Shown here in pieces: positions 1 through 47,083 of a stretch of DNA of 47,083 bases. This DNA comes from an uncultured Flavobacteriaceae bacterium (GTDB taxonomy: Bacteria; Bacteroidota; Bacteroidia; Flavobacteriales; Flavobacteriaceae). Position 1 is the first letter of the stretch. The number at the start of each line of letters is the position of its first letter. The DNA lies in assembly GCA_905479625.1 (NCBI GenBank), contig CAJQNF010000082.1, positions 1-47,083 on the forward strand, in the 5' to 3' direction. Both the position numbers and the translations under genes were made by a program. The notes beneath the pieces are model-generated. The model had not been told where the DNA came from and did not search any database. It was given only the letters and a program-made list of their open reading frames with translations.

Positions 1-1
1 A

Positions 2-664
2 ACTGTTTTACTCAATGCAACTACAGCAAGAATAGTTGCAGGACTCACTAAGGTATTGCTAAAGAAATCTGAAGGAATATTGATCGTTGGAGCCTCAGAG
101 CCTTCAAGGCTCATTGCCTCCTATTTAAAAAATAACAAGCGAAGAGTTGTTTTGATTGACAGTAATAGAAATAATATTTCAAAAGCCAAAGAAGAAGGTT
201 TAGAGGCCATAGAATGCGACATTTATGGAGATGAAATATTTGAAAATATTGAATTGAACGATATGGGCTTTTTATTGGCGCTTACAGGTAGTAATACCAT
301 TAATGAATACGCCTTGTCAAAACTAAAGCCATCATTTGGAGAGGAAGGCGCTTACAGACTTATTAGCGGCGATGAAATGAGGGATCCGAACAACAATCCG
401 GAAGAAGGTCTTTTTTCACAGACCGATGACTTTATCAATATTTCGGAAGTAGTAAGAGATTATCCCATTATCAACGAGGTGAAGATCGAATCAAATGAAC
501 ATTACCAACAGATCCTGGAGGCTACCAAACATGAAATCAAAACAATCCCGGTTTTTGTAAAAGACCTGGAAAATGAGATTCATATGATCCCTGCAAATCA
601 TAATCTACTAAAAGTAGAAGAAGGGTTTAAGCTCATGTATATCGGTAAAAAACTAAATATTTAG
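2..664 (+). CDS. Cation:proton antiporter, C-terminal part with TrkA-N/RCK domain (5' truncated by window edge)
   Basis: The reading frame is open from the first bases of the window and begins inside a hydrophobic stretch (VLLNATTARIVAGL), so this is the 3' end of a longer membrane protein. The short version starting at the TTG at 56 is not the real start. After the last membrane segment comes a Rossmann-like TrkA-N/RCK_N domain with GASEPSRLIASYL as the nucleotide-binding loop and an acidic end of strand 2 (VLIDSN). This matches NhaP/KefB-like CPA family exchangers, which move Na+ or K+ against H+ and are gated by a nucleotide bound to the cytoplasmic domain. The ion cannot be judged because the transmembrane part is missing. 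Its stop codon overlaps by four bases the stop of the convergent gene. Confidence 0.8.
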   Translation, partial: TVLLNATTARIVAGLTKVLLKKSEGILIVGASEPSRLIASYLKNNKRRVVLIDSNRNNISKAKEEGLEAIECDIYGDEIFENIELNDMGFLLALTGSNTINEYALSKLKPSFGEEGAYRLISGDEMRDPNNNPEEGLFSQTDDFINISEVVRDYPIINEVKIESNEHYQQILEATKHEIKTIPVFVKDLENEIHMIPANHNLLKVEEGFKLMYIGKKLNI

Positions 665-1512
665 TCTTTTGCAGGCATATTGATCCCCACTTGAATGATC
701 ACCGGAAAATGATCAGAAGGGTAACGTGCTTCCTTAGAATCGGTCAGAACTCCATATTTTTTGACACTAATCAGCTCTTTGGAACAAAAAATATAGTCAA
801 TACGATCTTTTACAGGCTCATGAAATTCAAAACCGGTAAAAGTACCTAAAGGGCCAAAGGGTTTTCCCGTTGAAACCTTTCTCGCATCATTATAATGAGA
901 TGATAAATATTGTATTGCCTTACTTTTTTCATTCAGGTTAAAATCACCCAGAATAAAAACCGGAAATTCGTCCTTATTGACCTCCTTAATTGTTTCAACG
1001 ATAAGTTTTACACTTTTTTCACGCGCCACTTCTCCAATATGATCGAAGTGGGTATTAAATACCCAAAAGTTATTTCCTGTGATTTTATCCATAAAAAAAG
1101 CATAGGTACAGATTCTTTCATAAGCTGCATCCCATCCTTTGGATACCTTTCCAGGCGTCTCTGAAAGCCAGAAAGTATGCTGCCCCAGCAATTGAAATTT
1201 ATCCTTGTTATAGAAAATGGCACAGTATTCACCTTTTGATTTCCCATCGTCTCTTCCAACTCCAACAAAAGCATAATTCACCAAAGATTCATCCAGATAG
1301 CCTACTTGGTTTACCAACCCTTCCTGAATACCAAAAATATCAGGAGCATAGAAAAGAAGTTGCTCGCTAACATATTCTTTTCTTTTTTCCCACTGATTCT
1401 CACCGTCATTCACCGTGGCATAGCGAATATTATACGTCATCAAGCTAAGCTCCTGGGCCGAGGCAAGAAAACTCAACGCTATCAGCGTACATGTCAGTAG
1501 ATTTTTTTTCAT
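661..1512 (-). CDS. Secreted endonuclease/exonuclease/phosphatase (EEP) family protein
   Basis: 283 residues with an N-terminal signal peptide (MKKNLLTCTLIALSFLASAQ, cleavage after about residue 20). The EEP fold motifs appear in order: MTYNIR near the mature N-terminus, QEG (metal-binding Glu), NTHFDH, GDFN, DRIDYIF and the C-terminal SDHFPV. Every catalytic position of the DNase I-like superfamily therefore seems intact. Members cleave phosphodiesters or phosphomonoesters; exported Bacteroidota versions may act on nucleic acids, phospholipid head groups or sugar phosphates, and the substrate cannot be chosen from sequence. The protein is predicted periplasmic or secreted. The gene is convergent with the antiporter and seems to be transcribed alone. 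Confidence 0.85.
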   Translation of the reverse strand: MKKNLLTCTLIALSFLASAQELSLMTYNIRYATVNDGENQWEKRKEYVSEQLLFYAPDIFGIQEGLVNQVGYLDESLVNYAFVGVGRDDGKSKGEYCAIFYNKDKFQLLGQHTFWLSETPGKVSKGWDAAYERICTYAFFMDKITGNNFWVFNTHFDHIGEVAREKSVKLIVETIKEVNKDEFPVFILGDFNLNEKSKAIQYLSSHYNDARKVSTGKPFGPLGTFTGFEFHEPVKDRIDYIFCSKELISVKKYGVLTDSKEARYPSDHFPVIIQVGINMPAKD

Positions 1513-1573
1513 AAAAAACCAAAGCTATTTTAAATTGAAAAGAATAGTATAGGATAGGACACTTAAACAGGAA

Positions 1574-2089
1574 TTATATTTTTTTCATCTGTTGTTTGAT
1601 CATACTGATTTGGTCTTTAAGCATGCCGTGTTTATCTAATTTTTTGGCTTCAGTAATTAGATTTGTTGCTTCTCTTTTTCTTCTTTTTGTAAGTGCTATA
1701 CCCGCCAACTGTAATTTTGCCATGGCCTTATCATGATCCATAGCCAACCCAATATTCAAGGCTTTTTTAAAGAACCTTTCTGCTTGTGTCAAATTAGTTT
1801 GAGATACCATGATCCCTCTTAGAAAATTATAATATCCTTCTTGTTTCTTGGTCAAAGCCGCGGATGGGTTCTTAATTTTATCAAGCAATTTATTTCCACC
1901 TTCAAAATCCTGCTTTCTCAATTTGAAAAAGGTTAATAATAGAATCTCATTCTTAAAATAAAAAAAGACAAAAATACCTGCCAGCAAAACTATGGAGATA
2001 CCATTCATTATATGACCCTTGGTAAATTCATATACGGCCCAGGCCAGGATAATAACAGCTAATACGAGTTTTATATTTTTATTGAACAT
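1574..2089 (-). CDS. Membrane-anchored TPR-like protein of unknown function
   Basis: 171 residues. Two hydrophobic segments occupy about residues 8-24 and 30-47, followed by a basic helical region of roughly 120 residues. The helical part contains TPR-like pairs, for example the stretch from YYNFLRGI through AERFFKKALNIGLAMDHDKAMAKLQLAGIAL, and ends lysine-rich (MIKQQMKKI). The most likely arrangement is an inner-membrane hairpin with a cytoplasmic helical-repeat domain for protein contacts. No catalytic motif is visible. It is separated from neighbours on both sides and is probably monocistronic. The family name is not recognised with certainty. Confidence 0.65.
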   Translation of the reverse strand: MFNKNIKLVLAVIILAWAVYEFTKGHIMNGISIVLLAGIFVFFYFKNEILLLTFFKLRKQDFEGGNKLLDKIKNPSAALTKKQEGYYNFLRGIMVSQTNLTQAERFFKKALNIGLAMDHDKAMAKLQLAGIALTKRRKREATNLITEAKKLDKHGMLKDQISMIKQQMKKI

Positions 2090-2223
2090 AGGATGTTTTA
2101 ATTTTTGAGCAAATTTACATTTTTATGGCATTAATCATTACATAAATCATATTAAAATATAAGCCAATAGGCTTTGAATAATTCATTAGACCGAAGATCT
2201 TGTATGATTAAACCGCCCTAAAA

Positions 2224-2886
2224 TTATAGTAATTCCACATAAATACTTTCAGCAAACATATTTGAAACATTTTCTTTTTTTCCATCGTAGGATATTAACA
2301 TAGACCCATCAAATTCTCTAATTTCCTGCACTTCTATCTCACTGCTTAGCGCAAGGCCTAACTGCGTAACATACTTTAAAAATACGGCTGAATTATCCTT
2401 TACTGAAACCAATTTACAGAGATCTCCAGCTTTTAGTTCTGCCAAAGATTTTTTACTTGGCATAATAAAACTGCCATCTTCATCTGGAATAACATCTCCA
2501 TGCGGGTCTCTTTTGGGGTTTCCTAAAAAATTATCGAGTTCCCTGATCAATTTTGGTGAATGAATATGCTCAAGTTGATGGGCTACCTCATGAACTTCAT
2601 CCCAACTAAAATTCATATGTCGGTGCAGGAAGGTTTCCCAAAGACGGTGCTTTCTAACAAGTCTCAAAGCAATCATATGACCTGAACCTGTGAGTGATAT
2701 TTTACCATATTTCTGATAATCAACCAGATCTCTATCTTTCATTTTCTTGATCATCACGCTAACAGAAGCAGGTGAAAGCCCTAAATGCTCGGCGAGCTGA
2801 TTGGTTCCAACTTTCTCAAATTCAAACTCTTGGGTTAAATAAAAAATAGCTTTTAGATAATCCTCAACATTTTTAGTTATATTCAT
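2224..2886 (-). CDS. DtxR/MntR-family metal-dependent transcriptional regulator
   Basis: 220 residues in the standard DtxR layout. A winged helix covers about residues 1-70 (TKNVEDYLKAIFYL, then recognition helix region LGLSPASVSVMIKKM). The metal-binding dimerisation domain covers about 70-140, with the family signature RHRLWETFLHR and the residues HEVAHQLEHIHSP. A FeoA/SH3-like C-terminal domain covers about 150-220. It should bind Fe2+ or Mn2+ and repress metal-uptake genes when loaded. It is divergent from the TonB receptor, and the 78-base spacer holds a palindrome inside the receptor's promoter, so that gene is the obvious target. Which metal it senses cannot be read from the sequence. 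Confidence 0.92.
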   Translation of the reverse strand: MNITKNVEDYLKAIFYLTQEFEFEKVGTNQLAEHLGLSPASVSVMIKKMKDRDLVDYQKYGKISLTGSGHMIALRLVRKHRLWETFLHRHMNFSWDEVHEVAHQLEHIHSPKLIRELDNFLGNPKRDPHGDVIPDEDGSFIMPSKKSLAELKAGDLCKLVSVKDNSAVFLKYVTQLGLALSSEIEVQEIREFDGSMLISYDGKKENVSNMFAESIYVELL

Positions 2887-2898
2887 AAAATGATATTT

Positions 2899-2927
2899 GT
2901 TAGTTATGCCTAACTTTATTAGTTTTG
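2899..2927 (+). promoter_or_regulatory. TonB-receptor promoter with embedded DtxR-type operator
   Basis: TAGTTTTG at 2920-2927 fits the Bacteroidota -7 consensus TAnnTTTG, and TTG at 2897-2899 lies 20 bases upstream as a -33 element. Between them AGTTA (2902-2906) and TAACT (2911-2915) form a perfect inverted repeat with a 4-base centre. The surrounding 19 bases agree at about 13 positions with the classical DtxR box, a hand comparison. Binding there would block RNA polymerase. The operator role is inferred from position and the adjacent regulator gene. Confidence 0.55.
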
Positions 2928-2964
2928 TAGTTCAAAATATAAATTTAAGATCTTTTAAAACAAT

Positions 2965-5286
2965 ATGCAATTCAGGTGTTCAATATTAATGATTTTTGCC
3001 TTAATATCGACTTTCTGCATGGCCCAAACGGGTGAATTAAAAGGTCATTTATCAGCCGAAGATGAACATCTTCCCTTTGCAAACGTTTATCTAAAGGGCA
3101 CCAACACTGGAACTACCAGTAATGAATTGGGAAATTACCATCTACAAAATTTGCAACCAGGCAATTATACAATTATAGCCTCCTTCGTTGGCTACCTGTC
3201 ACAAAAAAAACAAATTGTGATCAAGGTGGGCGAGACGCTCATTGTTAATTTTAATCTTGTCTCCTCCTCTGCCCTCGACGAAATAGTTGTCACCGGAACT
3301 ATGAAGGAAACCTATGTATCTGCTTCTCCAATTAAGATAGATGTCGTCACCTCAAAACAATTGGATACCTATCTGCCTTCAGCAGCAAGCTCGGTCATAG
3401 AAAGTGTTCAACTTGTAAATGGGGTTCAGGAAGTTGTTGCTTGTGGCGTTTGTTATACAAATAGTATCAGTGTCAATGGACTCCCTGGTTCGTATACAGC
3501 CATTCTTATGGATGGAACCCCTATTTATGGCAGTCTTGCTTCAGTCTATGGGCTCAATGGAATACCGAACATGATCATCGATCGTTTTGAAGTGATTAAA
3601 GGCCCAAGTAGTACCTTATATGGTTCTGAGGCAGTTGCCGGTGTCATCAATATAATTACTAAAAACCCTGAAAATCAACCTCTCATTTCTGCTGATATCA
3701 TGACAAGTTCTCATGAAGAGGTTTTTGGAAACATAGCTTTAGCACCACGTCTGGGAAAGTCAAATGCATATATAGGCGTGAACTTCGGTTATGCAAATCA
3801 CTATGCTGACAACAATTTAGATGGTTTTGGAGATGGTGTTAATTCTGAGCATATTTCTATATTCTCAAAATTGAATTTTTACAGACCAAGTGACAAGCTC
3901 TTTAGTTTGGCTGCCAAATACTATTATGAAGATCGAAGAAATGGTGTAGAGGCTTATGTAAAAGACAGGGCCTACAAAACTATTCGGGGTAACGACCAAA
4001 TTTATGGAGAAAGTATTTATACCAATCGTTTAGAGCTATTTGGAACATATGCACTTGATACAAAGGCCAATTTAAAAATCGATTATTCCTTATCAAATCA
4101 CGAACAAGACAGCTATTATGGAGATCAATATTTCGAAGCTTCACAGCAAATCGCTTTTGGAAATTTTTTATGGAATTTCAATAAAGGCAAACACGATGTC
4201 TTAGTAGGGTCATCTCTAAGATACGATGCCTATGATGACAATACCTTGGCAACTGAAAACGAAGTTGAAGGAGATATCATAAATGCTCCAAATAACCAAT
4301 TCGTTCCTGGCATTTTTGTTCAAGATGAATTTGGTGTTTCTGAAAATGTCACTTTATTAGGAGGAATTAGATTAGACCATCACCAAGAGCATGGCCTCAT
4401 CTTTGCACCCAGACTCAACCTGAAAGTAAATACTTCTGAATGGACTACTTTTCGATTTAACTTTGGAACTGGTTTTAAAGTCGTCAATCTATTTACAGAA
4501 GACCATGCCTTTGTTACTGGTCAAAGAGAAGTTATTATAGCTGAAGATCTCGAGCCTGAAAGTTCCTATAATTTCTCTATCAACTACAACCAAATTTATA
4601 CGGGTCTCGGCGGAAGCGGCTCAATCGATCTAGAAGGATTTTACACTTATTTCACAAATAAAATTATTCCAGACTATGATACTCCGGGGTTCATTGTTTA
4701 TGAAAATTCTAATGGTTTTGCAAGTTCTATGGGGCTGAGCATGAATATTAATCACAACTTTAATATTCCCTTAAATCTCAATATTGGATTGAATCTTTTA
4801 AAATCTTCAGAAACAGAATCAGATCTTTCAGGCGACGAAATCACAAAGGATCTATTATTTGCACCTCGTTGGAGCGGTGTGATCACATCTAGTTACCAAT
4901 TTAAAAGGCAACGAATTACTTTGGCCTATACAGCTCAAATCACCGGCCCTATGGCACTTCCGGAAGTTTATGATTTGGATGCATCCGGAATACCTCTTGA
5001 CGCGCCAAGACCAACAACAAGTATTCCATTTTCTCTTCATCAAATACAAGTCACTAAAATGATTAAGAACAATTATAGCCTGTATTTCGGCATCAATAAT
5101 TTGTTCAATTTTATCCAAACAGAATCCCCTTTGGTGGGATATGACGACCCCAATTACCAGCCGGGATTTAGTCCTTATTTTGATACGGCCTATGCCTATG
5201 CTCCTAATCATGGTATCGAGTTTTACCTGGGGTTCAAATGGGACCTGGCAAAAAAAGCAACAATGAATTTGGTTTCGGAAAAATAA
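2965..5286 (+). CDS. TonB-dependent outer-membrane receptor, probably metal or metallophore uptake
   Basis: 773 residues with a signal peptide ending near residue 20 (FCMAQ). A CarboxypepD_reg-like beta-sandwich follows (about 22-105), typical of Bacteroidota receptors, then the plug (about 115-230) with ILMDGTPIYG, FEVIKGPSSTLYGSEAVAGVINI, and a C-terminal beta-barrel. The barrel ends FYLGFKWDLAKKATMNLVSEK, so the last strand is followed by a short tail. The plug has a CGVC pair in the segment VVACGVCYTNSISVNGLPG; a Cys-rich motif here recurs in this receptor subgroup. It should import a scarce ligand using TonB/ExbBD energy. The divergent DtxR-family gene and the operator in the promoter make iron, manganese or a chelate the best guess; substrate is not proven. 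Confidence 0.9.
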   Translation: MQFRCSILMIFALISTFCMAQTGELKGHLSAEDEHLPFANVYLKGTNTGTTSNELGNYHLQNLQPGNYTIIASFVGYLSQKKQIVIKVGETLIVNFNLVSSSALDEIVVTGTMKETYVSASPIKIDVVTSKQLDTYLPSAASSVIESVQLVNGVQEVVACGVCYTNSISVNGLPGSYTAILMDGTPIYGSLASVYGLNGIPNMIIDRFEVIKGPSSTLYGSEAVAGVINIITKNPENQPLISADIMTSSHEEVFGNIALAPRLGKSNAYIGVNFGYANHYADNNLDGFGDGVNSEHISIFSKLNFYRPSDKLFSLAAKYYYEDRRNGVEAYVKDRAYKTIRGNDQIYGESIYTNRLELFGTYALDTKANLKIDYSLSNHEQDSYYGDQYFEASQQIAFGNFLWNFNKGKHDVLVGSSLRYDAYDDNTLATENEVEGDIINAPNNQFVPGIFVQDEFGVSENVTLLGGIRLDHHQEHGLIFAPRLNLKVNTSEWTTFRFNFGTGFKVVNLFTEDHAFVTGQREVIIAEDLEPESSYNFSINYNQIYTGLGGSGSIDLEGFYTYFTNKIIPDYDTPGFIVYENSNGFASSMGLSMNINHNFNIPLNLNIGLNLLKSSETESDLSGDEITKDLLFAPRWSGVITSSYQFKRQRITLAYTAQITGPMALPEVYDLDASGIPLDAPRPTTSIPFSLHQIQVTKMIKNNYSLYFGINNLFNFIQTESPLVGYDDPNYQPGFSPYFDTAYAYAPNHGIEFYLGFKWDLAKKATMNLVSEK

Positions 5287-5365
5287 AGTATTTCAAAAAT
5301 TGAAAGTTCTTACAAGTTTGATATTTTTTAATTACTTTTAAATAGCAAATCAACAAGTCATTCAT

Positions 5366-5746
5366 ATGAAAAAAATCACCTTAATTTTAACAGTCATTGC
5401 TTTGATAGCCCTGAATCTTAAAACTTATGCCCAAGAGGAAGTTCCCAAAGAATTGCTTTTAAGTAGCCTGAACAGTGTTGCTCACCTCAAGCTTGAAAAT
5501 GAACAAGTCACCCAATTAATGGATTATAACAGAGGGTTTGTTGATGAAGTTTATGAGATTTTGGAAAGTGATAAGGAGGATAAATACAAAAAAAAATCTA
5601 TGAAAATTCTTGCTGAAAAAAGAGAAAATGACTTGCGTCAACTTTTTGGCAAACACAAAACAAATAAGTACTTGAAATTAATGGAGGATGAGTTAAGGCC
5701 TTTGGGCAGGAAAAACAAATTACTCAAGCCGATCATGCAACATTAA
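5366..5746 (+). CDS. Small secreted helical protein of unknown function
   Basis: 126 residues with a clear signal peptide (hydrophobic stretch at about 5-18, cleavage after TYAQ near residue 23). The mature part is highly charged and predicted mostly helical, with basic and acidic clusters (ESDKEDKYKKKSMKILAEKRENDLRQLFG). Its size and helical character recall small Spy/CpxP-like periplasmic proteins, but the LTxxQ repeats of that family are not evident, so no function is assigned. It starts 79 bases after the TonB receptor on the same strand, with no strong terminator between, so it may be co-transcribed under the same metal control. Confidence 0.7.
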   Translation: MKKITLILTVIALIALNLKTYAQEEVPKELLLSSLNSVAHLKLENEQVTQLMDYNRGFVDEVYEILESDKEDKYKKKSMKILAEKRENDLRQLFGKHKTNKYLKLMEDELRPLGRKNKLLKPIMQH

Positions 5747-5780
5747 TAACACCTCGATTCAAAATTCGTTCTTTTTCTAT

Positions 5781-6260
5781 TTAGGAATTAGACATTAAAT
5801 GACGCAGTAAATGGTAGCCCATTGTAGACTCATTGTCTTTTGCTTCGAAGATCACCCATTGGTTCAAATGTTTTCTCAAAGTTGACAAACAACTTGGATC
5901 TCTTACAAACAAAGACATCATAATATCTACCTGATTGGGCAAAACACGGTTTTGAAAATCTAATAGTTCTAGATAAGAAACGCAATTATCACTGTAAATC
6001 AGGATCACATCTGTATCATTCTCGATGCTTTGCGTTGCCAATTTTTTTAACTCCTTAAATTTAGGCGCTATATCTACATCAAAACCCATATCGGCAAGGG
6101 TATTACATATCTTATTCATGGAGCCGGCAAGGATATCTGCGACTTCCCCTACTAATATTCTGGGGCGTCTTCCCTCCAATAAAGCAAACTCTTCAGACAA
6201 CGCCAGTCCTTTTTTTCGAAAGTCGTTATTTTCCGGAATGTTATTGATTAAATTAGTCAC
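5781..6260 (-). CDS. Degenerate cobalamin-binding-domain-like protein (possible relic of methylmalonyl-CoA mutase)
   Basis: 159 residues, read from a GTG at 6260 with only a weak purine-rich stretch in front. Residues 31-68 (RRPRILVGEV, then ADMGFDVDIAPKF) align by eye with the C-terminal B12-binding domain of methylmalonyl-CoA mutase, which has RPRIL...DGHDRG...ADLGFDVD.GPLF. The base-off histidine motif DxHxxG is replaced by DILAGS (42-47), so normal cobalamin binding is not expected. The catalytic TIM barrel is absent. It follows ftsB and uridine kinase, a position where, from memory, many flavobacteria carry methylmalonyl-CoA mutase genes. Either it is a remnant of a lost mutase or a small protein that took over the fold. 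The open frame of 159 codons argues that it is still expressed. Confidence 0.5.
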   Translation of the reverse strand: MTNLINNIPENNDFRKKGLALSEEFALLEGRRPRILVGEVADILAGSMNKICNTLADMGFDVDIAPKFKELKKLATQSIENDTDVILIYSDNCVSYLELLDFQNRVLPNQVDIMMSLFVRDPSCLSTLRKHLNQWVIFEAKDNESTMGYHLLRHLMSNS

Positions 6261-6305
6261 TCTAGCTTTTAATGATTGAAAGATACACGAAGTGGATAGG
6301 TATAT

Positions 6306-6626
6306 CTAGTCTTCTTCAATGGTATCGTATTCTATAATAAATATATCTTCATTTTCCTTTTTCATTTTATATTCCTCTCGAGCATATTTCTCTAATGAAT
6401 CCGGATCATTGAGGTTATCAATTACTTTTTGATCTGCATCAATTTGCTTTTTATAGTAGTCGTTGGCGTCCTCCAACTTATCGATTTCCTGATCTAATTC
6501 CCTGTGATTCAGAAATGAATTTTCATCAAAGAACCCCATCCATACAACAAAAAGAACCAAAATAATGACGTATTTATTACTGACAATACGAAAGATTTTG
6601 TTTTCCTTAATCTTTTTAAAATTCAT
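6306..6626 (-). CDS. Septum formation initiator, FtsB/DivIC family
   Basis: 106 residues with a short basic N-terminus, one membrane segment (about 17-31, NKYVIILVLFVVWMGFF), then a coiled coil (about 40-80, HRELDQEIDKLEDANDYYKKQID) and an acidic tail. This is the bitopic layout of FtsB/DivIC, the divisome subunit that pairs with FtsL and FtsQ in the periplasm. The segment DPDSLEKYAREEYKMKKENEDIFII is the conserved C-terminal motif of the family. Its start overlaps the uridine kinase stop by four bases (ATGA), so the two are translationally coupled. Confidence 0.88.
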   Translation of the reverse strand: MNFKKIKENKIFRIVSNKYVIILVLFVVWMGFFDENSFLNHRELDQEIDKLEDANDYYKKQIDADQKVIDNLNDPDSLEKYAREEYKMKKENEDIFIIEYDTIEED

Positions 6627-7234
6627 CTTTCTAAACTTTCATTTATAACAGTTCTTACGATATCAATAGCCACTGTATTATAGGTGTCATTAGGGATGAT
6701 GATATCAGCATAATTTTTAGTAGGCTCAATAAATTCCTGATGCATGGGTTTTAAAGTTGACTGATATCGATCCAGTACTTCATTGATATCCCGACCTCTT
6801 TCATGTATATCACGTTTCAACCTGCGAATGAGCCTTTCATCTGAATCTGCATGAACAAACACTTTTATATCTATTAAATCTCTCAGATCTTTATTGGTCA
6901 AAATAAGGATACCCTCTATAATGACCACTTTCTTAGGATGCGTGATTAAGGTATCCTGAACCCGATTATGCGTGGCAAAAGAATAAATCGGTTGTTCAAT
7001 AACATTTCCCTTTTTTAACTCATGAACATGGTTGATCAAAAGCTCAAAATCTATGGCATTAGGATGATCAAAATTAATATTACATCTTTCCTGAAAACTC
7101 AAATGGTCATTTTTCCTATAATATGAATCCTGCGAAATAACAGTCACTTCTTCGTCAGGTAACTCATTCAAAATTTGTTTTACCACAGTTGTTTTGCCAC
7201 TACCTGTTCCTCCAGCGATTCCAAGAATTAACAT
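6623..7234 (-). CDS. udk: Uridine kinase (pyrimidine salvage)
   Basis: 203 residues, normal for bacterial uridine/cytidine kinase, which phosphorylates uridine and cytidine to UMP and CMP. The P-loop is GIAGGTGSGKTTV at about residues 5-17. SQDSYYRKNDHLSFQER (about 34-50) carries the conserved nucleoside-binding DSYY segment; FDHPNAIDF, EGILIL (Walker B-like) and RLIRRLKRDIHERGRD (lid with catalytic Arg/Asp) follow. It is the first gene of a leftward operon with ftsB and the cobalamin-domain protein. The start is the ATG at 7234, about 120 bases from the divergent SulP gene. Confidence 0.93.
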   Translation of the reverse strand: MLILGIAGGTGSGKTTVVKQILNELPDEEVTVISQDSYYRKNDHLSFQERCNINFDHPNAIDFELLINHVHELKKGNVIEQPIYSFATHNRVQDTLITHPKKVVIIEGILILTNKDLRDLIDIKVFVHADSDERLIRRLKRDIHERGRDINEVLDRYQSTLKPMHQEFIEPTKNYADIIIPNDTYNTVAIDIVRTVINESLER

Positions 7235-7354
7235 TTTACAGAATTTTAAATGATATATCCGTCATACCAATGTCTGAGCCAAAACTATAAAAAAAAGGAA
7301 TGAATTTCGACTAAAATGTGTTATTTTCACTCCAACTAAAAAAAACAAACTCTA

Positions 7355-9181
7355 ATGAAAAGTCTATTTAAATATTTAAAAGGAGATGCCTTTGGAGGCA
7401 TTACTGCTGGTGTTGTTGCACTTCCATTGGCTTTAGCCTTTGGTGTTTCTTCCGGATTAGGCCCTAGTGCCGGTTTGTACGGAGCTATTTTCCTAGGTTT
7501 TCTGGCAGCTTTGTTTGGCGGAACTCCTACTCAGATATCAGGCCCAACAGCTCCCATGACTGCGGTAAGTATGATATTGATCGCCGGAGTATTACAATCC
7601 CACGACGGAGACATTGAAAAGGCTTTACCGATTATTTTAACAATTTTTATTCTGGCTGGTTTGTTTCAAATAGTTATTGGTGCCGCTGGGTTAGGAAAAT
7701 ACATCAAATATATCCCCTATCCTGTTGTTTCAGGATTTATGACAGCTATTGGGTTTATTATTATCATTACCAATATCCTTCCCATATTAGGTTATTATAC
7801 CGAAAATGATATGGAAAGGATTCAAAAATTCAAGCCACAAGCCGAAGAACTGATTATTGAAAATATTTTAAAAGATGAAGCAGAGGAAGGTCTTCTGGTT
7901 CTCGAGGATTTTAGAGAAACGATCAAGAGAGCAGAATTGATCAGTGAGGAGGAAATCATGAATGAAGCCTTAATTTTGGCTAAAAAAGAAACATCCGGTG
8001 TAGTTGGTGCTATTCGAGGTTTACCAAAGGCTTTAACATCTATTAATTATTTGGAATTGATCCTCGCCTTATCCACTATTTTAATCATATATGGCTTTAA
8101 AAAAATCACTACTAAAATTCCCTCTACACTTGTAGCCTTAGTTGTAGTTTCTGGTGTTGCTATAATTGCTAAACTTGACTACAGACCTATTGAAGAGATT
8201 CCCAGTGGTTTCCCAATGATCAATTTTGAAATATTCAATCAATTCGATCTTGCTTCCATATCACCTTTAATCTTTACAGCCATTACCTTGGCGTTTTTGG
8301 GTGCCATAGACTCATTACTTACTTCGGTTGTTGCTGATAACATGACCAAAACAAACCATAACCCAAATAAGGAATTGATCGGTCAGGGAATCGGAAACAG
8401 TATAGCTGCATTGTTCGGTGGATTGCCAGGAGCTGGAGCTACAATTAGAACCGTTGTGAATATTAATGCGGGTGGAAAAACTAAATTATCAGGAATGATA
8501 GCTGGTTTATTTCTTTTAACTATTCTTCTCGCAATAGGCCCTCTTGCATCAAAAATTCCTGCAGCGGTTCTGGCCGGAATATTGTTCACAGTAGGTGTTG
8601 GTGTGATGGATTATAAGGGTCTAAAAGCTATGCCTTCAATGCCTTCTTCTGAGGTCATTGTGATGATAGTAGTTTTATTGTTGTCGACCTTCTGGAACCT
8701 GGTTTATGCCGTCGGTATAGGACTCATTATTGCATCCCTAGTTTTTATGAAAAAAATGGGTGATGCCACAGAAGAGAAGTCAAAAGTAAAACCCATGAAA
8801 CCTGAAAAAGCTTGGTCTGATGAAGCAAATTTTCCGGGAAACATGAAAGACAAAGTATTTATCAAACATATCAAAGGGCCAATTTTCTTTGGATCTACAA
8901 GTTTTATACAGGTACTTGCCAAACAGATTCCAGTCACCGCAAGCCATGTGATTATCAGAATGGATAGGGTACCTTATATAGACCAAACCGGACTATTTGT
9001 TCTTGAAGATGTGTTGCTGGAATTAGAAAAAAATGAGATTCATGTTTTATTAGTGGATATTCAAACACAGCCTTTGTATTTGATGAAGTCCATAGATATT
9101 GTGCCTGATCTGATTTCAGAAGAACATATTTTTGATTCTTTCAAGGCCTGTACAAAATGGATTTCTAAAAACGTAAAATAA
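7355..9181 (+). CDS. SulP-family anion transporter with STAS domain
   Basis: 608 residues. The transmembrane domain begins with the SulP signature (GGITAGVVALPLALAFGVSSGLGP, residues 14-37) and has the conserved QISGPTAPMT (60-69) and the AIDSLLTSVVAD / GQGIGN segments. A C-terminal STAS domain spans about 515-605 with VIIRMDRVPYIDQTGLFVLED. SulP proteins carry sulfate, bicarbonate or dicarboxylates by symport with Na+ or H+; the ion cannot be told here. A hydrophilic, Glu/Lys-rich stretch of about 65-70 residues (about 148-215) lies between two membrane segments and is longer than I expect in classical members. It is monocistronic, closed by a strong terminator. Confidence 0.9.
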   Translation: MKSLFKYLKGDAFGGITAGVVALPLALAFGVSSGLGPSAGLYGAIFLGFLAALFGGTPTQISGPTAPMTAVSMILIAGVLQSHDGDIEKALPIILTIFILAGLFQIVIGAAGLGKYIKYIPYPVVSGFMTAIGFIIIITNILPILGYYTENDMERIQKFKPQAEELIIENILKDEAEEGLLVLEDFRETIKRAELISEEEIMNEALILAKKETSGVVGAIRGLPKALTSINYLELILALSTILIIYGFKKITTKIPSTLVALVVVSGVAIIAKLDYRPIEEIPSGFPMINFEIFNQFDLASISPLIFTAITLAFLGAIDSLLTSVVADNMTKTNHNPNKELIGQGIGNSIAALFGGLPGAGATIRTVVNINAGGKTKLSGMIAGLFLLTILLAIGPLASKIPAAVLAGILFTVGVGVMDYKGLKAMPSMPSSEVIVMIVVLLLSTFWNLVYAVGIGLIIASLVFMKKMGDATEEKSKVKPMKPEKAWSDEANFPGNMKDKVFIKHIKGPIFFGSTSFIQVLAKQIPVTASHVIIRMDRVPYIDQTGLFVLEDVLLELEKNEIHVLLVDIQTQPLYLMKSIDIVPDLISEEHIFDSFKACTKWISKNVK

Positions 9182-9200
9182 CGGATCAAAAAATATTTTA

Positions 9201-9238
9201 AAAGCAAATTCTTAAAATTAAAGAATTTGCTTTTTTTT
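9201..9238 (+). terminator. Rho-independent terminator of the SulP gene
   Basis: A perfect 13-bp stem (9201-9213 with 9221-9233) encloses a 7-base loop, and the descending arm runs into eight consecutive T residues. It begins 20 bases after the SulP stop codon. The left side is A-rich, but no gene reads leftward into it. Confidence 0.88.
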
Positions 9239-9304
9239 ATTACATGTTTTTTAGTGAAGTCATTAAATTTTCGATGTAAAATCTTATTATCACATGAGTC
9301 AATG

Positions 9305-9318
9305 ATGATAATTATCAT
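9305..9318. promoter_or_regulatory. Perfect 14-bp palindrome resembling a Fur box
   Basis: ATGATAATTATCAT is fully self-complementary. Read with its flanks it agrees with about 14 of 19 positions of the classical Fur box (GATAATGATAATCATTATC), by hand count. It lies about 60 bases upstream of the WG-repeat gene, near a promoter-like TACCTTTA at about 9341-9348. No fur gene is in the window, so this is a candidate site only. Confidence 0.35.
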
Positions 9319-9375
9319 TTTATTTTATAGTTGTTATAACTACCTTTAGTAGGTTTAACCATAAACTCTTTAACC

Positions 9376-9984
9376 ATGAAAAAGATTTTTCTTCTTTTAC
9401 TGGGATTTATAATATATATCCCGGTAAATTCACAATTAATCACAGGATTAGATGAGGTAAGTCCTTTTAACGAGGGGCTGGCAGCTGTAAAAAAAGGAGA
9501 TCAGTGGGCCTTCATGGATAAGCAAGGAGCAATCGCCTTAGATTTTAGAGATGATCTTGTAGCAACAAGTCAAAAAGAAGGTGACATCAAAGCTCCGGTA
9601 TTTAAAAACGGCAGGGCTTTGATCAGTCGGACTGAAGAAAACATTACCTATTTTGGCTATATCGATAAGTCTGGAAAGGAAGTCGTAAAATCAATATATG
9701 TCAACGCAACACCTTTCAAAAATGGCTTCGCCGTTGTAATGGGATATTCTAAAGAAGTTGTTGGTCGAAACAAAGTGCTAGGCAAAAATGTAGTGAGTTA
9801 TGAAATTGAAGAGTTCGTAATTGATTTGAATGGTAAAGCCATGACTCCGATGCTTCATACCAGAAACTATGTTCCAGACAAAATGAAATCAGGAAAATCT
9901 CCTGACTTTACTACTATTATGCTTGGCGCACGGATGGTTGCGGTCAAAACTTCAGAACAAAAATGGGAAGTTTATAAATTCTAG
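9376..9984 (+). CDS. Secreted WG-repeat protein
   Basis: 202 residues with a signal peptide (hydrophobic core at 4-16, cleavage near NSQ, residue 19). The mature protein has degenerate WG repeats, the motif in which an [FY]-x-[ED]-G-[LF]-A-x-V segment is followed by W-G-[FY]-[IM]-[ND]-x-x-G: PFNEGLAAVKKGDQWAFMDKQGAIAL, then YFGYIDKSGKEVV, then PFKNGFAVVMGY. About three units are visible. WG-repeat proteins are common surface or periplasmic proteins in Bacteroidota with no settled function, probably protein-binding. It is the first gene of a rightward group with the phosphatidyltransferase and metallophosphoesterase, with gaps of only 5 and 17 bases. Confidence 0.75.
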   Translation: MKKIFLLLLGFIIYIPVNSQLITGLDEVSPFNEGLAAVKKGDQWAFMDKQGAIALDFRDDLVATSQKEGDIKAPVFKNGRALISRTEENITYFGYIDKSGKEVVKSIYVNATPFKNGFAVVMGYSKEVVGRNKVLGKNVVSYEIEEFVIDLNGKAMTPMLHTRNYVPDKMKSGKSPDFTTIMLGARMVAVKTSEQKWEVYKF

Positions 9985-9989
9985 CAAAT

Positions 9990-10574
9990 ATGCTCACTTT
10001 TAAAAATTTTAACATTGCTGATTGGTTTTCATTTTACCGGATTTTTGCGGCCCCTATTTTGGTTCTTATTATTTGGTCCGGGGAAAGAGAACTATTTTCC
10101 TGGCTGTTACTAGTGAGTTATAGCACCGATATGATTGATGGTTTTTTAGCAAGAAAACTCAAAATTACAAGCCCTAGAGGATCTCAATTGGATTCTATGG
10201 GAGATCAACTCACCCTACTTGTAGGATTTATCGGCTTGCTGCGTTTTGAATTTGAATTTATAAGTGAACAGTGGCAATGGATTCTGATTCCATTTACACT
10301 GTATTGTATGCAAATGCTCATTGCCTTTAAAAAATATCGAAAGGCAACTGCGTTTCACACCTACTTGGCTAAATTATCGGCTATTATCCAGGCGGCTTTT
10401 ATTTTGTGGTTGCTGTTTTTCGGGCCTGTATACTGGTTATTCTATACAATGATTGTGGTAGGGATTATTGAAACGATAGAAGAAATTTTATTGATTTTCC
10501 TTTATCCAGAGTGGGTTGCTGGTGTAAAAGGATATATCTGGGCACGAAATGATGAAAGAAGAAAAAGAAATTAA
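9990..10574 (+). CDS. CDP-alcohol phosphatidyltransferase family membrane enzyme
   Basis: 194 residues, about five or six membrane helices. The family motif DG(x)2AR(x)8G(x)3D(x)3D is complete: DGFLAR, then G, D and D in GSQLDSMGD (about residues 50-72). The enzyme replaces CMP in a CDP-alcohol with an acceptor hydroxyl. Bacterial members make phosphatidylglycerophosphate, phosphatidylserine or related lipids; the acceptor cannot be read from the sequence. The length fits PgsA-like proteins, but a genome may hold several paralogues and this need not be the housekeeping one. It starts 5 bases after the WG-repeat gene. Confidence 0.85.
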   Translation: MLTFKNFNIADWFSFYRIFAAPILVLIIWSGERELFSWLLLVSYSTDMIDGFLARKLKITSPRGSQLDSMGDQLTLLVGFIGLLRFEFEFISEQWQWILIPFTLYCMQMLIAFKKYRKATAFHTYLAKLSAIIQAAFILWLLFFGPVYWLFYTMIVVGIIETIEEILLIFLYPEWVAGVKGYIWARNDERRKRN

Positions 10575-10591
10575 ATAGATAAGACAACAAC

Positions 10592-11806
10592 ATGAGATCA
10601 TTTTCAAATTTTTCTATTTTTCTACTTTGTCTTGCTATTCTCGTAATAGATATTCTGGCCTTTTATTGGCTACAATCCATCACACAACTCATGAATATGC
10701 CCAATCTAAGGCTTGGCATACACCTCGCTTTTTGGTTTTTCACAATTGGATTAATCACTTCAATTGGCATTCTTAAAGTAAGACTGGACAATATTCATCC
10801 TCAAAGAAAACATTTATTGGTCACGTCCCTTTATGGACTTACAGTGTCTTCCTTTATTCCTAAGATCATTTTTATCATCATCATATCCTTTCTTTATTTT
10901 TCAAATCATGTGCTTTCAGAAAAAGAATCTTTGATCGTGATTCCTGTGATAGGACTCCTTGCCGGATTTTTACCCTTTTTTGTGATCATCTACGCCATAT
11001 TCAAGGCCTTATACAGGTTTAAAGTGCATCATCTCCATATCAAAACAAAACATGCACCTGCCTCTTTCAAAGGACTCAAGATCGTGCATATTTCAGATCT
11101 GCATCTGGGTAGTTTTAATTTTAGATACCATATTCTTGACCGTGCCGTTCATTTGATCAATCATCTGGAACCTGATCTCATTTTTTTTACCGGAGATTTG
11201 GTCAATAATTTTGCCTGGGAACTAAAGGGATGGGGAAAGGTGATGGATAAATTAGAGGCAAAAAAAGGTAAATTTGCTGTTTTGGGTAATCATGATTATG
11301 GTGATTACAGTTCATGGGCCACACCTCAACTTAAACAAAGTAATTTCGAATCTATTAAATACTTTTACAAAAAAATTGGTTTCAGGCTTTTATTAAATGA
11401 AGGAACCAGTATCCATAAAGATGGTCTTGAGATTGCTGTTTTGGGTGTAGAAAACTGGGGTAATCCCCCCTTTAAAAAATACGGTGACCTCGACAAAGCG
11501 CTGAAGCCCGTTCAACATATTCCTTTTAAAATCCTCTTGAGTCATGATCCTACGCACTGGCCGGAAGAAGTAGTGGACCACACCGATATTTGTTTGACTT
11601 TATCAGGGCATACGCATGGCATGCAAGCCGGAGTCAATCTCAAGAATAAGCAATGGAGTCCGATCAAATACAAATACAAGCATTGGGCCGGTCTTCATAG
11701 AGAAAGTGATCAATATCTCAACGTTAACAGAGGTCTTGGCTGGCTCGGTTTTCCCGGTAGGCTTGGTATGCGCCCGGAGATTACTTGTATAGATATCAGT
11801 ACCTGA
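10592..11806 (+). CDS. Membrane-anchored metallophosphoesterase (calcineurin-like)
   Basis: 404 residues. The N-terminal third has about four membrane segments (within 1-145). The C-terminal part is a calcineurin-like phosphoesterase with its metal ligands in order: HISDLHLG (DxH), FTGDLVNN (GDxx), LGNHDYGD (GNHD), LSHDPTHWPE (HD) and LSGHTHGMQ (GHTH). The layout matches YkuE/YaeI-like proteins, some of which hydrolyse lipid-linked phosphates such as UDP-2,3-diacylglucosamine. Linkage to a phosphatidyltransferase fits a membrane-lipid role, by inference. Its last 11 bases overlap the end of the convergent patatin gene. Confidence 0.85.
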   Translation: MRSFSNFSIFLLCLAILVIDILAFYWLQSITQLMNMPNLRLGIHLAFWFFTIGLITSIGILKVRLDNIHPQRKHLLVTSLYGLTVSSFIPKIIFIIIISFLYFSNHVLSEKESLIVIPVIGLLAGFLPFFVIIYAIFKALYRFKVHHLHIKTKHAPASFKGLKIVHISDLHLGSFNFRYHILDRAVHLINHLEPDLIFFTGDLVNNFAWELKGWGKVMDKLEAKKGKFAVLGNHDYGDYSSWATPQLKQSNFESIKYFYKKIGFRLLLNEGTSIHKDGLEIAVLGVENWGNPPFKKYGDLDKALKPVQHIPFKILLSHDPTHWPEEVVDHTDICLTLSGHTHGMQAGVNLKNKQWSPIKYKYKHWAGLHRESDQYLNVNRGLGWLGFPGRLGMRPEITCIDIST

Positions 11807-12596
11807 CTTTATTTTGAATTTGTTCTAAATTGTCAAAATTCCGGATCGCCATACAAGCTGACTCATAGCCTATTTGATAGATTTGATCCACCTTACCAAC
11901 ATCCAGCAAACCAAAATCAACCAGCTCTAAAGGGTTTACCATTAACATGCAATGTTTGAATTTTGAATGTGACCTCTTAGAGTAATTTATTCTTATGGCA
12001 CGCTCTAAAACACTCACAGAATATTTTAGCCCGTTGGGTTCAATTCTGCTCAAAGGACTGGCATATACCCCAATCATCTTTTGGCAAAGATCCAATAAAG
12101 GTGCTGTAGGGAAGTTATCCAGTATCCCTCCATCCGCATATAGTATGTGATCAATATCAACAGGAGAAAATAATCCCGGAAAGGCTGAAGAGGCCAATAA
12201 AGGCCTGATCAACTGACCAGATTCAAATACTTTTAATACTCCCTCACACATGTCAACCGTTGTTATGAATAATTTTTTTTTGAGCTGAGAAAAGTCATCA
12301 TGGCTGAAGTATTTCTTAAAATCGAGATAAAATTTATCAGTATCGATAAAACCCGGTTTGGAAAAAGCAAACTTATTAATATGGAATAAAGGAGTCAGTT
12401 TAAAGAATTCCATCATCTGCTCCGGCGAATAGCCATTGCAATACAAAGCTCCCACAACAGCGCCGGCAGATGATCCGGAAACAATATCAGGTTCTATCCC
12501 GTGTTCCAATAATGCCTTAATGACGCCAATATGGGCAACACCTCTTACGCCGCCTCCCGACAAAACCAATCCTAACCTGTCATTTTCAAGTTTCAT
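11796..12596 (-). CDS. Patatin-like phospholipase (RssA-type)
   Basis: 266 residues without a signal peptide. The oxyanion loop SGGGVRGVAHIG (13-24), the nucleophile elbow GSSAG with Ser43 (41-45), and the dyad aspartate in YADGGILDNFP (about 148-158) are all present, so the Ser-Asp dyad is intact. Patatins are acyl hydrolases acting on phospholipids or lysophospholipids. It follows mlaD by 29 bases on the same strand, so it probably belongs to the Mla-like operon, which would suit a job in outer-membrane lipid turnover (inference). Confidence 0.85.
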   Translation of the reverse strand: MKLENDRLGLVLSGGGVRGVAHIGVIKALLEHGIEPDIVSGSSAGAVVGALYCNGYSPEQMMEFFKLTPLFHINKFAFSKPGFIDTDKFYLDFKKYFSHDDFSQLKKKLFITTVDMCEGVLKVFESGQLIRPLLASSAFPGLFSPVDIDHILYADGGILDNFPTAPLLDLCQKMIGVYASPLSRIEPNGLKYSVSVLERAIRINYSKRSHSKFKHCMLMVNPLELVDFGLLDVGKVDQIYQIGYESACMAIRNFDNLEQIQNKVRY

Positions 12597-12625
12597 ACTA
12601 TAACTCCACTTCTATTTTAAGCCCC

Positions 12626-13624
12626 CTATTGTTGTTCTTTTTGTAATCTCTTTTCTTCCTTAAGTCTTGCTTTTTCCTGCTTTCTAAAGTAACCCTTAAA
12701 AAAAGTATTATGCTTTAGTGCTTCTAGGTTTTCATTTAGCATAACGCTTCCCTCCTTAATGTTTTTAACAGTTTCACCAATATCCTGCACCAAAATGGTA
12801 TCAGAAACCAAATAATTGAAAGTACCTTCTCCCTCTTTTACACTTAAAATCACCTCATTCAGGTTATTGATGACCAGATTGATATCTTCACTTGATTGTT
12901 CCAGATTGGCCATAACAGTTCTAAACTGCTGTGCCGCAACTGAATCCTTCAACAGAACGTTTAATAAATTGTCTTGGTTATCGACTGAGCTCACAACCGT
13001 ATTTATCTCATCAATTACCTTTGAAGCATTTAGGCTAGCATTTTTCAGGTTGCCTATAGTTTCCTTAAGGTCAGTTCCCATTGCCTGGTCATTCACCAAT
13101 AACCCCAAAGTTCCTTTTCCTTCATTGATACTGTGGGTGATCTTTAAAAGTTCTTGTGAAAGCTCTGCTACATTATCATTGGTAACACTCAAGGTAGACA
13201 TCATGTCTGTACTAGACTTTTTTGTAACGGATCGTATGGTATCTCCTTGCTGCAAGACTTGCCCTTTTCCGTCACCTGGAAAAATGTTCACGACCATACT
13301 CCCTACCAAACCATCTGATCCTATAACGGCAAAGGCGTTTTCCTTCATATGTCTTCGGATACTTTCTTCTATCACCATATCCACGCAAATTGTTGAATCA
13401 TCAACCATTAAAATGTCTTTGACTGTTCCCACATTAATACCCGCGTAACGCACATTATTTCCAAGTTTTAGGCCACTGACATTATGGAATACCGCTGTGA
13501 TTTTAAAGGAATCACCGAATAAATTTTGCTTTTTACCGATAAGGTACAAAGAGACGATCAGTAAGAGTCCGGTAAACATCACGAACATTCCAAGTTTTGC
13601 TTTTTGTGTGTCTGTAATTTTCAT
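12626..13624 (-). CDS. mlaD: MlaD-like MCE-domain substrate-binding protein
   Basis: 332 residues from the ATG at 13624; a TTG two codons upstream is also possible. One membrane anchor (about 10-25) is followed by the MCE domain (about 35-115: VFHNVSGLKLGNNVRYAGINVGTV, then the hydrophobic SDGLVGSMVVNIFPG). A long helical, coiled-coil region runs to a charged Lys/Glu tail. MCE proteins form hexameric lipid tunnels between inner and outer membrane. It is the last of three tightly spaced genes after MlaE and MlaF. MlaB and MlaC homologues are not in this operon, as I recall for many Bacteroidota. Confidence 0.88.
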   Translation of the reverse strand: MKITDTQKAKLGMFVMFTGLLLIVSLYLIGKKQNLFGDSFKITAVFHNVSGLKLGNNVRYAGINVGTVKDILMVDDSTICVDMVIEESIRRHMKENAFAVIGSDGLVGSMVVNIFPGDGKGQVLQQGDTIRSVTKKSSTDMMSTLSVTNDNVAELSQELLKITHSINEGKGTLGLLVNDQAMGTDLKETIGNLKNASLNASKVIDEINTVVSSVDNQDNLLNVLLKDSVAAQQFRTVMANLEQSSEDINLVINNLNEVILSVKEGEGTFNYLVSDTILVQDIGETVKNIKEGSVMLNENLEALKHNTFFKGYFRKQEKARLKEEKRLQKEQQ

Positions 13625-13630
13625 AATCAA

Positions 13631-14344
13631 TTATTTAAAAAAGGCCTGTATTCTTTCATCTGTTGAAGATGATAATTCCTTAAAGCTACCCTCAGCATAG
13701 TTCAAACCGTCAATGAGCAAAATCATACGATCTGCAATAACTCTTGAACAATCTACATCATGGGTAATGATCAAAGCCGAAGAGCCGTAAATCTCTTGAA
13801 TCTCCCTCATCAATTGAATAATTTCCTTCGCGGTAATCGGGTCCAATCCGGTGGTTGGTTCATCATAAATGATAATTTTAGGATGAAGAATTACCGCCCT
13901 TGCCAAGGCCACCCTTCTTTTCATCCCACCTGAAAGTTCATTGGGCACCAATTCGATAGCGTCCAGTAACCCTACACTCTCAAGCGCCTGAAATACAAGT
14001 TTGTCTTTTTCTTTCTGAGGCATGTTCTGTTTTCGTAACGGAAATTCCAGATTCTCCCTAACTGTCATAGAATCATAAAGTGCACTTCCCTGAAATAGAA
14101 ATCCTATTTTCTTTCTAAGCTGATCCAACTCTGTTTGTTCCAGTTCAAGGACTGTTTTTCCCATGATCCGGATATCTCCTGAATCTGGCTGCATAAGTCC
14201 CATTAAACATTTGATCATAACAGATTTTCCAGAACCAGATTTCCCCATAATGACGAGGTTTTCACCTTCTTTTAACTGCATATCAAACCCTTTAAGAACT
14301 TTATTCTCGCCAAAGCTCTTTTTCAGATCATGTATTTCCAGCAT
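13631..14344 (-). CDS. mlaF: MlaF-like ABC transporter ATPase
   Basis: 237 residues from the ATG at 14344 (MLEIHDLKKSFGENKV), chosen because family members begin just ahead of this strand; the open frame reaches a TTG at 14371. Walker A is GKSGSGKS, the signature is LSGGMKRRVALARA, Walker B with catalytic Glu is IIIYDEPTTGLD, and the H-loop is IITHD. The LSGGM variant of the signature and the long GLDPITA D-loop are typical of Mce/Mla ATPases. With MlaE it powers lipid movement through the MlaD ring at the inner membrane. Confidence 0.92.
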   Translation of the reverse strand: MLEIHDLKKSFGENKVLKGFDMQLKEGENLVIMGKSGSGKSVMIKCLMGLMQPDSGDIRIMGKTVLELEQTELDQLRKKIGFLFQGSALYDSMTVRENLEFPLRKQNMPQKEKDKLVFQALESVGLLDAIELVPNELSGGMKRRVALARAVILHPKIIIYDEPTTGLDPITAKEIIQLMREIQEIYGSSALIITHDVDCSRVIADRMILLIDGLNYAEGSFKELSSSTDERIQAFFK

Positions 14345-14375
14345 GATTTTTATGTTGTCTGCTTCTTTCAATTTT

Positions 14376-15155
14376 TTAGTTATAAAATATATCTGTCACA
14401 AAAACTGCTATAAAATCAATTATAAATAAGAGCATAGAGGTAAAAACAACTGCCGAGTTTGAGGCCTCACCTACCCCTACTGTTCCTCTTTCACAATTAT
14501 ATCCTTTAAAACATCCTACTAATCCAATGGCAAAACCAAAGAAGAATGATTTTACAATAGCCGGATTGATATCCGAGAATTCCAGTGCATCAAAAACATT
14601 GTTAAAAAATAAAAGAAAAGATACTTCTCCTTTTAAGTTTTCAATAATGGCGGAGCCCAGCAAGGCAATGGCGTCACCATAAATGATCAACAAAGGAATC
14701 ATCAATGTTGCTGCAAGTATTCTGGTTACAACCAGATACTTAAAAGGATTGGTTCCTGATACTTCCATGGCATCGATCTGTTCCGTTACCCGCATTGATC
14801 CTAGTTCGGCCCCTATTCCCGAGCTGATCCTTCCTGCACAAATTAAAGCAATGATCACCGGGCCTATTTCTCGAACTATAGAGATCCCTACCATGGAAGG
14901 CATCCAGGATTCAGCTCCAAATTCCATTAAGGTCGGCCTTGTTTGAAGTGTCATGACCAAACCTAGAATAAATCCTGTAACGCCCACTAAAACAAGCGAT
15001 TTATTACCCATTTGATAACATTGCCTCAATAGTTCTTTAAGTTCAAAAGGTCTCGTAAACACCTCCTTGAAAAACCTTCCTGCAAAATAGGAAAGCTCAC
15101 CAACTTCGATCAGAAAGGACCTGACAGCGTGAGTTATGTGTAGCTCATGATTCAT
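14376..15155 (-). CDS. mlaE: MlaE-like ABC permease
   Basis: 259 residues with about five membrane segments and the MlaE family signature: IVREIGPVIIALICAGRISSG followed by AELGSMRVTEQIDAMEVSGTNP. The N-terminal interfacial helix (GRFFKEVFTRPFELKELLRQCYQMG) is the segment that packs against MlaD/MlaF. It is the first gene of the leftward mlaE-mlaF-mlaD operon. Direction of lipid transport (maintenance of outer-membrane asymmetry or supply) cannot be judged. Confidence 0.92.
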   Translation of the reverse strand: MNHELHITHAVRSFLIEVGELSYFAGRFFKEVFTRPFELKELLRQCYQMGNKSLVLVGVTGFILGLVMTLQTRPTLMEFGAESWMPSMVGISIVREIGPVIIALICAGRISSGIGAELGSMRVTEQIDAMEVSGTNPFKYLVVTRILAATLMIPLLIIYGDAIALLGSAIIENLKGEVSFLLFFNNVFDALEFSDINPAIVKSFFFGFAIGLVGCFKGYNCERGTVGVGEASNSAVVFTSMLLFIIDFIAVFVTDIFYN

Positions 15156-15279
15156 ACTTACATATGCTCATTCTACCAAAGTTAGGCAACACAATTGAAA
15201 AATACCATGATTTCAATCATTTTATTATCTTGACCAAATACACAGTTGCTGTTTAGGTAAGCCAAGCAATAAATAATCA

Positions 15280-16365
15280 CTAGAGAAGGATTCTTTTAGA
15301 TCCTTTGTTGCTTGATTCAAAGATGGCTTCTACAATACGAATATCTTTTAATCCTTCTTCACCGGGCACAAGTGGTGCCTTTCCTTGCTTAATCGCCAAA
15401 GCGTCATCATCCATTTGTCTGGCTTGCTGATTTCCTCTAAATGGTGATACAATTTGACCATCGCTTGTCTTTCCCGCAACTCCGCTATACGATTGAAAAG
15501 GTTTCAGTTCATACCAACCTGATTGACAATCAACTTTAAGATGATTCATGTTTTCAGCAAATGAAGTTTTACAATTCGCCAATATACCTCCTGGAAATTC
15601 CAGGTCAAAAAAAGTGGTCTCATCAGCTTTAAAAAGTTCAGGCCTGCTATTCTCGATTCTGGCACTAACACTTAAGGGTTCCATTTGAGTGGTATAACGC
15701 ACAGCATTTAAAGGATATACTCCCATATCGAACATGGCACCTCCTGCCAGTTCCTTATGCAATTTCCAATGTGTACCATCTCCTCCACTGTTGTAAAATC
15801 CGGCTTCAGCCTTTAATTTTTGAATCATTCCATAAGGCTTTGTTCCAGCCATGGAAATGATCTTCTGGGTAACAGGTTCATGCTGCATTCTGTAACCTAT
15901 TGTCAATTGTACCTTGTTTTTTTTGCAGGCTGCGATCATCTCTTCACAATCTTTGACCGTAGGTGCCATGGGTTTCTCGCACCAAACATGTTTCCCTGCA
16001 TTTGCTGCTATAATCGTGTATTTCTTATGCAAGGCATTGGGTAATACAATATAGACCACGTCGATATCATCATTTTCGGCAATCTCATGCATATTTTCGT
16101 AATTGTAAACATTCTTGTCTACAATACCATATTTTGCCTGCCAAACAGGGATTTTATCGGGAGTCCCTGTGACAATTCCACGGAGCTCACAATGTTCTGT
16201 AAGTTGCAAGGCGGGAGCCAATAAGTCTCTGCTGTAATACCCTAAACCTACAAGTGCTACCCCCAACTTCTTTTCGGGTCGGGCAAATAGTAATTGAGGA
16301 AAAGAAACGGTACTGGCTGCTATTAGTAAACCAGATTTTTTGAGGAAGGCTCTTCGATTGTCCAT
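15280..16365 (-). CDS. Tat-exported Gfo/Idh/MocA-family oxidoreductase
   Basis: 361 residues. The N-terminus has a twin-arginine-type signal (NRRAFLKKSGLLIAASTVSFP), then the NAD(P)-binding GLGYYSRD in a Rossmann fold (about 33-150), the family motif CEKPMAPTVKDCEEMI (about residue 129) and a C-terminal alpha/beta domain with AGGAMFDMGVYPLNAVRYTT. It resembles glucose-fructose oxidoreductase, which is exported folded with bound NADP. The conserved lysine of EKP is present, so it is probably active on a sugar or polyol. It lies about 100 bases after the DUF5009 gene; linkage to the polyketide operon is uncertain. Confidence 0.85.
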   Translation of the reverse strand: MDNRRAFLKKSGLLIAASTVSFPQLLFARPEKKLGVALVGLGYYSRDLLAPALQLTEHCELRGIVTGTPDKIPVWQAKYGIVDKNVYNYENMHEIAENDDIDVVYIVLPNALHKKYTIIAANAGKHVWCEKPMAPTVKDCEEMIAACKKNKVQLTIGYRMQHEPVTQKIISMAGTKPYGMIQKLKAEAGFYNSGGDGTHWKLHKELAGGAMFDMGVYPLNAVRYTTQMEPLSVSARIENSRPELFKADETTFFDLEFPGGILANCKTSFAENMNHLKVDCQSGWYELKPFQSYSGVAGKTSDGQIVSPFRGNQQARQMDDDALAIKQGKAPLVPGEEGLKDIRIVEAIFESSNKGSKRILL

Positions 16366-16464
16366 GGTACTGAATTTATTTCGAATTGGTCAGGGGGCTG
16401 AGCAAAGTCAAAAGCATCTTATAAAGATAAGAAATTCATGAATTTAATAAGGACTTTCAGGATT

Positions 16465-17637
16465 TTACAATTTTAAGGAAAATCCTTTTTTTTCAAAAAC
16501 GCCCGTTAACCCAACAATAAAAAGAGCAAACAAGAATGATATCAATAACCCAAGCCAAGAGGTTGTCAACAGTTCCGGAAGATGAATTCCAGATATCTCT
16601 CTCATGGGATAAATAAAATAGGGAAGCATATAACAGGTCAGTGTAGCTGTTCCTGCCGGGGCTATAAACTTTGCCCATGAAACCTGCTTTTTGATATCGC
16701 CGATATAATAAAATAACATAAACAGAATGAATCCGATTCCTGTGCAGATCGATAGCCATGATGGGGTTCCCTGAATTTTTGAAATCCCCCAGATATCCCT
16801 TGTTGCCAAACCAAAGAAAATATTTACAGTTCCCAGAATCAAAAGTATCCATAAAACATAATTTGACTTCTTCTTTGGTATTTTCATAAACAGTAATGTT
16901 GCCAAAATACCAGCAGTAGTAAAGGCTGGAATCGTACCTGTATATATAGTTGACAGTAAGCCCATAAACCCTTGGCTTTCTATAGCAAAATCTGAAAAAT
17001 TAAGAGCCGCTAACAGGTTCAATATTAACCAAACAAAGATCATGAACCACAAGTTCCCTTTGCTATACAGGTAAATAAGGGCATTAAAAAGGTAGGCCCA
17101 GCCTATTAGACCTAAAATTCCCCACCATTGAGTTGTAAACCATAATTCTCCATTACTTCCTCCTTTGTAAATACCTGCCAAATAGAGTAAAATACAAAAA
17201 CCCACAACCTGTATCGGGAGATGCCATTTTTTCGGAACCGGGCTTCTTTTCCAATTCATCCATATAAGACCCACAGCCAAAGCCATCAACAAACCCCAAA
17301 CACTTTTACCTCCTGGAATTCCATCACTATAAGCCGTTTCCCAATTCACCATGAACAAACCAATCAATAATAACGACAGGGACCTGATCAATATATGCTT
17401 CGTAATAGTTGTCCGACTATCTCCTTTATCTAATCGATTCTTTATGGCAAATGGAATACTTAAGCCTACTATAAATAAAAATAAAGGAAAAATAATATCA
17501 GAAAAGCCCATATAATCTTCAGTTGCTGAGGCATGGGTCAGCCATTTAGGCACTTCTTTCAATGTCCAGAAATCATTGACCCAGATCATCAGAAGCATGG
17601 TTAAGGCTCTTAATATATCGATTGATGCTATTCTCAT
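16465..17637 (-). CDS. DUF5009 / HGSNAT-like multi-pass membrane acyltransferase
   Basis: 390 residues, about ten to eleven membrane helices. The opening RIASIDILRALTMLLMIWVND and the following FSDIIFPLFLFIVGLSIPFAI are the hallmark of the DUF5009/HGSNAT family, in which the mammalian member transfers acetyl groups from cytosolic acetyl-CoA across a membrane to glucosamine. Bacterial roles are poorly known, mostly glycan- or peptidoglycan-sugar related. It starts 25 bases after the phosphopantetheinyl transferase and may be the last gene of the polyketide operon, where it could tailor or handle the product, but it may equally work on sugars with the downstream oxidoreductase. Confidence 0.75.
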   Translation of the reverse strand: MRIASIDILRALTMLLMIWVNDFWTLKEVPKWLTHASATEDYMGFSDIIFPLFLFIVGLSIPFAIKNRLDKGDSRTTITKHILIRSLSLLLIGLFMVNWETAYSDGIPGGKSVWGLLMALAVGLIWMNWKRSPVPKKWHLPIQVVGFCILLYLAGIYKGGSNGELWFTTQWWGILGLIGWAYLFNALIYLYSKGNLWFMIFVWLILNLLAALNFSDFAIESQGFMGLLSTIYTGTIPAFTTAGILATLLFMKIPKKKSNYVLWILLILGTVNIFFGLATRDIWGISKIQGTPSWLSICTGIGFILFMLFYYIGDIKKQVSWAKFIAPAGTATLTCYMLPYFIYPMREISGIHLPELLTTSWLGLLISFLFALFIVGLTGVFEKKGFSLKL

Positions 17638-17662
17638 AAGTGTCAGTTTTAATTTGGATTAC

Positions 17663-18256
17663 TTATTTTTGACTTTTCTTATAATTGCTAATCACATAAG
17701 ATCCATAACGACCGTGATGGCTAAGAGAACATAATTGGTGTATTTTTTGCCCCATTTGGTATAACTCAGGAATGCCAAGGTAATTCTTCTCTATAACCAC
17801 GTCGCTTTCGTCATAACTCATACTGATTGCTATTGATGAAATCATAGCATTATATAACTGTTTTTTACCCAGGTGATCTTGACTTATACTAATTACTTCG
17901 GAAAAAAGACCTGTACCAGATTCCCCTGCATAGGCCTGGGTATGTACAAAATTATTGTTTACTTCAGAAACAGTATGGTATATTTTACCGCCACATGTTA
18001 CAATTCCTTTATCATCAGCGAGGATTTGACATTCAAAAGCTTTCGGATTTAATTGGATGCTTTTATGAACTCTTAGCCGGGCTTTATAGGCGCTTTCTTT
18101 CATCGACCAGAGTTTCCACACTAAAATATCAGGCGCTGATGATTCAAGGATCATCGCTTGTTCATTTGAGGAATACACTTTTTCCAGAAATCCTTTACGC
18201 CTCCAATTACTCTGCTTTTCAGCCAGATTTAAGTCAACAATATCGTTACCAATCAT
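17663..18256 (-). CDS. 4'-phosphopantetheinyl transferase
   Basis: 197 residues. The Mg-binding motif MIGNDIVDLN (Asp5, Asp8) opens the protein and the second family motif is LWSMKESAYKA (Trp50, Lys53, Glu54, Lys58). The enzyme moves phosphopantetheine from CoA to the serine of a carrier protein. It is larger than AcpS and smaller than a typical Sfp, in the range of compact group II enzymes. It lies 11 bases after the ACP gene, so the operon carries its own activating enzyme, which suggests that its unusual ACP is not served well by the housekeeping AcpS (inference). Confidence 0.88.
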   Translation of the reverse strand: MIGNDIVDLNLAEKQSNWRRKGFLEKVYSSNEQAMILESSAPDILVWKLWSMKESAYKARLRVHKSIQLNPKAFECQILADDKGIVTCGGKIYHTVSEVNNNFVHTQAYAGESGTGLFSEVISISQDHLGKKQLYNAMISSIAISMSYDESDVVIEKNYLGIPELYQMGQKIHQLCSLSHHGRYGSYVISNYKKSQK

Positions 18257-18267
18257 TTAGCTTAAAA

Positions 18268-18519
18268 TTAGGTTATCATTTTCTTCTGAATGATCTCCAA
18301 AGCTTGTTTTACGCTTAACATTTGCTCCATGGACTCATTGTCTATTTCAATATCAAACATATCCTCAACGTCCAGCACAATATCAATGAGATTCGCCGAA
18401 TTCACCTTTAGATCATTGATAAAATCGGTTTCCTCAGTAAGTTGCTCAAAAGCAGTCTGATCCTGAACATAAGGCTTTACGATCTCTTTTAATTTTTTAA
18501 TTAATATTTCCTTTTCCAT
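18268..18519 (-). CDS. Acyl carrier protein dedicated to the type III PKS operon
   Basis: 83 residues, acidic, four-helix ACP pattern (MEKEILIKKLKEIVKPYV, then DFINDLKVNSANLIDIVLDVEDMFDIEID). The attachment serine should be Ser41 in VNSANL; the usual DSL/DSLD triplet is replaced by NSA, although the spacing to the following IVLDVEDMFDIEI helix is canonical. It should carry the growing acyl chain as a thioester. It sits between ketosynthase (3-base gap) and phosphopantetheinyl transferase. Confidence 0.88.
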   Translation of the reverse strand: MEKEILIKKLKEIVKPYVQDQTAFEQLTEETDFINDLKVNSANLIDIVLDVEDMFDIEIDNESMEQMLSVKQALEIIQKKMIT

Positions 18520-18522
18520 TTT

Positions 18523-19797
18523 TTAATCTTTAAATTTTTTGAAAATTACACAGGCATTTACATCTCCAAACCCGAAGCTTGCCTTGATCACTGTAGATAC
18601 TTTTTGGTCTCTCCTTTGATGCGGAATTGACAATTCTCCAATTTCTTCCTTAATTTCAGGATGGAGATCTTCACAATTGATCGATGGGAAAATAAAATTA
18701 TGCTCAATTTGCAATACTGAGGCCACACATTCTATACTGCCTGCAGCCGCCAAACAATGCCCTGTCATTCCTTTTAGTGAATTGATAGGCGGAAAATTAT
18801 TTTTTGAAAGATCCAGTGCGTGTTTCCAGTTTTTTATTTCTAAAGTATCCTTTGAGGTTGCTGTAAGGTGGCCGTTGATTGCGTCTATGTCAGTAGCCTT
18901 TATACCTGCATCCTTTAAAGCCGATTCAATGCACTTTTGAACGGCAATAGAATTTGGGGCCGTCATGGTTCCTCCATTCCGCTGACCACCTGAATTTATA
19001 TGTCCACCAAGGATTTCTGCATAAATAAAAGCCCCTCTTTCTTTGGCGCTCTCAAGATCCTCAAGCAATAAGGCTCCTGCCCCTGAGCCGGGGACAAATC
19101 CTGAAGCCGATGCACTCATGGGTCTTGATCCTAGCGAAGGACTTTCGTTGTATTTATAGGTCATTACCCGCATGGCATCGAAGCCTCCCCAAATATAGGT
19201 GCCGTGATCACTGCAGCTTCCTACCAGCATCCTTTTGGCCTTACCATTTTGGATCCGTTCAGCTCCCAGTAAGATAGCCTCTGTTCCAGTCGTACAGGCT
19301 GAAGAATTCGTACTCACTTGATTGCCACATCCCAGAATACCCCCCAAATAGGCACTAATACCACTGGACATGGTTTGAGCAACAGTATTGCTCCCCAAAC
19401 GTCTTACCTGGCCCTCATCCAATTTATAAACCGCTTCTCTGAATTTATCAACACCTGATTGACCTGCCCCAAAAATAATTCCTGAGTCATAATCCACTTC
19501 TCTTTCCTCGTCATTTTCGAGACCGGCATCCTTCCAGGCATCCATCCCTGCCATACATCCATATAAAATTCCCGAACTGTTAAAATTCCTAAGTTGTAAA
19601 GGCGTTAAATATGCAGCTTTTAGTTCACCGGAAACTTCAGGAATTCCTCCAATACAACAAGAAAAGCCCTTGTCTTTAAGTTCCTGATAATACTGAATAC
19701 CGGAAATTCCCTGCTGAAGGGATTTTAGAAAATCAGGAATGCCCACCCCATTAGGTGATACGACCCCTAGCCCGGTTATAACTACTCTTTTTTTCAT
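18523..19797 (-). CDS. Beta-ketoacyl-ACP synthase (FabF/FabB type)
   Basis: 424 residues, usual KAS I/II length. The catalytic triad is intact: Cys168 in SSACTTG, His310 in NGHLTATSKD and His347 in GMTGHCLAA. The FabF-type glycine-rich end (KASFGFGDVNACVIFKKF) is present. It condenses malonyl-ACP with an acyl-ACP and so extends the chain on the neighbouring ACP. Differences from housekeeping FabF include NGHLTAT in place of the usual NAHGTST around the first His, typical of specialised KASs in secondary-metabolite loci. It overlaps no gene but is 4 bases from the dehydratase. Confidence 0.9.
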   Translation of the reverse strand: MKKRVVITGLGVVSPNGVGIPDFLKSLQQGISGIQYYQELKDKGFSCCIGGIPEVSGELKAAYLTPLQLRNFNSSGILYGCMAGMDAWKDAGLENDEEREVDYDSGIIFGAGQSGVDKFREAVYKLDEGQVRRLGSNTVAQTMSSGISAYLGGILGCGNQVSTNSSACTTGTEAILLGAERIQNGKAKRMLVGSCSDHGTYIWGGFDAMRVMTYKYNESPSLGSRPMSASASGFVPGSGAGALLLEDLESAKERGAFIYAEILGGHINSGGQRNGGTMTAPNSIAVQKCIESALKDAGIKATDIDAINGHLTATSKDTLEIKNWKHALDLSKNNFPPINSLKGMTGHCLAAAGSIECVASVLQIEHNFIFPSINCEDLHPEIKEEIGELSIPHQRRDQKVSTVIKASFGFGDVNACVIFKKFKD

Positions 19798-19801
19798 ATA
19801 C

Positions 19802-20233
19802 TTATGCTAGCATTCCTGCGATTTCACCCCTGCAAACCAATTGCCCTTGCTCATTCACAGCTTTTACATGACACTTTAACTTATTAAATCTAAAATACTG
19901 CTTTTCTGAAATTACTGTTATCTTTTCTTTAGGATATACCGGATGGAAAAAATCAATTTTATGCGATGTTAAAGCAATTTTTGGCGCCTGCTGTTGCAAA
20001 TCATTTGGAAATAAAAGAATCCCCAAACAAACAACCCCAATTTGCGCCATAACCTCCGTTAAAATAACTCCGGGGGTAACCGGATGGTCTTTAAAATGTC
20101 CCTTATAATAGAAACTATCTTCCGGAAATGTATAGGTTCCTGTAATGCCATTTTCTGATATATCCGTTAATTCATCAACGAATAAAAAAGGCCTCTGATA
20201 AGGCAAATATTTTATAATTTCTTCTGACTTCAT
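19802..20233 (-). CDS. FabZ/FabA-like 3-hydroxyacyl-ACP dehydratase
   Basis: 143 residues, single hot-dog domain. The active site GHFKDHPVTPGVILTEVMAQIG has His46 and Glu60, a spacing of 14 residues as in FabZ. The N-terminal PYQRPFLFVDEL is the family's substrate-entry segment. It removes water from 3-hydroxyacyl-ACP to give enoyl-ACP. It lies 1 base after the reductase and 4 before the ketosynthase. The operon has no separate ketoreductase, so 3-hydroxyacyl-ACP must come either from the housekeeping FabG or from the adjacent SDR enzyme. Confidence 0.85.
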   Translation of the reverse strand: MKSEEIIKYLPYQRPFLFVDELTDISENGITGTYTFPEDSFYYKGHFKDHPVTPGVILTEVMAQIGVVCLGILLFPNDLQQQAPKIALTSHKIDFFHPVYPKEKITVISEKQYFRFNKLKCHVKAVNEQGQLVCRGEIAGMLA

Positions 20234-20234
20234 A

Positions 20235-21029
20235 CTAACTTAAATGCTCACCCCCATCCACTGGCAGTATACAACCATTGATCCAGGAAGCTTCTTTTTT
20301 ACATAACAAATAAACGGCATTGGCGACATCTTCCTCAACGGTCAACCTACCAAATGGATTTCTCATTACCGCATGCTTCTTGATCTGATCACTGCCCGGT
20401 ATCATTCTTAACGACATGGTATCGGTTACACCTGCCTGAATGCAGTTCGCCCTTATCCCAAAAGGAGCAAATTCAAGCGCTATATTTCTGGTAATGGCTT
20501 CTAAACTTGCCTTTGCGGATGAGACTGCAGCATAATTTTTCAGTGGCCGCCTCCCTCCTTCACTGGTAAAACTAATGATCCTGCTGTCGTTAGCAAGGAA
20601 TTGTTCATCAAACAGCGACTTAAACCAATCATATAGACTAAGCGCCATGGCCTGAATAGTGATGTCAAAATCCAAGACCATCAAACTATTTGAACCTTCC
20701 TCTGTCATGGGTTTTAAATTCCCTTTTGCAACACTATGCAGTAAACATTTAATTTTCCCATTGTCACCCAATTTTATTTTCAATTCATTTAAAACCGCTC
20801 TTTTATGTTCAGGACGTAATATGTCTCTATTAAAAGACAATAAGTCTACTTGACAATTTCGAATCTCAGAAAAATGTTTTTCTATCTCCGGCATGTCTGA
20901 TTTCCTGTCACGATGAACAATACAGATATTCATCCCATGTTTGGCCAGTTTCTTTGCAGAGGCCAAACCTAAGCCCCGGGACCCTCCTAGTATCAAGGCC
21001 CAATCGTTATTTTTAAATTCCTTTACCAT
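20235..21029 (-). CDS. FabL/FabI-like SDR reductase (probable enoyl-ACP reductase)
   Basis: 264 residues, Rossmann SDR with GGSRGLGLA at about 15-23. The catalytic pair is Tyr166 and Lys173, a Y-x6-K spacing, which distinguishes FabI/FabL enoyl reductases from the Y-x3-K of ordinary ketoreductases. CLLHSVAKGNLKPM matches the FabI-type HS(A/V)A segment after the third strand, and ISFTSEGGRRPLKNYAAVSSAKASLEAITRNIALE resembles FabL. It most likely reduces enoyl-ACP to saturated acyl-ACP with NAD(P)H; a ketoreductase role cannot be excluded. Its start overlaps the type III PKS stop by 7 bases. Confidence 0.75.
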   Translation of the reverse strand: MVKEFKNNDWALILGGSRGLGLASAKKLAKHGMNICIVHRDRKSDMPEIEKHFSEIRNCQVDLLSFNRDILRPEHKRAVLNELKIKLGDNGKIKCLLHSVAKGNLKPMTEEGSNSLMVLDFDITIQAMALSLYDWFKSLFDEQFLANDSRIISFTSEGGRRPLKNYAAVSSAKASLEAITRNIALEFAPFGIRANCIQAGVTDTMSLRMIPGSDQIKKHAVMRNPFGRLTVEEDVANAVYLLCKKEASWINGCILPVDGGEHLS

Positions 21030-22075
21030 TCCAACAATATTCTTTGTGCAGAAAATCCTGGCCCAAAACTTAGCATGAGACCTTTTTCTCCGGGTTTAAT
21101 ATCTCTTTCCATAAATCGCTGAAGCACATACAAGACCGTTACACTTGACATATTTCCATACATTTTGAGCACATCTTTTGTATCATCAATGTTTTTACCC
21201 AACGAGCCAAATAACGCCTCCACGGTTTGCACAATTTTCTTTCCTCCCGGATGAAAGATCAAATGATCTACATCTTCAATCTTTATTCCATTTCTTTCCA
21301 AAAAAGGATGTACGATAGCCGGGAAATGATTGGATATAGTTTCAGGAACCGATTTATCAAGTATCATTTGTAATCCTGAATTTCTCAACTTAAAACCCAT
21401 CATTTGTTCCGCATCATAAAAATGATACATCGCTTCGTCAACAATAGTTGGTCCTGAATCTTCCGGGCAAGATGATAAGATTACACTTGCGGCACCATCA
21501 CCAAAAATAGCAGCGCTTACAATATTCACCATAGAAAAATCTTCTAATTGAAAGGTTGCTGTGGGAGATTCTACTGCCACAACTGCCGCTCTTTTACCTG
21601 GGTTCGCTTTGAGGAAGTTTTTAGCATAAATAACACCTGATACGCCTGCAGCACATCCCATTTCTGTAACCGGGAGTCTCACAACATCTTGTTTCATCTC
21701 CAATCTATTGATCAAATAGGCATCCAAAGAGGGTATCATAATCCCAGTGCAACTCACAGTAATCAAAAAATCAATGTCAGTAGGCTTTAGTGAAGACTTC
21801 TCAAGTGATTTTTTAAGACAAGACTCCCCTAGAATAATAGACTCTCTTTCATAGATTTCATTTTTTTCCTCAAAAGAAGTTTTGTTAAATACTTCATCTG
21901 CATCCATAATGGAGTACCTTCTGTCTACCCCTGCATTCTCGAATAATTTAATGACTTTCCTTTTAAAACGCTCCTCCTGCCCCTCCAACCAAAGGTTCAA
22001 AAAAGGAATAATTTCCGAAGTATTTCTTGTATATTTTGGCAACGACTTTGCTACCGATAAAATTTTAACGCTCAT
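21023..22075 (-). CDS. Type III polyketide synthase (chalcone synthase superfamily)
   Basis: 350 residues from the ATG at 22075, which overlaps the upstream methyltransferase stop as ATGA; an upstream start at 22096 adds only seven residues. The type III PKS triad is intact: Cys141 in EMGCAAGVSG, His275 in HLIFHPGG and Asn308 in MYGNMSS. The C-terminal LSFGPGFSAQ is the conserved GFGPG loop. Type III PKSs work as ACP-independent homodimers that extend a CoA- or ACP-borne starter with malonyl-CoA and cyclise it. Bacterial members beside fatty-acid-like genes often take long acyl starters and make alkylresorcinols or alkylpyrones. That inference fits the FAS-like set following it here. Confidence 0.92.
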   Translation of the reverse strand: MSVKILSVAKSLPKYTRNTSEIIPFLNLWLEGQEERFKRKVIKLFENAGVDRRYSIMDADEVFNKTSFEEKNEIYERESIILGESCLKKSLEKSSLKPTDIDFLITVSCTGIMIPSLDAYLINRLEMKQDVVRLPVTEMGCAAGVSGVIYAKNFLKANPGKRAAVVAVESPTATFQLEDFSMVNIVSAAIFGDGAASVILSSCPEDSGPTIVDEAMYHFYDAEQMMGFKLRNSGLQMILDKSVPETISNHFPAIVHPFLERNGIKIEDVDHLIFHPGGKKIVQTVEALFGSLGKNIDDTKDVLKMYGNMSSVTVLYVLQRFMERDIKPGEKGLMLSFGPGFSAQRILLEW

Positions 22076-22779
22076 ATATTTGTTTTCATAATCCACTGAT
22101 ACCTAAAGGCCCATTTCCAATTGATATTACTTTTTATTTGTAATTGATTTGCAAAATATTCCAATTCACCTTTTTTAAATCCTCTGCGAATAGAAATCAG
22201 GCCATCATTTCTAATAATCTTATTGTTAATAAAGAAGCTGATGATACTAAATAAGAAATAGGCCAATTTGTTCCGGTGAAGATCGTTTACCACGATTCCA
22301 AGCCTTGCCTGTTCTTTGAGAAGACGTAACTTATCCAGTATTTCCTTATCATTCAAATGATGGAGAAAAAGGGTAGAAAGCGCAATATCATATTTTAATT
22401 CTCTAAACTCTTCTGAAAAAATATTCATTTGTACATAAGTGATATTTGGAAAACCTAAAGATAATAGCCTCGCATATTGAATACTATCTTTATTGGCATC
22501 AATCCCAATTAATTTAAATTGATAACCCAATTTTTCACCAAGTTTGGAGACTCTTCTCAACATATCACCATTACCGCATCCCAAATCCACAATAACCAGT
22601 TCTTTGTCTTTTGGAAGATTTTCAGTCAGTTGTTGAATTCCGTCAAGGCTAACTTGATTTCCACCCAACCACTTATTGATACTGGCCAGGATATCTAAAT
22701 TGGTTCTTAAAGCTTTTCCTTCTAAAGTGAAATCATCCATGATCTCCCTTTCATCGGTTCTGTATGTTGTATCTATCAT
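22072..22779 (-). CDS. Class I SAM-dependent methyltransferase
   Basis: 235 residues. The SAM-binding motif I is IVDLGCGNGDMLRRV (Asp65-Gly71), followed by the acidic end of strand 2 (LIGIDANKDSI), motif II-like YDIALSTLFLHHL and VVNDLHRN. The N-terminal YRTDEREIMDD is found in a group of Bacteroidota and actinobacterial methyltransferases that sit with type III PKS and FAD-oxidoreductase genes. A likely job is O- or C-methylation of the polyketide phenol. Its start overlaps the FAD gene by four bases (22776-22779), and its end overlaps the PKS start, so all three are translationally coupled. Confidence 0.87.
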   Translation of the reverse strand: MIDTTYRTDEREIMDDFTLEGKALRTNLDILASINKWLGGNQVSLDGIQQLTENLPKDKELVIVDLGCGNGDMLRRVSKLGEKLGYQFKLIGIDANKDSIQYARLLSLGFPNITYVQMNIFSEEFRELKYDIALSTLFLHHLNDKEILDKLRLLKEQARLGIVVNDLHRNKLAYFLFSIISFFINNKIIRNDGLISIRRGFKKGELEYFANQLQIKSNINWKWAFRYQWIMKTNI

Positions 22780-23900
22780 ATACCCTCTATTAATTTACCA
22801 TGAGTCATACTAATAATGCGTCTCACCAATCCAGGGAAACTTTTTAAACTGTTCATTACATATAAAGCCACTGATTTCATGGTAAACAGACGGGCCAAGA
22901 ATCTCCCGGTTTCTATTCTTAACTTAAAGGCTTTATTCCATTGTGCCTTGTATTTATCTTCGACTTCGCTTCTTAACAACCCTTGCTCAAAATATTCTAC
23001 AATCAGTTCTGAAGCCATTTTTGCTCCTTGAATTGCCATACTCATGCCATTACCGCATAAAGGATGTATCATACCCGCACTATCTCCGCACATCAAAATA
23101 TGATCCTCAGTTACAGGCTTAGATGCAAAAGAAATCTGACTGATACTTAAGGGTTTTTCAAAAGTACTTGTTGCATTCTTAAAAATAGCGCCAAGCGCTT
23201 TGTTATTACAAATAACTTTTGCCTTAAAGTCATCTATGTTTTTATATTTTTTAAATTCATCATATTGCGCTATATAACATATATTGACAAGGTTATTTTC
23301 AATTTTTGAGACGCCACAATAACCACCATAAAAATGGTAAAGGCCTACTAAATCTTCAGGGTAATCAACTGAATAATGCTCCTTCACAGCCAAATACGGG
23401 GCCTTGGAATCTAAAAAACTCCGTTTGAGCTTCTGGTCCAAATTAGACCGCTTACCAAAGGCTCCAATAACAAAGGTACCTTCCAAATTACCGGTTTCTT
23501 TTAGAGTAAGGAGAAAGCGATCATCTTTAAATTTTATATCCAGAACAGCATCCTCCACAAAATGAACACCGTTAGTAATGGCTTGGTTAAACATTGCCTG
23601 ATCAAGCGTATATCGGCTCAGGCTAAACCCTCCTAATGGTAACTTTGCCTTAACAGCTTTACCTTTCACAGCGCTTAATTCAAAATGTTCAATTTTTTTT
23701 GCACCAAAATCAAATGGATCAAAACCCAATGATCTCAGATAAGGTAACACTTCGTTTGACAGGTATTCTCCACATACTTTATGCCTGGGATAACTGTTTT
23801 TCTCAACCAGCGTAACCTGTATTCCAAAACGTGACAAATGAAGTGCGCTAGTCAATCCGGCCAAACCGCCACCAACAACAATTACATGTTTTAAGGACAT
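22776..23900 (-). CDS. FAD-dependent oxidoreductase (UbiH/geranylgeranyl-reductase-like)
   Basis: 374 residues from the ATG at 23900 (MSLKHVIVVGGG); a GTG at 23909 directly abuts the stop of a short upstream reading frame and is an alternative. The GGGLAGLTSALHLSRFG nucleotide loop (about 10-26) and the second FAD motif ILMCGDSAGMIHPLCGNGMSMAIQGA (about 275-300) are present, as is PRHKVCGEYLSNEVLP, typical of geranylgeranyl-reductase-like proteins. In type III PKS loci such flavoproteins hydroxylate the aromatic ring towards a quinone, or reduce double bonds in a side chain; both are possible. It opens the polyketide operon. Confidence 0.87.
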   Translation of the reverse strand: MSLKHVIVVGGGLAGLTSALHLSRFGIQVTLVEKNSYPRHKVCGEYLSNEVLPYLRSLGFDPFDFGAKKIEHFELSAVKGKAVKAKLPLGGFSLSRYTLDQAMFNQAITNGVHFVEDAVLDIKFKDDRFLLTLKETGNLEGTFVIGAFGKRSNLDQKLKRSFLDSKAPYLAVKEHYSVDYPEDLVGLYHFYGGYCGVSKIENNLVNICYIAQYDEFKKYKNIDDFKAKVICNNKALGAIFKNATSTFEKPLSISQISFASKPVTEDHILMCGDSAGMIHPLCGNGMSMAIQGAKMASELIVEYFEQGLLRSEVEDKYKAQWNKAFKLRIETGRFLARLFTMKSVALYVMNSLKSFPGLVRRIISMTHGKLIEGI

Positions 23901-23909
23901 TCTTTTCAC

Positions 23910-24041
23910 TCAATTTTTAAAGTTAGAAGATACGGCTATTTTGACAATATCCACTCTCTTCATAAGATTCGAAAAACATTTAGGAATGATATCATTTTTT
24001 ATATAATCAAAACTGTCGCTATAACTTAACATGATAAACAT
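23910..24041 (-). CDS. Possible 43-residue leader or small protein ahead of the polyketide operon
   Basis: The reading frame from the ATG at 24041 codes for 43 residues (opening MFIMLSYSDSF) and its TGA stop touches the GTG at 23909 in front of the FAD oxidoreductase. It falls within the presumed 5' leader of the operon (promoter candidate at 24090-24097). The same frame stays open upstream to 24227, where it becomes antisense to the NADH dehydrogenase gene, so the longer version is rejected. It may be a leader that couples translation, a small protein, or chance. The family is unknown. Confidence 0.3.
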   Translation of the reverse strand: MFIMLSYSDSFDYIKNDIIPKCFSNLMKRVDIVKIAVSSNFKN

Positions 24042-24089
24042 GTGCCTGTAACAGTCTAGCGATTGGTTGATCGTTTTCAGTTTATTTTT

Positions 24090-24097
24090 CAAATCTA
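24090..24097 (-). promoter_or_regulatory. Candidate -7 element for the polyketide operon
   Basis: On the minus strand the bases read TAGATTTG, a full match to TAnnTTTG. A TTG lies only 15 bases upstream (24113-24115), closer than the usual 19-20, so the match is imperfect. It would start transcription near 24083, giving a leader of about 180 bases before the FAD oxidoreductase and including the small reading frame. Confidence 0.4.
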
Positions 24098-24150
24098 AAT
24101 AAGTATCTTGTTCAACGGAAATATGAGTTTTATTTCTAACTTTTTGACCT

Positions 24151-25410
24151 ATGGCGAAAAAACATAAAATAATAATTATTGGAGCTGGCTTCGGTGGGAT
24201 AACGCTTGCAAAAACGTTGAGAAACAAGAATGTAGAAATACTCCTTATTGATCAAAATAACTATCATAATTTTCAACCTCTGATGTATCAAATTGCAACG
24301 GGAGGATTAGAACCTTACAGTATCGCTTACCCGGTTAGAAGAATATTCAGGAATCGAGATAACATCAGATTTAGAATGACCAAGGTAAAATCTGTCAATA
24401 CAGATGCTAAAAAAATAAAAACCTCGGTTGGGAGTTTTAAATACGATTATTTAATTATTGCAACGGGCAGTAAAAGTAATTTTTATGACTTTGACGATAT
24501 CAAGAATATTTTATTTCCGTTAAAATCAATTCCAGATGCCTTAAACATGAGAAGTTTTATTTTTCAGAATTTAGAAAAATCACTCACAAAACAGTCTGAT
24601 GAATCTTTGGAGGAAATTTTAAATATTGCGATTGTTGGAGGTGGCCCTGCCGGGATAGAATTAGCTGGTGCCTTAGCCGAAATGAAACGATATGTGATTC
24701 CGAAGGATTTTCCTGACTTGGATATTTCAAAATTAAGTATCAACCTGTATCAATCTGCACCAAAATTATTAAAAACCATGTCTGAAGAGGCCTCTCAAAA
24801 GGCCTTGGAGTATCTAAAAAATCTTGGGATCAATGTCTGTTTAAATTCCAGAGTAACCAATTATGACGGAGATAAACTTAGCCTTGGAGATGGAAGTTCC
24901 TTTCCAACAGATACACTTATATGGACTGCAGGGGTTCAAGGAGCTCCAATTAAAGGATTGCCGAAAAAAGCGATCGTAGGTGGTAATAGAATTCTGGTTG
25001 ATTCTTATAATAAGGTAATACATACAGATTCCATTTTTGCAATTGGTGATGTAGCCTCCAATATAACAGAAGAAAACCCCAGAGGATTGCCTATGCTGGC
25101 TCCGGTGGCCAAACAGCAAGGGAAACTACTGGCAAAAAATATCAATCGGTTGATCAATAATAAACCAATCAGTCCATTTGAATATAAAAACCGGGGTGTT
25201 ATGGCTACAATTGGTCGAAAAAAAGCAGTGGTTGACCTACCCAAGTGGAAGACTCAAGGTACTTTTGCATGGTTTCTTTGGATGTTTGTGCACATTATGT
25301 CCTTAGTTGGGTTTAGGAATAAGTTTGTGGCCGTTTTTGACTGGATCGCAAATTATTTAACCTACGACAGGCCTTTAGGATTGATTCTCAGACCGCATAA
25401 AAGGAAATAA
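24151..25410 (+). CDS. Type II NADH:quinone oxidoreductase (NDH-2)
   Basis: 419 residues. Two dinucleotide folds are present: FAD-binding IIGAGFGGITLAKTL at about residues 8-22, and NADH-binding IAIVGGGPAGIELAGALAEM near 162-180. NDH-2 signatures are NYHNFQPLMYQIATGGLEPYSIAYP, a WTAGVQ segment and FAIGDVAS (second FAD motif), and the C-terminus is hydrophobic (WFLWMFVHIMSLVGFRNKFVAVFDWIANYLTY), serving as the membrane anchor. It passes electrons from NADH to quinone without proton pumping. It is divergent from the polyketide operon; because the predicted product might be a lipoquinone, the adjacency is suggestive but not proof of a link. Confidence 0.9.
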   Translation: MAKKHKIIIIGAGFGGITLAKTLRNKNVEILLIDQNNYHNFQPLMYQIATGGLEPYSIAYPVRRIFRNRDNIRFRMTKVKSVNTDAKKIKTSVGSFKYDYLIIATGSKSNFYDFDDIKNILFPLKSIPDALNMRSFIFQNLEKSLTKQSDESLEEILNIAIVGGGPAGIELAGALAEMKRYVIPKDFPDLDISKLSINLYQSAPKLLKTMSEEASQKALEYLKNLGINVCLNSRVTNYDGDKLSLGDGSSFPTDTLIWTAGVQGAPIKGLPKKAIVGGNRILVDSYNKVIHTDSIFAIGDVASNITEENPRGLPMLAPVAKQQGKLLAKNINRLINNKPISPFEYKNRGVMATIGRKKAVVDLPKWKTQGTFAWFLWMFVHIMSLVGFRNKFVAVFDWIANYLTYDRPLGLILRPHKRK

Positions 25411-25551
25411 AGATACCTTTACTTTGCTTTTTAATATCGGCGCAATTTAAGAAACGATCCTATTGGTTAACATTGATACTTCATCACAACCTTTAAGCAA
25501 ATAGCTTTTATTATATGAGTGTATTTTGGTATGGTTTTGCCGAATCCCCGA

Positions 25552-26100
25552 TCAAAATTCTTGAGATACTGCTATTTTCACTACATCTGACATGGTCCAG
25601 TTTTTAGTTCCAACCCCAAAATCTAAGCGATTTAGCTCAAATTCAGCTACCAAATATCTGTGGTTTGATTCGGTAACCAATTGAAAAGGGATACTGATAT
25701 TTTGTTGAACTCCTTTGATCGTGATCAGTCCACTGGCAATAAAGGTTTCTTTACCAGACCGAGTAATAGTCAATGACTCATAAAAAATATCAGGATACTC
25801 AGTTTCAGAAAAGTATTTTTTTTCTAACAAGTGTTTATTTCTCTTTCCAATTCCTGTTTCAATGGTACTAACTGGAATTTTTGCATGAATATAACTGTCT
25901 TCCAAAGAAAGTGTATCCATCTCAATTTGAATAACATAATTCTGAAAGGTACCATCGACATTAATTCCAAAGCTTTTTATTTGAAATGATACTTTAGACA
26001 ACTCTTCCAATTGATCTTTGCTTTGCCCCATTACCGTATTGACCTGAAACAAAAGTAAGAGAACCATGATATAAAAGAATTTAAAATTACCTAAATACAT
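25552..26100 (-). CDS. YceI-family lipid/isoprenoid-binding-like protein, secreted
   Basis: 182 residues with a signal peptide (hydrophobic core about 10-22, cleavage near MGQ, residue 26). The mature part is an all-beta YceI-like lipocalin: SFQIKSFGINVDGTF, then KKYFSETEYPDIFYESLTI, IKGVQQNISIPFQL and the C-terminal GVGTKNWTMSDVVKIAVSQEF. YceI proteins bind polyisoprenoid or quinone-like lipids in the periplasm in the proteins studied. It faces away from the exporter operon, with a 339-base gap between. It may carry a lipid made elsewhere; a role with the polyketide product is a guess. Confidence 0.85.
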   Translation of the reverse strand: MYLGNFKFFYIMVLLLLFQVNTVMGQSKDQLEELSKVSFQIKSFGINVDGTFQNYVIQIEMDTLSLEDSYIHAKIPVSTIETGIGKRNKHLLEKKYFSETEYPDIFYESLTITRSGKETFIASGLITIKGVQQNISIPFQLVTESNHRYLVAEFELNRLDFGVGTKNWTMSDVVKIAVSQEF

Positions 26101-26439
26101 ATGAATCTTTAAATTTTGATTTTTGTTGAAACAGAAATGTAAAATACTGAAATTTGATGATAATTCCTTTCAAAGATGCTGTAAAATCTTAATCTATTAT
26201 TGTACTTACCATTTATCTGTTACTGATTGAAATCCAAATAAATAACTTTTCCTTAAAGACTGAAAATTGATAAAATCTATAGTACTATTTAAAAATATAA
26301 TAGTATTACTATCATATTTTAATAGTAATACTATTATATTTGCCCTGAATAAATAGAAAGTAATGCTATTATTATCATTTCTCTTTAAAATGTATATACC
26401 CTTTATGGTAGTCATATCATAAAATATAAGATCTAAAAA
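26101..26439. other. 339-base gene-free gap between yceI-like gene and export operon
   Basis: The left 170 bases show nothing recognisable apart from AT-rich DNA and one weak reading frame of 69 codons on the minus strand that I reject. The right half carries the tandem palindromes and promoter of the ABC-HlyD-TolC operon. Confidence 0.7.
26279..26342 (+). promoter_or_regulatory. Tandem ATAGTA-n-TACTAT operators, 20-bp inverted repeat and promoter of the export operon
   Basis: Three palindromes are centred about 22 bases apart: ATAGTACTAT (26279-26288), ATAGTATTACTAT (26300-26312) and ATAGTAATACTAT (26322-26334). The last two, with flanks, form a perfect 20-bp inverted repeat (26293-26312 with 26322-26341, 9-base loop). 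Immediately downstream, TATATTTG (26335-26342) matches the -7 consensus TAnnTTTG and would start transcription near 26349, leaving a leader of about 90 bases. The spacing of two helical turns is typical of repressor dimers binding side by side. The regulator is not in the window. Confidence 0.6.
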
Positions 26440-28116
26440 ATGGAAAATCAGAAATTAACACCCTGGCAACGATTTATAAGTTTACTTGAATTGGATAAAA
26501 GAGATATCAGGCAGGTTTTTTATTATGCCATTTTTGCGGGTTTGGTTGCATTATCCCTTCCTTTAGGGATTCAAGCCATTATCAATTTAATACAAGGCGC
26601 ACAAATTTCCACCTCATGGATAGTCTTGGTGATTGTTGTAACTCTTGGCGTTGCCTTTCAAGGTGTTTTGCAATTGATGCAAATACGTATATTAGAAAAT
26701 ATACAGCAAAAAATTTTCACCCGATCCTCATTTGAGTTTGTGTATCGTTTCCCAAAAATAACCTTGCATGAACTGCGCAATGACTATCCTCCTGAATTGG
26801 CCAATCGGTTTTTTGATACCCTAACGGTTCAAAAAGGTTTATCTAAGATTTTAATTGACTTTCCGGCAGCTTTGTTACAAATTGTCTTGGGATTATTGCT
26901 CTTGTCCTTCTACCATCCATTCTTTATTATTTATGGAATTTTACTGCTTCTTTTAGTGTTTCTACTATTCAAGTCAACAGCTAAAAAAGGATTGGATACC
27001 AGTTTATTAGAATCTAAAAAAAAATACAATGTAGCTCACTGGATTCAAGAAGTTGCCAGATCCTTGATCAGTTTTAAACTTTCAGGAAGGACCAATCTGG
27101 CCATGAAAAAAAATGATGAGTTAACCACAGCTTATCTGGAGGCCCGAGAAAGCCATTTTAAAGTATTGATGCATCAATTTAGCCAAATGATAGGTTTTAA
27201 GGTACTTGTTACTTTGGGATTATTATTGATAGGAGGTCTTCTGGTCATCAATCAACAAATGAATATAGGACAATTCGTTGCGGCTGAAATTATTATTCTG
27301 CTTTTAATTAGTTCCGTTGAAAAAGTGATTACTGGATTAGAATCATTTTACGATGTACTTACTTCACTTGAAAAAATTGGACAAGTAGTGGACAAAGATT
27401 TAGAACAACAAGAGGGTGAAGATCCTTTTGTCACTAAAAATGGTATTACAGTTGAATTGAATGATGTAAAATACAAACTTCCGGATGGCGAAGAAATTCT
27501 TAAGGGAATAACTTTTACATTTTCATCCAAAGACAGAATTCATTTAACCGGCGCTTCAAGTTCAGGTAAAACAACCTTACTTAAGCTTATCTCAGGATTG
27601 ATACCAACTAGCTCCGGATCATTATTCATCAATGATATTTCAGCCAAAGCCATCTGGCCAAATATTTACAGATCTAACATTGGTCAGGTGTTGCCCGGAC
27701 AATCTCCCTTTGAAGGAACGATTCTGGAAAACATCATTTTTGATAAAAAAGATTATAGCAATGAACGTTTGAATGAGGTCTTAAACAAATTGGGCTTAGT
27801 CGATTTTATAAAGCGACAACCCAATGGCATTCATACGGTTATCCATCCTGAAGGTCAAAAAATACCCATCACCATATCCAAACGTATTTTAATGGCTCGT
27901 GCTATTCTTCACGATCCGAAATTACTCATTCTTAAAGATCCGCTTGAATATTTTGAAGATGAGGAAGCCGAACGAATTATCAATTATCTGGCTTCACCAG
28001 AAAGGAATTGGGCGCTGGTAGTTTCGAGTAATAACCCGGTATGGAGACAAAACTGTGGACGAACTATTCTTTTGAACAATGGAATTCTAATGAAAAACAA
28101 CGGTCAAGATGCTTAA
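26440..28116 (+). CDS. ABC exporter-like protein with degenerate ATPase site
   Basis: 558 residues: type I exporter transmembrane domain (about 1-320, six helices) fused to a nucleotide-binding domain (about 330-550). Walker A is normal (GASSSGKTT, 371-379) and a Q-loop is present (GQVLPGQSPFEGT). The ABC signature LSGGQ is replaced by IPITI (475-479), the Walker B Asp-Glu by Lys499-Asp500, and the H-loop His by Ser/Asn (530-531). A homodimer would lack both composite ATPase sites. The peptidase domain of bacteriocin exporters is absent. It is the first gene of a three-gene operon with HlyD and TolC-like proteins. It may bind ATP without hydrolysing it, act as a structural channel, or pair with another ATPase. 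Confidence 0.88.
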   Translation: MENQKLTPWQRFISLLELDKRDIRQVFYYAIFAGLVALSLPLGIQAIINLIQGAQISTSWIVLVIVVTLGVAFQGVLQLMQIRILENIQQKIFTRSSFEFVYRFPKITLHELRNDYPPELANRFFDTLTVQKGLSKILIDFPAALLQIVLGLLLLSFYHPFFIIYGILLLLLVFLLFKSTAKKGLDTSLLESKKKYNVAHWIQEVARSLISFKLSGRTNLAMKKNDELTTAYLEARESHFKVLMHQFSQMIGFKVLVTLGLLLIGGLLVINQQMNIGQFVAAEIIILLLISSVEKVITGLESFYDVLTSLEKIGQVVDKDLEQQEGEDPFVTKNGITVELNDVKYKLPDGEEILKGITFTFSSKDRIHLTGASSSGKTTLLKLISGLIPTSSGSLFINDISAKAIWPNIYRSNIGQVLPGQSPFEGTILENIIFDKKDYSNERLNEVLNKLGLVDFIKRQPNGIHTVIHPEGQKIPITISKRILMARAILHDPKLLILKDPLEYFEDEEAERIINYLASPERNWALVVSSNNPVWRQNCGRTILLNNGILMKNNGQDA

Positions 28117-29464
28117 TATATCACATAATCAATTAAATAAAAAAGTAACCATCTCTGGTTACTCTTCTTATAAAAAAGCCTTTGAAAGGGTCCACTTCAA
28201 ACTATTCAACAAATTTGTAGGTGTATTCTTTATCATGTGCTTTATCATGTTGTTCTTACCATGGACGCAAAATGTAACTGCAGATGGTTATGTAACTACG
28301 CTGACTCCAGATCAGAGGCCACAAACGATTCAGTCACAAATTCCTGGACGGATTGAGAGGTGGCATGTCAGAGAAGGTGATTTTGTAAAAAAAGGAGATA
28401 CCATTTTACATATTTCTGAGATCAAAACGGAATACCAGGACCCTCGTTTAGTGGAGCGAAGTAAATTACAGCGAAATGCAAAAAACAACAGTGTAAATTC
28501 ATATAAAGAGAAGGTCAAAGCCCTTGAGAGTCAATTTATCGCAATTCAAAGAGAGAGGCAATTAAAGCTTTCTCAGGCCAGGAATAAACTAATACAGTCT
28601 CGTTTAAAAGTTAAAAGTGACAGTATGGATTTGAAAGCTTCAGAAATCAATTATAACATTGCAGAAATACAATATAAACGATCCATAACTCTTCAAAAAG
28701 AAGGCTTAAAACCTATGACTGATGTTGAGGAGAAGAATGTAAAATTACTCGGAACTCAAGCCAAACTAATATCTCAGGAAAATAAATTGATCGCCAGCAG
28801 AAATGATGTGATCAACGCAGAAATAGAAATTAATCGTATTGGAGCCGAATATGCCGATAAGCTGTCAAAAGCACAGAGCGATAAATTCACAGCCTTATCG
28901 AGCCAGTTTGAAGCCGAAGTGGAAACGTCAAAACTTGATAATACAACTTCTAATTACGAAATTCGAAATAGTTTGTACTATATCACTGCACCTTTAGACG
29001 GCTATGTCAATAAGGCGATAAGAGCTGGTATTGGAGAAACATTCAAAGAAGGTGAATCGTTGGTTGGAATAATGCCTGATATGTATGACCTGGCAGTGGA
29101 GACATTTGTTGAACCTTTTGATCTTCCCTTAATTCACAAGGGAGAAAAAGTACGTATTCAATTTGACGGATGGCCCGCAATCTTTTTCAGCGGATGGCCC
29201 AACGCTGCTTTTGGAACTTTTGCCGGAAGAGTTGTGGCAGTCGAAACATTTATCAGTGCCAACGGTAAATTTAGAGTTCTTATTGCTCCTGACGAAGAGC
29301 AAAATGAATGGCCAAAAAATGTACGTGTAGGATCTGGTGCTTATACCATTGCTTTACTTGAGGATGTTCCTATCTGGTATGAATTATGGAGAAAATTAAA
29401 TGGTTTTCCTCCGAATTATTATACGCCTGATTCCATATCAATCGCAAATAAATCTAAAAATTAA
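28109..29464 (+). CDS. HlyD-family periplasmic adaptor (membrane fusion protein)
   Basis: 451 residues; the start overlaps the ABC gene by 8 bases. One membrane anchor (about 37-52, FVGVFFIMCFIMLFLPW) is followed by the biotinyl-lipoyl half-motif (QIPGRIERWHVREGDFVKKGDTILHIS, about 73-100), a long alpha-helical hairpin rich in Lys/Gln/Glu (about 110-275), the second lipoyl half (YYITAPLDGYVNKAIRAGIGETFKEGE) and beta-barrel domains. This is the bridge of a tripartite exporter between inner-membrane ABC and outer-membrane TolC. Its hairpin is predicted to dock TolC. Confidence 0.9.
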   Translation: MLNISHNQLNKKVTISGYSSYKKAFERVHFKLFNKFVGVFFIMCFIMLFLPWTQNVTADGYVTTLTPDQRPQTIQSQIPGRIERWHVREGDFVKKGDTILHISEIKTEYQDPRLVERSKLQRNAKNNSVNSYKEKVKALESQFIAIQRERQLKLSQARNKLIQSRLKVKSDSMDLKASEINYNIAEIQYKRSITLQKEGLKPMTDVEEKNVKLLGTQAKLISQENKLIASRNDVINAEIEINRIGAEYADKLSKAQSDKFTALSSQFEAEVETSKLDNTTSNYEIRNSLYYITAPLDGYVNKAIRAGIGETFKEGESLVGIMPDMYDLAVETFVEPFDLPLIHKGEKVRIQFDGWPAIFFSGWPNAAFGTFAGRVVAVETFISANGKFRVLIAPDEEQNEWPKNVRVGSGAYTIALLEDVPIWYELWRKLNGFPPNYYTPDSISIANKSKN

Positions 29465-29468
29465 TCAT

Positions 29469-30878
29469 ATGAAAAGCTTGATCAGTTTTATTCTTTTTTT
29501 GCCGTTAATCTATAATTTACAGGGAAAGAATCCTATAAAAGAGCCCTTTAGCTTTGAAGTATATTTAGGTTATGTAAAAAAACACCATCCCTTGGTAAAA
29601 CAAGCCAATTTAACGCTGAATGTGGGTGAAGCAAATCTGCTCAAGGCTCGTGGAGGTTTTGATCCAAAAGTAGAAGTAGATTATAATACAAAAGAGTTTA
29701 AAAATACCGAATATTATAATGAATTAAATGCCACATTTAAAGTTCCGCTTTGGTACGGCATTGAGTTAAAAGGAAATTTTGAAAACAATACCGGTGACTT
29801 TTTGGACCCTAGTATGACTGTACCTGAAGAAGGATTATATAGTGCGGGAGTTTCTGTATCACTAGCTCAGGGGCTCCTAATGAATGACCGTATGGCCACT
29901 TTAAAAAAGGCTAAGTTTTTCAAGGAACAATCAAAAGCTGACAGAGATTTACTGGTCAATGAGATATTATACGAAGCCAGCATCGCCTATTTCAATTGGT
30001 TACAGGCCTATAATGAAGAACAGATCTATACAAATTTTTTAGACAATGCAAGCCAACGTTTAGAAGCTGTTAAGCAAAGTTATACAGCAGGAGATAAAGC
30101 TGCTATCGACACACTTGAAGCAAAAATAACAGTTCAAAACTGGCTTTTGGGATATGAAACTACAAAATTAAAGAGGCAAAAAGCCGGGCTCCAAGCCAGT
30201 ACTTTCTTATGGATTGAAGGTGTACCTTTAGAATTCGAAGAGTCAGTTGTTCCCGAGTTACCAACGGAAGTGATTCTTAACAACTCTTTATCTCTACAGA
30301 TTATCTCTGCAGATTCCATAGCCCTAGATGCTCATCCAAAACTAAGATCTCTTGATTATAAGATGGAGTCCTTACAGATCGATCGTCGTTTAAAGTCAAA
30401 CAGACTATTGCCCAAATTAGATGTACAGTACAATTTTTTGGCCTCAGACTTTGAACAACAATATTTGTTTAATACCTCCAATTACAAAGCAATGGTAAAT
30501 TTTAGTCTGCCCATTTTCTTGCGAAAAGAAAGAGGTGACCTTAAATTGGCAAAATTAAAATTGCAGGATATAAACTATGAAATTACCTCCTCTTCACTTG
30601 CTATAAAGAATAAAATTACAGCTGTAAAAACTGAAATAGTTTCTTTAAATGATCAGCAAAAGATCGTTCAAAATATTGTGAAGGATTATACCGTGCTTTT
30701 AAAGGGAGAAGAGCGAAAGTTTTTTCTGGGTGAAAGCTCCTTATTCTTGATCAATTCACGTGAACAAAGCCTGATCACTTCGCAACTGAAAGAAAATGAA
30801 ATCACCGTAAAAAGATTGAGCGCTATGGTCAAGCTTTTTAATGTAATGGGACTGACACCTTTAACAAACTTAAATTAA
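29469..30878 (+). CDS. TolC-family outer-membrane efflux protein
   Basis: 469 residues from the ATG at 29469, which lies 4 bases after hlyD and gives a clean signal peptide (MKSLISFILFLPLIYNLQG); the longer frame to 29400 overlaps hlyD and is not needed. The mature protein has two copies of the TolC repeat: paired long helices (LVNEILYEASIAYFNWLQAYNEEQ, and the second at KLKLQDINYEITSSSLAIKNKITAVKTEIVSL) and intervening beta segments. It forms the outer-membrane channel of the tripartite export system. The exported molecule is unknown. Confidence 0.88.
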   Translation: MKSLISFILFLPLIYNLQGKNPIKEPFSFEVYLGYVKKHHPLVKQANLTLNVGEANLLKARGGFDPKVEVDYNTKEFKNTEYYNELNATFKVPLWYGIELKGNFENNTGDFLDPSMTVPEEGLYSAGVSVSLAQGLLMNDRMATLKKAKFFKEQSKADRDLLVNEILYEASIAYFNWLQAYNEEQIYTNFLDNASQRLEAVKQSYTAGDKAAIDTLEAKITVQNWLLGYETTKLKRQKAGLQASTFLWIEGVPLEFEESVVPELPTEVILNNSLSLQIISADSIALDAHPKLRSLDYKMESLQIDRRLKSNRLLPKLDVQYNFLASDFEQQYLFNTSNYKAMVNFSLPIFLRKERGDLKLAKLKLQDINYEITSSSLAIKNKITAVKTEIVSLNDQQKIVQNIVKDYTVLLKGEERKFFLGESSLFLINSREQSLITSQLKENEITVKRLSAMVKLFNVMGLTPLTNLN

Positions 30879-30997
30879 AATGGTTATTAGAATCGAATTT
30901 CCAAAAGAGAATCAATTCAAACCCTGACCGCGCTTACATCCTTACTTATGAGGGTTTTGATTTACATACCTTTTTCAAAGGTGTTAAGCTGCTATAA
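30872..30997 (+). pseudogene. Relic of a paralogue of the AsmA-like gene (fragment of about 40 codons)
   Basis: Read in the frame of 30881 this reads WLLESNFQKRINSNPDRAY and then FDLHTFFKGVKLL before a TAA at 30995. The same two blocks, RINSNPDRAY and FDLHTFFKGV, occur at about residues 23-55 of the protein encoded from 43055. The DNA also matches (about three bases in four by eye). There is no start codon and no continuation, so it is a truncated duplicate directly after tolC, marking a deletion or rearrangement joint. Confidence 0.8.
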
Positions 30998-31003
30998 TTG
31001 AGC

Positions 31004-31468
31004 TCACTCAAACATCAAGCTTATAAACTCTGCTGCACAGGCAGGTTTTTCAGAACCTTCAATTTCAACAATGCAATTCCATGTGATTTTTAATCCGGTA
31101 TCTCCATAGTCTTGGATATTTGATATAACTCCAACCAATTTAAGCCGGCTATTGACCAAAACCGGACTGGGAAAACGAACTTTGTTCAGACCATAGTTCA
31201 CCCCCATTCTGGCCGATTTTACTTGGATTAATTCCCCAAGCATTTTAGAAAGCATGGCCAGTGACATAAACCCATGCGCCACTGGTTTTTTGAAAGGAGA
31301 ATCTTTCGCTGCTTTTTCAACATCCACATGTATCCATTGAAAATCTCCAGTTGCCTTTGCAAAATCGTTGATCATTTCTTGAGTAACGGTCATCCAATCG
31401 CCATCTGGAAGAGATTTTCCTTCTAATTCACGAAATTCATTAAAATTTTTCAGTGTAAGCTTTGCCAT
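31004..31468 (-). CDS. MaoC-like (R)-enoyl-CoA hydratase
   Basis: 154 residues from the ATG at 31468; a further start at 31495 would overlap the upstream gene. Single hot-dog MaoC domain with the active-site segment FAKATGDFQWIHVDVEKAAKDSPFKKPVAHGFMSLAM, containing the catalytic Asp and His of R-specific hydratases. It adds water to trans-2-enoyl-CoA to give (R)-3-hydroxyacyl-CoA. It is the last gene of the leftward acyl-CoA operon and follows a FabG-like dehydrogenase by 4 bases, so the pair could perform hydration then oxidation in sequence. Confidence 0.85.
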   Translation of the reverse strand: MAKLTLKNFNEFRELEGKSLPDGDWMTVTQEMINDFAKATGDFQWIHVDVEKAAKDSPFKKPVAHGFMSLAMLSKMLGELIQVKSARMGVNYGLNKVRFPSPVLVNSRLKLVGVISNIQDYGDTGLKITWNCIVEIEGSEKPACAAEFISLMFE

Positions 31469-31472
31469 GTGT

Positions 31473-32210
31473 TTATCTTGAAGTTCCTCCGTCAATAGTT
31501 AAACATATTCCAGAAACAAAGCGCGCTTCATCAGATGCAAGGTACAAATACCCATAGGCAATGTCAATGGGTTGCGCCACAGTTTTTAATGGAATACTTG
31601 CTTTAATAGTGGCAAAATGTTCTTCTGGAATTTTATCCACCATATCAGTCATCGTAAAACCAGGAGCTATTGCATTTGCAGTTATACCATATCTTCCCAA
31701 TTCGACAGTCCAAGTTTTTGACATTGCGATGACGCCTGCTTTGGTAGCAGCATAATTTGTTTGTCCAAAATTACCTCTTAAACCTACATTTGAAGCCGCA
31801 CTAACAATTCGGCCATATTTATTTGCTTTCATGAAAGGCACGACGGCTTGGGTACATAAAAATACGCCTTTCAGATTTACATCAATTACCGCATCCCATT
31901 CATCTAAACTCATTTTTTCCAAGGTTCTATCCCTTGTAATTCCTGCATTATTGATGAGAATATCTATTTTACCATACTGATCATTAATATTCGAAAAAAG
32001 TTTTTCAATGGCTGATTTATCAGTCACTGAAACGGAATAAAATTCTGCCTTTCCACCTCTTGTGTTTATCACGTCGGCAACCTGCTGACCTTGCGGTAAA
32101 AGGTCGACTATAATTACAGTAGCTCCTTCTTTAGCGAATAATTCTGATATCGCTTGTCCTATTCCTCTTGACCCGCCCGTTACAACTGCTATTTTATCTT
32201 TTAACCTCAT
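31473..32210 (-). CDS. FabG-like SDR 3-hydroxyacyl dehydrogenase/3-ketoacyl reductase
   Basis: 245 residues with the classical SDR pattern: TGGSRGIGQAI (about 11-21), NNAG (about 88-91), and the catalytic SAASNVG..YAATKAGV (Ser, Tyr and Lys in Y-x3-K). PGFTMTDM and the C-terminal SGICLTIDGG follow. Such enzymes interconvert 3-hydroxyacyl and 3-ketoacyl thioesters with NAD(P)H. Together with the MaoC-type hydratase it can complete a (R)-hydroxy branch of beta-oxidation. It is 14 bases downstream of the quinone-oxidoreductase-like gene. Confidence 0.87.
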   Translation of the reverse strand: MRLKDKIAVVTGGSRGIGQAISELFAKEGATVIIVDLLPQGQQVADVINTRGGKAEFYSVSVTDKSAIEKLFSNINDQYGKIDILINNAGITRDRTLEKMSLDEWDAVIDVNLKGVFLCTQAVVPFMKANKYGRIVSAASNVGLRGNFGQTNYAATKAGVIAMSKTWTVELGRYGITANAIAPGFTMTDMVDKIPEEHFATIKASIPLKTVAQPIDIAYGYLYLASDEARFVSGICLTIDGGTSR

Positions 32211-32224
32211 CGTAAATTTTACTT

Positions 32225-33199
32225 TTAAACTTGAATAATCAATTTTCCTTTCACCTTTCTATTGGTCATTTCTTCTAAGGCCTTTGATGTTTCGGCCAAA
32301 TCATATACGGCATGAATATGGGGTTTCAATTTTCCCTCAGAATGCCATTGCATCAGCGTCCTGGTATTCTGCATGTTTGCCTTGGGGTTTTTCATCGCAA
32401 ATGCACCCCAAAATACACCAACAACTGATCCTCCTTTTAACAAAGGAATGTTCAGTGGAATTTTAGGTATATCTCCAGTGGCAAAACCAACCACCAAAAA
32501 TCTGCCATTCCATGCGATACCTCTTAAGGCAGCTTCGGAATAAATCCCTCCAACAGGATCATAAACGACGTCTACCCCTTTCCCTTCAGTCATTTCTTTT
32601 ATGGTCGTTTTTAAATCTTGTCTGGTATAATTAATAATTTCATCTGCACCATATGCTTTACATAATGCCAACTTTTCATCCGTTGATGCAGCCGCAATTA
32701 CTTTGGCTCCAATCAATTTACCCAACTCTACTGCTGCAAGTCCTACGCCGCCAGAAGCACCTAACACCAATAATGTCTCTCCTTTAACTAAATGGCCTCT
32801 ATCTTTTAAGGCATGATATGAAGTACCATAAGCCATCAAAAAAGATGCGGCAATAGGAAAGTCCATTTTTGGAGGTTTGGGAAAACAAGCGCTCGCCGGT
32901 ACCAAAACTTCTTCAGCCAATCCACCATGCGCAACAAAACCAAAAACTTCCTGACCTACTTTTAAGTGAGATACTTGATCTCCTATTTCCTTTACAATAC
33001 CGGCAACGTCACTACCCGGAGTAAATGGTAATTCTGGTTTAAATTGATACAATCCTTGAATGATAAGGGTATCAGGAAAATTAAGACCACAAGCTTTAAC
33101 CTCCACTAAAACCTCTTTTGCTTTTGGTTTTAGATTGTCAATTTCTTCAAGAACTAAAGAAGATGGCGGACCATATGCTTTACATCGTATTGCTTTCAT
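32225..33199 (-). CDS. NADPH:quinone oxidoreductase-like MDR enzyme
   Basis: 324 residues, MDR fold without the structural zinc motif of alcohol dehydrogenases. The N-terminal catalytic domain has GLNFPDTLIIQGLYQ and TPGSDVAG; the coenzyme-binding motif is GASGGVGLAAVELGKLIGA (about 147-165). Y-x-x-S and the C-terminal VKGKLIIQV are typical of QorA. It reduces enones or quinones with NADPH. Its start overlaps the upstream MDR gene stop (TAATG). The two reductases side by side suggest work on alpha,beta-unsaturated carbonyl compounds. Confidence 0.85.
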   Translation of the reverse strand: MKAIRCKAYGPPSSLVLEEIDNLKPKAKEVLVEVKACGLNFPDTLIIQGLYQFKPELPFTPGSDVAGIVKEIGDQVSHLKVGQEVFGFVAHGGLAEEVLVPASACFPKPPKMDFPIAASFLMAYGTSYHALKDRGHLVKGETLLVLGASGGVGLAAVELGKLIGAKVIAAASTDEKLALCKAYGADEIINYTRQDLKTTIKEMTEGKGVDVVYDPVGGIYSEAALRGIAWNGRFLVVGFATGDIPKIPLNIPLLKGGSVVGVFWGAFAMKNPKANMQNTRTLMQWHSEGKLKPHIHAVYDLAETSKALEEMTNRKVKGKLIIQV

Positions 33200-34203
33200 T
33201 AGTCTTCAATCACTTTTAACACTAGTTTTCCCATTTTGTCTCCTGAAAAAAGTCGATTATAGGTTTCTGGAAAGTTCTCAATTCCTTTATACACATCCTC
33301 ACGGCTTTTGAGTTTTCCTTGTGCCATCCAGCCACCTAAAATTTGAGCACCTTCCTTGTATCTTTCCGCATAATCAAAAACAACCATACCAGTCATACTG
33401 GCCCTATTGACCAACAACGACAGGTAATTACTCGGTCCCTTTACATTGGTTTTATTATTGTATTGCGAAATCGCTCCGCAAATTACGATACGGGCATGCA
33501 TCCGTAAACGGGTCAAAGCAATATCTAAAATTTCTCCGCCAACATTATCAAAATAAACATCGATTCCCTTCGGACATTCCTCTTTAAATCTTGTCGCTAC
33601 ATTTTCATTTTTATAATCGATGCAAGCATCAAAACCCAATTCTTCGACTACATATTTACATTTCTCTGGGCCACCTGCGATTCCAACTACTTTGCAACCT
33701 TTTATTTTGGCTACTTGTCCTACTATACTACCTACGGCACCTGCTGCACCTGAAACCAAAACGGTTTCACCTTCTTTTATCTTCCCTACTTCAGTAATTC
33801 CAAAATAAGCAGTCATACCCGGCATTCCTAAAGTACCAATATACATGGGTAATGGAGCTAATTTAGGGTCTACCTGATAGTAACCCTTTCCGTCGGTAAC
33901 GGCATATTGCTGAACCCCGCCTGTACCCGCAACATACTGCCCTACTTCAAATCTTGGATTTTTTGAAGCAACAACTTCGCCAACTGAACCTGCCCTCATA
34001 ACCGAACCGATTTCCATTGGAGCTATATAAGATTTTCCTTCGTTCATCCAACCGCGCATAGCAGGGTCTAAGGACACATAGTGCTGTTTTACCAATAGTT
34101 GACCTTCACTGATTTCAGGGATAGGGTTCGTTTCTAATGACCAGGTAGACGCATCAGCATCCCCTTTTGGTCTTTTTACAAATAAAAGTTGTTTGTTCAT
34201 CAT
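33199..34203 (-). CDS. PTGR1/CurA-like alkenal/enone reductase
   Basis: 334 residues, MDR superfamily, close to the leukotriene B4 12-hydroxydehydrogenase / prostaglandin reductase group: an N-terminus with LVKQHYVSLDPAMRGWMNEGKSY, SVMRAGSVGEVVAS and the coenzyme loop VSGAAGAVGSIVGQVAK (about 148-165). These NADPH enzymes reduce the double bond of 2-alkenals and enones, including lipid peroxidation products. Start codons in tandem (MM) at 34203. It follows the isomerase gene by 16 bases. Confidence 0.87.
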   Translation of the reverse strand: MMNKQLLFVKRPKGDADASTWSLETNPIPEISEGQLLVKQHYVSLDPAMRGWMNEGKSYIAPMEIGSVMRAGSVGEVVASKNPRFEVGQYVAGTGGVQQYAVTDGKGYYQVDPKLAPLPMYIGTLGMPGMTAYFGITEVGKIKEGETVLVSGAAGAVGSIVGQVAKIKGCKVVGIAGGPEKCKYVVEELGFDACIDYKNENVATRFKEECPKGIDVYFDNVGGEILDIALTRLRMHARIVICGAISQYNNKTNVKGPSNYLSLLVNRASMTGMVVFDYAERYKEGAQILGGWMAQGKLKSREDVYKGIENFPETYNRLFSGDKMGKLVLKVIED

Positions 34204-34219
34204 ATTTTATATCTGTGTT

Positions 34220-34993
34220 TTATGTATTTTTTTTACCCGAAAAGCTTTCTACATAGGCTTTCATCTTCGCTCTGATTTCAGGTTTCCACCAAAGCTCTGA
34301 TGCCTCCTTTAGAGAGTTTTCAGCCTTTAAATCTAATTTATCCCAAAGCTCTTTTCTTAATTTACATTTCGTATTTATCAAAATTTCCTGGTCTGCTCTC
34401 ATGTAGATTTTCATCTGTTTTTCAGCTCGTTCCAAAACATTTTCAAGCGGTACTAGTTCGTCTATCAATCCGGCAGACAACGCCTCTTTTCCGGAAAGTA
34501 ATTTTCCTTCCAATATATATCTGCTGGCCAATCCGTCTCCCATCCAAAAGGCATAGATTTCGGTTAGGTTTTGACTGATTTGAATATTTACCGCAACTTC
34601 ATTCAAACCAATAACATATTTATCGCCCTCAGCCATATAGCGATTATCACTTGTTACAGCTAATACGCAGCCTCCAGCCGGTGAATGTCCTGTAATGGAT
34701 GAAATGAAAGGTTTCTTAAATTGTACCAGTTCTAAATATAATGCCCCGAATGAAGTAAAGAAATGACGAATTTGATCCTTGTCATATTGAAACAATTCAA
34801 TCAAGTCAAGTCCTGCAGAAAAATAATGAGGTTTTCCCGTTAGAATAACGCCTTTAACAGCATCATTCTTTCCTAAATTGGAGAAAGTTTCTCTAAGCTC
34901 TTGTACCATTTCAAAATTGATAGCGTTTACCTTGCCTCGGTTCAATTGAACAATGGCATACTCCTCTTTGTAAATAACTTCTATTGTTTTCAT
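34220..34993 (-). CDS. Crotonase-family enoyl-CoA delta-isomerase (ECI1-like)
   Basis: 257 residues, crotonase fold. The oxyanion-hole segments are FSAGLDLIEL (about 62-71) and SSITGHSPAGGCVLAVTSDNRYM; GxSPAGGC followed by IGLNEVAVNI is the signature of mitochondrial-type delta3,delta2-enoyl-CoA isomerases, with Glu of GLNE as the likely catalytic acid/base. It moves a cis-3 or trans-3 double bond to trans-2 so that unsaturated acyl-CoA can enter beta-oxidation. General hydratase activity is less likely because only one catalytic Glu is seen. Confidence 0.8.
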   Translation of the reverse strand: MKTIEVIYKEEYAIVQLNRGKVNAINFEMVQELRETFSNLGKNDAVKGVILTGKPHYFSAGLDLIELFQYDKDQIRHFFTSFGALYLELVQFKKPFISSITGHSPAGGCVLAVTSDNRYMAEGDKYVIGLNEVAVNIQISQNLTEIYAFWMGDGLASRYILEGKLLSGKEALSAGLIDELVPLENVLERAEKQMKIYMRADQEILINTKCKLRKELWDKLDLKAENSLKEASELWWKPEIRAKMKAYVESFSGKKNT

Positions 34994-34999
34994 ATCTTT

Positions 35000-35755
35000 T
35001 TATAAGGATATCCCTCCGTCTAATGTTAGTGTTTGGCCGGTTATAAATTTTGAACTGTCGGAAGCCAACCAACAGATTCCCTCTGCAATTTCCTCTGCTT
35101 CACCGAATCTTCCCATCGGAATATATCTTTTAAGTATATCGCCCATATCATCTCGTGAAGAAAGCAATTGACTCAACAGAGCCGAATGGGTATACCCGGG
35201 ACAAACTGCGTTTATTCGAATATTCTTATGACCGTATTCTAAAGCGGCTGATTTGGTCATACCAACCACTGCGAACTTACTTGCACTATAAGAAAGATTA
35301 TTTGTTGAGGCTTTTAATCCAGCCAAAGAGGCAACATTTACGATAGCACCATAGCCTTGTTTTGTCATTTGTAACAGTGCGACCTGCATACAATAAAAAA
35401 CACCGGTTTGATTCACCGCAATTACATTATGCCAGTCATCATGAGTGTGCTCTGCTGTTTTCTTTTGATTTGCTCCACCAATACCTGCATTGTTTACCAT
35501 AATATCAAGTTTGCCAAACTCTGCAACCGTGTTGGTTACAAGGGTCTCAACGTCTTCGAAAATTGTAACATCGGTTTTGACAGCAGATGCCATACCTCCA
35601 GCTTCTTTGACTTGGTGAGCAATTTTTTGGGCATTTTTTAAATTTAAATCTGAAACAACCACTCTTGCTCCTTGTTTCCCAAAAAGTTTGGCAGTGGCAG
35701 CGCCTATTCCGCTTCCTGCTCCTGTTATGATCACTATTTTATCTTTTAGGCTCAT
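35000..35755 (-). CDS. SDR-family oxidoreductase
   Basis: 251 residues with TGAGSGIGAATAKLFG (about 11-26), NNAGIGG, catalytic NVASLAG..YSASKFAV (Tyr-x3-Lys) and PGYTHSALL. The C-terminal ITGQTLTLDGG is standard. Likely a 3-hydroxyacyl-CoA or secondary alcohol dehydrogenase, substrate unknown. It follows a 117-base gap after the phosphotransferase and lies 6 bases from the isomerase. It is one of three SDR genes in this operon, which suggests a substrate with several oxygen functions. Confidence 0.83.
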   Translation of the reverse strand: MSLKDKIVIITGAGSGIGAATAKLFGKQGARVVVSDLNLKNAQKIAHQVKEAGGMASAVKTDVTIFEDVETLVTNTVAEFGKLDIMVNNAGIGGANQKKTAEHTHDDWHNVIAVNQTGVFYCMQVALLQMTKQGYGAIVNVASLAGLKASTNNLSYSASKFAVVGMTKSAALEYGHKNIRINAVCPGYTHSALLSQLLSSRDDMGDILKRYIPMGRFGEAEEIAEGICWLASDSSKFITGQTLTLDGGISL

Positions 35756-35872
35756 CTGTTTTGTTTTTTCAAATTAGGTTTCACAATAAATCAATCTTGT
35801 ATATTCTCAGACCTGGACGCTTAAATGAGAGGTGTTCTTTATTCATTTTTAAATAGGATTCAGACATAAGAC

Positions 35873-36940
35873 CTAAAATAAATGATCGATTTGTTTTTTT
35901 TGAATTGCCTGCCATGCGGTATTGCAACATAATGCTGACGCTTTATTCAAATGAGCAAACTTAGGGTCTTTTGTATGACCATGTTTAAAGCGATAGTATA
36001 TCTGTTGGGCAATTACAGCTATTTTAAAAAGTCCATAGGCATAGTAGAAAACCAAATTATCTATATTCCGCCCACTCTTTAAGGCATACTGCTGAACGAC
36101 ATCCGTTCGTGAAGGGTTCCCTTCCATAACAGTGGGTGACTGTAAGCCTTGTTTCATAAAATCCGGGTCAGTCGCAGTTGTCCAATAGCCTAAAGACGTG
36201 CCTAAATCCATAAGAGGGTCACCCAGAGTGCACATCTCCCAGTCCAGGACAGCCGTAATTTCGTTCCATGAATCATCCTTAAAAACTACATTATCATACT
36301 TAAAATCATTATGGATAATAGTATGATCATAGTGTTTCGGCTGGTTTTCCTGCATCCATGCCATCACCTTTACAGCCGCAGGTACATCATCGGTTGCAGC
36401 CGCTAGATATTGCTTTCCCCAATTCGTAACTTGTCGTTCTACATAGCCTTCCGGACGTCCTAAATCTTCCAATCCTGCAGCGCTGTAATCTATTTTATGA
36501 AAGGCTACAAAAGTATCTAACCAAGTATTTGAAATTGTTTTGAATTCATCTGGAGAAATCTGACTTTTTTGTGCCTCTCTTGCCGTTAAAATCTCTCCAG
36601 AGACCTTACTCATGATATAAAAAGGAGCTCCTATGATATCTGTATCTTCCGAAAATGCAAAAGCTTTTGGCGTCTTGTCAAATATAGAATTCAGGTTAAG
36701 AATCACCTTGTATTCCCTGCCCATATCATGCCCGCGTTTTGGAGCAGCAAATGGAGGGCGTCTTAAAACATACTCCTTATCTTCAATGTTCAAAAGATAG
36801 GTGAGGTTTGAAAATCCATTAGAAAATTGACTAACAGTCAGTCCACTATCGGTTCTTGCAATCAAGCCATGATCTTGAAGGAATATCTTTAGTGAGACCT
36901 CATTTAGTTCTTCGCCTTCTCTTACAGGTTTTATGTTCAT
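35873..36940 (-). CDS. APH-family phosphotransferase, ACAD10/11-kinase/LvaA-like
   Basis: 355 residues of the aminoglycoside/choline-kinase-like fold. An N-terminal SQFSNGFSNLTYLL loop resembles the phosphate-binding loop, and the catalytic Brenner motif is HNDFKYDN (His210, Asp212, Asn217), followed by metal-binding VLDWEMCTLGDPLMDLG (Asp233). In the ACAD10/ACAD11 proteins and in LvaA of the levulinate pathway, such kinases phosphorylate the 4-hydroxyl of 4-hydroxyacyl-CoA so it can be eliminated. The following acyl-CoA dehydrogenase gene, 33 bases apart in the same operon, is the partner domain in ACAD10/11, here encoded separately. Confidence 0.83.
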   Translation of the reverse strand: MNIKPVREGEELNEVSLKIFLQDHGLIARTDSGLTVSQFSNGFSNLTYLLNIEDKEYVLRRPPFAAPKRGHDMGREYKVILNLNSIFDKTPKAFAFSEDTDIIGAPFYIMSKVSGEILTAREAQKSQISPDEFKTISNTWLDTFVAFHKIDYSAAGLEDLGRPEGYVERQVTNWGKQYLAAATDDVPAAVKVMAWMQENQPKHYDHTIIHNDFKYDNVVFKDDSWNEITAVLDWEMCTLGDPLMDLGTSLGYWTTATDPDFMKQGLQSPTVMEGNPSRTDVVQQYALKSGRNIDNLVFYYAYGLFKIAVIAQQIYYRFKHGHTKDPKFAHLNKASALCCNTAWQAIQKKQIDHLF

Positions 36941-36973
36941 TTGTTTTTAGTCACTTTTATATTTCTAACTTCC

Positions 36974-38185
36974 TTAAGCATATTTTTTAATAATACTTTT
37001 TCCTAATTGACTCATATGCACCTCATCAGGGCCGTCGGCTAGTCTAAGCATTCTTGCTGCAGCAAAAAAGTGGGCCAGAGGTGTATCGCTCGATACTCCC
37101 AAACCTCCTAAAACTTGGATCGCTTTATCCACCACCCCTAAAGTCATATTCGGTGTAACAATCTTAATCATGGCTATGAGATCTTTTGCATCTTTGTTCC
37201 CGAGTCTATCCATTTTATCGGCTGCTGAAAGCACCAATAAACGCGTTTGTTCTATCTCGCATGCAGAAATGGCAATATCTTGTCTAATACTGCTATAAGT
37301 GTCTAAAGTCCTTCCAAAAGGTTTGCGTCTTGTTGTGCGTTCGGCCATGATTTCTAACGAACGTTGTGCCATGCCAATCAGTCGCATACAATGATGAATT
37401 CTACCAGGACCTAAGCGCCCCTGGGCAATAGCGAAACCTTGACCTTCACCAACCAATAAGTTTTCCTTGGGAACCCGAACATTGTCTAAAATTATTTCTG
37501 CATGCCCTTCCGGGGAATCTTGATAACCGAATACTGTTAAGGGTCTTACAATTTTTAATCCTGGCGTATCCATCGGAACCAAAATCATACTTTGCTGAAG
37601 GTGTCTTGGGGCATCAAAATCCGTCTTCCCCATGACAATAGCAATCTTGCAATTAGGATCCATTGCACCGGAAGACCACCATTTTTTTCCATTAATGATA
37701 TACCCATCTCCATCGGCAACTATAGCCGTTTCAATATTGGTTGCATCAGATGAAGCAACATCTGGCTCTGTCATCAAGAAGGCAGAACGAATATCCCCAT
37801 TCATCAATAGCTTCAGCCACTTTTCTTGTTGTTGAGGAGTCCCGTATTTTGCCAACACTTCCATATTACCAGTATCCGGGGCACTGCAATTAAAAACTTC
37901 TGAGGACCATAAAATACGACCCATAATTTCAGCCAAAGGAGCGTAATCCATATTTGTCAATCCAGGACTTAAATCACCATAAGACTTTGGAAGAAACAGA
38001 TTCCATAATCCTTCATCCTTTGCTTTTTGCTTTAGTGCTTCCAAACCAGGCCATTTTTTCCAGGCGTTTTCCGGATTTTGATGAAATGCCTTTACTTCCT
38101 CTTCTATTGGAGAGATATGCTTTGAAATAAATTGCTTTAGTTTCTCCTGAAGAGCTACTGATTTTTCACTGTATTTGAAGTTCAT
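36974..38185 (-). CDS. Acyl-CoA dehydrogenase family protein, ACAD10/11/LvaC-like
   Basis: 403 residues: helical N-terminal domain, beta domain with [18 protein letters not shown] and [10 protein letters not shown]-terminal FAD helical domain with [58 protein letters not shown] sequences of the ACAD10/11 type share this WxSGAxDP signature and lack a separate Glu catalytic base at the usual place. It probably carries out the FAD-assisted elimination of phosphate from 4-phosphoacyl-CoA, or oxidises an unusual acyl-CoA. It lies next to the phosphotransferase gene, its presumed partner. Confidence 0.85.
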
Positions 38186-38291
38186 ACTATATAATTCAAA
38201 ATTATTTTAATTCCTCTTCTCTTTTAAATGAGGGGAATGAATTCCGTTTCGGAAAAGCCTTCAAGTATTATCCAGGAGCTTATTGCAACCC

Positions 38292-39068
38292 TTATCCTGA
38301 AATTAAATAGCCCCCGTCTGCGGCATACACACCTCCGGTCATATAAGATCCTGCATCCGAAGCCAAGAGCATTACAACACCCGCCATCTCTTCCGGTTCT
38401 GCCACTCTTTTTAAGGGCACGACAGCCGTGTAACCAGCAACCAATTTTTCATTTGACCAAAGCGCTTCACTAAACTTGGTTTTAATGAGACCAGGGCAGA
38501 TAACGTTTGAACGAATACCGTAGCGACCCCATTCTTTTGCCTGGTTTTTAGTCAGCATAATTAAAGCAGATTTCGTCACACTATACAAGCCTAGTTGGAA
38601 GCCCGGATGAATACCTTCAACAGAAGCTATATTGATAATACTGCCACTGCCTTGCTCCTTCATATGTGGATGTACTAAATTGGAAAGTAGCCAAGGGGCC
38701 TTCACATTTACATTCATGATTTTATCAAAAACTTCTTCATTTGAGGTCTCTAAAGGGCCGTAAAAAGGATTGATTGCCGCATTGTTTACCAGAATATCTA
38801 TTTGACCAAACCTCTCTATCGTTTTTGTAACTAAAGTTTTACGTTGTTCTGTATCCCCAATATGGCAGGCGATCCCAATGGCTTCTAAACCTGCATTATT
38901 GAATTCATCAGCTACTGCGTCAACTGCGTCTTGTTTTCGACTACTGATAACGACTTTAGCCCCATTCTCTGCCAAGCCTCTTGCAATCGACAAGCCGATA
39001 CCTTTACTGGAGCCTGTTACAATTGCCACTTTTCCCGTAAGGTCAAACTTTTGTTTTATGCTCTTCAT
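38292..39068 (-). CDS. SDR-family oxidoreductase
   Basis: 258 residues. TGSSKGIGLSIARGLAENGA (about 18-38), NNAAINP, INIASVEG..YSVTKSAL and CPGLIKTKFSEALW give a complete classical SDR. It is closest by eye to DHRS4-like ketoreductases and glucose/3-ketoacyl dehydrogenases; substrate is not determined. It follows the large acyl-CoA dehydrogenase gene by 77 bases, in the same orientation. Confidence 0.83.
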   Translation of the reverse strand: MKSIKQKFDLTGKVAIVTGSSKGIGLSIARGLAENGAKVVISSRKQDAVDAVADEFNNAGLEAIGIACHIGDTEQRKTLVTKTIERFGQIDILVNNAAINPFYGPLETSNEEVFDKIMNVNVKAPWLLSNLVHPHMKEQGSGSIINIASVEGIHPGFQLGLYSVTKSALIMLTKNQAKEWGRYGIRSNVICPGLIKTKFSEALWSNEKLVAGYTAVVPLKRVAEPEEMAGVVMLLASDAGSYMTGGVYAADGGYLISG

Positions 39069-39145
39069 ATATGTTTTTCTTATTTATATGCCACTAAGAG
39101 ATCCTATCTTTTTTTAAAGAGAAGATCTTTTCAATTTAATATAGT

Positions 39146-40960
39146 TTATGCAAAAACTTTTTTATCAGTTCCTATGGTTAAGGCTTGCTTATCGTCCATT
39201 AGGATTTCTGCTAATCCCGTTGTTTTTGGAAGTTCGTATTTGAAATAAAATTCCATCGCATGGATCTTACTTTCGTAGAAATCTGTACTGTTTTCTGAAC
39301 TTCCTGTTACTAAGGCATTTTGCGCCTCTCGCGCCATATCTAACCACAACCATCCCATTACTATATTGCTGAAAAATTCCATAAACGGAGTAGCATCTGC
39401 CAAGAAGCGTTGATAATCACCTTTCATTGCGAAGCCCATCAAAGATGCTAATACTTGTTTTGTCAACTCTAATTTAGTTTCCAATTTTTGCGCATAAGGA
39501 GCCAAGGATTGAATAGACATACTCGCTTTGATGGAATTCGTGATTTCCTTGGATAATAACTGCAAAGCTTTCCCATTCTCCATGGTAACTTTTCTACCCA
39601 GTAAATCTTGGGACTGAATACCCGTTGTTCCTTCATAAATGGCAAATATTCGAATATCTCTCAAATACTGTTGTAAAATATAATCAGAGCAGAAACCATA
39701 TCCTCCTAAAACCTGAACACCATTATCTACCGCCATCTTGCCCATTTCAGATGGATAAGTCTTTACTACCGGAGTCATTATTTCTAAAAGTAATCGGTAC
39801 TTTTCACGTTCATCGGCATCCGCACAAGCTATCGAAAGGTCATGGTATTTAGCTGTCAAAAGGACAAGACTTAGAGAACCTTCAGAAATTACTTTTTGCA
39901 GCAATAACATTCTCCTTACATCAGGGTGGTTGATGATCAATGTCTGTTCTTGATTCGCATCTTTCTTACCTGAATTTGTCAACTGACGGCCCTGTGGTCT
40001 TTCTTTGGCATAGTTTAAAGAAGCCTGATAGGCGGCTGTAGCAATCGCAGCTGCACCTCTGCCCACTCCAATTCTTGCACCGTTCATCATTAAAAACATA
40101 TATTTCAACCCTTGATTGGCCTCACCTACAAGCCAACCTTTACAATCTGCTGCATCGCCAAAAAACAAATGTGTTGTACAATATCCCTTCTGACCCATTT
40201 TCTGAAAATCAGCTACTGTTGTGACATCATTGGGAATCAATCCACCTGTTTCTGTTGGTCTGTTTTTTGGAACAACAAATAATGAAATTCCTTTTGTACC
40301 TGCCGGAGCGCCCTTAATTCGGGCCAAAACCAAATGAACGATATTTTCGGCACCTTGGTAGTCACCACCGGAGATAAATATTTTTTGCCCGTGAATTTTA
40401 TAATAATCTCCCTCAGAAGTTGCAGAAGTCACAATATCAGACAGTGAACTACCTGCATCCGGTTCGGTCAAACACATGGTTCCACCCCACTGACCAGTTA
40501 GCATATTTGGAACATAGGCATCCTTCAATTCCTGACTCGCAAAATGGCTGATAAGTTCAGCGGCGCCCACTGTCAAACCGATATAACCCGGCATATGATT
40601 ATTCGCGGCATCTTGAATAAAAGCAGATGCATGCGATACCATCCCCGGCAATTGTAAGCCACCATCCTCGTATGAAAAAGACCCGGCAATAAAACCCATT
40701 TCACCGCCTGCCTTCATAAATTTTGTCACCTGTGGATGTACTATAATCTCTCCATTTTTAAAATGTGCAGGATTTTCATCCATCTCTCTGAAGTAAGGAA
40801 ATAACTCTTTATCAGAGAAATCTTTTACCGAATTGACCAAAAGCTCTATCGATTCTTTATCATAGTCTGCATAGCGTTCTTGATCTAGTACTTCTTGTAC
40901 ATCGTGTACATTATACAACAGAAATTTCAGAGTTTCGATATCTACATATTGATTTGCCAT
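39146..40960 (-). CDS. Long acyl-CoA dehydrogenase with C-terminal extension (FadE/DmdC-type)
   Basis: 604 residues, longer than ordinary ACADs (about 380) because of an extra helical C-terminal domain of about 130 residues (after about 470). Core motifs include GGTMCLTEPDAGSSLSDI (FAD/substrate loop), KIFISGGDYQGAENIVHLVLAR, VQVLGGYGFCSDYILQQYLRD and FAIYEGTTGIQSQDLLGRK with the catalytic Glu in YEGT. It oxidises acyl-CoA to trans-2-enoyl-CoA, giving electrons to ETF. It heads the ten-gene leftward operon (to 31004). Confidence 0.9.
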   Translation of the reverse strand: MANQYVDIETLKFLLYNVHDVQEVLDQERYADYDKESIELLVNSVKDFSDKELFPYFREMDENPAHFKNGEIIVHPQVTKFMKAGGEMGFIAGSFSYEDGGLQLPGMVSHASAFIQDAANNHMPGYIGLTVGAAELISHFASQELKDAYVPNMLTGQWGGTMCLTEPDAGSSLSDIVTSATSEGDYYKIHGQKIFISGGDYQGAENIVHLVLARIKGAPAGTKGISLFVVPKNRPTETGGLIPNDVTTVADFQKMGQKGYCTTHLFFGDAADCKGWLVGEANQGLKYMFLMMNGARIGVGRGAAAIATAAYQASLNYAKERPQGRQLTNSGKKDANQEQTLIINHPDVRRMLLLQKVISEGSLSLVLLTAKYHDLSIACADADEREKYRLLLEIMTPVVKTYPSEMGKMAVDNGVQVLGGYGFCSDYILQQYLRDIRIFAIYEGTTGIQSQDLLGRKVTMENGKALQLLSKEITNSIKASMSIQSLAPYAQKLETKLELTKQVLASLMGFAMKGDYQRFLADATPFMEFFSNIVMGWLWLDMAREAQNALVTGSSENSTDFYESKIHAMEFYFKYELPKTTGLAEILMDDKQALTIGTDKKVFA

Positions 40961-41325
40961 AGGTCATTTTTAAGGAGCTTAAAGATAGCAGAAAATTTCC
41001 CCATATTCATTAAACTGATTTAATTAAACCTATTTTAAGAACACAGAACTGGTCAAAACATTGATATTGGTGAGAACCATAAGAGGATTTCAAAAACAAA
41101 ATGTTTATCCTGAACAAAACACTCATTAAAATTGCTTGTCAACTCGGTTTTAAATACACATGGCATTTTAGCCGATTGTTAAACAGGAAACCCATTAAAA
41201 AAGATTGGCGAAAAAGTAGAGAATATGTCCGGAAAACATTTGGGTGCTAAAGACTTTTATCAATTTTATTCTGGTAAATTATGAGTAGTTGAACCGTATG
41301 AGATCACGCTGACTACTCTTTTACA
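40961..41325. other. 365-base gap between the acyl-CoA operon and the haem lipoprotein
   Basis: No recognisable RNA, terminator or promoter consensus was seen here apart from one short reading frame, listed separately. The DNA is AT-rich and does not repeat sequence elsewhere in the window as far as I could see. Confidence 0.5.
41101..41250 (+). CDS. Possible small basic protein of 49 residues
   Basis: An ATG at 41101 opens a frame of 49 codons (MFILNKTLIKIACQLGFKY at the start, REYVRKTFGC at the end), below the length normally scored as a gene. A stop lies seven codons upstream of the ATG, and a purine-rich AGAGGA is about 15 bases upstream. The peptide is basic and mildly hydrophobic. It could be a real small protein or a fragment of a lost gene; no family is recognised. 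Confidence 0.3.
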   Translation: MFILNKTLIKIACQLGFKYTWHFSRLLNRKPIKKDWRKSREYVRKTFGC

Positions 41326-41751
41326 CTAGTGAATAAGCAGTTTCTTGATTTTAGGAATTGGCCCTATACATCTTGTTTCATGACAGGAGATACACAAATT
41401 AACCGATTTATTGAAATGATACAAGGTTGAATCTGACTTAGTAGAAAATACAGCTTTTTGAGCATCTATAAATTGTTCTGCTATTGTATCAAATTCCTTA
41501 TCTCTTTCAGACGGATCAGTCAAAACCGCCTTATGAATTAATAAAAACTCTTCCGGGAAGGCTGATAAACTATCTTTATTAATAATTTGTGCCCTTGCAG
41601 CTTTATTAAATTCATACATGCCACGCATCAGCAAAGCCATTTCTGAAGCTTCATACATAATAGGTGCTTCCTCAATTTTCACTTCTTTTTTATTTGTGTC
41701 ACAAGATGCCATCAAATAAAGCAATGCAAAAAAATAGGCTATTTTATACAT
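41326..41751 (-). CDS. Haem c lipoprotein with four-helix-like body
   Basis: 141 residues. The lipoprotein signal ends in LMASC (Cys17). A single haem c motif CISCH (Cys120, Cys123, His124) lies near the C-terminus, after helical segments that begin with MYEASEMALLMRGMYEFNK. A C-terminal CxxCH after a helical body is the layout of class II cytochromes c (cytochrome c'/c556), and Met38 or Met42 could be the sixth ligand. It should be a membrane-anchored periplasmic electron carrier or gas-binding protein. Its ATG overlaps the stop of the upstream DUF4920 gene (TAATG). Confidence 0.75.
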   Translation of the reverse strand: MYKIAYFFALLYLMASCDTNKKEVKIEEAPIMYEASEMALLMRGMYEFNKAARAQIINKDSLSAFPEEFLLIHKAVLTDPSERDKEFDTIAEQFIDAQKAVFSTKSDSTLYHFNKSVNLCISCHETRCIGPIPKIKKLLIH

Positions 41752-42248
41752 TATTGCTTCATTAAAACGCCATCAGCTTCAAAAGCATAAGTAAACTCAG
41801 GTTCTGTAATTGCGGCTATTTCTTCTTCGGTTTTACCACCGTCCTTAGCATAGTGCTTGAGTTGATCAATTGAAATTTCTGTAACGAAAGCTTTACCATT
41901 TACTATAACCTCTTTATGATCAGCGTTAAGCGGAACAAAAAATCCGTAATCCTTAAAACGGACCATCGACTCTTTATTGTTGCCTAAATCTAGCTTCATC
42001 CAACACCCTTTCTCTTTACAAACTTCGTTAATAGTCGATGCAAATTTTAAATTGATGGTGTCACCTTCTTTCAAATTACTAAACTTTTTAGCAGCTAATT
42101 CTTTAGAAATGACATTGTCATCATTAATTTTTTGACCATAAGAGGTATACGCCAACTTTTCATTAGCTGATTCGTCAACTTTTGTCTTATTTTCTTTACA
42201 GGCCATAACAAAAAGAAAGCAAAGAGATACGATTAATATTTTTTTCAT
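41751..42248 (-). CDS. DUF4920 lipoprotein
   Basis: 165 residues with a lipoprotein signal ending FVMAC (Cys17). The body matches DUF4920, which I recognise from the motif STINEVCKEKGCWMKLDL (Cys pair with a following Trp and Met) and the KDYGFFVPL segment. In Bacteroidota these small periplasmic proteins are of unknown function; the conserved CxxxGCWM suggests metal (perhaps copper) or redox chemistry, an inference. It is co-transcribed with the haem c lipoprotein and starts 23 bases after a promoter-like element. Confidence 0.78.
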   Translation of the reverse strand: MKKILIVSLCFLFVMACKENKTKVDESANEKLAYTSYGQKINDDNVISKELAAKKFSNLKEGDTINLKFASTINEVCKEKGCWMKLDLGNNKESMVRFKDYGFFVPLNADHKEVIVNGKAFVTEISIDQLKHYAKDGGKTEEEIAAITEPEFTYAFEADGVLMKQ

Positions 42249-42270
42249 TTCCGTGTCATTTTTATGAGTA

Positions 42271-42278
42271 CAAATTTA
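42271..42278 (-). promoter_or_regulatory. Candidate -7 element for the DUF4920/haem lipoprotein operon
   Basis: The minus strand reads TAAATTTG, a full match to TAnnTTTG, 23 bases in front of the ATG at 42248. No convincing -33 TTG is present at the usual distance, so the assignment is tentative. Confidence 0.4.
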
Positions 42279-42511
42279 GAGTATTCAGTTAAATTATATG
42301 GTACGTAAAGCGTCATTATTTATGAATAAATTTATTACGATGGATAATGAAAATAACTTTAGTTAGATCATACTGTTTCCGGTATATACATCCGTTTAAT
42401 AATTTTTTGTATTCACCAGCCTTTATGAAAGCAAGCGAGGAATAACTGCGGTGATCCTTAAGTAGGCCCCTCGACTTAAAACTTAACACTTAAGCCTTAA
42501 CACTTAAAAAA

Positions 42512-42692
42512 GGATTACCTCCCTCCGGTCGGTGATCCTTCATTTGGAACGATGCCAAAGTAAAATCCTTAGAAAATGCTGTCGCATTAAATCATTGCAT
42601 CAATATATCATTAAAATATTACTACAATGACAATCCGGATTACCTCCTTTCAGTCGGTGATCCTCATATTGGTAACGTTGCTAATAAAAGCT
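42512..42692. repeat. Two diverged direct repeats of about 55 bases
   Basis: Copy one starts at 42512 and copy two at 42637, a spacing of 125 bases. Both read GGATTACCTCC, then a Y-rich stretch, then GTCGGTGATCCT, and the following bases (TTCATTTGGAACGATGCC against TCATATTGGTAACGTTGCT) are also related. Each copy can pair GGATTACC with GGTGATCC into a hairpin. A loose third piece (GGTGATCCT) lies at 42450-42458, and ATTACCTCCCTTCCG recurs at about 44724-44738. They look like decaying intergenic repeat elements. Confidence 0.6.
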
Positions 42693-42763
42693 TCACTCCC
42701 TTCGGTCGCGCATATTTTTTTTTATTGTCACTTCCTCTGAAAGCAAGCTTTCAGGTTGTGCCA

Positions 42764-42797
42764 ATAAAAAAAGCTCTGCAAAATTTGCAAAGCTTTT
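42764..42797 (-). terminator. Terminator of tRNA-Pro
   Basis: Read on the minus strand just after the tRNA, AAAAGCT (42797-42791) pairs with AGCTTTT (42775-42769), with an inner TTTGC/GCAAA pair, and is followed by a run of T residues (CTTTTTTTATT). It starts 5 bases after the tRNA 3' end. Confidence 0.75.
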
Positions 42798-42801
42798 ATT
42801 G

Positions 42802-42876
42802 TCGGGGTGAGAGGATTTGAACCTCCGACCTCCACGCCCCCAGCGTGGCGCGCTAACCGGGCTACGCTACACCCCG
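42802..42876 (-). tRNA. tRNA-Pro(GGG)
   Basis: 75 nucleotides on the minus strand. The 7-bp acceptor stem is CGGGGTG with CACCCCG, the D arm holds AGCCCGGTTAGCGCG, the anticodon arm CCACG-CTGGGGG-CGTGG has a seven-base loop with anticodon GGG, and the T arm contains GGTTCAAATCC. The discriminator is A; CCA is not encoded. It should read CCC and CCU proline codons. Confidence 0.95.
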
Positions 42877-43054
42877 AAATGAAATCTTCTCGACTAAAGA
42901 TTCAAAATTGGAGGACAAATATACTTGTGTATTCTTTCTCTTACAATAAAATTCAAAAAATATTTATCAAGAAAGAATTCAAAGGTTAGTTTGTAAAATA
43001 ACCTATGAATAAATTTTTTAAATGTGTAACTTACATCTTCTTAAAAAACTTTCA

Positions 43055-44677
43055 ATGAAGAAGATTTTTATTAGAATATTGTTAATTATTGGGCTGCTAT
43101 TCTTGATTTTAAAAGGAATTGAATATTTATTGGAAAGGAATTTCCAGTCCAGAATCAATTCTAACCCAGATCGTGCTTATAATATTACTTATAAAAATTT
43201 TGATCTGCATACCTTTTTTAAAGGAGTTACGCTAGATGAACTTAGTATTCAACCCTTAAATGAGACGGCAGGAACAGTGATAACAGGAAATGTTAACTAT
43301 GCTACATTAAAAGGGCTGGTATGGAGAGATTTACTATTTGGCAAAAGATTAAATATCGAAGAAATTTCTTTTGAGCAACCCGTATTTGAAATCACTTTAA
43401 GTGCCGACACCGTTAAAAAAACGAGTGGAAAAGGAATACAAGCGATGTTTGGTGATATCCTGTCACGTGTGGAATTGAGTGTTTTTAGTATTCAAAATGG
43501 ATCAGTTATACTCAAGGAACCGGAAAGCGGTCGTATTAAAGGTGAAATTCGAAAAGTGAATATTAAGGCCGATGATTTGGAAACTGACTCGATTCAGTTA
43601 AAAAATATAATACCATTTAATATGGGCAGCTTGATCGTTGAAATTGAAGAGGCGAGTTTTGATCTCAATGAATATACCCATCTTAATTTGGGCAGCCTGG
43701 ATTACAATTTAAAGAATAAAGAAATAGTGCTTCAAGACATTTCTCTGGGCTATAGTATTGATTGGATTGAAGTAAGTAAACGTATTGGGATTCAGAATGA
43801 CGTTATTGAATTGGATGTAAAAACTGTGTCCATCCGTCAACTTGAGCCTTCCAATAAGTTTTATGTTAATTTAGACATTAAGGCACAAAGTATTGGTTTG
43901 GATGGAATTGAGATAAAACTTCAAAGAAATAAGAATTTATCACGACCTCCCGACACAGTCAAACCCATGTTCAAGGAAATGATCGATGCCATTCCTTTAG
44001 CACTTGAAATAGATACAATTCAGATAACAAATTCTTCAGTGACTTATAGTGAACTCGGAGTTAAAAAAGAACATTCAGGAACGATTGAAATCAATCAAAT
44101 CAATGGAGATATTGTTGGCATTACAAATATCCCCGAATTGCAGCAAAACCTGGGTAATCTCAATGCTCATATGACAGCAAGTCTGGGTGGTTTGGCACCA
44201 ATGAATGTAAATTTGGCTGTTCCTTATGAAGGAGAATCTTTTAGCTTGGATGTAGATGTGGCAGAAATGGAACTATCAAAGCTAAATCCAATCTTTACAC
44301 CTTTGGCAGGAGTTGATATCGAGTCAGGTCAATTAAGCAGGATCAAATATCATATGAATGCCTCAAAGTATCATTCTCAAAACAAGTTGATTTTTGACTA
44401 TCGTAATCTCCATATGAACATGGTCAAAGAATCAGAGGAGCATACTCCTAAAAAACGTGTCTTTTTATCGGCTATGGCGAATGCTGCGATTCGAAATAAT
44501 AATATGCCGGACCAGGAAAAATATCTTACAGCTCAATATCAATCGGAGCGAAATTTTTATAGATCACCGGTGAATTATATTATTCAGGGTCTAATTCAAG
44601 GAATCATTAGAATTGTGCCTGGTAAAAATGTACAGAAAGCACTTACAAAAAAGAAAAAAAAGAAAAAGAAAAAATAA
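43055..44677 (+). CDS. AsmA/DUF748-like membrane-anchored protein with polylysine tail
   Basis: 540 residues from the ATG at 43055; the longer frame to 43022 adds 11 unlikely residues. One N-terminal membrane segment (about 4-20, FIRILLIIGLLFLILKG) is followed by a large beta-rich periplasmic part with repeated patterns such as ITYKNFDLHTFFKGVTLDELSIQPL and NMGSLIVEIEEASFDL, as in AsmA-like proteins that bridge the membranes for lipid movement or outer-membrane assembly. The last residues are nine lysines (from a run of A-rich codons), which may sit at the C-terminus exposed to charge or be a slippage product. A relic of a paralogue lies at 30872-30997. The family assignment is by pattern, not search. 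Confidence 0.6.
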   Translation: MKKIFIRILLIIGLLFLILKGIEYLLERNFQSRINSNPDRAYNITYKNFDLHTFFKGVTLDELSIQPLNETAGTVITGNVNYATLKGLVWRDLLFGKRLNIEEISFEQPVFEITLSADTVKKTSGKGIQAMFGDILSRVELSVFSIQNGSVILKEPESGRIKGEIRKVNIKADDLETDSIQLKNIIPFNMGSLIVEIEEASFDLNEYTHLNLGSLDYNLKNKEIVLQDISLGYSIDWIEVSKRIGIQNDVIELDVKTVSIRQLEPSNKFYVNLDIKAQSIGLDGIEIKLQRNKNLSRPPDTVKPMFKEMIDAIPLALEIDTIQITNSSVTYSELGVKKEHSGTIEINQINGDIVGITNIPELQQNLGNLNAHMTASLGGLAPMNVNLAVPYEGESFSLDVDVAEMELSKLNPIFTPLAGVDIESGQLSRIKYHMNASKYHSQNKLIFDYRNLHMNMVKESEEHTPKKRVFLSAMANAAIRNNNMPDQEKYLTAQYQSERNFYRSPVNYIIQGLIQGIIRIVPGKNVQKALTKKKKKKKKK

Positions 44678-44893
44678 AATAAACACTTCAAAATTAACTT
44701 TTCAACATTATTTATTTTTTAGAATTACCTCCCTTCCGAATGCAATCGTGACTTGAGGTTAAAAAAATTTTGTTTTAGTCTCAAAGCTGTTCTTTTTATA
44801 TTTCTTATTTTCACAGATATAAAAGAATTACAAAAGATGGAGACCTGTAATTTGAAAAACTCGTTCTGATGAACGTTTTAAATTAAAACACCT

Positions 44894-46966
44894 ATGGCAA
44901 ATAATAAACTTATTGAAAATCAATATAGAAGATCTAGTTTATTTGAAAAAGAAAATGTGAATTATCTGGTTAGTGTTCTAAAAAGATTCAATACTGTACC
45001 CAAGATAAACAGCATTAATATTATTACTTCAATCAGCGAGCCTGACCTATTTAAAATTGTCCCCAACAAATCAATTAAAATTGGTTCATCATTTTTGGAG
45101 AAACCTGTTTTAGCTTTAATTTATTTAAGGTATGGTATTGAATGGCAACTTTGGTATAAAGCTTTGGACAAAGAAAAATCTGATATTATTTTATGTGATC
45201 TGGCCGCTATTAAAGTTACTCGAATTTTTTACGAATTATTACCAAAAGAAGATAAAGAGAAATTAAAAAATCTTGATTATTTTTTAGTGAATTTGATCAA
45301 AAAAAATGAAATCTTTAAACCGGAATCATTAAAAAAATATGAAGAACTGCAGCATTTTCACGGATTGAATAATTCAAACAGAAATAGTGAAGAAGTTTGG
45401 AAACCAATTCTTGAAAATTTGGCAAAACCAACAGAATATTTACTCATGGCGGGAGGTGACCTTCGATTAAATATTGACGAATTTCAATTATTAAATAAAT
45501 ATGGTTGCCGACCATTTCCAAGGCCCGAAGCATATACATTCGCCTCATCAACAGCAACGAGTGTGTCAAATTATGCTTTTGACAAAACAGACAAAGCAAG
45601 AAGTATATTAATTCAAAACTGCTTGAAAAAAGGGCTAAAAAATGCAACTATTGACTTTTCAGAATTGCTAAAAAACAACCTAAGAAGAGCCCTAAAAATA
45701 AAGGATGATTGTCAAATAATATTTTCGCCCTCGGGCACTGATTCATCTCTTCAAATAGGAGCCATTACTCAAATAATGACCGACAAGGAAATTACGCATG
45801 TTTTGGTGGCTTCTGATGAAACCGGCAGCGGCATAGCTACGGCGTTAAACGGACGGCATTTTGAAAATACAACGGCGCTAAATTATCCGGTTAAACAAGG
45901 TGATAAAATTGAAGGGTTTAGAGATGTTGATTTGATTAAAGTTCCTTTTAGAGATGAAAATGGTCAATTAAAATCTTCATCTACACTAGATACAGAAATT
46001 TTTGATGCTATTTCAAAAACAAATGAATTAGGAAGACATGTTGTATTACATGCAATGGATCAATCAAAATTAGGCTACCAGTCACCTAGTGAAGAAATGA
46101 TTGGTAATTTGAATACACTTGACAATTTATCTATACAGATTATTGTAGATGGGTCACAACTTAGATTAGATCCTATCGACATAAGGCAATATTTAAACAA
46201 AGGGTATATTGTTACGATAACGGGAAGTAAATACTTTACTGGCCCTCCTTATGCCGGTGCTTTAATTGTACCTAAGAGTGTTAGTACATCAATTAATTCT
46301 GTAAAAAATACGATACCAAAGGGCTTGACCAATTATTACAATCATTCTGATTGGCCAACATCTTGGTACTGTTCAAAAGATTTATCCGATGGATTTAATT
46401 ATGGCTCATATATGCGCTGGAATGCTGCGATAGTTGAAATGGACAGGTATTTCAAAACGCCTATTTTATATAGAAATTTAGGCATTGAGATGTTTTGTAA
46501 TTTTGTTGAAGATTCTATTAAAGAAGCTACTTTTCTAGAACCTCTTTTTGGGGATGAAACAAAAATTAACACGTATAATACTGAAAAATTCGGGCTTAGA
46601 AATATTCGTACAATTTTCCCTTTCTTTATTCTTAAAAATAATGAAGCCTTAGCTGTCGATGCAGTAAAAAAGCTCTATATCTTATTGAATTCCGATATAT
46701 CAGATCAGTTTGAGTCATCTTCTTTAGAAATTATTCGGCTTGCTGCCCAAAAATGCCATATTGGGCAAGCAGTTGACGTGAAATATGGTCATGATTTTCA
46801 AAGTGCAGTTTTAAGAATTAGTTTAGGCGCAAGGGTTATTTCTGAAAGTTGGGTTAACAGAGACATTAGCATCTATTTTAGAAATATAGAAGCCCAAATG
46901 AATCAGTTTACAGTAATTATAAAAAAGATAGAAATGATCCTCAATAACCCTGAATTGTTAAAGTAA
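44894..46966 (+). CDS. PLP-dependent enzyme (fold type I) with unrecognised N-terminal region
   Basis: 690 residues. The C-terminal part (about 200-690) has aminotransferase class V-like features: a FSPSGTDSSLQIG phosphate loop near 278-290, VLHAMDQSKLGYQSP (about 385-400), the cofactor aspartate in VDGSQL (Asp419, Gln422), and the Schiff-base lysine in TGSKYFTGPPYAGALIVP (Lys446). The GPP-Y-AG loop after the lysine recalls class V decarboxylases and desulfurases, but no family is certain. The first 200 residues (with LEKPVLALIYLRYGIEWQLWYKAL and CDLAAIKVTRIFYELLP) match nothing I know; they could be a regulatory or substrate-loading domain. It follows a 216-base gap after the AsmA-like gene, and no partners are visible downstream before the window ends. 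Confidence 0.72.
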   Translation: MANNKLIENQYRRSSLFEKENVNYLVSVLKRFNTVPKINSINIITSISEPDLFKIVPNKSIKIGSSFLEKPVLALIYLRYGIEWQLWYKALDKEKSDIILCDLAAIKVTRIFYELLPKEDKEKLKNLDYFLVNLIKKNEIFKPESLKKYEELQHFHGLNNSNRNSEEVWKPILENLAKPTEYLLMAGGDLRLNIDEFQLLNKYGCRPFPRPEAYTFASSTATSVSNYAFDKTDKARSILIQNCLKKGLKNATIDFSELLKNNLRRALKIKDDCQIIFSPSGTDSSLQIGAITQIMTDKEITHVLVASDETGSGIATALNGRHFENTTALNYPVKQGDKIEGFRDVDLIKVPFRDENGQLKSSSTLDTEIFDAISKTNELGRHVVLHAMDQSKLGYQSPSEEMIGNLNTLDNLSIQIIVDGSQLRLDPIDIRQYLNKGYIVTITGSKYFTGPPYAGALIVPKSVSTSINSVKNTIPKGLTNYYNHSDWPTSWYCSKDLSDGFNYGSYMRWNAAIVEMDRYFKTPILYRNLGIEMFCNFVEDSIKEATFLEPLFGDETKINTYNTEKFGLRNIRTIFPFFILKNNEALAVDAVKKLYILLNSDISDQFESSSLEIIRLAAQKCHIGQAVDVKYGHDFQSAVLRISLGARVISESWVNRDISIYFRNIEAQMNQFTVIIKKIEMILNNPELLK

Positions 46967-47083
46967 ATAAATTCATTTTAAACTGTCCTATTTTTAGGAA
47001 AGGCTACAGAATGTTTTTTTGTTCTTTATTATAAAGTGTAATTTGCTTTGTTAGTTTAATTTGTGCTTTTATTATCAAGCTCC

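What the first reader, a model, noticed from the sequence alone, without database searches (positions are those of the whole stretch)
17663..23909. Type III polyketide synthase operon with its own acyl-ACP machinery
Eight genes, from a 25-nt overlap at most to an 11-nt gap, run FAD oxidoreductase, methyltransferase, type III PKS, FabL/FabI-like reductase, FabZ-like dehydratase, KAS, ACP and phosphopantetheinyl transferase. The PKS triad (Cys141, His275, Asn308), KAS triad (Cys168, His310, His347) and dehydratase His46/Glu60 are intact. PKS + methyltransferase + flavoprotein recalls the srsABC phenolic-lipid genes of Streptomyces, where the methyltransferase is of another fold. What looks unusual is the added dedicated FAS subset with its own PPTase, without a ketoreductase or malonyl transferase. 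I infer that an acyl-ACP made in-operon is the starter and that the product is a methylated, oxidised alkylresorcinol, pyrone or quinone-type lipid.
Basis: partly seen in the sequence, partly recalled or inferred. Interest (0 to 1): 0.85.

Follow-up and report, generated by a model that had tools for sequence, protein, structure and literature searches.

The report
Lipid-making operon with own starter supply
A common but uncharacterised gene cluster of marine Flavobacteria seems to build its own fatty chain on a private carrier protein and hand it to a ring-forming enzyme, probably to make a methylated, oxidised phenol- or quinone-type lipid; the chemistry has not been tested.

Summary
In detail: eight tightly packed minus-strand genes with intact catalytic residues, in a Lutimonas-like Flavobacteriaceae genome. 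The order FAD oxidoreductase, methyltransferase, type III PKS, enoyl reductase, dehydratase, KAS, ACP, PPTase recurs exactly in 53 of 80 named loci.

In three overlapping samples every genome with this PKS subfamily also has the KAS: 17 of 17, 25 of 25 and 26 of 26. The KAS cassette also occurs away from the PKS, in nine other genomes: beside DarB, a FabH-like KAS or glycosyltransferase genes, or alone. It looks like a portable acyl-ACP supply module, though four of those genomes hold a distant type III PKS elsewhere.

The carrier is private: N-S-A in 75 of 75 copies, against D-S-L in the genome's housekeeping ACP. In 30 loci a YceI-like lipid-binding gene is coupled upstream; its orthologue lies 1.6 kb upstream here. 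The enoyl reductase is missing in 16 of 80 loci.

Best reading: a dissociated-FAS analogue of Azotobacter arsABCD joined to an srs/pkq/hierridin-like tailoring core. Product unproven; resorcinol versus pyrone undecided. New variant of a known kind.

The parts
22776..23909 (-). FAD-dependent oxidoreductase (geranylgeranyl-reductase/hydroxylase superfamily); possible ATG start at 23900
   Evidence: WxWxIP absent in 80 of 80; AF2 model pLDDT 88.4, nearest PDB folds are halogenases, 3nix and 3-hydroxybenzoate 6-hydroxylase
22072..22779 (-). class I SAM-dependent methyltransferase
   Evidence: PF13847 49.9 bits; best NCBIfam PRK06202 122.8 bits, below its cut-off of 243
21023..22075 (-). type III polyketide synthase (ATG start; a GTG at 22096 is also open)
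   Evidence: PF00195, PF02797, PF08392 above cut-off; Cys141/His275/Asn308 invariant in 80 of 80; AF2 pLDDT 82.9; nearest PDB folds CylI and PKS11
20235..21029 (-). FabL-like enoyl-ACP reductase (SDR, Y166-x6-K173)
   Evidence: FabL model 144.9 bits, best of 198; nearest solved structure 3oic, an NADPH enoyl-ACP reductase (140.4 bits, next 99.1)
19802..20233 (-). FabZ-like 3-hydroxyacyl-ACP dehydratase (His46, Glu60)
   Evidence: PF07977 47.6 bits; residues invariant in 76 of 76
18523..19797 (-). KAS I/II-type ketoacyl-ACP synthase (Cys168, His310, His347, Lys342)
   Evidence: PF00109/PF02801; residues invariant in 75 of 75; the draft genome shows one other KAS, 34% identical
18268..18519 (-). 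acyl carrier protein, Ser41 in an N-S-A motif
   Evidence: ACP models in NCBIfam, PF00550 19.1 bits; NSA in 75 of 75; housekeeping ACP has DSL
17663..18256 (-). 4'-phosphopantetheinyl transferase, 197 aa
   Evidence: PF01648 48.6 bits; one of two found in the draft genome
25552..26100 (-). YceI-like lipid-binding protein, N-terminus like a signal peptide (by eye); coupled to the operon in many relatives, here separated by a divergent NDH-2-like gene
   Evidence: PF04264 83.9 bits; best of the genome's three YceI genes for 33 of 33 operonic YceI proteins

Best explanation
The operon is a self-supplying pathway for an alkyl phenolic or quinone lipid. The operon PPTase loads phosphopantetheine on Ser41 of the private ACP. 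The KAS, the FabZ-like dehydratase and (where present) the FabL-like reductase build an acyl chain on that ACP, with malonyl-ACP formation and keto reduction borrowed from the housekeeping FAS. The chain passes from the ACP to Cys141 of the type III PKS, which adds malonyl units (three if the product is a resorcinol) and cyclises. The methyltransferase and the flavoprotein then methylate and hydroxylate the ring to a methoxy-hydroquinone/quinone-type lipid. In many relatives a secreted YceI-like protein probably binds the product outside the cytoplasm. Shown here: gene content, order, residues, co-occurrence, carrier motif, folds of two models. Inferred: every catalytic step, acyl-ACP as donor, ring type, product and role.
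For: Order conserved over genera. Every genome with this PKS subfamily also has the KAS: 17 of 17 among 60 relatives, 25 of 25 among 296 of the phylum, 26 of 26 among 395 of the class. The cassette also lies beside other lipid genes: DarB/DarH (L198), a FabH-like KAS (L204), a family-2 glycosyltransferase (L199, L201, L215), as expected of an acyl supplier. ACP motif NSA in 75 of 75 versus DSL in the housekeeping ACP; an operon PPTase beside a second one elsewhere. Y-x6-K in the reductase. PKS model nearest to CylI and PKS11, both users of alkyl chains (substrates). Precedents in print: arsABCD with FAS and PPTase (PMC4824345); ACP-to-PKS transfer in ArsB/ArsC (PMC6274091); type III PKS + methyltransferase + oxidoreductase giving methoxylated alkyl(hydro)quinones in Streptomyces (PMC9927152) and hierridins (PMC8086630).
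Against: No chemistry. PKS11, an alkylpyrone synthase, is the closest solved enzyme by sequence and equals or exceeds CylI by TM-score, so a pyrone is not disfavoured by fold. Thr at the position of CHS Thr197 (80 of 80; meaning) does not predict an open acyl tunnel, though PKS11 aligns Thr there too. L047 and L106 break right after the reductase with no DH/KAS/ACP on the sequence held, about 9 kb and 1.8 kb. The enoyl reductase is absent in 16 of 80 loci and those genomes show no close homologue. The flavoprotein's nearest folds include halogenases. All four KAS-only genomes of the phylum sample hold a distant type III PKS elsewhere (172-241 bits), so the cassette there may serve a PKS in trans rather than another head enzyme. 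Samples overlap and genomes are related, so the counts are not independent.
Confidence: 0.55

Rival explanations
1. Same supply logic, but the PKS lactonises its chain and the product is a methylated alkyl-alpha-pyrone, oxidised on the chain or ring.
For: PKS11, which makes alkylpyrones, is the closest solved enzyme by sequence (198 bits) and has TM-scores of 0.90-0.92 to the model. Ring type cannot be read from the sequence here.
Against: CylI, solved with a resorcinol product, ranks first by Foldseek E-value. A methyltransferase plus oxidoreductase beside the PKS is the pkq/hid pattern, whose reported products are resorcinol-derived.
Confidence: 0.2
2. Reverse order: the PKS makes a small aromatic acid from malonyl-CoA (DpgA-like), which is loaded on the ACP and lengthened by the KAS/DH/ER module into an omega-aryl lipid.
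For: The best NCBIfam model for the PKS is DpgA (181.6 bits). Aryl polyenes and flexirubins use an aromatic starter on such modules (recalled).
Against: Far below the DpgA cut-off of 425; no ligase, acyl transferase or dpgBCD-like gene among the eight; the cassette also lies away from any PKS; PKS fold closest to alkyl-chain users.
Confidence: 0.1
3. The FAS-like genes make a separate lipid or acyl donor that happens to be co-regulated with a PKS that uses ordinary acyl-CoA.
For: The cassette exists without this PKS (L203, L205 among others). Type III PKSs generally take acyl-CoA.
Against: No genome in three samples has this PKS subfamily without the KAS; pairwise distances of PKS, ER and KAS over 53 loci correlate (Spearman 0.70-0.79, no phylogenetic control).
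Confidence: 0.1

Closest known systems
arsABCD of Azotobacter vinelandii
   Same: Operon with a dedicated fatty acid synthase and its own PPTase feeding type III PKSs; chain handed over from the carrier protein (PMC4824345, PMC6274091; passages seen).
   Different: The FAS is one protein, ArsA (type I: recalled), and there are two PKSs without methyltransferase or flavoprotein; here the FAS is dissociated (KAS, DH, ER, ACP) and tailoring genes and often YceI are added.
srsABC / pkqABC / hidABC type III PKS operons (Streptomyces, mycobacteria, cyanobacteria, planctomycetes)
   Same: Type III PKS next to a methyltransferase and an oxidoreductase; products are alkylresorcinols, hierridins or polyketide quinones (PMC9927152, PMC8086630, PMC10896814; passages seen; srsABC recalled).
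   Different: No FAS cassette or PPTase appears in the passages seen. Gene order here is FADox-MT-PKS. No reference sequences of these genes were compared.
Bacteroidota PKS-MT-FADox operons without a cassette (L170, L167, L168)
   Same: PKS, MT and FAD oxidoreductase; in L170 clearly homologous to the window's (MT 154, FADox 359 bits).
   Different: PKS only 189-201 bits to the window profile, reverse gene order, no KAS/ACP/DH/PPTase beside it; in L167 and L168 the oxidoreductase is only 24-37 bits.
DarB/flexirubin (dialkylresorcinol) loci
   Same: In L198 the ER-DH-KAS-ACP-PPTase cassette lies beside DarB and DarH.
   Different: DarB is a KAS III-type enzyme, not a type III PKS; no darB in the window operon.
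CylI (cylindrocyclophane alkylresorcinol synthase)
   Same: First by Foldseek E-value against the PKS model, TM 0.87-0.90, 27-28% identity; receives an ACP-bound chain (PMC8086630).
   Different: Its chain comes from type I PKSs; it has Met where the window PKS has its second Cys, C109.

Membership tests
Type III polyketide synthases | Cys-His-Asn catalytic triad | tested here: met
   80 of 80
Type III polyketide synthases | chalcone-synthase fold and Pfam domains | tested here: met
Type III polyketide synthases | iterative condensation of malonyl-CoA on a starter | not testable with these tools
   needs enzyme assay
arsABCD-type FAS plus type III PKS operon | dedicated FAS and PPTase in the PKS operon | tested here: met
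   KAS, DH, ER, ACP, PPTase
arsABCD-type FAS plus type III PKS operon | FAS is a single (type I) polypeptide | tested here: not met
   separate genes
arsABCD-type FAS plus type III PKS operon | long-chain alkylresorcinol/pyrone product | not testable with these tools
   needs lipid analysis
srs/pkq/hid-type PKS operon | PKS adjacent to methyltransferase and oxidoreductase | tested here: met
srs/pkq/hid-type PKS operon | orthology of all three genes with the named operons | not tested
   no reference sequence was fetched
srs/pkq/hid-type PKS operon | methylated, oxidised alkylresorcinol or quinone product | not testable with these tools
   needs LC-MS/NMR
DpgA (3,5-dihydroxyphenylacetyl-CoA synthase) | score above the NCBIfam cut-off | tested here: not met
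   181.6 vs 425 bits
DpgA (3,5-dihydroxyphenylacetyl-CoA synthase) | dpgB/C/D neighbours (recalled) | tested here: not met
   none named among the operon genes by Pfam/NCBIfam
FabL-type enoyl-ACP reductase | Y-x6-K active-site spacing (rule recalled) | tested here: met
   window Y166/K173; Y 63 of 64, K 64 of 64
FabL-type enoyl-ACP reductase | score above the NCBIfam FabL cut-off | tested here: not met
   144.9 vs 328 bits
FAD-dependent halogenase | WxWxIP motif (recalled) | tested here: not met
   0 of 80
YceI family (upstream gene) | PF04264 above cut-off | tested here: met
   83.9 vs 23.7 bits

The most novel reading that the evidence does not exclude
The operon makes a redox-active 'polyketide quinone' that marine Flavobacteria use as a second membrane quinone, chaperoned by a secreted YceI-like protein; and the ER-DH-KAS-ACP-PPTase set is a portable acyl-ACP cartridge that Bacteroidota plug into different lipid head enzymes (type III PKS, DarB, FabH-like KAS, possibly others). 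The cartridge half has fair comparative support, weakened because four cassette genomes also hold a distant type III PKS elsewhere. The quinone half rests on analogy with pkqABC, the YceI partner, and an NDH-2-like neighbour in six of the ten same-genus loci seen, window included.
Probability: 0.17. Interest if true: 0.85.

Novelty: new variant of a known kind. Interest (0 to 1): 0.6.

Why it matters
Type III PKS clusters make up 9% and 10.7% of antiSMASH clusters in two surveys of Flavobacteriaceae (PMC7440613, PMC10734526), and no product for them was named in the passages seen; one in Leeuwenhoekiella had no similarity to characterised clusters (PMC9859067). Whether those clusters are of this subfamily was not checked. 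This analysis gives one abundant subfamily a concrete, testable pathway, suggests that its acyl supply is private and transferable between lipid systems, and adds an exported lipid-binding partner. If the product is a quinone it would bear on how these marine bacteria respire or resist oxidants.

Tried and rejected
DpgA-like starter synthesis: below cut-off, no partner genes. Halogenase for the flavoprotein: fold similar but WxWxIP absent in 80 of 80; not fully excluded. Dialkylresorcinol (DarB) synthesis by the window PKS: only 20.0 bits to the StlD/DarB model. NDH-2-like gene (24151-25410) as part of the system: seen only in same-genus loci and in 2 of 80 named loci, L062 and L064, which by contig match two of those same-genus genomes; kept as a neighbour. 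HGSNAT-like gene 16465-17637 and Gfo/Idh gene 15280-16365 as operon members: not found next to the operon outside the genus, rejected. Resorcinol versus pyrone from residues: the CHS-256 position is Phe in 80 of 80, but ArsB Trp281 could not be mapped because no ArsB sequence was reached; dropped. Sigma-70-type promoter scan: 36 found, 37.0 expected, uninformative. Plasmid search: 56 records, all under 60% identity, so no plasmid copy of this subfamily in that collection.

Literature: ten searches. Judged from the titles and abstract starts listed, none describes a dissociated FAS cassette beside a type III PKS in Bacteroidota. The library holds open-licence PMC papers only, and the papers cited were seen only as passages found by term, none as a whole.

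Full report
What is there. The window is contig C82 of a 2.67-Mb draft genome, 84% complete. One 'same genus' relative, G014, has a contig of the same length as one of Lutimonas saemankumensis DP2N0-7, so the host is a Lutimonas-like flavobacterium (inference). The draft genome shows one other KAS (34% identical), one other PPTase and no other type III PKS. The other KAS lies in a block with rnc and a canonical ACP carrying GADSLD (gene names recalled).

Conservation. Among 60 relatives, 17 genomes have the PKS orthologue (541 bits or more; next hit 56) and the same 17 have the KAS at E 1e-120 or better; 43 have neither. In the 16 relatives fetched the genes found lie in the same order and on one strand. 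PPTase was not detected in four (L042, L043, L044, L046), L041 is cut before FADox and MT, and in L043 about 2.5 kb separates DH and KAS. Of these 80, 53 have the exact eight-gene order. In 15 the enoyl reductase is missing, and in L119 only an unrelated SDR lies at the far end. L058 and L066 carry a second methyltransferase before the PPTase, L122 one after it; L095 shows two MT hits; L076 has split genes. L087, L102, L113 and L115 are cut by contig ends. L124 has an unrelated gene where the PPTase should be. L047 and L106 break directly after the reductase.

Co-occurrence. In 296 genomes of the phylum the PKS scores are bimodal: 25 genomes at 620 bits or more, 95 at 142-248 bits. The same 25 have the KAS at 705 bits or more; four others (G104, G135, G156, G184) have a KAS of 518-587 bits without this PKS. 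All four do hold a distant type III PKS elsewhere, at 172-241 bits, so the cassette there might serve it in trans. In 395 genomes of the class, 26 have the PKS (472 bits or more; limit E 1e-78) and 32 the KAS: all 26 PKS genomes are among the 32, six have the KAS alone. The samples overlap (G156 is in both lists) and genomes are related, so these are not independent trials.

The cassette away from the PKS. L198: ER-DH-KAS-ACP-PPTase beside DarB (NF053539, 634.8 bits) and DarH. L199-L201: (ER-)DH-KAS-ACP with a protein that has no Pfam hit (GNAT-like by eye) and a family-2 glycosyltransferase, both tested in L199 and L201 only; no PPTase there. L204: ER-KAS-FabH-like-DH-ACP-PPTase. L203 and L205: the five genes without a recognisable head enzyme. 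L206: KAS-ACP-PPTase on a 5.4-kb contig. L215: DH-KAS-ACP-PPTase followed by PhyH-like and glycosyltransferase genes. L214: the contig begins at the KAS, so its upstream side is unknown. In a KAS tree of 53 chosen rows (52 cassette KAS and one housekeeping FabF) 34 PKS-linked rows form one supported clade (100/98). Eight other PKS-linked rows (L202 and seven of family f89) fall outside it, among unlinked rows; the labels need two changes on the tree, two to three over bootstraps. Long branches make the deeper order unsure.

Private carrier. The ACP serine lies in N-S-A in 75 of 75 operon ACPs, not D-S-L as in the housekeeping ACP. With a PPTase in the operon, the simplest reading is a cognate pair (inference; that AcpS reads the DSL motif is recalled). 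More distant cassettes drift: NSA in L198, NSM in L199, DSF in L200 and L201.

Enoyl reductase. The SDR has Y-x6-K and its nearest solved structure is an NADPH enoyl-ACP reductase, 3oic, by 41 bits. The 16 genomes that lack it in the operon show no homologue above 84 bits (some are incomplete MAGs). Full-length cassette reductases of PKS-linked loci printed score 369-456 bits, except 234-249 in L208-L213. So the host enzyme substitutes or the chain stays unsaturated there.

PKS. The AlphaFold2 model (pLDDT 82.9) is closest to CylI by Foldseek E-value (TM 0.87-0.90) and to PKS11 by TM-score (0.90-0.92); THNS follows (0.88). By sequence PKS11 leads (198 bits), then THNS (185), then CylI (168). 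A second Cys (C109) matches THNS by alignment and is invariant in 80 of 80; Thr stands at the CHS-197 position and Phe at CHS-256 (positions assigned by me from the THNS alignment and the spacing to the catalytic His). PKS11, a long-chain enzyme, also has Thr at the first of these. Starter length and ring type stay open.

Flavoprotein and methyltransferase. The flavoprotein belongs to the geranylgeranyl-reductase/hydroxylase superfamily (109.6 bits, below the 158.8 cut-off); folds nearest are halogenases and hydroxylases, but WxWxIP is absent in 80 of 80. L170 has homologues of both tailoring genes beside a distant PKS (189 bits) without a cassette, so the tailoring core exists on its own.

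YceI. A YceI-like gene sits directly upstream of the flavoprotein gene, same strand, gap -14 to +6 nt, in 30 of the 110 loci with a flavoprotein hit (106 of these had over 800 nt upstream; a few genomes appear twice). In three Polaribacter loci (L105, L107, L112) it is near the 3' end of the operon. The window's copy lies 1642 nt upstream with an NDH-2-like gene between; none was found upstream in the nearest relative, L031. Of the genome's three YceI genes the window's is the best match to 33 of 33 operonic ones; in the six printed cases it scores 86-100 bits and the next paralogue 30-34 bits or nothing (the search profile was seeded with the window copy, a bias). The eight operonic N-termini printed look like signal peptides by eye. 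YceI relatives with solved structures include polyisoprenoid-binding proteins by name. A type III PKS operon of 'Saltatorellus ferox' also has a lipid/isoprenoid-binding gene (PMC10896814).

Comparison with what is known. arsABCD has a dedicated FAS, ArsA, and a PPTase, ArsD (PMC4824345), with direct transfer from ACP to ArsB/ArsC (PMC6274091). Here the FAS is dissociated. PKS + methyltransferase + oxidoreductase operons make polyketide quinones (PMC9927152) and hierridin-type resorcinols (PMC8086630, PMC10896814). In Gimesia maris the methyltransferase gave apparent C-methylation and the oxidoreductase's role stayed open, a warning against assuming each step. All papers were seen as passages found by term, not whole.

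Verdict. Observation confirmed; interpretation plausible and strengthened by co-occurrence, but without chemistry. New variant of a known kind.

Noticed in passing
window 24151-25410 (+): NDH-2-like dehydrogenase (PF07992, PF22366) between the YceI gene and the operon, divergent; also in five of nine fetched same-genus loci, of which L041 is cut and L039 has only 1.4 kb upstream. A quinone link is possible but weak.
   Followed up: partly
window 12626-15155 (-): MCE-type protein, ABC ATPase and permease resembling an Mla lipid-transport set (recalled, not searched) with a patatin-like phospholipase at 11796-12596, on the operon strand downstream.
   Followed up: no
window 26440-30878 (+): ABC exporter, HlyD-like protein (by eye) and outer-membrane efflux protein (PF00005, PF02321) next to the YceI gene.
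   Followed up: no
L090, L098, L107, L109: slot between PKS and DH: In four reductase-less Polaribacter loci a 186-194-aa ORF fills the gap; it looks like a REP-associated transposase (recalled); the one copy tested, L090, gave no Pfam hit.
   Followed up: partly
upstream flank of the operon in 46 of 73 loci, e.g. L057:5969-7123: A D-amino-acid-oxidase-like (PF01266) gene recurs upstream of the operon; could be plain synteny.
   Followed up: no
L157-L166: In nine of ten of these loci with another type III PKS (226-247 bits) the next gene encodes 163-190 aa; the two tested (L157, L158) are ICMT-type methyltransferases (PF04140), a separate two-gene system.
   Followed up: partly
L170:8885-9754: UbiA-type prenyltransferase directly before a PKS-MT-FADox set, suggesting a prenylated product.
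   Followed up: no
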